Assembly (NCBI RefSeq): GCF_019320115.1
Contig: NC_089593.1
Span: 8,938,386-9,002,385 of the forward strand
Source of the DNA: Miscanthus floridulus
Taxonomy: Eukaryota; Streptophyta; Magnoliopsida; Poales; Poaceae
Length of the DNA: 64,000 bases
Direction of reading: 5' to 3'
Part shown: positions 1 through 64,000 of the stretch, piece by piece
Position numbering within the stretch: position 1 is the first letter of the stretch
Layout: the number at the start of each line of letters is the position of its first letter
Made by a program: the position numbers and the translations under genes
Notes under the pieces: generated by a model
Seen by the model: the letters and a program-made list of their open reading frames with translations, nothing else
Database searches by the model: none
What the model was told of the DNA's origin: nothing

Positions 1-1222
1 CAGACGATTTAGCAAACTTAAGCCCGTATAACCCGGTAGTCCGTGAAATCGCGAAGGATTTCAAACTAACTTTCCATTCCAGCCAAGATCGTAATAAGTT
101 TAGCGGTTCACCATCACATATTACATAAAAGTTCACACAGTCTCAGGTACATCAGAGTTTCAACATATTTATTACAAAACTAGTTCAAATAAAAGTAGCG
201 GAAGTCATTTGTTCAAACCACACACACTCACGCGGAGTTTTAATATAGTGCCAGCGAATGATCATCTCCAACAAAAGCATTAGACGAGACATAAGGAATG
301 ACCATGCCCATGGTCCTAAGCATCACCCATCGCAGGATAAAGGCAGTTGATACAGTAGCCGTAATACATCTACCCATCTGCAACAAGTGGGAATAAAACC
401 CTGAGTACGAGAAGGTACTCAGCTAGACTTACTCGACATAACCGAAAATAAGTGACACCAAGGATTATGAAGGGCTTTATAGTAGGGTAGCTGACTCATT
501 TGCAAAAGAAGCATTTTTAGCATTTCAAGAACCTTTCGAAAAGCATTATTGCCAAGTTAATTATTATTAACCTATTGACTAGATTTGCACCTATACTAGA
601 GTAAACATGTGATTAAGCAGATAATGATAACCAATGATCATTAAATAACTTCCATACTGTCATATTCATTATAACTGTCCAAGTGTTCCATAACATTTAC
701 TACGATGAAGTAACTCAAGTCAAGTGCTCACTATCCAGGAGCGATGGCGATTCGAATCGATTCCTAACCAGCTGGTGATTTATTCCTTACACAAACCTCA
801 CTCACCCGCTAAAGTGAGATATTGATCACCGAGTCAACTTTCCAGGAATCTCGAGTTTGCCAGGAACCACATGTACCTGAGGGCCGACCGACTGCACTTT
901 GGTCTTATCATCCCGCCCCCGTGTCCTACCACACCTGCTCCGGCACAGTGCGTTGCGGGCAATCTACTCGGCCCGAAAAATCTCCCAGCTTCGCGGTCGG
1001 AAGGTATTTTATCCGGCCAGCTAAATGTAAGGCATGCGTTCAACATGACTCGAGGCCCAACAACGGTCGGTCCCTTAATCGACACAGACGGAAAACACTA
1101 CAGTCCAAAACTCTGCAAGTCTCCGTCCGGTCTCAACTTCATTTAACACTTAGTTATACCATGACTTCATAGTCATCCAAGCAGATCCAGGTAACCACCT
1201 ATAGCTCGTAGGTGATAGGAAA

Positions 1223-1498
1223 TCACCCGACTTCTACCGGTCTAAGCCAGCTAAGCAATGACTCGACTGCGGATACCAGGGTAACAAGGATATAGTATAA
1301 CAAAGGTAAACAAGGTATAATGCAGCAACAGTTACAAACAACTCCTGAACATAATGCATCAATTAAAGTAAAGCATTTAATGAAATAATTGCAAACCGGG
1401 AGAAAAATGCTCCGGGGCTTGCCTCTCTCAAAGGAGCTCGGGCGGTGATCGGGGCACTCTGGAAGTTCCTCAACGTCCTCCTCGTCGGCTTCTGGCAC
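1223..1498 (-). pseudogene. LTR-encoded acidic peptide, copy in the 3' LTR, interrupted
   Basis: This is the same reading frame as the 129-codon ORF at 11814-12203 in the other LTR. A TAG just upstream of the EVPEADEED segment removes the N-terminal part here (CTG in the other LTR). The segment EELPECPDHRPSSFERGKPR is retained. Similarity to the ORF in solo LTR B is described under 26305-26601. Confidence 0.5.
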
Positions 1499-2489
1499 TT
1501 CCTGCTACTGCACCTTGAGCTGCTCCTCGGGCTCCTCGGGTATGACGACTAGGTTCTCGGTTTGCGATCCTGTATGATGCAATGCGCGTAAGTGATTATG
1601 CAAACGGTGCATCGAAGGAGATGAATGCAATGGATATGTTTAAATGCAAGGTAGTCAACATCATCCAAGAAACTATACTACAAGCACATGTCATCTACTG
1701 TATTCTCTTCTACTACTAATATGTTAAGTCAACATATCTTATGAAATGCTTCAAAGATACACCAAAGCTATTATTATTAACTAACCTTGTATTAAAGAGG
1801 ATTCTTTTAATTCCTTTTAAATTAGGGCTACAACAGAAATCTATATTTCTGGTGCTTATAAAAATAAAAAAAAAATTACAGTAGCATGGTACTACTCTAA
1901 GTAGACTACCATCAGATTTTCATGATAATTGAATGAGTGGATTAGCCTACACAAAAATCACAAACTATGGCATGATTTTGTACATAAAAATACTTTGAAC
2001 TGTGAAAAGTGTCAAACAACAGAATTAATATTTTTCCTAGGTTTTTCATAGCATACAATGACTGTACAAAAATTATCACATGCATGTTTTATACAAAGTT
2101 TGCTCTCTAGCAAAAATAACAAAAATCAGCCATTAAAGGTACTTGAACTACACCTCCAAAGTTTTCCACAGCACATGCATAAAACATATTTTTCCTAGGA
2201 AGTACATGACATAAGAAGATTAACAAACTTGAAATCATATTTTTCTGCAGACTATAGATTTTTCTATATATTTTTCAAGTTATCAGCAATATCCATGATT
2301 AAATAAAATCCTACAGAAAAGTATCCCAAAAATGACATGCAATAATTTTCCCAAGTAGATCTAACGATAAGGAACTTAGAAAAATTTGTTTCAACAAATT
2401 TGGAGCAAATTTGAGTACCCAAACATTTTCCAAACCATTTCTATTTTCAAATAATAAAGAGAAATTGAAAACGAATTATTTCTACTCCT

Positions 2490-3350
2490 ACTGGGCCGGC
2501 CCGTGGAAACGAACTGGCCCACGGCCACAACCGGCCTGCGCGGCCCGAGCGAAAGGGGAGCGCGGTGGCCTGGCAGGGCTTCGGCCCATGGCCGCTCGGC
2601 CTGGCCGGCCTGGCTGGCTGGCTGAGGCAGAGGCCTCACCGGTGTGCGCACTGGCGCGGCGGCGTGGCTCGGCCATGAGGCCGGCGGCCATCTCCGGCCA
2701 TGGCAGTGAGAGCTGGCGAGCGCACGGGATGTGCGAGGAGAAGGCGAGTGCGGTAGGGTAGCTACGCGAGGCTAGAGAAGAGAAGGAAGACGACTTCCAT
2801 GGCGGCCGAGCACGGCGGCGCCATGGCCGTCGGTGGCGAGGCGCGGGGAAGCTCAACCTGTGCTCGGAAGGCGGCGCAAGCTCGAGCGCGACTTGAAGGA
2901 GGGCGAGGTGGAGTTGCGGGCGGGAGGAATCGGGGAATGGTGCGGTGGTGCGGGAGCTCGACGCCGGCGGAGCTGCGGGTGCGGCGAGTGCAGAGCTTGG
3001 GGCTCTCAGCTCTGGAGGAGAAGGAAGGCAGCGTGGGCGGGAGTGAGCGAGCGCACGGGCACCAGCAGGTGTAGGCGGGCGCGTGGGCGCGGGGTCAGGC
3101 CACGGCTGCCATGCGGCGGGCGACGCTGGCACATGGTCGCCACGCAGCGGGAGTTCTATGCCGTGGTCGGCGCGTGGGCGCGCGGCGAGCAGGGGAACGG
3201 CGCGGGGCTAGGCCGAGGCGAGCGCAGCGTGGGATGGCGTGAGCAAGCCAGCGCGCGAGGTGGGCCGACGCGCGTGGGCGGGTTCGCTGGTGCGCTGGGC
3301 TGGCTTCGGCAGGCGGGCCAGAAGCGAGGCGGCGGCCCGCGAAGGAGAAA
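2490..3350. repeat. GC-rich block inside 3' LTR of element A
   Basis: A CpG-rich block of roughly 860 bp sits in otherwise AT-rich LTR, with reading frames open on both strands. The paired block in the 5' LTR is 13080-13950. In element orientation it lies several hundred bases from the LTR start, a position compatible with promoter or leader sequence. I recognise no protein in it. The long ORFs are best explained by high GC. Confidence 0.7.
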
Positions 3351-3880
3351 ATTCTTTTTTTCCAAATAAAATTTTCAAGGAATTTTTAAATGCCATCTTT
3401 CAAATATTATTTTGAGCAAGAAAATGACCTCTTTTGAAAATGTACCAAAAATAAAAGTTGTTTAGAATTTAATTCTCTACAACTTTGCTTTTATGACCAC
3501 AGCCAAATTCTTTCTAGATTTTTAATTGTAAGACCAAAGTCCACACTTAGCTCAAAACCCTAATTTTTGGAATTTATTTTTGGAGCCAAATTTTGAATTA
3601 ATTTGAATACAAACATTGCTCCAAAAATTGAACTAAACATTTCTAGATAATTTACAATAGTAGCCAAACATGTTTTACTAACCTAGCAAGAAAAATTCAG
3701 GGCAAAACAATTCTTAACAGGTGTATGCAACATTCAGGTTTCACGCATGTTTCAGATGTTTCAAAACAATGTTTCAATTGGTATGCACATGATTAAGCAT
3801 GTATGATTTGGATGCTTGATGATGCATGATATGCGTGATTTGCAGTGCCTAAATGTAGGCATAACACCGGGGTGTTATAG

Positions 3881-3893
3881 CCCTCCCCCCTTA
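3881..3893 (-). other. Polypurine tract of element A
   Basis: The plus strand reads CCCTCCCCCCTTA, a purine run on the minus strand immediately before the 3' LTR. This is the expected plus-strand primer site for reverse transcription and fixes the element orientation as minus. Confidence 0.9.
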
Positions 3894-3976
3894 TAAAAAT
3901 CTCGTCCCGAGATTTGGGTTACGAACCATTTGTTATAAAATTCTTCATAAGCTTTTTGTAGATACTCTCCTGTTTC

Positions 3977-6900
3977 CTAAGTTGCATCTCCCTCATTATG
4001 ATTATCCCACTGTATCTTGTATGTTTTCACCACACTATTCCGAGTAGCACGTTCCTTAGTGTCTAACACCTGGACTGGTTGCTCACGATACACCAAATCT
4101 GATTTGAGTTGGATACCTCGAGGTTCTATTCTTTCCTCCAAAACACGCAAACATTTCTTGAGATGTGATACATGGAAAACTAGGAAAACGGTGCTCATTG
4201 TCTCAGGTAACTCTAACTTGTAGGCTACCGGACCTCTTTGTTCCAAGATCTTGTATGGTCCTACGAATCTCATGGCAAGCTTTCTTCGGATTCCAAACCT
4301 TTTCTTCTTCATTGGCGTGACTTTCAGATAAACATAGTCACCAACTTCAAATGCAAGGGGTCTCCTTTTGTCTGCATAGCTTTTCTGACGTGATTGGGTA
4401 GCTTTCATGTTCTGCTGAATAATATGAACTTTCTTCTCGGCTTCTTCTACAAAGTCAATGCCATAATACCTTCTATCACCAGGCTTGACCCAATTCAATG
4501 GTGTTCTACATTTTCTGCCATATAAAGCTTCGAATGGGGCCATCTTGATGCTTTCTTGATAACTATTATTATAAGAAAACTCAGCTAACGGTAACCATGA
4601 CTCCCATGATCCCTTGGAAGACAATACACAGGCTCTTAACATATCCTCCAAAACAGTATTTACTCGTTCAGTCTGACCATCTGTCTGAGGATGATAAACG
4701 GTACTGCGAATCAAACTAGTTCCTAAGCCTTTGTGTAAATGTTCCCAAAAATGAGCCGTGAACTGTGAGCCTCTATCAGACACTATGGTCTTTGGTATAC
4801 TATGCAACCTCACAATTTCTGCGATATACTTCTTGGCATATTGAGGTGGTCGATAATCTGTTTTGACAGGCAAGAAATGAGCGGTCTTGGTAAGACGATC
4901 CACAATTACCCAAATCGAATCATGTCCTTTTGGGGTAGTGGGCAAACCCGTGATAAAATCCATACTGATATCGTCCCACTTCCAACTAGGGACTGATAAG
5001 GGTTGCAACATACCGGCAGATTTCATGTGGATGGCTTTCACTCGACAACATGTGTCACATCTGACAACATATGCTGTAATTTCTTTCTTCATTTTGGTCC
5101 ACCAATAACGAGATCTTAATTCTTGATACATCTTACTACTTCCGGGATGGATAGATAGCTTAGAAAGGTGAGCTTCATCCATGAGTTTATTCCTAAGCTC
5201 TCGATCCTTGGGAACCACAAGACGATTGTCAAACCACAACACGCCCTGTTCATCCACTTTAAAGTATTGAGATGGCTTTTCTTTTATTTTCTCTTTGATG
5301 TGGAATATCCCCTTATCAGTTTTCTGGCCTTCTATTATCTTACTTTCCAAAGAGCAACTAATCTGAATACTATGTAACACAGCAGGCTGTATTAGATCAA
5401 ACCCATTTTCAAGTAATGGCTGCACATTCAAGTAATGTGACTTTCTGCTCAAAGCATCTGCCACTACATTGGCTTTACCAGGATGATATTGCACATTCAA
5501 GTTGTAATCCTTTATCAATTCCAACCATCTATGCTGTCTCATGTTTAGCTCTGGTTGGGTAAAGATATACTTAAGACTCTTGTGATCCGTGAATATATTG
5601 CACACATTACCAAGTAGATAATGTCTCCAAATTTTTAGGGCGTGCACAACTGCAGCAAGTTCAAGATCATGTGTTGGATAGTTGACCTCGTGCTTTCTCA
5701 ATTGACGTGATCCATAAGCTATGACTCTCCTTTCTTGCATAAGAACACAACCCAATCCAGTCTTTGATGCGTCGCAAAACACATCAAATGGTTTCTCGAT
5801 ATCTGGTTGTGCTAGAACAGGAGCAGTGGTCAACAGTTTCTGCAAAGTGTGGAAAGCTGCTTCACACTCCTCTGTCCACACAAACTTGTGATCCTTCTAT
5901 AGGAGGCTTGTCATTGGTTTGGCAATCTTCGAGAAATCTGGTATAAAGCGACGGTAATAACCGGCTAGTCCTAAGAAACTTCTAATCTCAGGAACTATGG
6001 TTGGTGTTTTCCAATTCATAACTTCTTGCACCTTACTTGGATCGACTAAAACTCCATTCTCTGACAGAATGTGACCAAGGAAGGGAACTTCCTTCAACCA
6101 GAATTCGCATTTGCTAAACTTAGCATACAGTTGATGATCTCTAAGTCTGGTCAAGACAGTTCTTAGATGCTCTTCATGATCTTTCTCGTTCTCAGAGTAC
6201 ACCAGAATGTCATCGATGAACACTACCACAAATTTATCCAATTCTGGCATGAAAACTGTATTCATCAAAAACATAAAGTATGCAGGAGCATTTGTCAAGC
6301 CAAAAGACATGACAAGATACTCATACAACCCGTATCTGGTGGAAAATGCAGTTTTCGGTATATCCTGTGGCCTAATCTTAATATGATGATAATCGGATCT
6401 CAAATCTATTTTTGAGAACACCTTGGCCTTAGATAATTAGTCAAACAGAACATCAATATGTGGCAAGGGATACTTATTCTTGATGGTCACAACGTTGAGT
6501 GGCCTGTAATCTACGCACATTCTCAACGTGCCCTCTTTCTTCTTTTTCACAAACAAAGTGGGACATCCCCATTCAGACTTGCTTGGCCGAATAAACCCCT
6601 TTTTTGATAGATCTTCTAATTGCTTCATCAGCTCAGCTAACTCATCTAGAGGCATCCGATAGGGCCTCCTTGAAATCGGAGCTGTTCCGGGGACTAGCTC
6701 AATTCCAAACTCAATCTCCCTATCTGGCGGAAGACCAGGTAGCTCATCCGGGAATACGTCCGGAAATTCACACACTACCGGAATCTGATGAATAGGAATG
6801 ACTGCCGTAGCACATGTAACACTTATAAGGTCTGTTCTCCGAGGCAATGGTACTTGGAAAGTACCCTCACCTAGTGGATCCTTAAGGGTAAGTACTCAAC

Positions 6901-6991
6901 CTCCAATATCTATGACTGCTCCCTAATTCTTCATCCAATTCATCCCTATAATGACATCCAAGACTAACCCAGGCATAACTATCAAGTTCAC
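3977..6991 (-). pseudogene. Ty3/gypsy pol (RT, RNase H, integrase, chromodomain-like tail), nonsense-riddled
   Basis: Continues the gag frame with no frameshift. Reverse transcriptase spans about 6847-5900, with the [20 protein letters not shown] block and active-site FIDD. RNase H begins at about 5880 (FCDAS, LELAAVVHALKIW, TDHKSLKYIF). Integrase follows, with the zinc-binding H-H-C-C region (HLSKLSIHPG, CDTCC), a D-D-E core (SMDFITGLP, IVSDRGSQF, TDGQTERVN) and a GPY-type region (FVGPYKILE). The end (PVQVLDTKERATRNSVVKTY, then IQWDNHNEGDAT) is the chromodomain-like CR tail of Del/Tekay-type chromoviruses. In-frame stops lie at 6923-6925, 6896-6898, 6437-6439, 5897-5899 and 3977-3979. The last falls at the position usually occupied by the tail Trp. 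The element is non-autonomous as it stands. Confidence 0.93.
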
Positions 6992-8395
6992 TCAGAACTT
7001 CCTGCTACCTAATTCAAGGGTTGCCCCTCGAACCATCCAGTTGGTCAAAACATCAGCCCCTGCTGAACTTATACGGTACCCATACTCTAATTCTATGCAT
7101 AGTTGTCCATATTTCTGTGCAAATGCTTGACTCATAAAAGAATGCGATGATCCAAAATCAAATAGAACAACTATAGGGTTTTCATTGACAGGAAACTTAC
7201 CAGCAGTGACAGGCTCTCCCTCGGGAATTTCATCCACTGTTGTACTATGTACTCTAGCATTATAAGTCTGCTGCTTCTTCTTGGGTGGGTACAGACAAAA
7301 CCTTGAGAAATGGCCGGGTTGATCACAGTTACAGCAGGGTCCTCTTACTATCCCAGCAGATCCCATAGCTCCCTTGGAACTGCCTTGTACCGCAGTTGCG
7401 GCTGCTTTGTTGGGCTGTACTGCCATCTTGTATGGCTTTTGAGGTCCACAGAAATTCTGACTTCTTGGCTGAGGTGGCCGAAACCTAGCGCCAGGTGCCG
7501 ATGGGCGATATGGGGGACAACCTCCCATAGGGGCTCTAGCTTGAGACGGCCCACCTTCAAAGGCTCTCTTGCGTGTCTTGGCTACGGTGCTGGTGTTGTT
7601 ATTCTTCTCCTGCTTCAGATAGTCGCTGATGAAGTCATTGAATCTGACGCGGTTGTTGGTACCAACATGCTTCATCATTTTTGGATTGAGACCCCTCTTA
7701 AAACTGGCTATTCTTTTAGCATCTGTGTCAACCATGTCGGGAGCATAGCGACATAAGTTGTTGAAGGCATGCAGGTATTGCGTCATGGTTTTGGTGCCCT
7801 GGTTCAACGCCAGAAACTCTCCCAACTTCATCTCGGTCAGCCCTGGTGGAATATAGGCTCCACGGAAGGCCTCAGCAAACTCTCTCCAAGAAATCTGAGC
7901 ATTTGGAGGGAAGGTAGTGCGATGGTGCTTCCACCACATTCCCGCCAGTCCTTGCAATTGAAGTGTAGCATACTCCATTTTTAGAACCTCCGTCATCCTC
8001 AACACACGGAATTTATCTTCCATCGTGTTGATCCATTCCTCAGCATCGAGTGGCTCTGTTGCTTCCTTGAATACTGGCGGCCTGGTGTCCATGAAATCTT
8101 TGAAGCTGCTATATTGGTTCACTCCCATGCCACCACCTTGATTGTTACCACGTTGAACGTTGTTGGTGATGGTTCGAAGAAGATCCTCCATGTTCTTCTG
8201 GGATTGTTCCGCGTTGCGCTGACTCCCGAGCAGCTGTGCGAGGAACATCTTGGGGGTAAACGGGGGAGGAGGTGGCAAATGCGGTTCATGGGGAGGTTCA
8301 TTGTTGTTGCCGTGGTTTCCACCACCACCACCAGTCCCCGCACCGTTGGCACCAGGCTCAGCGGCCTCATACGTGGTTTGGCGAGTGTTTGTCAT
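6992..8395 (-). CDS. Ty3/gypsy Gag with retropepsin region, open for 467 codons
   Basis: The start is ATG at 8395. Glycine- and proline-rich N-terminus, then the capsid-like Retrotrans_gag domain (DTRPPVFKEATEPLDAEEWI through FKRGLNPKM), a CCHC zinc knuckle (CCNCDQPGHFSRFC) and a retropepsin segment. The protease site reads LFDFGSSHSFMS. The family normally has a D-S/T-G active site, so the Phe after Asp is unusual and probably damaging. The frame ends at TGA 6992-6994, inside the protease, but homologous pol continues in the same frame. The bases just upstream of the ATG (GCTAAAATATGTAG) could serve as a 3' splice site. The protein would package element RNA in the cytoplasm. Confidence 0.92.
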   Translation of the reverse strand: MTNTRQTTYEAAEPGANGAGTGGGGGNHGNNNEPPHEPHLPPPPPFTPKMFLAQLLGSQRNAEQSQKNMEDLLRTITNNVQRGNNQGGGMGVNQYSSFKDFMDTRPPVFKEATEPLDAEEWINTMEDKFRVLRMTEVLKMEYATLQLQGLAGMWWKHHRTTFPPNAQISWREFAEAFRGAYIPPGLTEMKLGEFLALNQGTKTMTQYLHAFNNLCRYAPDMVDTDAKRIASFKRGLNPKMMKHVGTNNRVRFNDFISDYLKQEKNNNTSTVAKTRKRAFEGGPSQARAPMGGCPPYRPSAPGARFRPPQPRSQNFCGPQKPYKMAVQPNKAAATAVQGSSKGAMGSAGIVRGPCCNCDQPGHFSRFCLYPPKKKQQTYNARVHSTTVDEIPEGEPVTAGKFPVNENPIVVLFDFGSSHSFMSQAFAQKYGQLCIELEYGYRISSAGADVLTNWMVRGATLELGSRKF

Positions 8396-8761
8396 CTACA
8401 TATTTTAGCAACAAGTAACGATTGAGTGAAGCTGTAATAATTACAAGTGAAGGAAAAATTATGCCGTACTGAATTTACTGGAGAAAATAAATTCATACAA
8501 TAAAACAGAGGCACAACAATCGCACCCCAATTAAAACAACAACACTTAATCGAATTACTTCAACGGCAAACATCGCGTCCATACAATCACATTGCCAGCA
8601 TACATACACTGGACTTTTTATGCGTTCAGATATCGCATTTGAAAATCAAGTTCCAACCACATGCCAAGTCTCATACGTTCGAAGCAACATACGATAGATT
8701 ACATGCCAACAAAAGAAATGTCATCGCGATGAGACCTAGATACTAGCGCAAGGCAACTAGC
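8396..8761. other. Spacer between the H3-tail ORF and gag of element A
   Basis: This 366-bp spacer has no supported ORF. The frame shared by the flanking ORFs contains further stops (TAA soon after the TAG of the upstream ORF), so simple readthrough from the H3-tail ORF into Gag is not possible. It could hold an intron or an internal leader. Confidence 0.6.
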
Positions 8762-9751
8762 CTACTCCTCGGGGCCATCATCGGGATCGGAGATGTCACC
8801 ATCGCCCCCAGGTGAAACTGTAGGCTCGTCCTCGTTGTCGTTGTCAACGTCCATGCCAGCGGCGTCTGGTGGAGCATATGGGCCAACCCCATTGTAGAGC
8901 ACATGAAACTCCTCGTGCAGGTAGCCATTGTATTCCTCTAGCTCATCGACCCTCTGTAGCAGAAGGTTTCTTGCGTTCCAGGCTTCATTTCTTTCTTGAA
9001 CCAGCTGTCCAATCATGCGGTCTGCATTGTTGTTGGCTTGAGTCAACGTATGCACTCGCTGCATAGCTCTATCACCTCTCTCAACCGCCTGATCTCTCTG
9101 TAAGTTCATATCAGCCAACTGCTCCTGCAAGCTAGCTATAGCACGTGCCTGTCTCTTCTTCTGCCTCTTCCCTTTTAGCTTATCCTCACTACGCAAGCCA
9201 GTCAAAGTCCAGTAGGTACTCTCAAGACCTTCATATGCTCTGATGGTGTCGAACATAGCACTCATTGCCTGGTTGTCGCTAGCCTGTCCTTCAGCTAGAC
9301 CTCTGACCAATGCACTTCCTTGAGGCTGAACCCAAATGGCATCACGAGGATCATCCCTAGGAAAAGTACCAGCTAGAGCTGCTGCAAGCTCACTGGGAAA
9401 TCTACTCATAATGTCCCTGATGACATGGAAGGCTGCTCCCTCTGCACCCTCAGCTAGAGTGCGACCCTCAAACTCCAAATGCCAACCATCCCAATCTGGA
9501 GCGTCACTGAGAGCAGAAACCGTGATTTCCACCACAGCGAGTCCATTCTCCGCTAACTGGCTCTCATTCCAAGAGTACACCGGCTCTTGACCCTCTGGGT
9601 ACCCCACATCATGGAGCACTCTCCAAAGCAGAGTTGGCATGCCAAACTCGCTCAAGAAGGTGTCCATGGTGCGGTGCTCCCTCAGGGCCAACGGACGTCG
9701 AGGTGCTCTTCCGCCGGTGGACTTACGGGCGGTCTGCTTCGTGCGGGCCAT
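8762..9751 (-). CDS. Extra ORF of element A: histone H3-tail mimic, coiled coil and acidic tail (329 aa)
   Basis: Intact frame upstream of gag. I place the start at ATG 9751 because the protein then opens exactly as histone H3 does, in strong context (GCTACAGATGGCC). Upstream in-frame codons lack an ATG near the frame start. After Met, residues equal H3 1-13 (ARTKQTARKSTGG), then R for K14, APR, R for K18, P for Q19, LA, after which similarity stops; the histone fold is absent. K4, K9, S10, T3, T6 and T11 are kept. Residues about 57-120 have a beta-beta-alpha look (AVVEITVSA, WHLEFEG, AAFHVIRDIMSRF), vaguely like a dsRNA-binding fold; that is speculative. Residues 191-203 are basic (KLKGKRQKKRQAR), a possible nuclear signal. 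Residues about 203-285 form a heptad-rich coiled coil. Residues 301-329 are acidic (DVDNDNEDE to DPDDGPEE). Function unknown; I infer a chromatin-facing accessory protein. Confidence 0.88.
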   Translation of the reverse strand: MARTKQTARKSTGGRAPRRPLALREHRTMDTFLSEFGMPTLLWRVLHDVGYPEGQEPVYSWNESQLAENGLAVVEITVSALSDAPDWDGWHLEFEGRTLAEGAEGAAFHVIRDIMSRFPSELAAALAGTFPRDDPRDAIWVQPQGSALVRGLAEGQASDNQAMSAMFDTIRAYEGLESTYWTLTGLRSEDKLKGKRQKKRQARAIASLQEQLADMNLQRDQAVERGDRAMQRVHTLTQANNNADRMIGQLVQERNEAWNARNLLLQRVDELEEYNGYLHEEFHVLYNGVGPYAPPDAAGMDVDNDNEDEPTVSPGGDGDISDPDDGPEE

Positions 9752-10527
9752 CTGTAGCAAAAATTCTTTCATTACCTCGGGGAAACATATTTTAGGTGAT
9801 ACAACTTTTATCAAAAGGAGATAATCAATTTATAAGGGGAGGAATGCCTGACATGAATGAAATGCATAAGTAACATGATGTATGTACGTGTCGTACGTTC
9901 TCACAAACTTAGGAAATAAATAATTTCTAACGACGAATTCGGTGGTATACAACGATCTCTCAATACGTAGCTAATACGTTCTACACGATAGCGTTGTTAT
10001 GTACCTGCAGAAGATTCATTTCAGCCCAAATTTCCAATGAATGCATAAAAGCAGTAAAGTTTTATCTACACGCTCTACACGAATCTCTAGATACGTGTAC
10101 AACGGTAGTAACTACCCGAACCATCGTCCTACTGACGGCATCACCTCAACAGACGGATGACCCATACATGAGATACCTTTGTAAAACATGCGTAGAACAT
10201 GTAATTACTCCAGCATCATATAAGCATTCACCCTAGATCGGCGGTGTATCCGATCATGCTCTCACAACTCACACTTACCGACGCGTAGAGGCAAATGATC
10301 CATTCATTACCACTCAAACAAGTGGCACTCATACAATAGCACGCCGTATGAGCGACGAAAGAGAAATATGATGCAAGAACCCTAAGTCAGTACTTAATTA
10401 AGCCACCTAAAGTCCTTAACTGGGCATAAAGGATATGATCACTGGCACACTTTATTGTTTTAAAATCACGTTTTCCAAATGCCTTTTTGTTTTAAATACA
10501 CTTGTGAACAGTAACACGCTAAACCAT
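9752..10527. other. 5' leader region of element A between PBS and first ORF
   Basis: 776 bp without a supported ORF. The last bases before the H3-tail ATG, on the minus strand, read ATTTTTGCTACAG, a good plant 3' splice-site match. The leader may therefore be partly intronic. No donor could be fixed by eye. Confidence 0.55.
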
Positions 10528-10539
10528 GCTCTGATACCA
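10528..10539 (-). other. Primer binding site of element A (initiator tRNA-Met type)
   Basis: The minus strand reads TGGTATCAGAGC, the standard complement of the plant initiator tRNA-Met 3' end. It is two bases inside the end of the 5' LTR and confirms minus-strand orientation. Confidence 0.95.
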
Positions 10540-11813
10540 GCTGTAACAGAACCGACCAATTATACAAAATTAAGTAAGAAAATCATCCGCCAGGGCAGAC
10601 AATTTAGCAAACTTAAGCCCGTATAACCCAGTAGTCCGTGAAATCGCGAAGGATTTCAAACTAACTTCCATTCCAGCCAAGATCGTAATAAGTTTAGCGG
10701 TCACCATCACATATTACATAAAAGTTCACAGTCTCAGGTACATCAGAGTTTCAACATAGTTATTACAAAACCAGTTCGAATAAAAGTAGCGGAAGTCATT
10801 TGTTCAAACCACACACACTCACGCGGAGTTTTAATATAGTGCCAGCGAATGATCATCTCCAACAAAAGCATCAGACAAGACATAAGGAATGACCATGCCC
10901 ATGGTCCTAAGCATCACCCATCGCAGGATAAAGGCAGTTGATATAGTAGCCGTAATACATCTGCCCATCTGCAACAAGTGGGAATAAAACCCTGAGTACG
11001 AGAAGGTACTCAGCTAGACTTACCCGACATAACCGAAAATAAGTGACACCAAGGATTATGAAGGGCTTTATAGTAGGGTAGCTGACTCATTTGCAAAAAG
11101 AAGTATTTTTAGCATTTCAAGAACCTTTCGAAAAGCATTATTGCCAAGTTAATTATTATTAACCTGTTGACTAGATTTGCACCTATACTAGAGTAAACAT
11201 GTGATTAAGCAGATAATGATAACCAATGATCATTAAACAACTTCCATACTGTCATATTCATTATAACTGTCCAAGTATTCCATAACATTTACTACGATGA
11301 AGTAACTCAAGTCAAGTGCTCACTATCCAGGAGCGATGGCGATTCGAATCGATTCCTAACCAGCTGGTGATTTATTCCTTACACAAACCTCACTCACCCG
11401 CTAAAGTGAGATATTGATCACCGAGTCAACTTTCCAGGAATCTCGAGTTTGCCAGGAACCACATGTACCCGGGGGCTGACCAACTGCACTTTGGTCTTAT
11501 CATTCTGCCCCCGTGTCCTACCACACCTGCTCCAGCACAGTGTGTTGTGAGCAATCTACTCGGCCCAAAAAATCTCCCAGCTTCGCGGTCAGAAGGTAGT
11601 TTATCCGTCCAGCTAAATGTAAGGCATGCGTTCAACATGACTCGAGGCCCAACAACGGTCGGTCCTCAATCGACACAGACGGAAAACACTACAGTCCAAA
11701 ACTCTGCAAGTCTCCGTCCGGTCTCAACTTCATTTAACACTTAGTTATACTATGACTTCATAGTCATCCAAGCAGATCCAGGTAACCACCTATAGCTCAC
11801 AGGTGACAGGAAA

Positions 11814-12203
11814 TCACTCGACTTCTACCGGTCTAAGCCAGCTAAGCAATGACTCGACTGCGGATACCAGGGTAACAAGGATATAGTATAACAAAGGTAA
11901 ACAAGGTATAATGCAGCAACGGTTGCAAACAACTCCTAAACATAATGCATCAATTAAAGTAAAGCATTTAATGAAATAATTGCAAACCGGGAGAAAAATG
12001 CTCCGGGGCTTGCCTCTCTCGAAGGAGCTCGGGCGGTGATCGGGGCACTCCGGAAGTTCCTCAACGTCCTCCTCGTCGGCTTCTGGCACTTCCTGCAGCT
12101 GCACCTCGAGCTGCTCCTCGGGCTCCTCAGGTATGACGACTGGGTTCTCGGTTTGCGATCCTGTATGATGCAATGCGCGTAAGTGATTATGCAAACGGTG
12201 CAT
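11814..12203 (-). CDS. LTR-encoded acidic peptide or exon (129 aa), uncharacterised
   Basis: Open from ATG 12203. It carries an acidic stretch (PEEPEEQLEVQLQEVPEADE) and the motif ELPECPDHRPSSFERGKPR, then a hydrophobic, Cys-rich end that may be out of the real coding part. A 3' splice-site-like CATACAG precedes GATCGCAAACC inside this ORF. Solo LTR B has ATATAG before GATCGGAGG at the equivalent place. An internal LTR exon starting GS(Q/E) is therefore plausible. I do not recognise a family. Nucleotide similarity between the two LTRs also extends into noncoding sequence, so selection on the peptide is not demonstrated. Confidence 0.4.
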   Translation of the reverse strand: MHRLHNHLRALHHTGSQTENPVVIPEEPEEQLEVQLQEVPEADEEDVEELPECPDHRPSSFERGKPRSIFLPVCNYFIKCFTLIDALCLGVVCNRCCIIPCLPLLYYILVTLVSAVESLLSWLRPVEVE

Positions 12204-13079
12204 CGAAGGAGATGAATGCAATGAATATGTTTAAATGCAAGGTAGTCAACATCATCCAAGAAACTATACTACAAGCACATGTCATCTACTGCATTCTCTT
12301 CTACTACTAATATGTTAAGTCAACATATCTTATGAAATGCTTCAAAGATACACCAAAGCTATTATTATTAACTAACCTTGTATTAAAGAGGATTCTTTTA
12401 ATTCCTTTTAAATTAGGGCTACAACAGAAATCTATATTTCTGGTGCTTATAAAAATCAAAAAAAATTACAGTAGCATGGTACTACTCTAAGTAGACTACC
12501 ATCAGATTTTCATGATAATTGAATGAGTGGATTAGCCTACACAAAAATCACAAACTATGGCATGATTTTGTACATAAAAATACTTTGAACTGTGAAAAGT
12601 GTCAAACAACAGAATTAATATTTTTCCTAGGTTCTTCATAGCATACAATGACTGTACAAAAATTATCACATGCATGTTTTATACAAAGTTTGCTCTCTAG
12701 CAAAAATAACAAAAATCAGCCATTAAAGGTACTTGAACTACACCTCCAAAGTTTTCCACAGCACATGCATGAAACATATTTTTCCTAGGAAGTACATGAC
12801 ATAAGAAGATTAACAAACTTGAAATCATATTTTTCTGCAGAATATAGATTTTTCTACATATTTTTCAAGTTATCAGCAATATCCATGATTAAATAAAATC
12901 CTACAGAAAAGTATCCCAAAAATGACATGCAATAATTTTTCCAAGTAGATCTGACGATAAGGAACCTAGAAAAATTGTTTCAACAAATTTGGAGCAAATT
13001 TGAGTACCCAAACATTTTCCAAACCATTTCTATTTTCAAATAATAAAGAGAAATTGAAAACGAATTATTTCTACTCCTA

Positions 13080-13950
13080 CTGGGCCGGCCCGTGGAAACG
13101 AACTGGCCCACGACCACAACCGGCCTGCGCGGCCCGAGCGAAAGGGGAGCGCGGTGGCCTGGCAGGGCTTCGGCCCATGGCCGCTCGGCCTGGCCGGCCC
13201 GGCTGGCTGGCTAAGGCAGAGGCCTCGCCGGTGTGCGCACTGGCGCGGCGGCGCGGCTCGGCCATGAGGCCGGCGGCCATCTCCGGCCATGGCAGTGAGA
13301 GCTGGCGAGCGCACGGGATGTGCGAGGAGAAGGCGAGTGCGGTAGGGTAGCTACGCGAGGCTAGAGAAGAGAAGGAAGACGACTTCCATGGCGGCCGAGC
13401 ACGGCGGCGCCATGGCCGTCGGTGGCGAGGCGCGGGGAAGCTCAACCTGTGCTCGGAAGGTGGCGCAAGCTTGAGCGTGACTTGAAGGAGGGCGAGGCGG
13501 AGTTGCGGGCGGGAGGAATCGGGGAATGGCGCGGTGGTGCGGGAGCTCGACGCCGGCGGAGCTGTGGGCGCGGCGAGTGCAGAGCTTGGGGCTCTCAGCT
13601 CTAGAGGAGAAGGAAGGCAGCGCGGGCGAGAATGAGCGAGCGCACGGGCACCAGCAGGTGTAGGCGGGCGCGTGGGCGCGGGGTCAGGCCACGGCTGCCG
13701 CGCGGCGGGCGACGCCGGCACATGGTCGCCACGCGGTGGGAGTTCTCTGCCGTGGTCAGCGCGTGGGCGCGCGGCGAGCAGGGGAACGGCGTGGGGCTGG
13801 GCCGAGGCGAGCGCAGCGTGGGATGGCGTGAGCAGGCCGGCGCGCGAGGTGGGCCGACGCGCGCAGGCGGGTTCGCTGGCGCGCTGGGCCGGCTTCGGCA
13901 GGCGAGCCAGAAGCGAGGCGGCGGCCCGCGAAGGAGAAAAATCTTTTTTT
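13080..13950. repeat. GC-rich block inside 5' LTR of element A
   Basis: Counterpart of 2490-3350. A 302-codon open frame on the minus strand (13077-13985) and several on the plus strand coexist here. The composition (Ala, Pro, Arg, Ser) and the overlap of frames argue for GC-driven openness rather than genes. In element orientation it could hold promoter or leader sequence. Confidence 0.6.
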
Positions 13951-14468
13951 CCAAATAAAATTTTCAAGGAATTTTTAAATGCCATCTTTCAACTAATATT
14001 TTGAGCAAGAAAATGACCTCTTTTGAAAATGTACCAGAAATGAAAGTTGTTTAGAATTTAATTTTCTATAACTTTGCTTTTATGACCACAGCCAAATTCT
14101 TTCTAGATTTTTAATTGTAAGACCAAAGTCCACGCTTAGCTCAAAACCCTAATTTTTGGAATTTATTTTTGAAGCCAAATTTTGAATTAATTTGAATACA
14201 AACATTGCTCCAAAAATTGAACTAAACATTTCTAGATGATTTACAATAGTAGCCAAACATGTTTTACTAACCTAGCAAGAAAAATTCAGGGCAAAACAAT
14301 TCTTAACAGGTGTATGCAACATTCAGGTTTCACGCATGTTTCAGATGTTTCAAAACAATGTTTCAATTGGTATGCACATGATTAAGCATGTATGATTTGG
14401 ATGCTTGATGATGCATGATATGCGTGATTTGCAGTGCCTAAATGTAGGCATAACACCGGGGTGTTATA

Positions 14469-16507
14469 GAGGTCAAGGGAGTGACTTGCACTATACTCCA
14501 ACTGATTTAAACTCCTTGAAACTGCTTGCAATTCAATAGTCTCAGCTGATTACTTCTTATTCCAACTAGTTTCAATCACTTGCTGCTGCTTGTACTCTGA
14601 TTGCAACTTATTTGGACCCTTGTGTAAGTTCTTTTCTTTCATTGAAACTCCTTTAGACCAAATTTATATTTCTCATATTTACTGATTCTTCATGACCAAC
14701 TTGAGAGCTAACTCAATCTTGTTGCCACAATGCAATCCAATTCCATTCAGTCAGTTTTCAGATTCTATCATCCTCAGAAAGGAAAAAAAGAAATCCATAT
14801 CTCTCAGACCACTAGCCCAATATGCATGAAATTTGGTAGAGATCTTCATCTATGAGTCCTCTAACTTCTCTAAAAAATGTAGCTCATTTGAACTCCATTT
14901 GGTTAGTGAAAATAATTTTCTACCAGAACTGCTCAAATCTGAAACTGCACTGTTGAAGCTGACAGAAACCAACTCAAAACTGATTTTCTTCAAAACCAAT
15001 CTTCATACCAATTGTACAGAAATAAGTACTAGATGTGTATAGCATGCTCACAAAGTTTCAGGTCAATTTATCAGTATTTGAATCTCCAAATCTATGCTTG
15101 AAGGCAGTCAACTCAGATTTACAATTTTCTGGACAGATTTGATGATCGATGATTCTTCTTCTTTTCCTGTCCAATCTTTGAGGTGATTTCAGTTGAGAAT
15201 ACATATAAGATGTTGTATCCATTTAGTCCTCTCATCAACACTCATAATCTTGTGAATTCTTTCTGTATAGCTTATTCAGATCAACCTCAAACTTGATTCA
15301 AGCGAAACTGAAACTTTTGATCTAAATGGCCTTTAGCAGCAACATCTTTCTTTAGATGAAGAATAACCTTTAAGCTTGTGAATTAAATTAGCACAACATC
15401 TTCTTATTGATTTTCTATGGATAAGCTCAATCACAAGAAGACATTAGTAACACAAGCACTAGTTTTCCATTTAGTAACCATTTATATGTAGATGACAAGT
15501 GGGTTACCAAAATGGAGAAACCTCATAACATGGACTAAATCTCCCTTGATGCCTCATGCACATTCTTTTGAGTGGAATGGAAATGTAAATGTGCATGGTT
15601 GGTCATTTAAGTCCAAAGGGCATATTTAAGCCATATTATGGTGAGTGGCTAACATAGACAAATCTAATTCAAATTAGCTAGAGAGAAAATACATTACATG
15701 ATTTTGGATTGATAGCCTTCATATAATAGCACACTCTATTTGAGAAACATATTCTCATTTAGTGAGACTACATAAATCTTTTAGAGAGAAAGATTAGTCT
15801 CACAACTCTAGCCATAGATTAAAGTCTCTTTTTATAAGTGCTCTAAGTATTTGAATTTCTCACATAGCACTTTATTCATTTAAGAACTTGAGATTTTCAC
15901 TCTATGTCTAGGTCATGGCAATAATAGTATAATCAATTTGAACTATGCCAAGAGATACTCACAACCATTATAGCATGTAGATGCCCATAAGATGAGAATG
16001 AGAATTTGGCAATCTAACATATGACAAGATTCCATCAAGTAAGAAGTTCTCGACTTGTGAGTAATAAGTCCCTTTACTTGACTTGAGCTTGATTCTTTAT
16101 TCTTGGCCATTTTGAAATCTACTTGTATCCTCCAATATGTACCAAGATTCCAAATCCATCAAACCAACTCATAATGTGCACGAACATAAACTTGCTTCAT
16201 CTTGTTTTTCTTGGTTTGAAGTAAACAAAGGAAAGTCAAGTTATCTATGTTGCTTGGTGTGGATGATCAATTCAATTTTGATCATGTTTCTATTCTATGA
16301 CCAGCAACCAATGAATATCCTCAAGTGCTTCTATTATCCTACGTGGCTACACAAGACACAAAGGAGTTTAGTTTTAAATAAATTGCACTTGAGATTTTGA
16401 TGTTACCACCCTTCTTGATTGTAATGGATGAGGTGGTCTTTTCATCTTCATCTTGCACATATGAAGGTTGTAGATTTGACCATCAACTAGAGTGGAGTCA
16501 GCTGCTA
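14469..16507. other. AT-rich non-coding DNA, probably the 3' part of decayed copia element C
   Basis: No ORF longer than about 90 codons and no recognisable domain. It lies between the outer end of element A and the first coding remnant of C, on the side where the 3' noncoding part and 3' LTR of minus-strand C should be. No copy of the C LTR was found here, so it was probably lost or displaced beyond element A. Confidence 0.4.
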
Positions 16508-16789
16508 CTATGTAGGAGGGACGGCACTATCACCCTTGGGTGCAGCACTGCCGCCCTGCTGATTTGCAGTAGGGGTGTGCTGCACCTCTGCATCAGAGTT
16601 GTCAACAGAATTTGGTACAGCAGCAACTTGAGGAGCTTCCACTTTTGTAGCATGTACTTCTTGTGGTCTTATATCACCAATGGTCATTTTCTTGATTGCT
16701 CCACAAGGTGGTTCCTCATTACCTACAACATGAATAAGATCTTGCTCTACTAGAGTGCCATTAAAAGCATCATATGGCAAATGATTCAC
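16508..16789 (-). pseudogene. Copia pol fragment: integrase-RT linker of element C
   Basis: The frame contains MTIGDIRPQEV, matching the linker between integrase and RT in elements D (MDIGELRPRQV) and E (MDIGDIRPREV). Integrase and RT themselves are missing, so pol has been deleted around this remnant. The tail (AAPKGDSAVPPT) comes from a copy of the GGCACTGCCGCCC-type motif that also occurs in the C LTR. Confidence 0.65.
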
Positions 16790-17141
16790 TTAGACTTAAA
16801 GTACTCTAGCCACTCTTAATAATTCACAAACACACATATATTTGTGAACTATTAGAGACTACACACATCAAGTGGCTAGCTAGCAAGAGTTAGGTACTAG
16901 TTACCAAGGTGAATATGAAGTTTGAAGTATTCCCATTGATTCATCTTCGGGTCAACCATATAAGAATATGCAATGTGAATTGATTGATAGCTTAAGTGAA
17001 TATTTTCAATCAACTTGCTCAAGCACCCCAAAGCTTCATATCACCTTCAAGTACCTACAACACTTACTAAGCACAATTTGGTGCCTAAACTATGTTGGAT
17101 CCATTATGGTTAGTCACATGAGACTTAGGCACCCAAATGGC
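16790..17141. other. Deletion-junction region in copia element C
   Basis: Sequence between the pol linker remnant and the end of gag. No domain was recognised. Protease, integrase and RT would be expected near here, so large internal deletions are inferred. Confidence 0.4.
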
Positions 17142-19286
17142 CTATGTGCTAGCACATGGTGAACCAATCACCTTTCTAGCACAAGTGTCATTTTTGGGCC
17201 TCCTAAGCATATTTAAATCAATTGACAAGTTGAGCTTAGAAGTGTTACCCATGGGACAATCCTTACTTAAATGTCCCTTTCCTTTGCAAGTGTAGCATAG
17301 GCGGTTCTTGTTCTTTCTAGCCTTCCCTTCTTGCACTTTGCTTGCTACCTTGCTAATGAACCTCTTTGTTGATGATGACAAGCCTTTACTTTTCTTATTA
17401 GGACATGAGCCAATTTCATGTCCCTTCTCATGACAACCATAACACTTCCTCTTGCTTCTTCTTGTCTTGCTCTTTGGAAGTGTGGCTTGATCATCGACCT
17501 TGTTGGAACACATAGAAGCATTATGTCCCATGTTGGAGAACTTGACATGAGCCATCTTCTTCTTCTCTTGGATCTTGCTCACGCCCTTCTCTTCTTTCTT
17601 CAAGGGGCGATCTCTGACATGGTGACCATCTTTCTTGCACTTGAAGCAAGTGATGAGTCTTCTTTGATTGACGTTGCACCTTGATGGCCTTGGGAACTTT
17701 CCTATTCTGTCCAGGTGTGGCACTGCCGCCCTTGGGGTGCAGCACTACCATAGTCTGTGCAGCTAGCTGAACTACTGCATTCTAGATAGATTGCACTTCT
17801 TTAAGTATCCCCTTCACTTTGCCATTGTTGGACTTGTAACCCTTTTGATAAGGCTTGATGCATGCATCGGTTGATCCCTTCTCAAGCTTCTTCACCATGT
17901 CTTCATGGTTATCTTGAGAAGGTTGAGCATTGCACTTGCCCTTCCATTGAATCAAGTCCCTTTTTAGCATTTCAACTTCTTCTTTGAGCTGTTCATTTTC
18001 TTTTGCAATGGAATCATCACAAGTTTCTACAATTACATGCTCAACGAAAGGTTGGCTTGCTTGAGAGCAACACTTGTTAGCACATGATAAAATAGATGAA
18101 ACTTGTGTATATGTGCATTTGTGAGTGTGAGGTTGGTATGATTTTACCATTGTTACCACAACCTCATGAGCAACTTCTAGCATGAGATGAGACTCCATAA
18201 GCTTCTCATGAGAGCACAAAAGTCCATCATGACTTTCTTGCAAAGTCTCATTTTTGATAGTAAGCCTTTCCAACTTGTCTTTGAGCATATAATTCTGATC
18301 TTCTAATTGAGCAACACAAGATAGAGAGTTAATAGTATGAGTTTGCTCAATTGACAAGTTTTCATACCTTTAGACCAAGCTAGCATGAGAGCACTTAAGC
18401 TTTTCATGCTTTTTGGTCAACTTCTCCAAGCATTTGATCTTTTCAACGAGAAGCTCTTCTTGCTTTTAGAGATCTTCTTCTTGCTCTTGAATCTTCTCTA
18501 TGAACTTGATCACTATCAACTTGTCTTTCTTGCTTAGACGTGCAAGGTGTTGATTGATCTCATCATCATCGCTACCACTGTCACTGTCGCTATCACTCTC
18601 ACTCTCACTTGCCACTTTCTTCTCTTTCTTTGCCATGAGACCGATATATGAAGTGGTATAGAGAGTTGAGCTTCTTGGTAAGGTGCATTCATCATTTGGC
18701 TTCCACCGATCACAAGCTTCTACTTCCTTCAAAATGTTAGTCTCACAAGAACTAAAGAAAGTAGAAGTACCACATGTAAAAATATTGTTCTCACCAACTA
18801 TTTTATTACCATCCAATAAGTCATATGTTGGCGAGGAAGTGGATGTGGCATGATCAAATAGGCCTTTTGAGAGAATCACTTGAGGCTCATCATTTGTCGA
18901 TGAAGTTGAGCATTCCTCAAGTGGTTTTCCAATGAGAGGTTGCTCTCTTCACATTTGGAGTTGCCATACATTTCCTTGAGCATGGTCCAAATGATATGAG
19001 CATCACCAAGTGGTTCACCATCTCCAAATATGACAGCATCAAGTACATCTTCACTCAAAGCACTAAATAAGACATTAGCAGCTTGAGCATTGAGTTGTAA
19101 GCATTTCACTTCCTCTCTAGAAAGGTAGATCAAATCATCATGAGGAGGTGAAATGCTCATATCTACAATCTGCTCTATATGAGGACCCATGGTCCTAAAA
19201 ACATCAAGCACACTAGCAGACCAAGATGTATAATTTGAGCCATCTAAAAGTAAAAGTTCTAGAGATACCTCCTCACTTGTCGACAT
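17142..19286 (-). pseudogene. Copia Gag of element C, frameshifted
   Basis: ATG at 19286 (MSTSEEVSLELLLLDGSNYT) opens a copia gag domain with SW.A.VLDVF and a UBN2-like capsid part. Pieces 18876-19286, 18466-18879, 17782-18357 and 17142-17723 occupy different frames, so indels separate them. Near the C-terminus are three zinc-knuckle-like motifs: CFKCKKDGHHVRDRP (last Cys lost), CYGCHEKGHEIGSC and CYTCKGKGHLSKDC. Coiled-coil and acidic Ser/Asp-rich segments lie between, as in SIRE-type Gag proteins. Confidence 0.85.
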
Positions 19287-19324
19287 CGTTCTCTCAAGGC
19301 AGTTAAGCCTAAAATTGAGAGCCA

Positions 19325-19337
19325 GGCTCTGATACCA
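19325..19337 (-). other. Primer binding site of copia element C
   Basis: The minus strand reads TGGTATCAGAGCC, an initiator tRNA-Met type site, two bases inside the LTR that begins at 19340. Confidence 0.92.
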
Positions 19338-19339
19338 AT

Positions 19340-21339
19340 TGAAAGAACCTTTATGTCGCCTAGGAGGCCTAGAGGGGGGGTGAATAGGCCTGTAAAAATT
19401 CAACTTGAAACTCTATTAGAATAGAGGGCGGCACTACCGGCCTTATAGGGCGGCACTGCCACTCTTCAAAAATAAAGCAGACAGCGTTGAGATTTCACAG
19501 ATAGTAACCTAACCCTCTCAGCTGCTCAATCCTGCAATAGAAAGACAAAATCCAGTTCAAAGACTGGATACCACAGAAATCTCACACAAGAGAGGATCGA
19601 GCTACCAAACCCTAACAATCGGCTAGCAAAGAGCTAAACCAGCAAGAATACAAAGTGAAGCACATGAGATACAAAATTTATCCCGTGGTTTAGCTCGCCA
19701 CTAAGGCTTGCCTAAGTCCATGTTGTTGAGGCATCCACAAAAAGGATTGGCTTGCCACCAAGGCTTGCCTTGCCCTCATTTTCAAATCAAGAGAATGAAC
19801 TCTTGAAGTGAGGGCTAATTTCTTAGCTGTAGGATGAGGTTACAAACCTCCTAAGGCTACTACACGAGTTGGCAAGCACAAGGACGATGCCTAGCTGGCT
19901 AGGAGCAAGCTCCAAGAGTAACAAACCCAAGAACCACCGGCCAAACATGAACCAAATACTTTTAGACTTTGGGAATCAGTGGATCTTCTCTCCAATCGAG
20001 TTTTGTTGCCTTTTCTCTCAAGTTTTGATGGTGGGAATCAAGGATTTGCTTGAGGGATGAAGGAGCAATAATGGAGGAGAGAGAGGTGAGCTTTGGTCTG
20101 TTCAGTTTCGAACTAAACCATTGGAGAAGAAGGATCTCTGTTGTGGGCCGGACCAAATGGTATTTATACCTCTTGGGTCCCAACGGTCATTTTTGGGCAG
20201 CACTGCCACCCTCATAGAGCGGCACTGCCGCCCTAGCCAAAACAGGTAGAATCTGGAGATTTTTGGCTGGCTGCTTTGGCTGGGTAAGAGGATATAGATC
20301 TGTAGTTTTGAGCATCTAGTTGCATAGTTGACCAACTGTACTAGAATCCCTCTTTATAGTATGGCTTTTCCTAAACTCAAATTCAAAGCATAAAAGAATG
20401 TAAATGTCTTTGAGCTGGTTGCCACTTCATTTGGCAATTGAAAGCTTCTATTATTGAATATGTTTTCCTCATTCTCATTATACCTTGATTATGTGAGTTG
20501 AACCATTTCCATACATATGAGTTCACCTTCATGGCTTCAAGTCACTTTTACTAATGATTTGATCCTCAACACAATATGACTCCCCATAGCTTGATTAGTA
20601 CCTCGACTCAATGCAAGTACTCTCTTCTTCACCTTAATCATGGTACCTCGGTCGCCAAGCCATCGCTTGCCCTTCACCTTTGCTTAGTACCTCGAAGCCC
20701 TTTCCTTGCTATCTTCACCCTATCAAGCTATACTTAAGTAACATTATATTAAGCATCCATTGAAAAACATTTCTTTAATATTTTGATCCTTGCTTGAATA
20801 TTTTCTAGATATGAATGTTGAGATCAATCAAGCTTCAGTTTGTCTCACATAGAGACACATGGATCAACATCAATATGGTCAAGCTAATTCACGATTCCTT
20901 ATTCCCTTCTCATTTTGGCTTGACATTCCAATTGATCTTTCATATATTCATCCATGTAAGCAAACCAATGTAGAGACCGACTTATATCCACTATACATTG
21001 TCATTTACCAAGTATGTTTGCTTTCACATGATACTATGATATCCCACAACATAGAAGCCATTTCATTGATTCTATTTGTATTGTTGTCTTTTGCTTGAAC
21101 TAGATTGCTTCTAAAAACTTCTAATACAACAATACACAGTTTGGCATTCACTTTAACACAATGTGGCATATCATCAAATTTGCCTACTAATTGAACCTTG
21201 TATATCCTTGTTAATACACAACCCACAAGTATATGCAATAGACTCAATTTCCTGTTCAACACTTAGCAAACTTATTAGACCTTTAATTGTGTTGTCATTC
21301 AATTTACCAAAACCCACTAAAGGGCTAGATGCACTTACA
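19340..21339 (-). mobile_element. 5' LTR of copia element C
   Basis: Starts TGAAAGAACC beside the PBS. The proposed outer end is CTAGATGCACTTACA, which on the minus strand gives the TGTAAGTGCATCTAG start seen in grass copia LTRs. A TATA box (TATAAATACC on the minus strand, 20159-20170) defines the promoter, and GGCACTGCC-type palindromic motifs flank it. The outer end abuts an inverted LTR fragment of another family, as expected if C inserted into it. The outer limit is good to a few bases only. Confidence 0.75.
20159..20170 (-). promoter_or_regulatory. TATA box of copia C LTR
   Basis: GGTATAAATACC on the minus strand lies within the LTR. Upstream in element orientation are TGACCGTTGGG (Myb/MSA-like core AACGG on the other strand) and the palindromic GGCAGTGCCGC motifs at about 20196-20235. 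This order is what a U3 promoter would show. Confidence 0.6.
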
Positions 21340-21732
21340 ATTCTCCCGGTGATTAATAAAGTATTCATCTTGTGATTAGTTCACTTCTTTACATGACGGT
21401 ATAATTACCTCACTTACTCATTTATATTCCCGCAAACTAGCTATATCAAGCTCTTTAGTGTAGCTAGATTTGAGAGCTTACTTTATGGATCAAGTTCATC
21501 TAGTGGAGCTCTTTAGTGTAGCATTTGTGAGAGCTCTTAGTGAGTAGTGACCTAGTGGATTGTGTGCCTAGTGATCATAACAACTAAAATTATTGGATAG
21601 GTGGCTTGCAACCCTTATAAAGCTAGAGCAAGTTTGCATTTCGCTAATTGTTATACTAATCAAATTGCTCTAGTTGATTTGTAGATTTTAAATAGGCTAT
21701 TCACCCCCCTCTAGCCATATTAGGACCTTTCA
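21340..21732 (+). mobile_element. Inverted copia LTR fragment (element-E type)
   Basis: The reverse complement matches the first about 390 bp of the LTR starting at 61681, including the GGTCCTAATATGGCTAGAGG start and the CACAAGATGAA region. It ends at 21732 in GGACCTTTCA, the true LTR terminus. Its other part is missing where it meets the C LTR. Confidence 0.88.
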
Positions 21733-21734
21733 CT

Positions 21735-22084
21735 GCTGCCGCCGCCGCCTGGCCTGGCTAGCTGGCAGGCTTGCCGCCGCCGTTACCTAGGCAGGCTGGC
21801 TGGCACGCTTGCTGCCGCCGACGGGGTATGTCACACATTATTAAAATTCACAAAAATATAGTAAAAATTTCCATAAAATTAGAGTAAAATTCTGGACATA
21901 TAACACAATATTAAGTACACATGAATTCATCTCATATCATAATATTGTTCCAAACAAGATTCAAGTAAATTTTAATAATATGTGACATACCCCGGTGGCG
22001 GCGGCAAGCGTGCTAGCCAGCCTGCCCAGGCAGCGGCGGCGGCAAGCCTGCCAGCCAGCTAGGCCAGGCGACGGCGGCGGCAGC
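21735..22084. repeat. GC-rich long inverted repeat (hairpin), arms about 117 bp
   Basis: Left arm 21735-21850 and right arm 21968-22084 are near-perfect reverse complements, rich in GCCGCCGCC and CTGGCTGGC blocks. Both arms end toward the centre with GGGGTATGTCACA and an AT-rich ATTATTAAAATT. The loop is about 117 bp and AT-rich. A further partial copy of the GC motif follows to about 22120. This is a foldback element or a capture that created a hairpin; transcripts would form a long dsRNA. Confidence 0.85.
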
Positions 22085-22429
22085 TAGTCAGCGTGCCTAG
22101 GCCAGGCGGCGGCCAGGCAGCCCATGCACCTGTCTGCCCACTCTTACGTGAATATGACTGAAGGACAATACGGTCATCCTATGGCAAAATACATGTATTT
22201 GAAATGAGAAAAGTGATTAAAAGGACCAAATGTCATATAAAACAAAGTGCCAACATTTCAAATGTCGTTTTAGCGAAGTCGATGATTGAAGTCCTATAAT
22301 AGCGAAGCCCATTTTTCGCGTCCTATAATAGCAATTTTCTCGCTCCTCTCTTCAGAGTTCAGAGGGGACATATAAGAGTTGGAGGGATCTCATCCCCTAT
22401 CCATGGAATTATGGTAATGCTTGGTTGAG
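22085..22429. other. Unassigned sequence between the hairpin and a DNA-transposon-like block
   Basis: No ORF or repeat recognised, apart from GC-rich sequence continuing the hairpin motif up to about 22130. It holds short repeated phrases such as CCTATAATAGC (twice, about 22292-22335). Confidence 0.4.
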
Positions 22430-23590
22430 AGCGTCTGTCCGCCCGGACAGACCAACCCGCGTGGCGTGATGACCAAGAAAAAAAGAGGGGTGCGTGTTGC
22501 AGGGCCTGCACCCCATCCTTTTCCCTGAGTCAGCGCATGGGAGCGCGTGCGACCACTCGCTCATGTGGGGTGTAGAATCTTGAGATGCGCGAGCAAGCAT
22601 CCAAAGCATATAATAATCTGGTCTAGGAGCTCAGTAAGAGGTCCACCGCCTCTGTCTTTGTGTGCTATGCTAACAGTGTTGTGCATATGCAAATGCAGTG
22701 GCGCTAAGTAGTGTGTCTGTGCATGCGAGGTCATGAGAGAGAGAGAATGACCAGCGCTGGGAGTTTGTGAGAGGAGCGTGGGCCTGCATCTGCATGTGTC
22801 ATTTGCCGCTCCCATGATGGGTGATCGTGGGCATCGAGCTCCGTGGTGGCATATGCGTTTCATATGTATGTTTCATATGTTTCATCCGGATGTTTCGTGT
22901 GTTTCATCTGAATGTTGCATATGTTGCAATAGCTATACACGTATGTTGCAAGTGTATCTTTCATATGTTTCAGCTATTTCATCTGGATGTTATATGTTTT
23001 CATTTGGATGTTGCATATGTTGTAGTGGCTATATATACACGTATGTGTGAGTGCGTGTTTTAAATATTTCACGTGTTTTAGACATATATTGCAAGTGTTT
23101 TATTTGAATGTTGCATATGTTGCAGTGGCTATACACATATGTTGCAGGCGTAAGTTTCAATTTGTTTCACCTTGTTTCAGTATGTTACCACAGGCGCTGC
23201 TCCCCACATGCTCTAACTTGCGGGCACGCACGCGCTGCACACACCCAGCCAATGCTGCCTATGTGTGCATGCGGGCCAGCTCTAACAGTTGGATGTGCAC
23301 GCAACGGACAGTCACTCCCTAGTCAAAGTGCATGCGTGCATGCAGAGCACCAGAGCGGGCTAGCACCCAAACGGAGGCGTGGCGGCCCCCACGGTGTAGC
23401 ATGCAGCCCGGGTCAATCCGTGGGTAAGCGTGATGTGCTCCCTCTCTCTCACATGCAGCTGGGAAGGCCCTAGACGCATGCTCTCCGGGCAGGCGTGGGG
23501 CACAGCAGAAGCAAGAGCAGGTCGGGGCGCAGCAAACGCAGTAGCACGCGGTCGTTCAGACGCGCGTGTCCGTTCGGACGTCTGGACGCT
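22430..23590. mobile_element. Possible DNA-transposon relic with imperfect tandem repeats
   Basis: The two ends are inverted and similar: AGCGTCTGTCCG at the left, and GACGTCTGGACGCT at the right, whose reverse complement starts AGCGTCCAGACG. No target duplication could be confirmed. Inside, 22855-23165 is a degenerate tandem array of phrases like ATGTTTCATATGTTTCA and ATGTTGCATATGTTGCA. The flanks are GC-rich and CpG-rich. No transposase was seen, so any element would be non-autonomous. Confidence 0.35.
22855..23165. repeat. Degenerate tandem repeat (GTTTCATATGTT / GTTGCATATGTT units)
   Basis: Successive units of roughly 25-60 bp alternate TTTCAT(C)TGGATGTT and GTTGCATATGTTGCA with GCTATA(C)ACGTATGTTGCA. 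Unit length is irregular. ORFs here (such as Cys- and Val-rich frames) arise from the repeat. Confidence 0.6.
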
Positions 23591-24429
23591 AATGTAACAT
23601 CCTAGGTGTTAAGCTTGCATTATCACCTGCATTCCATAAGCATAAGCATCATTTATTCATTCATAATCATACACATATGATAATATTTTTGATTTAGTCT
23701 ACAATGGTTCTATGTGATGCTTTGCTTTTAATGAGTGACTTTATTTGTTCAGGTGATAACTCAAGTGCTTGATGTTTGATCACCAAAATAAGTTAGATCA
23801 ACATAGGATCACAAATGAGTTAGGGTTTGTGTTTATCATTTAGTCAAAATATGCTTCTAAGTGTTTAAATTAGGTATGAAGCCTTTTTCATGATGCTGTT
23901 TTGACCAAAATATAATTATAATTTCAGTACCCTTTCTGAGGTTTGACTCTAAATAAAAGTTGAAGTGTTAGTTGTGTACTACAAACTTTGTTTAAGGATC
24001 AAGGATCAAATCCACTTTTAACAAGTCCAAACAGTAGCCACAAGTTTCAATCTAGTACTGTTTTGAATCTCTTAACAAAATTTTCAAGTCTAAGATTAGC
24101 AGTTACCAAATTCAATGTTTGGGAATTTATCTAATCAATTTTTATAAACAAAATTTGTGCAACTTTGCTTCTATGAATTGGTGTGATATTTGCACTTTGA
24201 TATTGAGCTATTGGTTGGATTGTTTGGTCAATGTTTAGCTATTAAATAAATTGCCCAAAGTAGCAAATCAATTCATTTGTAGCCATGTTAACTGAATGCA
24301 GTTTTTCAGTTTCAAGGTTAGATTTTTAAAATTCAAAATCTTCCAAACTATCAAGTTTTTGTGGTTACTCATTAAAGCAATGTCAGAGATCTCTTTTAGC
24401 TCTACAACTTTTAGTAATGACGTTTTAGC

Positions 24430-25400
24430 TAAGGATGAACAGATCGGGAGAGTGAGAGCGAGGAAGTAGCTATGTCAGGCTGCTACAGTGTCGCATGGAC
24501 AACAGCCAGCTCGGCTGCTACACTGCCGTCGACAGTGTCCTTCTCGGTGCTTCACCGTTGGGATACGTAGCCGCCGTGAACAGGGGCCGAGCTACGCTGG
24601 CGAGCCTAGAGAAACGTCGCTCGTGCCCATTCAATGCCCAGCGCCAGCCAACTCCTTTTCCTCCCCTTGCTGTGCCACCCGCCGTTCTTCTCTGTCCGTT
24701 GGCTGTTTTTGCAGCCACCGCTCGCTCCCCATCCAATTCGTCGCGTCCATAGCTTCGCCATGCGTGGCTCTCCCATCCCAACCTAGTTGCGACGTCGTTC
24801 TTCGTAGGTGAGGGCCCTTGGGCCAAGCCGCCGCCATGGGCGCCATGGCCACCGAGCTTGTGCCTGTCTCCCTCTTCTGCCCTTTCTTCTTATTTTAGCA
24901 TCACCTTTGGACGTAGAAGCTAGCTCCGAAGCCAATTTAATCTCTACCGCCGTTCCCTCGTCGGAACATGGCTTGCCGCCGTCGCGCTCTGGCCGCCGCG
25001 CCGCCATCCGCGTGGCTACGCCTCGCTGCAGCCCCGCCGAGCCTTACCCTAACCTCTAGATCCTTGTGCGAGCTCCCTAGAGCCCATGCTCGTGGCCACC
25101 GGCCAAACCTTGGCCGGAGACGGTGAGTCCGTTGCCGCCGTCGTGGCTTAGTGCCACCGCACCGCCGCCTAGATTAGGAGTCGAGCACCCCACCTTAATC
25201 TACCTCGTTAGATGCAGAATGAGACGAGGAGTCTAACGATGGTGGTCCTGTCGCTGGCAACCTCGCCGATGGCGAGCTATTGCCTGTTAACCAGGCGGCT
25301 CTGCTCTGTCCCTATGACAAGTGGGGTCGGTGGACCTTGGGCCCCTGCGGTCAGCGCTTCTGGGTGCATGGACCGGGTGCACTTAGCTGTGGTTAGAGCG
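24430..25400. repeat. GC-rich block in solo LTR B with possible splice donor
   Basis: Equivalent in position to the GC-rich block of the element A LTR. Frames are open in several phases without a recognised protein. GGAGACGGTGAGTCC at about 25115-25130 matches a 5' splice site. Together with the acceptor-like ACATATAG before 26393 it could bound an intron inside the LTR. Confidence 0.4.
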
Positions 25401-26304
25401 TATTTTGTTTGTTTGTTTTCTGTTTTTCTTTTTCAGAATTTGAATCAAACTTCAAAAATACATAACTTGAGCTAGGAAAGTCCAAAAATGGTGAATCAAA
25501 TTTTGTTAGCTTTGTCTTGCTGTGCTCTACATGTTAGAGTCATAATTTTTTTCTGTTTGAAAAAAATTATATACTGTTTTTATTTACCAATAATAATACC
25601 TTTTTGCTTCCAAAAATGATATTTAAAACTATAGGTATAAAAAATTCATGAAACCAATTTTCATAGTTTTCTAGTGACATGCTCTATGCAGCATAATTAT
25701 GAAATCTTTTGTTTGACAATAAAAGTGGGCTGACCCTGTTTAGGTTAAATTAAGTATATATTATTTGTCCTTTTTATATATGATACTCCATGTATTCAAA
25801 TGTGATGAAATTTGTGTGGTATACTATTCACAGCACATATGTGCTGCTGTATTTTTCTGCAAATCAGATTTGTACAGCAACTGACCTTTTTCTTTTATGC
25901 CTTGTTTACTAAGTAAATGGATTGGGCATGCTACAAATATTTTTGGGTTGCAACTTTAACTTTCTTATCATGTTTTAGGTGTGTCTTAGCTACTGTACTG
26001 GTTGTGAACATATAGGATTCCTTTTGATGCGGTCTCTTATTTTCCTATGTTTGTTATGTTATGGCTTGCCTAGCTTCTAACTTTTTTCGGTAGATAATTG
26101 TTTGATCGTGCCAGGTTGCTTTAGGAACTTTTGTTGATGTGCCAAGCATATCCAACATTAGTAAGCTTTAGATGAATTAAAATCTTGTCTTCTCTACCAG
26201 AGAAGTGATATGCACCTACTCAGTAAAAAGATTTGATTATAAGCCACACTTTGTCACCTTTATGTTGTTAATACAACCCTAGTTTCCTATGTTATTAGGG
26301 CTAC

Positions 26305-26601
26305 ATGAGTGCATCCTTATTTCATATCATGACATCATTACCTTACATCTTTTATGATTCACTTTATTTATGCACCGCCTACATACATATAGGATCGGAG
26401 GAGGACATTCCATTTGAGTATGTGATCGTCGAGGAGAAGAACCCTCAGGAGTTGCCACCCGAAGGCGAAGGACAAGTCTTTGAACCACTTCCGGGGTGCC
26501 TGAACCATGGACCCTCCACTTTTCGCCGAGGCAAGCCTCGGACATTTCACTTTCCTATCTATCTCTGTTTTAAATTACACTTGAGTAATGTTAAACTTTA
26601 G
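26305..26601 (+). CDS. LTR-encoded acidic peptide or exon in solo LTR B, uncharacterised
   Basis: ATG 26305, 98 codons. The informative part begins after the acceptor-like CATATAG at about 26385-26392: GSEEDIPFEYVIVEEKNPQE, then PEGEGQVFEPLPGCLNHGPS, then TFRRGKPR. Compare element A: acidic stretch, ELPECPDHRPSSFERGKPR, aligned without gaps over the LP.C..H.PS.F.RGKPR core, with many third-position differences. I know no family for it. The codons upstream of the acceptor-like site are probably not coding. Confidence 0.4.
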   Translation: MSASLFHIMTSLPYIFYDSLYLCTAYIHIGSEEDIPFEYVIVEEKNPQELPPEGEGQVFEPLPGCLNHGPSTFRRGKPRTFHFPIYLCFKLHLSNVKL

Positions 26602-28060
26602 TTATGCATTAAGTTGCTAGGTGTTGATTGGTAACCGTTGCTGCATCTTGTACTTTGACTAGAAAAATTTATCACCCTTTCTAACTAGAAATAGACCGTT
26701 CTATGCTTAGTTATGCTTAGACTGGTAGAAGTCGGGTGATTCCTGTCACCTGCGAGATATAGGTGGTCACTTGTCCAATTGAGAAACCATGGATTCATAT
26801 GGAGATTAATAATTGATGATCGGGCGGGATCCTCGGTTGTTGTTGTTAATGTCTCAGGCTCAACTTGTGTTTTGATCCCGTCTGTTTCAATTAAGGACCA
26901 CTTCACCTTGGTTGAGATTGAATGTACCTTCACTTAACGGACGGATAACTCGTTCCGACTGTGAAATTGAATAGCTCGTTTGAGATGAGTCATTGGACCG
27001 TTATCATTTTTGGGAGGGGAGCCTGAAGGAAGGGGACTGGTCCAAGACCATGTTTGCTACGGGCTACAGGCTTCGGGCAATTCATGTGAGGACGTAGGAT
27101 CATGAGTTTTGCGAAACGGTCCAAACTCACCACCGAATGGAGTGAACGGTGACTCACGCGAGTGTTGCTAACTCGTGGGAGTGTGTGATACAGGCTTTAA
27201 CCAGCTGGTGAAATCGATTTGAATCATCGTCTCTCCCGGATAGTGAGAAACTCGTACCTTGCTCCGGTAGTCGTAGTAAATACTTGGCATATGATGTTGA
27301 CCATTATTGAATTATGATTGGTTACTATTCTCTATAAATGGGCACTATTCTTTATAATTGATTAATATTCTCTATAATTCAATTATATGGTGTAAGATAG
27401 TGTTGATGTAGTTCTAAATAGCTCAATCTTAAATCCTGCAACTAAAATTTGAAAGTAAGGATTACTTTAATAAGCTCTTTTGCAAAGTATTGCTATCCAA
27501 CTCACACCACCATATATAGCCTTACATATCCTTGGAGTCTTTTATTTTGTTCTCTGTCGAGTAAGTCTTGCTGAGTACAATTGAGTACTCAAGGTTTTAT
27601 TCCCTCCGTTGCAGGTGTCACTCTGTATGAAGGTTACTGTATTACTTGCTTTAGTCCCGCGATGGACACCGATGAATAAAGGCCAACGGGTATGGCCGTA
27701 TTCCAACTATTTTACTTTGCTTTTATTGGAGGTGTTTGATAAACTGCCAATGTATTTAGACTTATGACAATAATATAGTTTAAAAACTATGTTAATTTCT
27801 TGTATCATATTTGAATTCGGTATTGTAATAAGTATTGTGAACTCAGTTTGTATCTTAAACTTCCGTTGTGAACTCTATGTATTATGATGCATGTTGTTTC
27901 CCTTAATCATGTACAATCTGGGTTGTGACGTTGATTTATTGAGGCCCTTCGAGGTACTCAACGGACTACCAGGTTTATATGAGTAACGATATGCGCGTGT
28001 CAACGTGTTTAACGGGGACCGTCATACTTAATCTTATATGAATCGGGCGGTTTTGTCACA

Positions 28061-29399
28061 GCTAACATGGCCCACTGCATTAACCTAGTAGGACGATTAA
28101 AGTAGTTACAGCATCCAGGTCCAGCGTGACAGCTAAAACAATTGAAAAGAAAAGAAACAGCACAAGCGACACACGTACTGACATACACTGTCCACACTCG
28201 CAAAGGCACACCAAGTTCAAACAAGTAAACATAAGCTGCTTCAGCAGCAACTTTATCATCAGCTACAGCATCCTCGGCGTGCTGGGGGTCAAGCGTCCGA
28301 GGGTCTCCATCTGAAGTACAGCCATGTTCAGCCGAACACACCATATATACATCCACTCTTCATCTGGACATGTCCGTGTCCATGGTTGGTCAGCAGTTAC
28401 CGGCCAGCCTCCTGCGTCCCACTCTTCAACTGCTGCATGTTTGATCAAGCTGCAGAACAAGAATCGAAACAAACATAGCAATGAAACTGAATAAAAAGCG
28501 AAGGTACTGATGAGTGACGACAGGGGCTTCCAGTCCAATTTGTCAGGCTTAAGATGGGCAAGCCAATGTGTCTCCAACAATCACATTCCTTCTTCACTTT
28601 AGGTGCCTTTGCATGCTCATGTATCGAACCTAGCCTACTACGTAAATAATGATGCATGCAAAACTTTAATTGCCACCATTGAACGCTCTACCTGTTTTGT
28701 TATGATGCAGCAACAACAGTTTTTTCACGTGCACACTTGTAAAATCTTGAAGCAAAACAAACAAACTATTAGAAAGTCGACTAGATAATGAACCATCCAA
28801 ATTTCAAACATTGCATTTCTTCACAAAAAGGGGGTGTACAACGACATCACACAGAGTGGAAGGCGTTATAAAAGATCAGCATAATACAACAACCCACAGC
28901 TTTTTATTATTACTACGTAGGACACGTCGACAACCGGCTTGCAAACAAAAATAGAGTACCATACAACCAGTAGTAGTAATAATAACAACAAAAAAGGGTG
29001 GGAAATCGGAATAGTAAGTAGCCTGCATGATGAGGGTGTCAAACCACATCATCTGCATCTTCACAAATCTCAGAAGTGGATGCAGTGCCATACTGCTGGT
29101 TCCCTCCCTGGCTTGGAAGGTGCTCCCTCTGCAGCCTGTCCATACTGCTGCTGGTGGATGTAGCCTAGCTAGCAGCACTTAAATGGTGCAGCTCTGCGTG
29201 CAAACTTTGACACCAATGGACACTCTGCGTTGAGACGCCCACACTTACACAATGGACAGGCGAAGCAAAACAGTACTAGAAATGGGAAGTTAAAAGTTGA
29301 ACACTGGCGGCGAATAGGTAATGAACCATTATCAAATTTCAAGCATTATTACATTGCTTCGGTAAACAACATGAGACATAGTGGAAGGCATTCTAAAAG
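28061..29399. other. Unassigned intergenic DNA with a local repeat
   Basis: No protein family recognised. Minus-strand frames at 28009-28580 show GT-AG-like borders but no identity. A segment around 28785-28875 (TAATGAACCAT, CAAATTTCAA, GAGTGGAAGGCGTTATAAAA) recurs in diverged form at about 29315-29400, a local duplication separated by about 450 bp. Confidence 0.4.
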
Positions 29400-29567
29400 G
29401 TGGCGTTTAGATGGAGACCGGCATAGGGATAGAGACAGGGATATCCCACCCTTGAAAGGTTAATATTGTATCCTAGCTATCCATTCTTTACGTCTTATTT
29501 AATCTTAGTTGTTCATCTATTTCCCTATCCCTATCCCACCCCCTATATCCATGTATCCAAATGCCAC
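29400..29567. mobile_element. Short palindromic MITE
   Basis: Terminal inverted repeats GTGGCGTTTAGATGGA and (reverse complement of the right end) GTGGCATTTGGATACA. The subterminal inverted tracts CATAGGGATAG and CCCTATCCCTAT give a foldback of about 168 bp. Flanking TAAA occurs on both sides. No coding capacity. Confidence 0.6.
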
Positions 29568-29680
29568 TAAAGAGAATACAAACAACATAACATAGTTTTT
29601 TTTTCTTACACAGACGAGGAGGAAGAGCAAGACCTAGACCACTACATAGTACCACGTCCACAGGATACTTGCAAACAAAG

Positions 29681-30001
29681 TTACAACCAGAAGACTAGCT
29701 GATGATAAAAGATAATACGGAGATGCATGAAAGGTACATAGATAGCTAGCTCACCAGGGTCTTCCTCCTCAACAACTTGATGATGATGATGATCCTCTGG
29801 TTGTTGTCGGATGACAATATCCCTTGCACGATTCACGTACTCCTCAAGCGTATTACACATGTTGCCATCATTTATTTTCTTTGTTGCTGCACCTAAGCTG
29901 GCGAGGCTATAAATGCTCGCCCTCTTAAAAGCCCTTGCCTTCGCCAAGCATTTGACAAACCCAATGATGAACAGCAGTATTGCTGCCGCCAACAGCTTCA
30001 T
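29681..30001 (-). CDS. Hypothetical small protein with N-terminal hydrophobic segment
   Basis: ATG 30001 opens MKLLAAAILLFIIGFVKCLA, a signal-peptide or anchor-like segment, followed by a basic stretch, then NTLEEYVNRARDIVIRQQ and a His/Glu-rich run (EDHHHHQVVEEEDPG). A good splice donor (G|GTGAGC, at about 29755) follows EEEDPG, so the last codons of the open frame are probably intronic and a second exon would lie to the left. I cannot identify the family or fix that exon. A lone open frame is possible. Confidence 0.35.
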   Translation of the reverse strand: MKLLAAAILLFIIGFVKCLAKARAFKRASIYSLASLGAATKKINDGNMCNTLEEYVNRARDIVIRQQPEDHHHHQVVEEEDPGELAIYVPFMHLRIIFYHQLVFWL

Positions 30002-30396
30002 GTCGCCGCCTGGTGGCCAGGACTTGCAGAAGACATAGACGGCCACGGTTACCTTAGACACCGCGGTGTTGTCCTCGATGTTATTAAGTTGCTCAACTCA
30101 AAAGCTTAAGCTGATAGGAAGAGGTGGACAATTCACTTATATTCCAACACTTCCTCTCACGTGAAGGTTTTCTCAGGCCTCAGACGTGGAATAGGAGCGA
30201 GCAGCAATTATTTTATTTTAATTGCGTTAAATCGGGGGGAGAATTCCCCACCTGAATATAATAATATTTTTTCTTGACTGACTTAATTGCTCAAACTACC
30301 GTGGTCTTCTTTGCTTTCTTGGAGGTCATAAACAACTCCATTCTAGTGGACGAATCGGTATATGAAGCACAATTGGTTATTCTTTTTTTCATTTGA

Positions 30397-30640
30397 GCCC
30401 TTGTTTAGTTGGGAAAATTTGGATTTTGGAGCTACTGTAGCGCGCTTGTTTTTATTTGGCAAATAGTGTTTAAACATAGACTAATTAGGCTCAAAACGTT
30501 CGTCTCGCAATTTCCCACCAAACTGTGCAATTAGTTTTTCTTTTCGTCTACATTTAATGCTTCATACACGGGCCGCAAACATTCGATGTGACAAATACTG
30601 TAGCAACTTTTTAGAAGTTGGGGTGAAACTAAACAAGGGC
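30397..30640. mobile_element. MITE, 244 bp, perfect 14-bp terminal inverted repeats
   Basis: Ends GCCCTTGTTTAGTT and AACTAAACAAGGGC are perfect inverted repeats, flanked by TGA on both sides (30394-30396 and 30641-30643). The 3-bp duplication and the GTTTAG(T)T ends resemble PIF/Harbinger-type grass MITEs. There is no ORF. Confidence 0.85.
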
Positions 30641-30889
30641 TGAGACGACAACCTCACGACAGCCTCTGTTTCAAATTAAATCAACTTCTACCACCAGTCC
30701 ACAGCACTCTTGACTCTTGAGGCTGATGAGGCCCATCCCTCTCGTATCGTATCTCTCTCAAACACACGCGAGGACACCAAGGAAGTGAGAAGTGAGCACC
30801 CCGGACCGCTAATCCTATGTATATTTGCACAAGACTGGAAAAATACATACGGCGTTGCTGTCAATGTGTGCCACGTCTTTTTCTAATAT

Positions 30890-32623
30890 TTTTTCGAGAG
30901 GACAGCAAAAGCTTTGGCCGCGATTTCTATTAGACGATGAAAGAAAAAAAGGCAAATGCCCACCCAATTTTTTGAGCGGAAACTAGGTCCAAAAACCATA
31001 CAACTTAGGAGAGTGCACCACTTGTCTTAGCAACTTTGGTACAACAACTGGGCAACTATCACAACTCACACCACTACTTTATCCAACTTGGTCAGAACGA
31101 CCCAACTAAACAACTCAAATATCAACTAACAAGGACCGAAGAAGACGACGTCCTGCCGAGCGACACCAAACAGTAAGGATCAATCGCGAAACTGGACTGC
31201 CTAGCCATGCCCCCAAGGAGAAAATGACGCTAAACGCGCCGACATGGTAGCCCGCCAAGGAAGGTTTTCACCTGCAACATCCAGTATGGTAGGAGAAGAG
31301 GTAGGAAAGGACGCCTTCAAGAAGGGAATGCCGTCCGCAGACGTCGTCGTCCACGCTTTCGCCCCCACCTCAAACGACCTCCACACCGTCGCCGCCAGAG
31401 GCCCAACCCTACCAGGAGGCAGGGTGCGGCGCCTAGACGCCGCCCCTAGGGACACCGACTAGGAGAAGCGTCGGGGAAACCAGCCGGAGAGTCCGCCCCC
31501 CACCGCAATCGGCAATGCCGGCCAACAGCAGGCAGAACCAACCAGCTCCACCATGAAAACTACCCCGGGGAAGGGGAAAGGCAGATGACAGGGAGAAGAG
31601 GGCCGGGATCAAAAGAAGCCCCAGTCGCCCAACCCACCAACGTCCCCACCCCCTGCCGAGCCGGCCCCACAACAATCACGCCGCGCAACACCTCCAGCAG
31701 CCTCCGCGCCGAACTACCGTCATCACGCCCGCTCCCCAGCCCTCCGTGGATCTCGGTCAAACCACATCACTGGCACCGGGCGAGGAACACGCAGGATGCC
31801 ACAATGGGAGCGCCAAGCACCAAGCGCCTGCAGCCCCAGCCACTGGCGGCGTTCCCAGCACCCAGGCTAGAGCCGCCGCCGTGGACGCATGGGCTCCCCG
31901 CCGTATCTGGCAAAGAACCACTGGATCCAGCCAGCAGGCCATCGGATCTGGCTCCAAGCCGCTGGATCGAGAGGGGATCCATGCTGCCCACTCCGCCATG
32001 CCGCACAGCCGTCGGATCCGGCCCTAGGCACACCGGATCCGGCCTCCAGCACCCCGAATCCGCTGACCTGAGCCACCGTAGTAGGCGCCTCATCTAGCTA
32101 GCGTCAAAGGGGATCTGGCCGCCATCACCGCAGCACGCCGGAGCCCATGCCAGGCACCGTCCAGATCCAGTCACCGCGCACGCCGGAGCAGCGTCCTCTC
32201 ATTCCCCCTACGGGATCCAGCCGAGCCCGGCCAGCAGCCCGGCCAAAGCGGCCATGCCCGACCGGAGCCAGAGCAAGGGAGGGAGGAGGCAGTTGGAGAG
32301 GGCGCGGGCACCACGTGGGCATGCTCGGCCGCCGAGAACCCCGGCCACCCGTGTAGATCCGGCCACCGGACCTCAGAGCAGGCCCGGTCACGCTGCTCGA
32401 CGCAGCCCGCCGGGATGGGAAAGGAGAGAGGAAGGAGAGTGATGGGTGAGGAGGAGAGCGAGATTGCCGCACCGCCGCCCTCCTCGCTGCTTGCCGGGCC
32501 TCCGGGCGGCAGCTCCGGCGGCGGCGCAGGCGCCGCTAGGGTTGCGGGGATGCGGGTGCGAGGGCTAGGAGAGCCGCCCGTCGGGACGACGCGGGGGGCA
32601 AGAGTCTCCTTTCTATTTTTTCC
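30890..32623 (-). mobile_element. Poly(A) retroposon with 13-bp target duplication
   Basis: Flanked by CTTTTTCTAATAT at 30877-30889 and 32624-32636. The left end carries the A tail as TTTTTCGAGAGG on the plus strand (TCTCGAAAAA on the minus strand), so the element is on the minus strand. Its 3' region is AT-rich, and the remaining about 1.4 kb (31200-32620) is very GC-rich with overlapping open frames. No RT, endonuclease or other domain was recognised. It may be a non-autonomous or internally deleted LINE derivative, or a processed non-coding transcript. Confidence 0.8.
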
Positions 32624-32865
32624 CTTTTTCTAATATAATATGAATCCTTCCTATATATGTTAGGCGCTCAAAGTGGCAGCAGGTTGGCTAAATCATTCTT
32701 TTTATATGAATTACTCAAACTTCCCTCCTAAAGTATACTGTACTACTCCTATCTTTCTAAGAGGGGAGAATACACATTGATTGATTACTCGGAAACCGCA
32801 GGAGCAGGAGCACCTAGGTTCGGTGAAGCTAGTGTAATCAAGAATGCATCCACTTGTTACCTGGG

Positions 32866-32890
32866 CACGGTTGTCAGAGCTTGTTGGGGG
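32866..32890 (-). pseudogene. Fragment of SWC6 exon 1 end plus donor
   Basis: The minus strand reads AGCTCTGACAACCG-GCCCAG followed by GTAACAA. This is identical, but for one base, to the end of SWC6 exon 1 (SSDNRAQ) and its splice donor at 43718-43745. Similarity does not extend far on either side. It shows an old partial duplication of the gene. Confidence 0.65.
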
Positions 32891-35069
32891 GAGGTCCCCC
32901 CAGCATCGCTCCTTCCCTAGCCCGAGGGTTTCATGCTCTTCATGTTCTGACCATATGTTCAGGTGACATGACGGTGACAACGGGCGGACCCTCGCCAGGA
33001 GCGCACGAAGGTATGGCGCCTACCGCGGGAGGGGACCACCCCGACGTCGGTGACGGCCCCGTCAAGATGATTGGGCCCAGGAGTGGTTGGCCAAGGAAAG
33101 GTTTGATGGTTGAGCCAAGCCGAAAGGTCAGCCGGCCGCTCACTTGGTTTGGTGGGCCGAAGAGCGCTGTGCCACTCGGTCGGATGGCCTGGCTACAAAA
33201 TTACTTATTTTGTAGCCAGCTAAAGAGAATCATCTCTCTCTCGCTATACACACACACACACCAGAGAAGATAATACTACATGCTTACATGCCATGCCAGA
33301 ATTCAGAATTCTTGGTTTGATGTTTGCACATCAATCATTCGGACGTAGAAGACCATACCCAGAAAATCCAAAAATACACGTGAAGACAAAGCGTGACAGA
33401 GGACAGCACAAAAGAAATATACAGTGACTCTATTGTAGCCAGGACAATTAATGAGGAGCTGTTGTTCAGGCAACAGTAAAGGAAAATAATTGACGACACC
33501 AGACGCTTTCTTAAGCACGAAGGCTCCTCCAGAAAATAAGCATGAAGGACGCTCCAAAAGGCTCTTCCTACTCTATAAAAGGAGAAGCCGGGCGCATGCA
33601 TGCGACAGAAGAGGAAGCACCACTAAAGACCACCAGTAGCAATACCTCCACTGAAGCCACCGCTCCACTTTCCCACATACACCATGAAGACCACGATCTC
33701 AGCAGCACTCTAAGTTCATCCACCCTTACTCCCTTAGTACTAATCCTTCACTACTATTGTATTACTCTACCACCATTGTAAATTAGAGAATAAAGAAAGT
33801 CCCCATGACCTTCATGCGCTTGTAAGGTAATCTATAAGATTTGTACTAAGTGCTTGGGGTTTCCCGAAAGGGAAAGCCGTATGTAAGCTTGCTCTATGGA
33901 AATGAATTAAGCTTTCATGTTTTAATCACTGTCTTCCTTTAAGCTCGTTCATATGGGGCGATGTCTCTATGCTAGGGACCCTAGAGGAGAAACCACTACG
34001 TGTATTGTTCTCATGTTAACTTTGGTAACGACGTTTGTAGAGAACCCTGTGTGCGTAGAGAAGTGTTCCCTTTGGGTGGACTATATGGGGAGACGATAGA
34101 GTCTGAGTCCTGTGTGTGCATGACTGGGATAGCGAGGGAGAAGACCGGGTGAGCTTAGTTCTAAAGTGAGCCAGTGATGCATACGGTGAGTACCGAGTAG
34201 GACTGACACAAGCATAGTCGCACGACCGGCTGAAGCTTTGATCTTCCCAGCCTGCAAAAGATGCTGAGAATTACACGCATACTTATAATCCGCATATCCC
34301 TAACCACGCACTTAATAATCACGCACGCATCCTACATCCATCACAAGTGCTCCAAATAGTGCTTGAACAGTGAGAAAGTTTGGGCGCCTGAGCCACTTCC
34401 AGGTGAGTGCTCGTGCATTGTTCATATTCTGAATTTAAATAGTAGCAAGTATTTTGAATAGTGCCACGAAATTAAATAGCAACTATTGAATTTGAATAGT
34501 ATCATGAATAGTAAATCAAAAAATTCAAATTTGAATTTTGAGTTCGAGTTTTTCCGGTGTAATTTCGAATTTAAATAGTGTTGTGAATAGTAACTAGAAT
34601 GGAATGGAACCAACCATGTACAGCATTTTATTTTTCATTTGAGATTGTCTATGTGCCGTTGATGCATGACATCAATATAACTGGTACCGAGCTACATGCA
34701 AAAATGTAGCAAATATTGAGGTTTTTCCAGAGCAGCATATTGTTTCATGTCTGGGTCCGTCCTTTCAGAATTCTGTAAGTAGGTTTTGGTCAACTTTCAT
34801 GCTTCAGATGATTACTCGGGACATCTAAGAGCTGTTTCCAATTACTAGCACAGTCTAGTAGTCAATATTTGGTTTACCACTACAGTTCTAAATTCTATCA
34901 ACATGTTTTCTGTTGATTAAGACTTGCCACTCTGCTTAGAGGCTCTGCATTAGCATCTAACTAGTACCCTTAGCAATCGCACTATCATGTCTCTGTCTTA
35001 TGTTTATTGAATTGCATGCAATACACTGATGAGACAATCGACAACAAAGCATATCCTACTAATAAAAGC
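32891..35069. other. Unassigned region with LTR-like signals, AT-rich tail and duplicated kinase-gene flank
   Basis: No protein recognised. 33570-33582 is a TATA-like CTCTATAAAAGGAG, followed by AATAAA at about 33790. About 34380 reads TTTGGGCGCCTGAGCC, which resembles a primer-binding-site region, so part of 33300-34400 may be an LTR remnant; limits were not found. 34420-34610 is rich in GAATAGT repeats. 34680-35069 is similar to the 3' flank of the lectin kinase at about 41550-42490 (for example TTTTGGTC-A-TTTCATGCTT). Confidence 0.4.
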
Positions 35070-35084
35070 ACAGATGAAGCATCC
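35070..35084. repeat. Target-site duplication of the LINE, left copy
   Basis: ACAGATGAAGCATCC, repeated exactly at 38063-38077 after the A tail. The 15-bp length is typical of target-primed reverse transcription. Confidence 0.9.
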
Positions 35085-35560
35085 CCCGCTGCTTCTTCAT
35101 GGAGGCCCCGTCGTGCAGGCGCAACCTCAATCTGAGGCTCCCAATGACTGCTGGGCTGACTGCAACCTCAATCTGAGGCTCCCAACGAGCTAGGACGCCT
35201 CGGACCCGATCTTGATCGAACCTCCACGCCTCCGTGTCCCGAGGAGGCGTCGTGCGGTTGACAGTGCTCTCTCGCCGCCATGTCGAAGCGGGAGACTGGC
35301 CGCCAAGAGCAGATGCAGAGCCTCCAACCCGACAGTACAGGCCTAGAACGTGATGATGGCCAAGTGGGGAGGACACAAGCAGGAGCCGGCTCTGCAGGCA
35401 GGGGCGGATAGCGACTTCGACGAGTACCTGGCCCTGTTCGTGTTCGGCGGCCCTCTCTCCGAGTCCAAGCCCTCTACGGACCGCTTGACGCACCGGCTCA
35501 GCAATCCTTCCTTAATGAGAGCTCGCGGCTCTGCGCTCGTCGCTGCTGGGTCCCTGGCTT

Positions 35561-37898
35561 TTGTGCGGGGACTTCAACATGATCTACCGCGCGGCGGACA
35601 AGAACAATGACCACCTTGATCGCCGATTTATGCGCCGCTTCCTAGGTGCGGTGGCAGTAGAAGAATTGCACCTCACTGGTCGTCTGTTCACCTGGACTAA
35701 CGAGCGCGTGCACCCGACGCTGGAGCGCATTGATCGTGCTTTCGCCTCTGTGGACTGGTTGGAGCTATAACCTAACCACCAGATGCGTGCGCTCTCGTCG
35801 GATTGCTCTGACCACGCCCCACTTCTCCTACGCACGGACGTTGTGCCTTGGGCGCGTAAGCGTTTCCGGTTTGAGTCGTCTTTCTTCTGGACGAAATTAC
35901 CGGGATTCCTCGACGTCGTTGCCTCGGCATGGCAGACGACATTACTACATGCCGACACCTTCCGCATCCGGGACTACAAGTTCAGGAACGTCGCGCGCGC
36001 GCGCTGAAGAGCTAGAGTATGCGCAACATTGGCAGCGTCCGTCTGCAGCTTGCCATCGCTCGCGAGGTCATCTTGCGCCTGGACTGCTCGCAAGAGCAGC
36101 GGTCCTTGTCGCCCGAGGAGATCGCGCTCCGCAAGGAAATGAAGTGCAAATGCCAAGGCCTCAGCATCCCTCGCAAGAACGATGGCCAGGCAACGCTCCA
36201 GAATGATGTTCCTGGCCGAGGGCGACGCCAACACGAGGTTTTTCCATCTTCAGGCGTGTCATCGCAGTCGCAAGAGCCACATCACCTCACTGAGGGTCCA
36301 GGGGAACGACTTAGTCCTCAACGAGCAGATGGCGGAGGGCGTGTACGACCAGGGTTTACAATACCGGTAAGAAAATTTTTTCGGTCCCCATCGATAAATA
36401 CGAAATTTCGGAAATATCGGTTCAAATTTAAATAAATTTAAATTGAGTTTTAAACAAATTTGGCATCATTTCACTAGAAAAACTCTATAATCCATCATCC
36501 ATCATAAATTTATATAACATCGACGAAATAACATAATATATCACAGAAGTAGAGCCGCGGTAATACAGTGTGCTGACGGTGGGCGAGCTGCATATATCAG
36601 TGCCGTCCAATGTGTTAGTGAGAAAATTAAATAAATTTGAAGAAATTTAGGGCTTTGATAAGACTAGATGATATAGAGGGTCATTTTAGTGTGGTTTGGT
36701 GTAATTTTAGAGTGAAAGATGAATTTAACCGAAAAATTTTGACCGATGCAAAAAAAATTTCGGACCTCAGCGAAAAAGGCAATATTTCGGAAATTTCGAC
36801 GATATTTCGCCGAAATTGTAAACCCTGTGTACGACCACTACAACAGCCTGCTCGGCATTCTGGGAATCGTGCAGCACGATCTGTCCATGCTGGACGTCTG
36901 CTTCTCTGAGTACGAGATCTGAGCGACCATCTCGGAGTTGCCGTCGGACAAAGCGCCGGGGCTGGACGGCTTCACCGGGCTGTTCTACAAGGTGGCATGG
37001 CCAATAATCAAGCAAGACGTACGTCGTCAACGCGTTCTGGTCGCTGGATGGTTGCAGCTTCCATTCCATCAACGATGCCTTCATGATTCTTCTGAGAAAA
37101 AAAAAAGAATGAAGCCCAATCAGTCTAATGCACAGGTTTGGCAAGCTCATCGCCAAATGCCTTGCCCGTCGCCTAGCACTGGTGCTAAATGATCTGGTGC
37201 ATCCCTGTCAGAGTGCGTTCATCCAGGGTCGATCCATCCATGACAACTTCCGCGCCGTTCACCTGACCTGCAAATCTTTGCACCAGAAGAAACATAGCTG
37301 CCTCCTCCTCAAGATTGATATTGCAAAGGCTTTCGACTCCGTCTGTTGGCCTTTCCTACTGGAGGATCTTCGTCAGTTCGGCTTCAGTCAGCGGTGGAGG
37401 GACTGGATGTCCATCCTCCTTGGCTCGGCGAGTACCAGGGTTCTCCTCAATGGCAGGCCGGGCGACCGCATCTGCCACGCCAGGGGCTTGCGGCAGGGAG
37501 ACCCTTTTTATCGCCGATGCTGTTCGTCCTTGCTATGGAGGTGCTTGGCGGACTCATCCGGTGGCCGAGTCTCAGTAGTCGTTTTTCTCACCGCTCAGGT
37601 GCACCGTTGTGAGGTCCTATGCAGGCCTAAGGAGCTCGGCGGACTCGGCATCATTGACCTGCGGAGGTTCGGTCTGGCACTCAGGTTACGCTGGGATTGG
37701 GTGCGGAAGCATGACCCCAACAGAACTTGGATCGACATCCCGTCGTCCTCGTCCTCGTCCTCGGACAAGGCTCTCTTTCGTGCGGCAACCTTGACTGTCG
37801 TCGGCGACGGATATTCAACGCTGTTCTGGCATGACTCCTGGATCCACGGATGCTGTGTTGAGCAGATAGCACCCGCGGTAGTCGCTGGCTTTCTTTGA
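35561..37898 (+). pseudogene. LINE ORF2 remnant (endonuclease and reverse transcriptase)
   Basis: Endonuclease is at 35561-36000, with one in-frame TAA after DWLEL. The linker 36182-36350 (RSRMMFLAEGDANTRFFHLQ) is interrupted by the MITE at 36351-36826 and resumes at 36837. RT runs from about 36930 (LPSDKAPGLDGFTGLFYK) through 37128-37500 (QSAFIQGRSIHDN, KIDIAKAFDSVCW, RQGDP). A deletion follows, because after the RQGDP(L)SPMLFV block the FADD active-site region is missing. The sequence then jumps to ELGGLGIIDLRRFGLALRLR and DGYSTLFWHDSW, the usual C-terminal end of plant L1 ORF2. It cannot encode active RT. Confidence 0.9.
36351..36826. mobile_element. Mutator-type MITE inserted in the LINE (476 bp)
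   Basis: Terminal inverted repeats AGGGTTTACAAT and ATTGTAAACCCT are perfect. The 10-bp target duplication GTGTACGACC lies at 36341-36350 and 36827-36836. A 9-11 bp duplication is characteristic of Mutator-like elements. Removing the insert reunites the LINE reading frame (…EGVYD|HYNSLLG…), so it entered after the LINE. Subterminal regions contain repeated AATTTCGG phrases. There is no transposase. Confidence 0.9.
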
Positions 37899-38077
37899 AG
37901 TTTTCTTTCCGTTTTTCTGTTTTCCGTTTGTTTCGTTGGTGCTCCTCGTCTAGGCAACCTTTGGTTACCTAGAGTTGAGTTGAGTTGTGCGTTGTTTGTT
38001 TGGGTGTTCTCTAATTTCTCTTAATGAAGTACGTGCTACATTGCACGTTCGCGAAAAAAAAAACAGATGAAGCATCC

Positions 38078-38411
38078 TTAGGTACTAGATAGACATCAAA
38101 TGTAAGCTTGTACACATCCAGTCGATCAAGCCAGAAACGGCTTCACCAGGGCGTGACCTTGGCCGCGTGCACATCACGGTCATCGCCAGATGCTTCGTCA
38201 TGGCGTTCCTGGTGGAGGAGGGCGTTGGGGAGCTGCAGTCCCTGGAGGAACCTCCACCTCCACCTCCACCTGACATGCCACTCTGCTGAAAGGCTCACAT
38301 AACATGTACTGATTCACATTCGGTCTACGTCAAATTCATCAGGAAAAACTAACAATTTATTTCAGAAATATTGAAACAAAGAATTACTATACTACTATAG
38401 CCACATACAGG
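38078..38411 (+). pseudogene. Duplicated gene flank and possible captured exon
   Basis: 38078-38125 continues the sequence homologous to the SWC6 3' flank (42520-42570), ending in GATCAAGCC where the SWC6 stop region would begin; the exon itself is not conserved. 38150-38283 is an open plus-strand frame without Met, reading [20 protein letters not shown], then [14 protein letters not shown] and a Pro-rich (CCACCT)n end. It looks like the end of an unidentified coding sequence, but I cannot name it. About 38320-38400 resembles 41980-42040. Confidence 0.35.
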
Positions 38412-38533
38412 ACAGTTTGTTCGCTTGTTGGTTTCAGCCAGGGCTTATCAGTCAGCCAATAGTGTTGTCCTCTCCCAACAAACCAGCACCAGCCGGGCTT
38501 ATCAGCCCAGAAACCAACCAGCGAACATGCCGT
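38412..38533. mobile_element. Short foldback MITE
   Basis: GTTCGCTTGTTGGTTTCAGC at the left pairs with GAAACCAACCAGCGAAC at the right, and the GGGCTTATCA blocks in between also pair (one inverted copy). Total about 120 bp. No clear target duplication and no coding capacity. Confidence 0.7.
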
Positions 38534-39320
38534 TTTTCTGCTTCCTCGATTTCAACAGAGGGACTGGGTGGCTCACTCAACTACAGTAGGAACAGTACAT
38601 TTTTAGTATCCATCCATGCGTCGAGACTCTAGAGTAACAACAGTGCATAGCCGACAAAATTGTTTCTATTCTACCTTCAACAGAGTGGATACGATTAACG
38701 AGCAGATACTATGATCAAAGCACAGGTTGCAGGTCACGTCTCTCAGTGTCAGTCAGTGACAGCCCAGAAGGATATAAGGCCACAAATTTCAGGCAGCGAG
38801 TACCAAATTGGGAAGAGCATTGGTCTGGACCGCCGTTTTGGTTCCAATAGGAAAAAAGTGTCTGTTCATCTCCTCTGGGATCCACCAATCAATAATGCAG
38901 GTGGCAGCTATCTCATCTCTCTCAATTCTGAAAATGGCCAGACTTTTTTTTATTAGCAATATGTTGCCCATGGCCTTCCACATCGATCAGTCACCGCGAC
39001 TGATGTGGCAAAACCTCGGGCATTCCATCGTTCAGTTAAAAACACCAGTCTAGCAAAGTTGGGTAACCGGCCAGAGCTGCAGTCCAAGTAAAGAAAGCTT
39101 GACCGCGGTACCAGTCTCCGGCCGGCCCCATACATAATTCAATTGTGTGGATTATTCTGGATACGACATACAGTATTAGCTTTCCATCATTTATCCTTGC
39201 TTTAGTTTATAGCTATACGCATGCTCACTAGGTCAAGCTTTACTTGCTTTCAGAGACTTCCCATCGATATTGTGGAGAAGAGAACGAAGAGCTTTGGTTT
39301 GCCTCGCCTGTCTAGCTAAT
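38534..39320. other. Upstream region of the lectin receptor kinase with an SWC6 exon-4 fragment
   Basis: It holds at 38782-38803 a copy of the last SWC6 codons (CCACAAATTTCAGGCAGCG, antisense for CLKFVA), with no further exon similarity. The remainder (to 39320) is the presumed promoter and leader of the kinase gene. I could not pick a TATA box with confidence. Confidence 0.45.
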
Positions 39321-41366
39321 ATGCATCGCCCTTGCTTGCTGCACCTGCAGCATCTCCTCATCCCCGTGCTCCTGCTGCTGCTGTCTGCCTCTTCGACTGG
39401 CACCTCCGTTGGTGATGGTGAGTTCACCTTCAATGGTTTCTTCGGTAACGACCTAACCATGGATGGTGAAGCCGCAGTCTCCGAAGGTCTTCTCAGGCTA
39501 ACCAGCGGGCAGAACCAGTCGAAAGGTCATGCTTTCTACACTTACCCTCTCAGTTTCACAAGTGCCGGCGTACCAACTAGCTCCTCCGTTCCGTCCTTCT
39601 CCACAACATTTGTCTTCGCCATCATCCTGCAGTACCATGACTTGAGTAGCCATGGTCTTGCCTTTGTGCTTTCTTCCACCAAGGAGTAGTTTACTGCCTT
39701 GCCTAGCCAGTACCTTGGCCTCCTCAATGCCTGGAATATTGGTAACACGCCAAATCATCTTCTTGCTATCGAACTCGATACCATACTCGACATGGATTTC
39801 AATGACATCGACGACAACCACATCGGGATTGATGTCAACTCCCTGAACTCCGTTGCCTCAGCGAGTGCAGGTTACTACACCTCTGATGGGGAGTTTCATA
39901 ATTTGACCCTCTTCAGTACAAAACCAATGCAGGTGTGGGTGGACTATGACAGCAAGCACACCATGCTAAATGTCACAATAGCGCCTTACTTCTTGTCCAC
40001 CAAACCCAGCAGGCCACTCCTCTCGATTACATACAATCTTTCCTCGGTTTTGCCAACCACGACAGTGTACGTTGGGTTTTCCTCATCCACTGGCATACTT
40101 AACTGCAAGCATTACGTTCTTGGCTGGAGCTTCAAGCTCAATGGAGAAGCTGCAGCACTCAACTACTCCGCCTTATCTCTCAAGGCTATCCAAGAACTCG
40201 CGCAGCAAGTAGAAGCTCGCCCACACAGCTTCAAGACAATACTATGCATAGTTATCTTACCAATTGTTGCAATTTCCATACTTGTTTCTGCTGCTCTTGC
40301 TATGGTCTACATGAAGAGGCAATTGCAAGCAAGGAAAACTGAACTAGAATGGAAGAGAGAGTATGGGCCTCCGTCTTTCACATACAAAGATCTCTTGGCT
40401 GCCACCAATGGATTTAAGGATAAGATGCTTCTTGGCAAAGGAGGCTTTGGGGGTGTCTACAAAGGAGTGCTGCCCGTCTCCAAGCAGACAGTTGCTATTA
40501 AGCAGGTGTCGCCAGATTCAAAGCAAGGAATGAAGGAGTTCATGGCTGAGATCGTCATCCTTGGTCATCTTCGCCACCGCAATCTTCTGCAGCTGATTGG
40601 GTACTGTCGCCATAAGCAACAACTCCTTTTGGTCTATGACTACATGCCTAATGGAAGCCTTGATTGCTACTTGCACACTCAAGATCACAGCACCACCAAT
40701 CTATGCTGGGCACAAAGGTTCCACATCATCAAAGGTATTGCATCTGGTCTCCTCTACCTCCACGAGGATTGGGAGCAGGTCGTCATCCACCGGGACATCA
40801 AAACCAGCAACATCCTTCTTGACAGTGAGATGAATGCGAGGCTGGGTGATTTTGGCCTCACAAGGTTGCATGATCATGGAGCTGATGCTCACACCACACG
40901 TGTGGCAGGAACATGGGGTTACATTGCCCCTGAGCTGGCCCGGCTTGGCAAGGCAACCAAAGCAACTGATGTGTTTGCCCTTGGTGTGCTGATGATGGAG
41001 ATTGCTTGTGGAAAACGACCAATCTGGGTGAACAACCATGGAGAGCACCTTGCACTGGGAGACAGGGTGCTTGAGGCATGGCGAAGTGGTTCCGTTACCC
41101 ATGCCGCCGATCCAAGACTAGATGATTATGTAGAGGAGGAGATAGAGTTGGTCCTGAAGCTTGGCTTGCTCTGTTCACACCCTTCACCAAATGCGAGGCC
41201 TTGCATGCGCCTTGTCATGCAATACCTGCAAAGGGATGCACATCTCCCATCAGACTTGGAGCCCAATAGTTTGCTGAACATTGGTTCCGTTCAGGATGAA
41301 ATGCACGATCAGCATGCCATGTCATGTCCAGCAACTGTTATAACAGATCTTTCAAAAGGAAGGTGA
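39321..41366 (+). pseudogene. L-type lectin-domain receptor kinase with one in-frame stop
   Basis: Start at ATG 39321: signal peptide (MHRPCLLHLQHLLIPVLLLLL), then legume-lectin domain (FTFNGFF through GWSFKLNGEA, with the metal-site region MDFNDIDDNHIGIDVNS), a transmembrane helix at about 306-331 (TILCIVILPIVAISILVSAAL), and a Ser/Thr kinase. Kinase motifs: GKGGFGGVYKG (about 372-382), VAIK Lys (about 394), HRDIKTSN (about 500), DFG (about 510), GTWGYIAPE. The gene is intronless, as usual for the family. A TAG at 39687-39689 (codon 123, after AFVLSSTKE) is the only lesion; the same frame continues to TGA at 41364. If real, it truncates the protein inside the lectin domain, though a sequencing error or a recent null allele is possible. 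The product would be a plasma-membrane receptor. It is convergent with SWC6. Confidence 0.93.
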
Positions 41367-42569
41367 CACTGCTGTGCCAGTGGGTGATAATCATCTACAA
41401 TGTGCTCTTGCTTACTGTTGGCACTGCACAACTTCTTATGTAATGTGCTGCTGTTTGGTGGAGTTTCAATTTGGAGCATGTAGCAAATCCCATGATATCG
41501 TTGCTTACTATGAAAATATTTCTTTTGAGATTATTCAGCTACAATATAATACTAATGGTACTAAGCTACATACAGCACAAGAAGGCTACAGAATATTTTA
41601 AACCTGTGTATGTTTTCCTGTCAGAATGTTATAAATTTTGGTCGAATTTCATGCTTGCTCCATTTTTTAGCAGTCTATACTAGTTGTAGATATTTGATTT
41701 AGCAAACACCTTTTGATTCTATTAAGATGTGCTCATGTTTGAAGTAGAATCAAAAGGAAATTTATAGTAGGAAAAAATTCAATATCATATTTATTTAGAT
41801 CATATCTAACACTCCGCTACATGGGTACAAGCATTAGCATAGCATTTGCAGTAATGTCTTTTGCATTTCTCTACCTTATGCTAATTAATGGGGGTAGTTA
41901 CATGCCAATTCACATCTACTTTTGCAAGAAACCATTTCTCTACCTTTTGCAACAGAGTGCAGTTGCCCACATTTGATTAACCAAGAAACAATGTCAAATT
42001 ACAATTCAGATATACTGAAACAAAGAGCTACTTTCAGCTCTACTGCATACTGCAGCAACTCGCATATCATTTCTGGGGGGTGGAAAAATGGTCGGCTTAC
42101 AAGAGATCTACCAGGCACCTGCAACTACAGTGCAGTGTCGAGAAAATGGTTTTCTATCACTTACCTTACCTACCCACCCTACAGAGTACAACATACACAA
42201 CAAGCATATCCTTATAACAAAAGGCACTTTATTGGCACAGTGAGCATGTTCGCTAGAGGCATAAAAATCTTTGAAATGATTTCCAAGAGTGAAAGGCGGT
42301 GGTGATTACAAATATTATAAGTTGAGTACAACAATAGAAAATCATGGAAAATCAGGCTAAGATAAGCATAAACACAGCTACGTACTCACATAACATTTTC
42401 TCACGATATAGTGGCTGGCCTACAACTATAACCAGTTTCCTACCACTTACCTACCCCATCATACAGAGTATAAAACATACACAGCAAGCATATCTTACTG
42501 ATCAAACCACAGATGAGCAATTATTAGGGAGTGGACATACATCAAAGTGTAGCTTGTATATCCAGTTGG
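41367..42569. other. Intergenic region between convergent lectin kinase and SWC6
   Basis: 1.2 kb, presumably both 3' UTRs. It contains an internal imperfect duplication: the phrase ACAGAGTA.AACATACACA.CAAGCATATC occurs at about 42180 and 42470. It is the source-like region of the duplicated copy at 34680-35084 and 38078-38125. Confidence 0.55.
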
Positions 42570-42773
42570 TCAAGCCACAAATTTCAGGCAGCGCGTATCA
42601 TTGTGTATGACTTGACAGCGGCAAGAACAGAATCTTGTTCCACACCTCACACACGTGTAGTTTGCAGAACTACCACAGACTGAACAGTAGTGCCGTCGAG
42701 ATGAAGTGCTTGGTGGACCCACAGCAGCCCTCAAATATGTTGGGACATGAGGAGGCAGGGATTCCAGATTTGC
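42570..42773 (-). other. SWC6: SWC6 exon 4 (HIT zinc finger and stop)
   Basis: The acceptor is TCTGTGACAG before GCAAATCTGG. 68 codons including TGA at 42570-42572. It encodes the conserved LESLPPHVPTYLRAAVGPP segment and the whole HIT finger. Confidence 0.94.
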
Positions 42774-43834
42774 CTGTCACAGATCCGGAGTAAAAATCTT
42801 TCAAGTACACTACTAACAAAATAAACATGGCAAGACACAAACTTAATAGCACAAGGTTGCTTACTTCCTGTAAGACATCCATGAATGATCTTGCCGCCTT
42901 TTTCTCCATAGCTTTCCCTTGCCTTGTCTTGCGTTTCATAATCTTCGACTGCTTCTTTTGCATAAGGACTGTAGAAATGAAATTCAAACACAAAAGATGG
43001 CTTCAGTCATCGAACTTTAATTAGTTCAGTGGGTAGAGCATTTGAGTTGAATATGCATCCACAAATCCACAATCCAAAAGGCCTATATAAGTATAGAACA
43101 CAAATGCAACATTGACAGAAACTGTGAACACCGGAATCTTTACAGTTGACAAGTTGCAGCCTTGTATAATGTGGAGTTCAAATATATGTATAAATAAATT
43201 ACTGACTTTAGGGGCATTCCAGATGCTAACAACACAAGGTTGACAAGCTGTAGGCTGTAGCATGCGGACCTCAAATGCAAAATTGATACTAGAAGTGATA
43301 TCAGAATATGTCATACACAAGAAATCTGTGTTTCAGTACTTGTCATATGCAAAGAGTTAACATTTTGTCATCGAGCTTGTACATACTGTATCTAACTTAT
43401 CCTTTTTGACATCATGGCATTACTATTACTACGAAGCTAAATGAGAAAGGAACTGACCAGGGTCTTCCTCATCCGTGGATCCGTACTCATCATCATTAAG
43501 ATCTACCACCTCAACACCGGCATTGTCGCTCTCAAGAGCTTCAAGGCGAGCTAAAGCAACCTACATGGCATCACAGATATTGAGGTATCCATAACTGGGC
43601 AGCAAAACATAAAAGGGGAATAATTTCATGAACGAGAGGGAAACGGCTTGATTGGAATAGGAGGAAGAGGGTAAGCAGGACTGCAGGAACAGTCAGTCAA
43701 ATCCCACGTTAGGCCGTTGTTACCTGGGCGCGGTTGTCAGAGCTGGAGAGCGCGGCAGCCATGCGCGAGGCCATCCGGCGCGTGCGGGCGCTGGTCCGGC
43801 GGAATGGCCCGACGTTCTCCTCCTCCCCATCCAT
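42570..43834 (-). CDS. SWC6: SWR1 complex subunit 6 (SEF/ZNHIT1 homologue), four exons, intact
   Basis: Exons (minus): 43724-43834, 43458-43560, 42865-42968, 42570-42773. All introns are GT-AG, and the joined frame gives 173 aa, about the Arabidopsis SEF length. Exon 1 gives MDGEEENVGPFRRTSARTRR and ends SSSDNRAQ. Exon 2 carries VALARLEALESDN and the acidic VVDLNDDEYGSTDEEDP. Exon 3 is basic (KQSKIMKRKTRQGKAMEKKA). Exon 4 has ANLESLPPHVPTYLRAAVGP and the C-terminal HIT-type zinc finger (C136, C139, C147, C150, C155, C159, H163, C168) ending CLKFVA. In plants SWC6 is part of the nuclear SWR1 complex that exchanges H2A for H2A.Z and so affects flowering and development. Fragments of it recur at 32866 and 38782. 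Confidence 0.95.
42865..42968 (-). other. SWC6: SWC6 exon 3
   Basis: Acceptor TTTCTACAG, donor GAA|GTAAGC. 104 nt starting in phase 1 (the G from exon 2 completes a Val codon). Encodes the Lys/Arg-rich stretch through FMDVLQE. Confidence 0.93.
43458..43560 (-). other. SWC6: SWC6 exon 2
   Basis: Acceptor CATGTAG, donor CCTG|GTCAGT. 103 nt. Encodes VALARLEALESDN and the acidic segment ending EEDP. Confidence 0.93.
43724..43834 (-). other. SWC6: SWC6 exon 1
   Basis: ATG 43832-43834, donor CCCAG|GTAACA. 37 codons ending DNRAQ. The GC-rich start is typical of grass first exons. Confidence 0.93.
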
Positions 43835-44812
43835 CTTCGGTTGCCAACAGAGGCAGGCAGCGGCGGTCGGCCCTTTGCGCTGGATGAGGACACAAGCGTG
43901 TGACTCAGCGCGCGGCGTCGGCGCCGGCGGTCGAGCAAGTGCGGCGGACTTGGTGGGCTCTTGTCTTCCCATGGGTTTACTGGACTCCTGGATATTGGGC
44001 CAGCCCGTCTGGTAATTTTTTTAACCTCTAGTAATTTCAAGATACTGATCTTTCTCCAAAAAAAAAATCAAGATTCACATATTTTGGAATATAGATAAGA
44101 AAAAGGTCTTAACCTTGTTCAACTAATACCGGATCTTTCTGAGAGCAACTTCGAAAGGCCTTTTTATATCCTTCGGTATTGATTGAAAATGCAGGGCATA
44201 GGGCTTTTTTATTTATGGGACCCACTTGTCAGTGGAGAAAAAAAACTCTGTCGTTCATGATGGTGTAAAATCTTGGGTGAATTTCATGATTTTTCTATGA
44301 ATAAACATCACATTAAAGAACTACAGTTTGTTAGTAGCCTAGTTTCGTATATTTGTTGTATAATTTTTTTAATGCTATCAAGGTAATCTCGTTTTTTATA
44401 CAGTAAGGTCATCAGCACTATATCCTCTTTTCCCTTTCCCTTGAAATCTATTATGGATTGAGAAAACTAAACTGTAGTCTGTAGAACATAGGGGATATGT
44501 GCTATAGCAGATTGAGAAAGGCTTATCTCCTTTATATGTGGGTCCCACATATTAGGGCCTGTTTGAGACTTCTTCGCTCCACGTTTTTCAGCATTACTCC
44601 ACATTTTTCAGCTAAGCAGATGTAGCTCCACAAACTCTGCTATAGGAAAACAGGTGGAGTTGTGAGAGCATCTAAGGCCTGTTTGGGATAGCTCCCCCAA
44701 GTCTAGATCCACCAAAAATAGCTTCACTCTACAAAAAGTTTGCCAAACACCATAGCTCCAATAAATCCAGATCCACAACCCCTCCTCCCGACGGTGCCCC
44801 TCACTGGCAAGG
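43835..44812. other. SWC6 upstream region and MITE-like remnants
   Basis: 43835-44030 is GC-rich and should hold the SWC6 5' UTR and promoter. From about 44550, AGGGCCTGTTTGAGAC and, at 44683, AGGCCTGTTTGGGATAGC are starts typical of grass hAT-like or MITE sequences, but the right ends were not found. Element D's LTR begins at 44813 inside this material. There is no other gene. Confidence 0.5.
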
Positions 44813-45717
44813 TGAAAGGTCCTAATGGCTAGAGGGGGGTGAATAGCCTAATAAAAATTTCTACAACAATACTTAACAAAATAGTTTGATAGTTATGAGG
44901 TGAAGCAAGTGTTGCGCTAGCCTACTCAAAATGCAAGCCACCTACCATAATTCTAGTTTAGATAGTATCTATTCACACAATAGCTATGACACTACCCTAT
45001 GTTAGTGTGCTCTCAACGGCTAACTAAAGAGCCACACCAAGCAAGCAAGCAAGCTTTTACAACTAGCTACACTAAAGAGCTTGACAACTAGTTTACGGTA
45101 ATATAAAGAGAGTGATCAAGAAGATTATACCGCCATATAGATGAAGGAACCAATCAATCACAAGGAAGAATAACAATGAAGACCAATCACCTCGGAATCA
45201 ATGATGAACACAATGATTTTTTATCGAGGTTCACTTGCTTGCCGGCAAGCTAGTCCTCGTTGTGGCGATTCACTCACTTGGAGGTTCACGCGCTAATTGA
45301 GTTCACACGCCAAACCCTCAATAGGCTGCCGCACAACCAACACAAGATGGGGATCACATAAGCCATGAGCAATCCACTAGAGTACCTTTTGGCTCTCCGC
45401 CGGAGAAAGGTCAAGAACCCCTCATAATCACCACGATCGGAGCCGGAGACAATCACCACCCTCCGCTCAACGATCCTCGCTGCTCCAAACCATCTAGGTG
45501 GCGGCAACCACCAAGAGTAACAAGCGAATCCCACAGCGAAACATGAACACCAAGTGCCTCTAGATGCAAACACTCAAGCAATGCACTTGGATTCTCTCCC
45601 AATCTCACAAAGATGATGAATCAATAATGGAGATGAGTGGAAGGGCTTTGGCTAAGCTCACAAGGTTGCTATGTCAATGCAAATGGCCAAAGGTATGAGC
45701 TTCAACCAGTCATGGGG

Positions 45718-45726
45718 CTTAAATAG
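45718..45726 (-). promoter_or_regulatory. TATA box of LTR1
   Basis: CTATTTAAG on the minus strand, preceded in element orientation by ACAACGGTTC (Myb-core AACGG) and the palindromic motif array. The same arrangement occurs in LTR2 (54119-54127) and LTR3 (62519-62527). Confidence 0.55.
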
Positions 45727-45774
45727 AAGCCTCCACGAAATAGAACCGTTGTACCCCTTTGCTGGGCACAATGC

Positions 45775-46190
45775 GGGCTGACCGGACGCTTCGATCATGT
45801 TGACCAGACGCTGGACCTCAGCGTCCGGTCGCCCGACAACAGCCATGTGTCCCGATCTCAATGGTCACTAGAGTTGACCGGACGCTGCACTATAACTGAT
45901 CGGACACTGAGCCACCAGCGTCCGGTCATTTCTAGTAAAGTTCTAGAAATATATTTTGTCCACCGGACGCGCCCGGTCATGCACGACCGGACCCTGCCAG
46001 CGTCCGGTCAGAGACCCTAGCCTCTATGTGCTGCCCGACAACAGGACCGGACCCTGCCTCCAGCGTCTGGTCGTTGAATGACACAGTGTCCGGTCGTTTG
46101 ACCGACGCTAGCGTCTCCGCTGTTACAACTGACCGGATACGCCGGTTCCTCTAGGACCAGCGTCCGGTCACCTTGTGACCAGCGAGACCA
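45775..46190. repeat. Inverted-pair motif array in LTR1 (TGACCGGACGCTG / CAGCGTCCGGTCA)
   Basis: About a dozen exact or near copies of a 13-bp motif in both orientations, irregularly spaced, just upstream of the TATA box in element orientation. Diverged arrays occupy the same place in LTR2 (about 54180-54600), LTR3 (about 62580-63000) and LTR4 (about 63520-63650). The likely role is a U3 enhancer; this is inference. Confidence 0.8.
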
Positions 46191-46676
46191 ACTCCTTTTC
46201 ACCTCTAACTTCTTCACCCTTGCCCAAATATGCCAACCACCAAGTGTATCACCTTATGCACATGTGTTAGCATATTTTCACAAACATTTTTAAGGGTGTT
46301 AGCATTTCACTAGATCCTAAATACATATGCAATGAGTTAGAGTATCTAGTGGCACTTTGACAACCGTATTTCGATACGAGTTCCACGCCTCTTAATAGTA
46401 TGGCTATCAAACCTAAATGTGATCACACTCTCTAAGTGTCTTGATCACAAAAATAAAATAACTCCTATGGTTTATACTTTTGCCTTGAGCTTTTTATTTT
46501 TCTCTTTCTTCTTTCCAAGTCCAAGCACTTGATCATCATCATGGCATCATCATCATCATGCTATGATCTTCATTTGCTTCACCACTTGGAGTGTGCTACC
46601 TATCTCGTGATCACTTGATAAACTAGGTTGGCACTTAGGGTTTCATCAATTCACCAAAACCAAACTAGAGCTTTCA

Positions 46677-46695
46677 ATCTCCCCCTTTTTGGTAA
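46677..46695 (-). other. Polypurine tract of element D
   Basis: The plus strand reads ATCTCCCCCTTTTT directly after LTR1, a purine run on the minus strand beside the 3' LTR. Confidence 0.88.
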
Positions 46696-47836
46696 TTGAT
46701 GATAACCCTTTGACAAAGATATGAATTGAAATTCAATTTAATCCATGTTGCTTGTACACGCATATTTACCATGTGTAAAAGGATATGGACAAGTTTCATG
46801 AACCCCAAATGATAGCAATTGCTCCCCCTACATATGTGCTAAGATTTTGGATTGTAACTTGCACATATGCTTAGATTGGAAATATAGGAGACAATGTCTA
46901 CCAAATGATGCTAAGGTATAAAAGATGGACCTTTAAAGCGTGATACCAATCGGAGTGCACCATTATACCATCCTTAGCACCATGGTTAGCTCTATACCAC
47001 TTGAAAACATACTTTGAAAAGATACCACTTGTAAAAACTTACTTGGAAATGAAAGTTATCTAGTAATTTCATTTTATCATTCAATCTTACAACTAGCATA
47101 CATCACACAAGCATGGATATTTTAAATTCAAAACTTGTACCATGCAAGTAAACATATGAAATGCACATTCAAATACACCATACAAGTTCATGAGCTTGCT
47201 CCCCCTATTTGTGTGCTCAACTTTTTAATTGATCCATTTCCTTTGTCATATTTCTTCCCTTATGTCAAGTTCTCCCCCTATCACTTGTATCTTTATTTCT
47301 CTTCCCCTTTGTGTTGTCTTTTCACTATCTTTGTGCACTATTTCTTCCCCTTTGTCATCAATGACCACAAAGGTTTAAATTATAGATAGGTTGAAATTAT
47401 CAATGTCAATCAATGGGGTGAGGATCATTTTCCTAAATTTGGTCCAATCTAGATCATTTACCAAAGATATTTAACTTAGTTTGATCCAAGGACAAGCTTC
47501 TTCACACCTCCAAATAAGGGTTATCTTGTACCATGTTGAGTTAAACACTTAGAGCTCATTTTCTAGATTAAACACTAGGTTTACAAGCCCATAAACATGT
47601 CATATGCTATCACTAGATCAAGTCAAGTATAGAAGCAATAGTGATACCATATAAACATCAAATCTATTTGATTTTCATGAATGAGCCTAATAAAATAGAA
47701 CCACTTGAAAGGTCCTAAAAATTGAAAATGTGACTAGATGCACTAAACATGTCCTTAGCAAGGATATATGTCATACCAATCAACTTTTACCTTGGTTAGC
47801 TTGAAGGAGAGGCATGTCATATGAGTGAGGGGTGCA
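46696..47836. other. 3' noncoding part of element D
   Basis: 1.1 kb between the polypurine tract and the pol stop. No ORF above about 85 codons with any recognised domain. No envelope-like gene was seen, although some SIRE elements carry one in this position. Diverged but alignable with 55110-56287 of element E. Confidence 0.6.
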
Positions 47837-50800
47837 TCAACACATATTTGAGAAATCTAATATGTTCAACTCATTCCTTAACTTGCAAAACCTTTTCTCA
47901 TCCAATGGCTTGGTGAATATATCGGCAAGTTGATCTTCGGTGCCTACACTCTCAATACAAATGTCCCCTTTTTGTTGGTGATCTCTTATGAAATGGTGGC
48001 GGACATCAATATACTTTGTTCTTGCATGTTGAACCAGATTATTGGTTAGCTTGATTACACTCTCATTGTCACATAGCAATGGCACTTTCTTGAACTTGAT
48101 TCCAAAGTCACTCAAAGTGGCCTTCATCCAAAGTATTTGTGTACAACAACTACCGGCGGATATGTATTCGGCTTCGGCGGTTGATAATGCAATACTATTT
48201 TGCTTCTTTGATGACCATGAAACAAGTGATCTTCCTAACAATTGACATGTGCCTGAGGTGCTTTTCCTTTCAACCTTGCATCCCGCATAATCCGAGTCGG
48301 AGTAACCAACTAGCTCAAACTTTGCTAATTTGGGATACCACAAACCAACATTTGGTGTATGCTTCAAGTACCTCAATATCCCCTTTGTAGCCTTCAAATG
48401 ACTTTCTCTTGGTGAGGCTTGAAATCTTGCACACATGCATACACTAAACATGACATCCGGCCTTGATACGGTCACATAGAGTAGGCTTCCAATCAAAGAC
48501 CGATATAATTTTTGATCCACCATGTTTCCACTTGCATCACTATCCAAGTTACCATTTGTTTCCATTGGTGTGCTAATGACTTTGCTATCACTCATGCTAA
48601 ACTTTTTGCTCATATCCTTGATATACTTGTCTTGGCTCACAAATGTAGCATTTCTCAATTGCTTGATTTGAAGACCAAGGAAGTAACTTAATTCTCCAAT
48701 CATGGACATCTCAAACTCATTAGCCATCATCTTTCCAAATTCTTCACAAAAGTCTTGATTGATTGATCCAAATATGATATCATCAACATATATTTGCAAC
48801 ACAAATAGATCTTTTTCAATCTTCTTGATGAAAAGAGTGGTGTCAACCTTGCCCATAGTGAACCCTTTAGAGAGTAGAAAATCTCTCAATCTTTCATACC
48901 ATGCTCTAGGTGCTTGCTTCAAACCATACAAAGCTTTCTTCAACTTATATACATGGTTGGGCTTCTTGTCATCTTCAAAACCAGGAGGTTTCTCAACATA
49001 TACTTCTTTATTGATGTAGCCATTTAGAAATACACTCTTAACATCCATTTGATAGAGCTTGATGTTATAGGCATAAGCATATGCTAGCAAGATTCTAATT
49101 GCTTCCAATCTAGCAACTAGGGCATATGTTTATCCAAAGTCAAGACCTTCAACTTGTGTATAGCCTTGTGCTACCAATCTTGCTTTGTTCCTTACTACTA
49201 TCCCATCTTGATCTTGCTTGTTTTTAAAGACCCATTTGGTTCCAATCATATTGTGTCCCTTTGGTCTTTTTACCAACTCCCATACTTGATTTCTTGTGAA
49301 GTTATTCAATTCTTCATGCATAGTATTTACCCAATCAACATCCATCATTGCTTTATCTATCTTCTTTGGTTCAATGGATAACACAAATGAGAAATGCTCA
49401 CAAAATGAAGCCAATCTTGATCTTATTTGTACACCTCTAGAAATATCACCAATGATAGTGTCCAATGGATGATCCCTTGCAACATTGGTTAGTTGGAGGA
49501 TTGGAACTTGATTGCTTGCACTTGCTTGATCATTGGGTTGAGATGATGTACTAGCCACTTGATCTTGTTCATTATCATAAGATCCACTTGCACTAGCTTG
49601 ATTTGTATCATCTTGCATATTTGAGTTGGAGAGCACTTGCACTTGATCATCTTCATCATCATTCACTTGCCTAGGCCTTAATTCACCAATATCCATGTTC
49701 TTCATGGCATTTGAAAGTTGAATGCCTCTAACATCTTCCAAGTTCTCATTCTCTACTTGTAAACCCTTGGTTTTATCAAATTCAACATCATGAACTTCCT
49801 CAAGAGTACCACTATCCAAATTCCAAACTCTATATGCTTTGCTTGTAGTGGAATATCCAAGTAGGAATCCTTCATCACATTTCTTGTCAAACTTGCCCAA
49901 TCTAGTACCTTTCTTCAAGATATAGCATTTGCAACCGAAGACCCGAAAATATGCAATGTTGGGTTTTCTACCATTCAAGAGCGCATATGGTGTCTTCTCT
50001 TTCAATGGGTGACAATAGAGGCGGTTGCTACAATAACAAGCCGTGTTGATAGCTTTGACCCAAAAAGATTGACTCACATTGTACTCACTAAGCATAGACC
50101 TTGCCATATCAATAAGTGTTCTATTCTTCCTCTCAACAAGGCTATTTGATTGTGGAGTGTACTTGGCTAAGAATTGATGTCTAATTCCAAATTCATCACA
50201 CAACTCATCAATTCTAGTGTCTTTGAACTCACTACCATTGTCACTTCTCACTCTCTTGATGGTTGTTTCAAACTCATTGTGAATGCCCTTGACAAATGAT
50301 TTGAATGTTGCAAACACATCACTTTTGTCGACTAGAAAGAATACCCATGTGTATTTAGTATAATCATCCACTATCACAAAGCCATATTTATTACCACCGA
50401 TACTAGTGTATTGTGTTGGCCCAAACAAATCCATGTGCAATAACTCAAATGCTTTACTAGTGCTCATCATGCTTTTCTTAGGATGGGTGTTTTCAACTTG
50501 TTTGCTGGCTTGATAAGAGCTACAAAGCTTATCCTTTTTAAACATAACATCTTTCAAGCCTTTAACTAAGTCATGCTTAACCAATCTATTCAATTGTTTC
50601 ATTCCAACATGACCAAGCCTTCTATGCCATAACCAACCTATGCTAGACTTAGTGAACAAGCATGTAGATAATCTAGCTTCACTAGCATTGAAATCAACCA
50701 AGTATAGATTCTCATGTCTAAAGCCTTTGAAGATTAAATTAGAGCCATCTACACTTATGATCTCTACATCATTTACCCCAAATATGCATTTGAATCCAAG

Positions 50801-51040
50801 ATCATATAATTGAGCCATGGATAGCAAATTGAAGTTTAAGCTCTCTACTAGCAACATATTGGATATGCTCATATCATTAGATATTGCAATCTTACCAAGT
50901 CCTTTAACCTTTCCTTTGCCATTGTCACCAAATGTGATACTATCATAACCATCATTGTCATTGGTGTTGATTGAGTTGAACATTCTTGCATCACCGGTCA
51001 TGTGTTGAGTACACCCACTATTAAAAACCCAATGCCTTCA
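47837..51040 (-). pseudogene. Copia Pol of element D (protease, integrase, RT, RNase H)
   Basis: Order on the minus strand: a protease remnant reading VFNSGCTQHMTGD, where the catalytic Asp is Asn, preceded by a TGA; GAG-pre-integrase (LWHRRLGHVGMKQLNRL); integrase D-D-E (HMDLFGPT, VRSDNGSEF, NSLVERKNRT); RT (WVFKNKQDQDG, KARLVAQGYTQVEG, MDVKSVFLNG, IYVDDIIFGS); RNase H (YSDSDYAGCKVERKSTSG, ALSTAEAEYIS, VRHHFIRD, DIFTKPLD). One TAA at about 49127 (after GLDFG) splits an otherwise open frame into 49130-51001 and 47837-49108. It would be inactive because of the protease change and the stop. Confidence 0.93.
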
Positions 51041-51071
51041 TCTGACTTTGTAATTGACCTACAAAAGAAGA

Positions 51072-53156
51072 TCAATTCTTTTTAGGTACCCAAACTTGCT
51101 TGGGTCCTTGAAAGTTAGTTACTAAGCTCTTTGGTATCCAAATGGCTTTTTTCTTTGAGCCCATCCATGGTTTACCAATGAACTTAGCATTCATACCATT
51201 TGTACCCTTAGTAAGCACATAACATGAATCAAGCTGTATGAAGGATATATTAGCATTTTTGCTCTTATTGTTGTATTCTTGCTCTTTATGACCCACTTGC
51301 TTGCAACTAGTGCAAAATCGACCATTGTTCTTCACAAAACTAGTCTTGTGAGGAGCAAAGGTCATCTTACCTTTCTTGGGGGTATAGCCAAATCCCTCTT
51401 TGTAGAGAGAAGCTCTTTAGCTACCCAAGCACATAAGCAAGCGGTCCTCACCACCATAAGCCTTAGCCAAGGTGTGAGTAAGCTTATTGACCTCCTTCTT
51501 GAGGTTCTCATTCTCAACCATTAGTGAGGCATCACAAGTGAGACCATCACTACTAGATGAGGTAGAAGTGAAAGTGCTACAGGAAGGGTTAGTAGGAGCA
51601 ACAATGATAGGCATAGATAGTGATTCATCAATTATATCACAAGTTAAACCTACATTACAAGTTTCAACATGCTTCTTTTTATTTCGCTCATCAAGCAAAG
51701 AGGAATGAGCCTTTTCAAGCTTTTTGTGAGCTTTACCAAGCTTCTCATTGGCTTCCTCTAGCCTCCCATGAGATGCATTGAGCTCATCAAAGGCTTGCTT
51801 AAGGTCTTTTAGTTCCTTACACAAGCTTTTGCATTCCCTTCTCTTGATGTCTAAGTGTTCTCTAGCATCTTCTAGTATGTCAAATAATTCATCTTTAGTG
51901 GGTTCATCATCATCACTATCACTATCATGGTTATTTTCATTTTCATTTTCATCATCATATTCTTTATCGCTTTCATTATCACTAGTTTGTACCTTAGTGG
52001 CCTTAGCCATGAAGCATGATGAAGATTAGAAGAGAGAAGGCTTCTTATTGATAGCAATGCTTGCAAGAACCTTCTTCTTGGTGGTCTTGTTATCATCACT
52101 ATTATCGTCATCGTCACTTGAGGAAGCATCACTATCCCAAGTGACTACATATGAACCACCCTTCTTCTTCTTGAATGCCATCTTGTCCTTCTTCTCTTTC
52201 TTTTCCTTCTTGTCCTTCTTCTTGTTCTTCTTGTTGTCATCATCATTGTCGCTATTGTATGGACATTGAGCAATAAGATGATCTTTGCTTCCACATTTGA
52301 AGCACCTTCTTAACTCTTCTTTGATCTTGAATGAAGACTTTTTTCTTCTAGCATGGTAGCCCTTCTTCACCATGAACTTGCCAAATCTCTTCACAAAGAG
52401 GGCCATCTTCTCATCATCATCATCATCCCAAGATTCATCTTCTTTACTTGATGTTTCTTGCTTAGCTTTGCCCTTGGATGATGTGGCCTTGAATGCCACA
52501 CTCTTCTTCTTCTCATCCTTCTTCTCATCTTTCTTTTCCCTCTTTTATTCCTTCTCATCCTCATCTCTATATGTATCATCGGTCATTATATCTCCCAACA
52601 CTTGGTTTGGTATCATGGTGTCCAAACCACTTCTCACTAGAATTGTGACCAATGTGCCAAATCTTGAAGGTAAGCATCTCAAGAACTTGTGGGAGAAGTC
52701 CTTGTCCTTCACCTCTTCTCCAAGTGCTTTGAGATCATTGATAAGCACTTGAAGCCTATGGAACATCTCCGGCACACTCTCATCCTCTTTCATCTTGAAG
52801 CTTGCAAACTTTTTTTTGAGAATGTATGCCTTTGCACCCTTCATGGCTTGTGTGCCCTCAAATGATTCTTCCAACTTCTTTCAAGCCAAATGAGCCATCT
52901 CAATATTCTTGATTTGCTCAAATGTTCTCTCATCAATTGCATCATGAATAGCACTTAGAGCAATGTCATTGTTTTGGAGAAGCACTTCTTCGGCCGCGGT
53001 GGGATTCTCTAGATCACCAATCTCAATTTTGGTTTCTACCACCTTCCACACCTTTCTATTGATTGACTTGATGTGTGTGGTCATCTTTGACTTCCAATAA
53101 GGATAATTTGTGCTATCAAATTGGGGTGGCTTCTTTGTGTTGTTGATTTGAGCCAT
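51072..53156 (-). pseudogene. Copia Gag of element D, in fragments
   Basis: Starts MAQINNTKKPPQFDSTNYPYW (ATG 53156). It continues through capsid-like segments 52545-52874 (AYILKKKFASFKMKEDESVP, FHRLQVLINDLKALGE), then 52026-52499 with zinc knuckle CFKCGSKDHLIAQC and very Lys/Asp/Ser-rich stretches, then the coiled coil 51417-52010. It ends in 51072-51365 with a second knuckle CTSCKQVGHKEQEY whose last Cys is Tyr. Stops or frameshifts separate the pieces. The final QGPKQVWVPKKN is conserved in element E. Confidence 0.9.
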
Positions 53157-53198
53157 TTTTACACCGAAGGTTGTTAAGCCTTAAATCACGGTGACCTC

Positions 53199-53211
53199 GG
53201 CTCTAATACCA
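53199..53211 (-). other. Primer binding site of element D
   Basis: The minus strand reads TGGTATTAGAGCC, the initiator tRNA-Met type site with one change, two bases inside LTR2. Confidence 0.9.
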
Positions 53212-53213
53212 CT

Positions 53214-55096
53214 TGAAAGGTCCTAATGGCTAGAGGGGGGTGAATAGCCTAATAAAAATTTCTACAACAACACTTAACAAAATGGTTAGCCAATTATGAG
53301 GCGAAGCAAGTGCTGCGCTAGCCTACTCAAAATGCAAGCCACCTACCACAATTCTAGTTTAGATAGTATCTATTCACACAATAGCTATGACACTACCCTA
53401 TGTTAGTGTGCTCTCAACGGCTAACTAAAGAGCCACACCAACCAACCAAGCAAGTTCTCACAACTAGCTACACTAAAGAGCTTGACAACTAGTTTGCGGT
53501 AATGTAAAGAGAGTGATCAAGAAGATTATACCGTCGTGTAGATAAAGGAACCAATCAATCACAAGGAAGAATAACAATAAAGACCAATCACCTCAGAATC
53601 AATGATGAATACAATGATTTTTTACCGAGGTTCACTTGCTTGCCGGCAAGCTAGTCCTCGTTGTGGCGATTCACTCACTTGGAGGTTCATGCGCTAATTG
53701 GCTTCACACGCCAAACCCTCAATAGGGTGCCGCACAACCAACACAAGATGAGGATCACATAAGCCATGAGCAATCCACTAGAGTACCTTTTGGCTCTCCA
53801 CCGGGGAAAGGTCAAAAACCCCTCACAATCACCATGATCGGAGCCGGAGACAATCACCACCATCTGCTCAATGATCCTCGCTACTCCAAGCCATCTAGGT
53901 GGCGGCAACCACCAAGAGTAACAAGCGAATCCCACAGCGAAACACGAACACCAAGTGCCTCTAGATGCAAACACTCAAGCAATGCACTTGGATTCTCTCC
54001 CAATCTCACAAAGATAATGAATCAATGATGGAGATGAGTGGGAGGGCTTTGGCTAAGCTCACAAGGTTGCTATGTCAATGCAAATGGCTAAGAGAGTGAG
54101 CTTGAGCCAGCCATAGGGCTTAAATAGAAGCCCCCACGAAATAGAGCTGTTGTACCCCTTCACTGGGCACTGATCGGGGTGATCGGACGCTCCGGTCCTA
54201 CTGACTGGACGCAGGGCTCAACGCTCAGTCGCCCGATGGCGGCCACGTGTCATCCTACGTTCAATAGGAGTCGTCTAATCTCAACGGTCATGACATGACT
54301 GGACGCTCTGTCACAAGTGACCAGACGCCAAATACCCAGAGTTCGATCATTTATAGTAAGGTTCCAAAACCAGTTTTCTTTGACCGGATGTGTCCGGTGG
54401 TACTTGACCGGACATAGCCAATGTCCGGTCAGTTGCCCTGACTTTTGTGCAGCTACGTCAGCTCTAACCGGACCCTACCTTCCAGTGTCCGGTCAGTCAG
54501 AGGCCCAGCATCTAGTCACATGACCAACGCTAGGGTATCACTACCACGCCTGACCGGACGCGCCGGTCCCCCTAAGACCAGTGTCCGATCAGTTGTAAAA
54601 CAGCAAGACTGACCCTCTATCATCTCTATCTCCTTCACCCTTGCTCAAATGTACCAAACACCAAGTGTATCATCTTGTGCACATGTGTTAGCATATTTTC
54701 ACAAATATTTCCAAGGGTGTTAGCACTCCACTAGATCCTAAATGCATGTGCAATGAATTAGAGCATCTAGTGGCACTTTGATAACCGCATTTCGATACGA
54801 GTTTCACTCCTCTTAATAGTACGGCTATATATCCTAAACGTGATCAAACTCACTAAGTGTCTTGATCACTAAAACAAAATGGCTCCTACATTTTATACCT
54901 TTGCGTTGAGCCTTTTGTTTTTCTCTTTCTTCTTTTCAAGTTCAAGCATTTGATCATCACCATGCCATCACCATCGTCATGATCTTCGCCATTGCTTCAT
55001 CGCTTGGAGTAGTGCTACCTATCTCATAATCACTTTGATAAACTAGGTTAGCACTAAGGGTTTCATCAATTAACCAAAACCAAACTAGAGCTTTCA
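53214..55096 (-). mobile_element. LTR2: shared, chimeric LTR (5' LTR of D and 3' LTR of E)
   Basis: One 1883-bp LTR (TGAAAGGTCC to GAGCTTTCA) with the PBS of D on its left and a polypurine tract, that of E, on its right. From 53214 to about 54010 it follows LTR1, including the GAGTAACAAGCGAATCCC to TCTCACAAAG segment that LTR3 lacks. From about 54030 it follows LTR3 (GAGTGAGCTTGAGCCAGCC, CACTGATCGGGGTG and onward), where LTR1 differs. This is the product expected from recombination between LTRs of two related elements. Confidence 0.88.
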
Positions 55097-56287
55097 ATCT
55101 CCCCCTTTTTGGTAATTGATGACAACCCTTATACAAAGATATGAAATAAGATTCAATTGAATTCATGTTGCTTGCCCAAGCATATTTACCATGTGTAAAA
55201 GAATATGGACAAGTTTCATGAATTCCAAATGGTAGCAATTGCTCCCCCTACATATGTGCTAAGAGTTTGGATTGTAGCTTTGCACATATGCTTAGATAGG
55301 AAATATAGGAGACAATTTCTACCAAATGATGCTAAGGTATAAGAGATGGACCTTTGAAGCATGATACCAATCGGAGTGCACCATTATACCATTCTTAGCA
55401 CCATTAGTAACTAGTCATATATAAAACTAGAATACCTCATGAGATTAATATTATAAGTAAGGGACTAGTTTCCATATGATGAACATAAGTCTAGTTACTT
55501 TAGCTAGATACCACTTGATAGCTAGACACCACTTGTAAATACTTGGAAATGAAATCATTAGATATCCTATGCATGCTAGTTTTTTCATTTTATCATTCAA
55601 ACTTACACTAGCATACACCACACAAGCATGGATTTTGAAATTTAAAACTTGTGCCATGCAAGCAAACATATGAGATGCATATTCAAATGCACCATACAAG
55701 TTCATGAGCTTGCTCCCCCTACTTGTGTGCTCAAGATTTTAATTGATCCCCTTCCTTTGTCATATTTTATCTCTCTACACTATTTCTCCCCTATCACTTA
55801 TCTTTGTTTCTCTCCCCCTTTATCATCAATGACCACAAAGGCTTAAAGTATAGATAGGTTCAATATTATAGATAGGGTGGGGGTGAAACCATGTGAGATG
55901 AGGATCATTTCTCAATTTGATTCAATCTAGATTACATGCAAAAGATATTTAACTCGGTATGATCTAAGGACAAGCTTCTTCACACCTCCAAATAAGGATT
56001 ATCTTGTACCATGTTGAGTTAAACACTTATAGCTCATTTTATAGATCAAACACTAGGTTTACAAGCTCACAAACATATCATATGCTACCACTAGATCATT
56101 TCAAACATACAAGCAATAGTGGTAACATACAAGCATCAAATTCATTTGATTTTCATGAATGAGCCTATTCAAATGTGAAATATATCTAGATGCACTAAAC
56201 ATGTCCTTAGCAAGGATGTATGCCATGTCAATCAACTTTTACCTTGAATTGCTGAAGGAGAGGCATGTCATATAAATTGGGGGTGCA
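55097..56287. other. Polypurine tract and 3' noncoding part of element E
   Basis: 55097-55112 (ATCTCCCCCTTTTTGG) is the polypurine tract on the minus strand. The rest is noncoding and alignable with 46696-47836. No envelope-like ORF. Confidence 0.7.
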
Positions 56288-59200
56288 TCAACACATATTG
56301 GAGAAGTCAAGTATGTTCAATTCATTCCTTAGCTTGCAAAACCTATTCTCATCAAGTGGCTTGGTGAAGATATCGGCAAGTTGATCTTCGGTGCCCACAC
56401 TCTCAATGCAAATGTTCCCTTTTTGTTGGTGATCTCTTATGAAATGATAGCGAACATCAATGTGCTTTGTTCTTGAATGTTGAACCAGGTTGTTGGTGAG
56501 CTTTACGGCACTCTCATTGTCACATAGCAATGGTACTTGCTTGAATTTGATCCCAAAGTCACTCAAAGTAGCCTTCATCCAAAGTAATTGAGCACAACAA
56601 CTATCGATCGAAATGTACTCCGCTTCGGTGGTTGAAAGTGCCACACTATTTTACTTCTTTGATGACCAAGACACAAGTGATCTTCCTAATAGTTGACATA
56701 TGCCCAATGTGCTCTTTCTCTCAACTTTGCATCCCGCATAATCGGAGTCCAAATATCCAATCAACTCAAATCTTGCTCCTTTGGGATACCACAATCCAAT
56801 ATTTTGTGTATGCTTCAAGTACCTCAATACTCTCTTTGTTGCTTTCAAATGACTCTCTCTTGGTGAGGTTTGAAATCTAGCACACATGCATACACTAAAC
56901 ATCACATCCGGTCTTGATGCGGTCATATAGAGTAGGCTTCCAATCATAGACCGATACATCTTTTGATCCACCCTGTTGCCACTAGCATCACTATCCAAGC
57001 TTCCACTTGTCCCTATTGGTGTACTAATAGCTTTAACATCATCCATTCCAAACTTCTTGAGCATGTCCTTGATATACTTGCCTTGACTCACAAATGTGCC
57101 ATTCTTCATTTGCTTGATTTGAAGACCAAGGAAGTAGCTAAGCTCTCCAATCATGGACATCTCAAACTCACTCGTCATTATCTTGCCAAACTCCTCACAA
57201 AAATCTTGATTTGTTGACCCAAAAATGATATCATCAACATAGATTTGCATTACAAACAAGTCATTTCCAAGCTTCTTGGTGAAGAGAGTGGTGTCAACCT
57301 TTCCATCTTAAATCCCTTAGAGAGTAGGAAATCCCTTAATCTCTCATACCATGTTCTTGGTGCTTGTTTCAATCCATACAAAGCCTTTCTCAACTTGTAA
57401 ACATGGTTGGGTTTCTTCTCATCTTCAAAATCGGGAGGTTGCTCAACATACACAAGCTCATTGATGTACCCATTGAAAAATGCACTCTTCACATCCATTT
57501 GATACAACTTGATGTTGTGGGCACAAGCATAGGCTAGCAAGATCCTAATTGCTTCCAATCTTGCAACCGGGGCATATGTTTCTCCAAAGTCAAGACCTTC
57601 AACTTGAGTGTAACCTTGAGCCACTAATCTTGCTTTGTTCCTTATTACTATCACATCTTGATCTTGCTTGTTCTGAAAGACCCACTTGGTTCCAATCACA
57701 TTATGATCCTTAGGTCTCTCAACTAACTCCCATACTTAGTTTCTTGTAAAGTTGTTTAGCTCTTTATGCATAGCATTGAGCCAATCAACATTCTTGAAAG
57801 CTTTATCTATTTTCTTAGGTTTAATGGATGACACAAATGAGAAATACTCATAAAATGAAGCCAATCTTGATCTAGTTTGCACACCTCTTGAAATATCACC
57901 AATGATAGTGTTCAATGGATGATCTCTTGCAACATTGGTTGGTTGAAGCACTTGCACTTGATTGCTTGCATTTGATTGACCACTTGGTTGAGATGATGAA
58001 CTAGCCACTTGTTGTTGATCTTGCACTTTGCCATCACTAGTTCTTGTTTGAACTTGATCACGAGAACCACTAGCTTGCACATTTGAGTTAGATAGCATTT
58101 GATTCTTGTCATCTTCAACGTCAATCACCTCTCTAGGCCTTATATCACCAATGTCCATGTTCTTCATTGCATTGACCAATTGAGTGCCTTTTACATCATC
58201 TAGATTCTCATCTTTCTCTTGGGAACCATTTGTTTCATCAAATTCCACATTATGAACCTCCTCAAGAGTACCACTAGCCAAATTCCAAACTCTATAAGCC
58301 TTGCTAGTAGTGGAGTAATCAAGCAAAAAACTTTCATCACATTTCTTCTCAAACTTGCTCAATCTAGTGCCTTTCTTCAATATGTAGCATTTACAACCAA
58401 AGACCCGAAAGTATGCTATGTTGGGCTTTCTTCCATTCAAAAGCTCATATGGTGTCTTCTCCATCATGGGGTGACAATAGAGTCGGTTGCTATAATAGCA
58501 AGCCGTGTTTATTGCTTCGGCCCAAAATGAATGACTCATATTGTACTCACTCAACATTGATCTTGCCATGTCAATCAAAGTTCTATTCTTTCTTTCAACT
58601 AGGCCATTTGATTGTGGAGTGTACTTGGCTAAGAATTGATGTCTAATTCCAAATTCATCACACAACTCATCAATTCTAGTGTTCTTAAATTCACTACCAT
58701 TGTCACTTCTAACTTTCTTGATAGTTGTTTCAAACTCATTGTGAATGCTCTTGACAAATGATTTGAATGTTGCAAACACATCACTCTTGTCAACAAGAAA
58801 GAATACCCATGTGTATCTAGTGAAATCATCCACAATCACAAATCCGTATTTGTTTCCACCAATGCTTGTGTATGTGGTTAGTCCAAACAAGTTCATATAC
58901 ATCAACTCAAATGCCTTAGATGTGCTCATCATGCTCTTCTTAGGATGTGTGTTACCAACTTGTTTTCCGGCTTGACATGTACTACATAGCTTATCCTTCT
59001 CAAATGTGACATCTTTCAAGCCTCTAACTAAGTCATGCTTAATCAACTTGTTCAATTGTTTCATTCCAACATGACCAAGCCTTCTATACCATAACCAACC
59101 CATGCTAGACTTAGTGATCAAACATGTTGACAATTGAGCTTCTCTAGCATTGAAATCAACTAAGTATAGATTCTCATATCTAAATCCTTTGAATATCAAG

Positions 59201-59490
59201 TTAGAGCCATCTACACTTATGATCTCTACATCATCCACACCAAATATGCACTTGAAACCAAGATCACGCAATTAAGCTACCGACAAAATGTTGAAGTTCA
59301 AGCTCTCTACTAGTAGCACATTGGAAATGCTCAAGTCATTGGATATTGCAATCTTACCAAGCCCTTTGACCTTACCTTTGTCATTGTCACCAAATGCGAT
59401 ACTATCAATCCCATTGCTCTTGCTTTCATTGATTGAATTGAACATTCTTGGATCACCGGTCATGTGTTGTGTGCACCCACTATCAAGCAC
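56288..59490 (-). pseudogene. Copia Pol of element E (protease, integrase, RT, RNase H)
   Basis: The protease active-site region (MLDSGCTQHMTGD, 59490 downward) is intact here, unlike in D. Then 57736-59271 with GAG-pre-integrase (LGHVGMKQLNKLIKHDLVRG) and integrase core (VRSDNGSEFKNTR, NGLVERKNRT). RT is split into 57250-57699 (GTKWVFQNKQDQDV, YQMDVKSAFFNG) and 56651-57259 (IYVDDIIFGSTNQ). RNase H is 56288-56644. Lesions: a stop after NILSVA at 59272, a stop near 57735, a frameshift near 57300 within RT, and a stop at about 56645 before ALSTTEAEYIS. Inactive. Confidence 0.92.
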
Positions 59491-59533
59491 CCAATGCCTT
59501 CCTCTAGCTTTATAATTTACCTACAAAAGAAGA

Positions 59534-61620
59534 TCAATTCTTTTTAGGTACCCAAACTTGCTTGGGTCCTTGTAGGTTAGTTACCAAGGTCTTTGGTACC
59601 CAAATGGCCTTCTTCTTTGGGCCCACAATTGGTATACCAATGAACTTAGCCTTCACACCATTGGCACCCTTGAAAAGCATGTAACAAGAATCAAATTTAA
59701 TTGAGGATATATTAGGTAGCTTGTTCTTGTTAGTCTTGCAATTTTGCTCTATATGCCCAACTTGCTTGCATCTATTGCAAAACCAGCCATTGTCCTTCAC
59801 AAAGCTAACTTTGGGAGTGACAAAAGCTGCCTTGCCTTTCTTGGGGGTATAGCCTAATCCCTCTTTGTTAAGAGAAAACCTTTGGCTACCTAAGCACTTT
59901 AGCAAGTGGGCATCTCCACCATAGGCATTGCCTAAGGCACGAGTGAGCTCATTCACCTCCTTCTTGAGGGTCTCATTTTCTACCATTAATAAGGCATCAC
60001 AAGTGAGACCATCACTTAAAGGTGAAGTAGAAGTAGTAGTGCTACAAGAAGTGTTAGTGGGAGCAACTATAATGGGCTTATAAAAAGATTCATCAATAAG
60101 ATCACATGTTAGTTCCACATCACATGATACAATCACTTGCTCCTTCTTGGCTTCCTCTTTGACTTGCTCGATGAGAGAGGAGTGAGCTTTCTCAAGCTTA
60201 GAGTGAGCTTTGCCAAGCTTCTCATGGGCTTCCATTAGCCTCTCATGAGTGGCATTGAGCTCATCAAGAGATTACTCAAGAAATTTGACTTTCTTGTTCA
60301 ATTCCTTACACTCCTTTCTCTTCATCTCAAAGCAAGTATGCACTTGCTCACACATGTCCATGAGCTCCTCCTTGGAGTACTCTTCATCATCATCATCACT
60401 CCTACAAGCATCACTTTCACATTCATCATCATCACTCACATCATATTTTACCTTGGTAGGCTTTTTCATGAGGCATGTCGATGGAGTGTCAAAGATGGAG
60501 AGCTTGTCATTGATGGTGATGCTTGCTAGTGCTCTCTTGATAGATTTCTTGTCATCATCACTAGAGCTATCACTATCCAAAGAGCCATCACTATCCCATG
60601 TGACCACATAGCCTCCACCTTTCTTCTTCTTTTGGAAGGTCATTCTCTTCTCCTTCTTCTCCTTCTTCTCTTTCTTATCCTTTTTGAGCTTCTTCTTCTC
60701 ATCCACATCATTGTCACTATTATAGGGACAATTTGCTACAACATGATCGGGGCTCTTCCATTTATAGCATCTTCTCAAATATTCTTTGCTTTTGGTGTGA
60801 TCTCTTCTCTTTCTTGCACCATAGCCCTTCTTCTTCATGAATTTTCCCATCTTGCGGACAAAGAGGGCTATAGCTTCATCATCAATATCACTAAGATCAT
60901 CATCATCACTTGATTCTTTCTTGGACTTACCCTTGTTCTTGGATGATGATGAGCTAGCCTTGAATGCTATACTCTTCTTCTTCTTGTCTTCTTTCTTCTT
61001 GTCATCCCCCTCCCTTTCCACACGGTATGTCTCTTAGGTCATAACATCACCTAGTACTTGGTTGGGGGTAATCTCCTTCAATCCCCCTCTTATGATGAGC
61101 AATCTCAATATCTCAAATCTTGGAGGTAGGCACATCAAGAACCGATGAGAGACATCATCATTCTTGATCTTCTCTCCCAATGCCTTCAAATAATTGATAA
61201 TCACTTGCAAACGATGGAACATCTCTAGAATACTCTCATCTTCCTTCATCTTGAAGCTTGTCAATTTATCCTTGAGGATATACAACTTGGCACTCTTCAC
61301 TACCGATGTGCCCTCATATGTTTCCTCCAATCTCTTCCACACCTCATTTGCTCTTTCACAATCCATGATTTGCTCAACACCTTGGAATCAATGGCATTGT
61401 ATATGGTGTTAAGAACCATTGTATTGCATTGTTTGTTGGTCTTGTCTTGGTTGGTGGGGTCATCAGGATCAATGATAGCATAGTCATTCTCGGTCACCTC
61501 CCATACTTGATCATTGATTAAACCAAGATACATCCTCATCTTTCTCTTCCAATAATCATAGCATATGCCATCAAAGAACGGTGGTTTGCCCCCCACATGG
61601 TTGAACACAACTTGAGCCAT
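59534..61620 (-). pseudogene. Copia Gag of element E, in fragments
   Basis: Begins MAQVVFNHVGGKPPFFDGIC (ATG 61620). Pieces 61300-61620, 61034-61366, 60272-61021 and 59534-60235 are separated by stops or frameshifts. Contains KLTSFKMKEDESILEMFHRLQ, an altered first knuckle (CYKWKSPDHVVANC, second Cys replaced by Trp), Lys/Ser/Asp-rich stretches, a coiled coil, an intact second knuckle (CNRCKQVGHIEQNC) and the shared QGPKQVWVPKKN end. Confidence 0.9.
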
Positions 61621-61665
61621 AATTTGACACCGAGGTTGTTAAGCCTTCAATCAAATGGTGACCAC

Positions 61666-61678
61666 TGCTCTGATCCCA
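61666..61678 (-). other. Primer binding site of element E
   Basis: The minus strand reads TGGGATCAGAGCA, the initiator tRNA-Met type site with one change, two bases inside LTR3. Confidence 0.88.
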
Positions 61679-61680
61679 CT

Positions 61681-63493
61681 TGAAAGGTCCTAATATGGCT
61701 AGAGGGGCGGTGAATAGCCTATTTAAAAATCTACAAATCAACTAGAGCAATTTGATTAGTATGACAAATAGCAAAATGCAAACTTGCTCTAGCTCTACAA
61801 GGGTTGCAAGACATCTATCCAATAATTCTAGTTGCAATGATTACTAGGCACACAACTTGCAATGTTACTACTCACTATGAGCTCTCAAACTTGCTACTCT
61901 AAAGAGCTCCACTAGATGAACTTAAAATAACAAAGCAAGCTCTCAATTCTAATTACACTAAAGAGCTTGCCATAACTAGTTTGCAAGAATATATATGAGT
62001 GAGTAGGGTGATTATACCGCCGTGTAGAGGGATGAACCAATCACAAGATGAAGATGAAATCAATCACCGAGAGAATGCCAAATGGCAAGAGACAACCGAT
62101 TTTCTCTCGAGGTTCACGTGCTTGCTGGCATACTAGTCCCCGTTGTGTCAACCAACACTTGGTGGTTCGGCGGCTAAGAGGTGTTGCACGAACCTCGTCC
62201 ACACAATTGGACACCGCAAGAACCTACCCATAAGTGAGGTAACTCAATGACACAAGCAATCCACTAGAGTTACCTTTTGGCTCTCTGCCGGGGAAGGCAC
62301 AAGACCCCTCACAATCACCACGATCGGAGCCGGAGACAATCACCAACCTTCACTCAATGATCCTCGCTGCTCCAAGCCATCTAGGTGGAGGCAACCACCA
62401 ACCTCTCACAATGATGATGAATCAATGATGGAGATGAGTGGGAGGACTTTGGCTAAGCTCACAAGGTTGCTATATCAATGCAAATGGCCAAGAGAGTGAG
62501 CTTGAGCCAGCCATGGGGCTTAAATAGAAGCCCCCATGAAATAGAGCCGTTGTACCCCTTCACTAGGCACTGATCGGGGTGACCGGACGCTCTGGTCCTA
62601 CTGACCGGATGCAGGGCTCAGCGTTCGGTCACCCAATGGTGGCCACATGTCATCCTACGTTCAATAGGAGTCATCTGATCTCAATGGTCATGACATCACC
62701 AGACGCTCTGCCATAAGTGAATGGACGCCGAATACCCAGAGTCCGATCGTTTATAGTAAGGTTCCAAAACCGGTTTTCTTTGACTGGATGTGTCCGGTGG
62801 TACTTGACCGGACACAGCTAGCGTCCAGTCAGTTGCCCTAACTTTTGTGCAGCTACATCAGCTCTGACCGGATGCTACCTTCTAGCGTCTGGTCAGTCAG
62901 AGGCCTAGCATCCGATCACATGACCAACACCAGGGTATCACTGCCATGCCTGACCAGACGCATCGGTCCCCCTGAGACCAGCGTTTGGTCAGTTGTAAAA
63001 CAACGAGACTAACCCTCTATCATCTCTATCTCCTTCACCCTTGCTCAAATGTACCAACCATCAAGTGTATCACCTTGTGCACATGTGTTAGCATATTTTC
63101 ACAAATATTTCCAAGGGTGTTAGCACTCCACTAGATCCTAAATGCATGTGCAATGAATTAGAGCATCTAGTGGCACTTTGATAACCACATTTCGATACGA
63201 GTTTCACTCCTCTTAATAGTACGGCTATCTATCCTAAATGTGATCACACTCACTAAGTGTCTTGATCACTAAAACAAAATGGCTCCTACATTTTATACCT
63301 TTGCCTTGAGCCTTTTGTTTTTCTCTTTCTTCTTTTCAAGTTCAAGCATTTGATCATCACCATGCCATCACCATCATCATGATCTTCGCCATTGCTTCAT
63401 CACTTGGAGTAGTGCTACCTATCTCATAATCACTTTGATAAACTAGGTTAGCACTAAGGGTTTCATCAATTAACCAAAACCAAACTAGAGCTT
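61681..63493 (-). mobile_element. LTR3: 5' LTR of element E
   Basis: Starts TGAAAGGTCCTAATATGGCT. It differs from LTR1 and LTR2 in the first about 600 bp, then matches LTR2 closely. Instead of the expected end GAGCTTTCA it stops after GAGCTT and joins a different LTR copy. The inverted fragment 21340-21732 is of this type. Confidence 0.9.
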
Positions 63494-64000
63494 GTGCGCT
63501 GCCCGACAACAGGACCAGACCCTGCCTCCAGCGTCCAATCACTGAACGACCCAGCGTCCGATCATTTGACTAATGCCAGCGTCTTCGCTGTTACAACTGA
63601 CCGGATGCACCGGTTCCTCTAGGACCAACGTCCGGTCACCTTGTGACCAGTGAGACTAACTCCTTTTCCCCCCTTACTTCTTCACCCTTGCTCAAATGTG
63701 CCAACCACCAAGTGTATCACCATATGCACATGTGTTAGCATATTTTCACAAACATTTTCAAGGGTGTTAGCATTTCACTAGATCCTAAATGCATATGCAA
63801 TGAGTTAGAGCATCTAGTGGCACTTTGACAACCGCATTTCAATACGAGTTTCACCCCTCTTAATAGTATGGCTATCAAACCTAAATGTGATCACACTCTC
63901 TAAGTATCTTGATCACTAAAACAAAATAGCTCCTATAGTTTATACCTTTGCCTTGAGCTTTTTGTTTTTCTCTTTCTTTTTTCCTAGTCCAAGCACTTGA
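63494..64000 (-). mobile_element. LTR4: truncated LTR of the D/LTR1 type, running off the window
   Basis: From GTGCGCTGCCCGACAACAGG onward it aligns with LTR1 from about 46028, so the first about 1.2 kb of this LTR is missing. It is joined head-on to LTR3 lacking its last three bases. It continues past 64000. Confidence 0.85.

What the first reader, a model, noticed from the sequence alone, without database searches (positions are those of the whole stretch)
8762..9751. Retrotransposon ORF that begins with a histone H3 tail
Seen: after Met the protein is identical to H3 residues 1-13, then R for K14, APR, R for K18, then LA at H3 positions 20-21, after which similarity ends. It keeps the K4 and K9 methylation sites with their R2/T3 and R8/S10 context, but replaces both nearby acetylation sites (K14, K18) by Arg. 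The histone fold is absent; instead there is a basic stretch, a coiled coil and an acidic tail. Known: H3 tails are read and modified by SET-domain enzymes, chromodomains and PHD fingers, and H3K9 methylation silences plant retrotransposons. Inference: the element may use a free or multimerised H3 tail as a decoy substrate for silencing enzymes, as a ligand for its own integrase tail, or to enter chromatin complexes. I know of no described system of this kind, but I could not search.
Basis: partly seen in the sequence, partly recalled or inferred. Interest (0 to 1): 0.95.

Follow-up and report, generated by a model that had tools for sequence, protein, structure and literature searches.

The report
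Retrotransposon protein bearing histone H3 tail
A grass jumping gene makes an extra protein whose first 13 residues copy the histone tail that cells mark when silencing such elements, and distant relatives keep this copy, so it may be a decoy or docking tag, although this has not been tested.

Summary
The 329-aa minus-strand ORF at 8762-9751 starts MARTKQTARKSTGGRAPRRPLA: H3 1-13 exactly, K14 and K18 to Arg, no histone fold. It lies between 5' LTR and gag of a Ty3 element with LTRs of at least 3.87 kb, the place of 'ORF0' in grass Retrosat2/RIRE3/RIRE8 (Tekay) elements. Ten ORF0-like database proteins also carry the tail (one named grass, Aristida; others unnamed); it is far better conserved than the bodies (mean identity 80% against 28%, 55 of 55 pairs; 7 of 10 were found through the tail, a bias). 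Lys is kept at position 9 in 11 of 11 and at 4 in 10 of 11. H3 similarity in grass chromovirus extra ORFs was, as I recall, reported in 2011; a weak DRBM-like match in 2024. I found nothing in print on the tail as a conserved K4/K9 mimic joined to such a domain and a long helix. Most likely it is a nuclear anti-silencing or docking factor; mechanism untested. dN/dS was impossible: the genome search did not complete.

The parts
8762..9751 (-). ORF0 (5' extra ORF), 329 aa, intact
9686..9748 (-). H3-like tail, protein residues 2-22 (H3 1-21; K14R, K18R, Q19P)
9752..9754 (-). CAG directly before the ATG, acceptor-like after a T-rich stretch; a Gln stands before the Met also in P0018, P0035, P0053 (4 of the 5 rows with a residue there; P0026 has Met)
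   Evidence: splice role is inference
9386..9652 (-). predicted dsRBD-like domain, residues 34-122
9143..9181 (-). basic patch KLKGKRQKKRQAR, residues 191-203 (NLS-like, by eye)
8891..9196 (-). long predicted helix, residues 186-287, read as coiled coil (no coil predictor run), with RNEAW and HEEFHVL motifs shared by part of the relatives
8765..8851 (-). acidic C-terminal tail, residues 301-329
10540..14468 (-). 5' LTR (downstream edge set by the PBS, approximate)
10528..10539 (-). primer binding site TGGTATCAGAGC (tRNA-Met type, recalled)
1..3879 (-). 3' LTR, cut by the window edge; 97.3% identical to the 5' LTR
6992..8395 (-). gag and start of protease (Retrotrans_gag, RVP_2)
5897..6421 (-). 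reverse transcriptase piece of the broken pol
3977..5881 (-). RNase H, integrase, SH3_Tf2-1 piece of pol
3926..4093 (-). chromodomain-like end of integrase, interrupted by a stop
   Evidence: weak

Best explanation
ORF0 is an accessory nuclear protein of a grass Tekay-type Ty3 retrotransposon that acts against, or docks on, the host silencing machinery. Shown from sequence or prediction: it starts as H3 does (Met-Ala), so ordinary Met removal would expose the same A1-R2-T3-K4 end; it keeps K4 and K9; K14 and K18 are replaced; a dsRBD-like module, a long helix, a basic patch and an acidic tail follow. Inferred: the helix is a coiled coil that makes dimers or higher oligomers presenting several H3 tails that cannot be acetylated at 14 and 18; these occupy or recruit host H3K4/H3K9 readers and methyltransferases, while the dsRBD-like module, which lacks the usual RNA-binding motifs, docks on Dicer-like/DRB proteins or on itself. 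The net effect would be less silencing of the element's RNA or chromatin.
Against: No binding, methylation, expression or localisation data. 7 of the 10 relatives were found through the tail, and the full-length match of P0018 covers only 12% of the query, so conservation is overstated. Of 17 full-length hits only 3 include the tail region, all 3 H3-like; 13 begin downstream of it and P0017 has an unrelated start, so loss is not excluded there. P0016 has lost T3, K4, Q5 and R8. P0054 and P0059 have a one-residue insertion and a Lys at or near position 14, against a fixed loss of K14. No dN/dS. dsRBD match is structural only: model of P0001 has mean pLDDT 64, pTM 0.34; no Foldseek E at or below 0.001 and the top Foldseek row is a chloroplast ribosome chain, not a dsRBD; no Pfam dsrm match seen; P0035, P0054 and P0059 seem to lack the domain by alignment.
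Confidence: 0.4

Rival explanations
1. Exon capture kept for expression. The element took the first exon of a host H3 gene with its 3' splice site and start codon; the tail is conserved because this DNA or RNA serves splicing, translation start or nuclear import, not because of H3 mimicry.
For: CAG directly before the ATG after a T-rich stretch; 22 ATGs in the 809 nt upstream (10560-9752), which makes plain scanning unlikely; Gln before the Met in 4 of 5 rows with a residue there. That some plant H3.3 genes carry a 5'UTR intron near the ATG is recalled.
Against: K4 and K9 stay Lys while K14 and K18 do not in the 9 rows without insertion, although Arg would serve import equally; amino acids are kept in bodies mostly diverged to about 20-30% identity. 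Splicing is not shown.
Confidence: 0.27
2. Targeting tag. The tail is methylated at K9 by the host, and K9me readers then carry ORF0, with element RNA or integration complex, into heterochromatin, so that it guides integration rather than fights silencing.
For: K9 in 11 of 11 with T6 and T11 fixed; the element has a chromodomain-like integrase end, weakly supported; the ORF0-bearing relative FRetro3 took the place of centromeric elements in Oryza brachyantha (PMC3485330 section 3).
Against: Retrosat2 and its other homologues are described as dispersed and not concentrated in specific regions (PMC3485330 abstract); no physical link between ORF0 and integrase is known to me.
Confidence: 0.2
3. 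Passive relic. The tail is an inherited leftover of one gene capture, without function.
For: Capture of host pieces by plant Ty3 elements is known (passage in PMC5408684). ORF0 is intact in a copy whose ORF1 has 6 stops, but by my arithmetic only about 1.3 stops would be expected in 329 codons, so intactness is no evidence of use.
Against: A relic should decay at least as fast as the body; the reverse is seen in 55 of 55 pairs (with the stated bias).
Confidence: 0.1

Closest known systems
ORF0 / 5' extra ORF of grass Tekay (Del) chromoviruses: Retrosat2, RIRE3, RIRE8, FRetro3, ZMsat2, Sorsat2 (PMC3485330)
   Same: Position upstream of gag, long LTRs, fast-evolving ORF0 (abstract and sections 3, 9, 10, 14 read)
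   Different: 'histone' occurs 0 times in that main text; it assigns enzyme-like functions by homology modelling. Direct ORF0 comparison was not possible, as the sequences are not held. LTR ends differ: TATAACACCCCGG here, TGTCACACCC in Retrosat2 and RIRE8.
H3-similar extra ORFs of Poaceae chromoviruses (Steinbauerova et al. 2011, Genetica, doi 10.1007/s10709-012-9654-9)
   Same: As I recall its abstract: part of the chromovirus extra ORFs, found in Poaceae, showed partial similarity to a histone H3 gene and were ascribed to transduction or recombination
   Different: Paper not held; I cannot tell whether it notes the K4/K9 pattern. The mimic reading, the P0001 and P0053 models and the conservation contrast are from the present calls.
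DRBM-like Tekay 5'aORF proteins (PMC11728184, 2024)
   Same: Maize and sorghum Tekay 5' ORFs matched a DRBM protein by Foldseek (TM 0.35-0.37, E 0.04-0.25); RNA-silencing modulation proposed
   Different: 'histone' occurs 0 times; no H3 tail and no protein-binding type of dsRBD in what I read (abstract, section 2.5, passages).
Viral histone mimics: influenza NS1 ARSK, SARS-CoV-2 ORF8 ARKS, HDV S-HDAg (review PMC10208167, passages)
   Same: Non-histone protein of a parasite carrying an H3-tail motif
   Different: The first two are short motifs; here 13 exact residues stand at the start of the protein. The review's text has 0 occurrences of 'plant' and of 'transpos'.
VANC anti-silencing proteins of Arabidopsis VANDAL transposons (PMC10398659, abstract)
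   Same: Works-like model: a transposon accessory protein counters epigenetic silencing
   Different: VANC binds noncoding DNA of VANDAL copies; no H3 tail is mentioned in the abstract.
Retrotransposons that captured DNA methyltransferases (PMC5890265, abstract)
   Same: Capture of a host chromatin gene by retrotransposons
   Different: Captured an enzyme, not a histone tail.

Membership tests
Tekay/Retrosat2-type Ty3 chromovirus with ORF0 | LTRs over 3 kb | tested here: met
   3,881-column alignment, 97.3%
Tekay/Retrosat2-type Ty3 chromovirus with ORF0 | extra sense ORF between 5' LTR and gag | tested here: met
   PBS 10539-10528, ORF0 9751-8762, gag from 8395
Tekay/Retrosat2-type Ty3 chromovirus with ORF0 | Ty3 order gag-PR-RT-RH-INT | tested here: met
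   Pfam matches in order; ORF1 broken by stops
Tekay/Retrosat2-type Ty3 chromovirus with ORF0 | chromodomain at the integrase end | tested here: inconclusive
   No Pfam chromo match at E up to 1; weak match to a Clr4 chain, E 0.062
Tekay/Retrosat2-type Ty3 chromovirus with ORF0 | RT phylogeny within the Tekay clade, ORF0 homology to Retrosat2 | not tested
   Reference sequences not held
Histone H3 | H3 N-terminal tail | tested here: met
   Residues 1-13 identical
Histone H3 | histone fold | tested here: not met
   No PF00125 match at E up to 1
dsRNA-binding domain proteins | alpha-beta-beta-beta-alpha fold | tested here: met
dsRNA-binding domain proteins | sequence profile (Pfam dsrm) | tested here: not met
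   No match listed at E up to 1 for P0001 or nine other rows (the list of P0054 was cut at 25 of 62)
dsRNA-binding domain proteins | GPxH loop and KKxAK helix motifs for RNA contact | tested here: not met
   0 of 11 proteins have either; P0010 and P0018 are partial; motifs recalled
Histone mimics of parasites | H3-tail motif in a non-histone protein | tested here: met
Histone mimics of parasites | bound or modified by host H3 machinery | not testable with these tools
   needs peptide or in vivo assay

The most novel reading that the evidence does not exclude
A lineage of grass retrotransposons has kept, under selection, a bona fide free-N-terminal H3 tail (K4 and K9 kept, K14 and K18 in most members made non-acetylatable) on a coiled-coil, dsRBD-like scaffold, a two-headed decoy that engages both histone-tail readers or writers and the Dicer/DRB machinery to escape transcriptional and RNA silencing.
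Probability: 0.27. Interest if true: 0.92.

Novelty: new variant of a known kind. Interest (0 to 1): 0.62.

Why it matters
How plant retrotransposons evade H3K9 methylation and RNA silencing is largely open, and few anti-silencing proteins are known to me. A conserved H3 tail on an element's own protein would be the first histone mimicry by a plant transposable element that I know of (searches showed none in the parts of the listings displayed, which were capped; one search returned no paper). It turns the question into simple peptide-binding, methylation and deletion tests.

Tried and rejected
Chance match: rejected (13 exact residues, 10 further proteins). Histone gene or pseudogene: rejected, no histone fold. 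Unique fusion in one copy: rejected. Intactness of ORF0 in a copy whose ORF1 has 6 stops: not significant by my arithmetic (about 1.3 stops expected in 329 codons), so not used. Relatives in viral contigs (2 and 74 pattern matches) and genome contigs (14 pattern matches): none confirmed by tblastn, though each scan used few short patterns; the H3-tail DNA pattern in viral contigs: 0. BFVD structure search: 0 matches with E up to 0.001. Rfam: 0 matches at gathering score in the window.

Rows dropped: of 35 hits I kept 4 (P0010, P0026, P0035, P0039) as ORF0-like, judging by tail plus body, helix or acid tail, by eye; the other 31 (histones, fungal and other proteins, and P0023, P0028, P0033, whose bodies I could not place) were left out of all counts. 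Of 10 I kept seven (P0026, P0035 and P0039 again, and P0053, P0054, P0058, P0059) and dropped three with a Pfam histone domain. Of 17 I kept P0010, P0016 and P0018 for tail counts; 14 do not show the tail region. Notebook corrections: the entry that 49 of 50 rows are dsRBDs was too exact (most rows are, by title); the entry that 8 of 11 were found by the N-terminal search should read 7.

Full report
What is there. The window is from a plant genome, most likely a grass (inference): Ty3 and copia-like elements and a lectin-receptor-kinase-like ORF are present (the naming of the last two is by eye). Positions 1-14468 hold one Ty3 element on the minus strand: LTR copies at 1-3880 and 10596-14469 with 97.3% identity, a primer binding site at 10539-10528 that puts the 5' LTR edge near 10540, gag, RT, RNase H and integrase matches in Ty3 order, and a chromodomain-like integrase end with only weak support. 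The 3' LTR runs off the window. LTRs differ by 86 transitions and 10 transversions over 3,873 compared columns, K2P 0.025, about 1 My at an assumed rate of 1.3e-8 (rate recalled); the transition excess fits decay of methylated DNA (inference). ORF1 has six in-frame stops. ORF0 is open.

The tail. ORF0 reads MARTKQTARKSTGGRAPRRPLALRE. H3 1-13 is exact, K14 and K18 are Arg, Q19 is Pro, L20 and A21 are kept. PDB H3 peptides match, best E = 3e-5 over residues 1-23.

Relatives. A full-length search found 17 proteins. Only three include the region before the Met of MPTLL: P0010, P0016 (37% identity over the whole query) and P0018; all three carry the tail (ARTKQTARKSTGE, ARRRLTAHKSTGG, ARTKQTAHKSTGG), though the match of P0018 covers only 12% of the query and so is mainly the tail itself. 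Of the other 14, 13 begin at that Met or further in and P0017 has an unrelated start, so they neither support nor oppose it. Two searches with N-terminal regions added P0026 (Aristida adscensionis, the only named grass), P0035, P0039, P0053, P0054, P0058 and P0059. With P0001 this makes 11. These proteins tend to share an architecture, tail, variable body, helical C-terminal part and acidic end, although P0010 and P0018 are cut or broken and the end of P0058 is unclear. Sources other than Aristida are unnamed, so 'grass' is inferred.

Conservation. Over all 55 pairs the 24-residue start is more alike than the rest, mean 0.80 against 0.28. Because 7 of the 10 relatives were found through the tail, this is biased upwards. 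Less biased: P0001 against P0016, 16/24 against 112/295, p = 0.008. In P0058 no shared word with either query covers K9 (one covers K4), yet K9 is there with changes around it (Q5N, A7P, S10R). Across 11: K9 11, K4 10, A1 11, R2 10, T3 10; K14 is Arg in 9 of the 9 rows without an insertion, K18 never Lys in those 9; the other two, P0054 and P0059, read TGPKGVPR and so have a Lys at or near 14. P0016 has lost T3, K4, Q5 and R8. K4 and K9 staying Lys while K14 and K18 mostly do not is hard to explain by a need for positive charge alone, though K14R may be one inherited change.

Expression. Before the ATG stands TTTTTGCTACAG|ATGG; 22 ATGs lie in the 809 nt upstream, 10560-9752. Of the five rows with a residue before the tail Met, four have Gln there, P0026 has Met. 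I infer, and have not shown, that ORF0 is made from a spliced RNA whose acceptor abuts the start codon, perhaps captured with the H3 exon.

Mechanism. I favour a nuclear anti-silencing or docking factor: multimerised free H3 tails engage H3 readers or writers, and the dsRBD-like module engages Dicer/DRB proteins (confidence 0.4). Rivals are exon capture kept for expression (0.27), targeting of integration (0.2), and a relic (0.1). Binding to the element's own chromodomain is less likely: type II chromodomains lack the first and usually the last cage residue (PMC6317226 passage), and Tekay elements typically have type II (PMC11728184 passage). That the element's own piece has Pro and His at two cage places is by eye; the one weak PDB alignment does not reach the first place.

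What is known. ORF0 of Retrosat2, RIRE3 and RIRE8 is described; its authors found ORF0 only in grasses and evolving faster in amino acids than ORF1 (Ka 0.257 against 0.078; PMC3485330); that text never says 'histone'. A weak DRBM resemblance of maize and sorghum Tekay 5' ORFs was published in 2024 (PMC11728184). H3 similarity of chromovirus extra ORFs in Poaceae is, as I recall, in the abstract of Steinbauerova et al. 2011, which is not held; [quoted passage not shown] So the raw resemblance is probably not new. I found no paper on the tail as a conserved K4/K9 mimic, nor on its union with the dsRBD-like domain and helix (searches; capped listings, and passages of the papers named).

Verdict. 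Observation confirmed; interpretation partly supported; the resemblance probably known, the conservation contrast and architecture are new evidence here. The largest gap is codon-level selection, which needs DNA of other copies.

Noticed in passing
proteins P0024, P0027, P0029, P0046, P0052: A family of non-histone proteins, two from named fungi (Talaromyces, Paecilomyces), begins with the same H3 tail (Arg at 14 in 5 of 5) followed by an unrelated body; P0024, the only one scanned, has no Pfam match at E up to 0.01.
   Followed up: partly
P0025, P0050 (Podospora), P0034, P0038 (Oleoguttula), P0048 (Cryoendolithus): H3 tails fused to F-box (P0025, P0050), AAA/DUF7025 (P0034) or unplaced bodies (P0048 not scanned); Arg at 14 in 5 of 5, but the query carried K14R, so this is biased.
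   Followed up: partly
P0021, P0022, P0030, P0031, P0040, P0044: H3-tail-headed proteins of unknown bodies (no Pfam match for the five scanned, all but P0022) from Tara, ENA, JGI and other sources; origin unknown.
   Followed up: partly
window 44813-64000: Long direct repeats spaced by about 8.4 kb with copia-like gag, integrase and RT ORFs (by eye): successive copies of a copia element or a tandem duplication.
   Followed up: no
window 9752-10560: ORF0 leader with 22 upstream ATGs; six donor-like sites in 9752-10700, which hints at leader splicing.
   Followed up: partly
P0002-P0009, P0011-P0015: Predicted proteins of close relatives begin at the Met of MPTLL (or its variants) or further in, never at the tail; gene-caller choice or real loss of the tail cannot be told apart without DNA.
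   Followed up: partly
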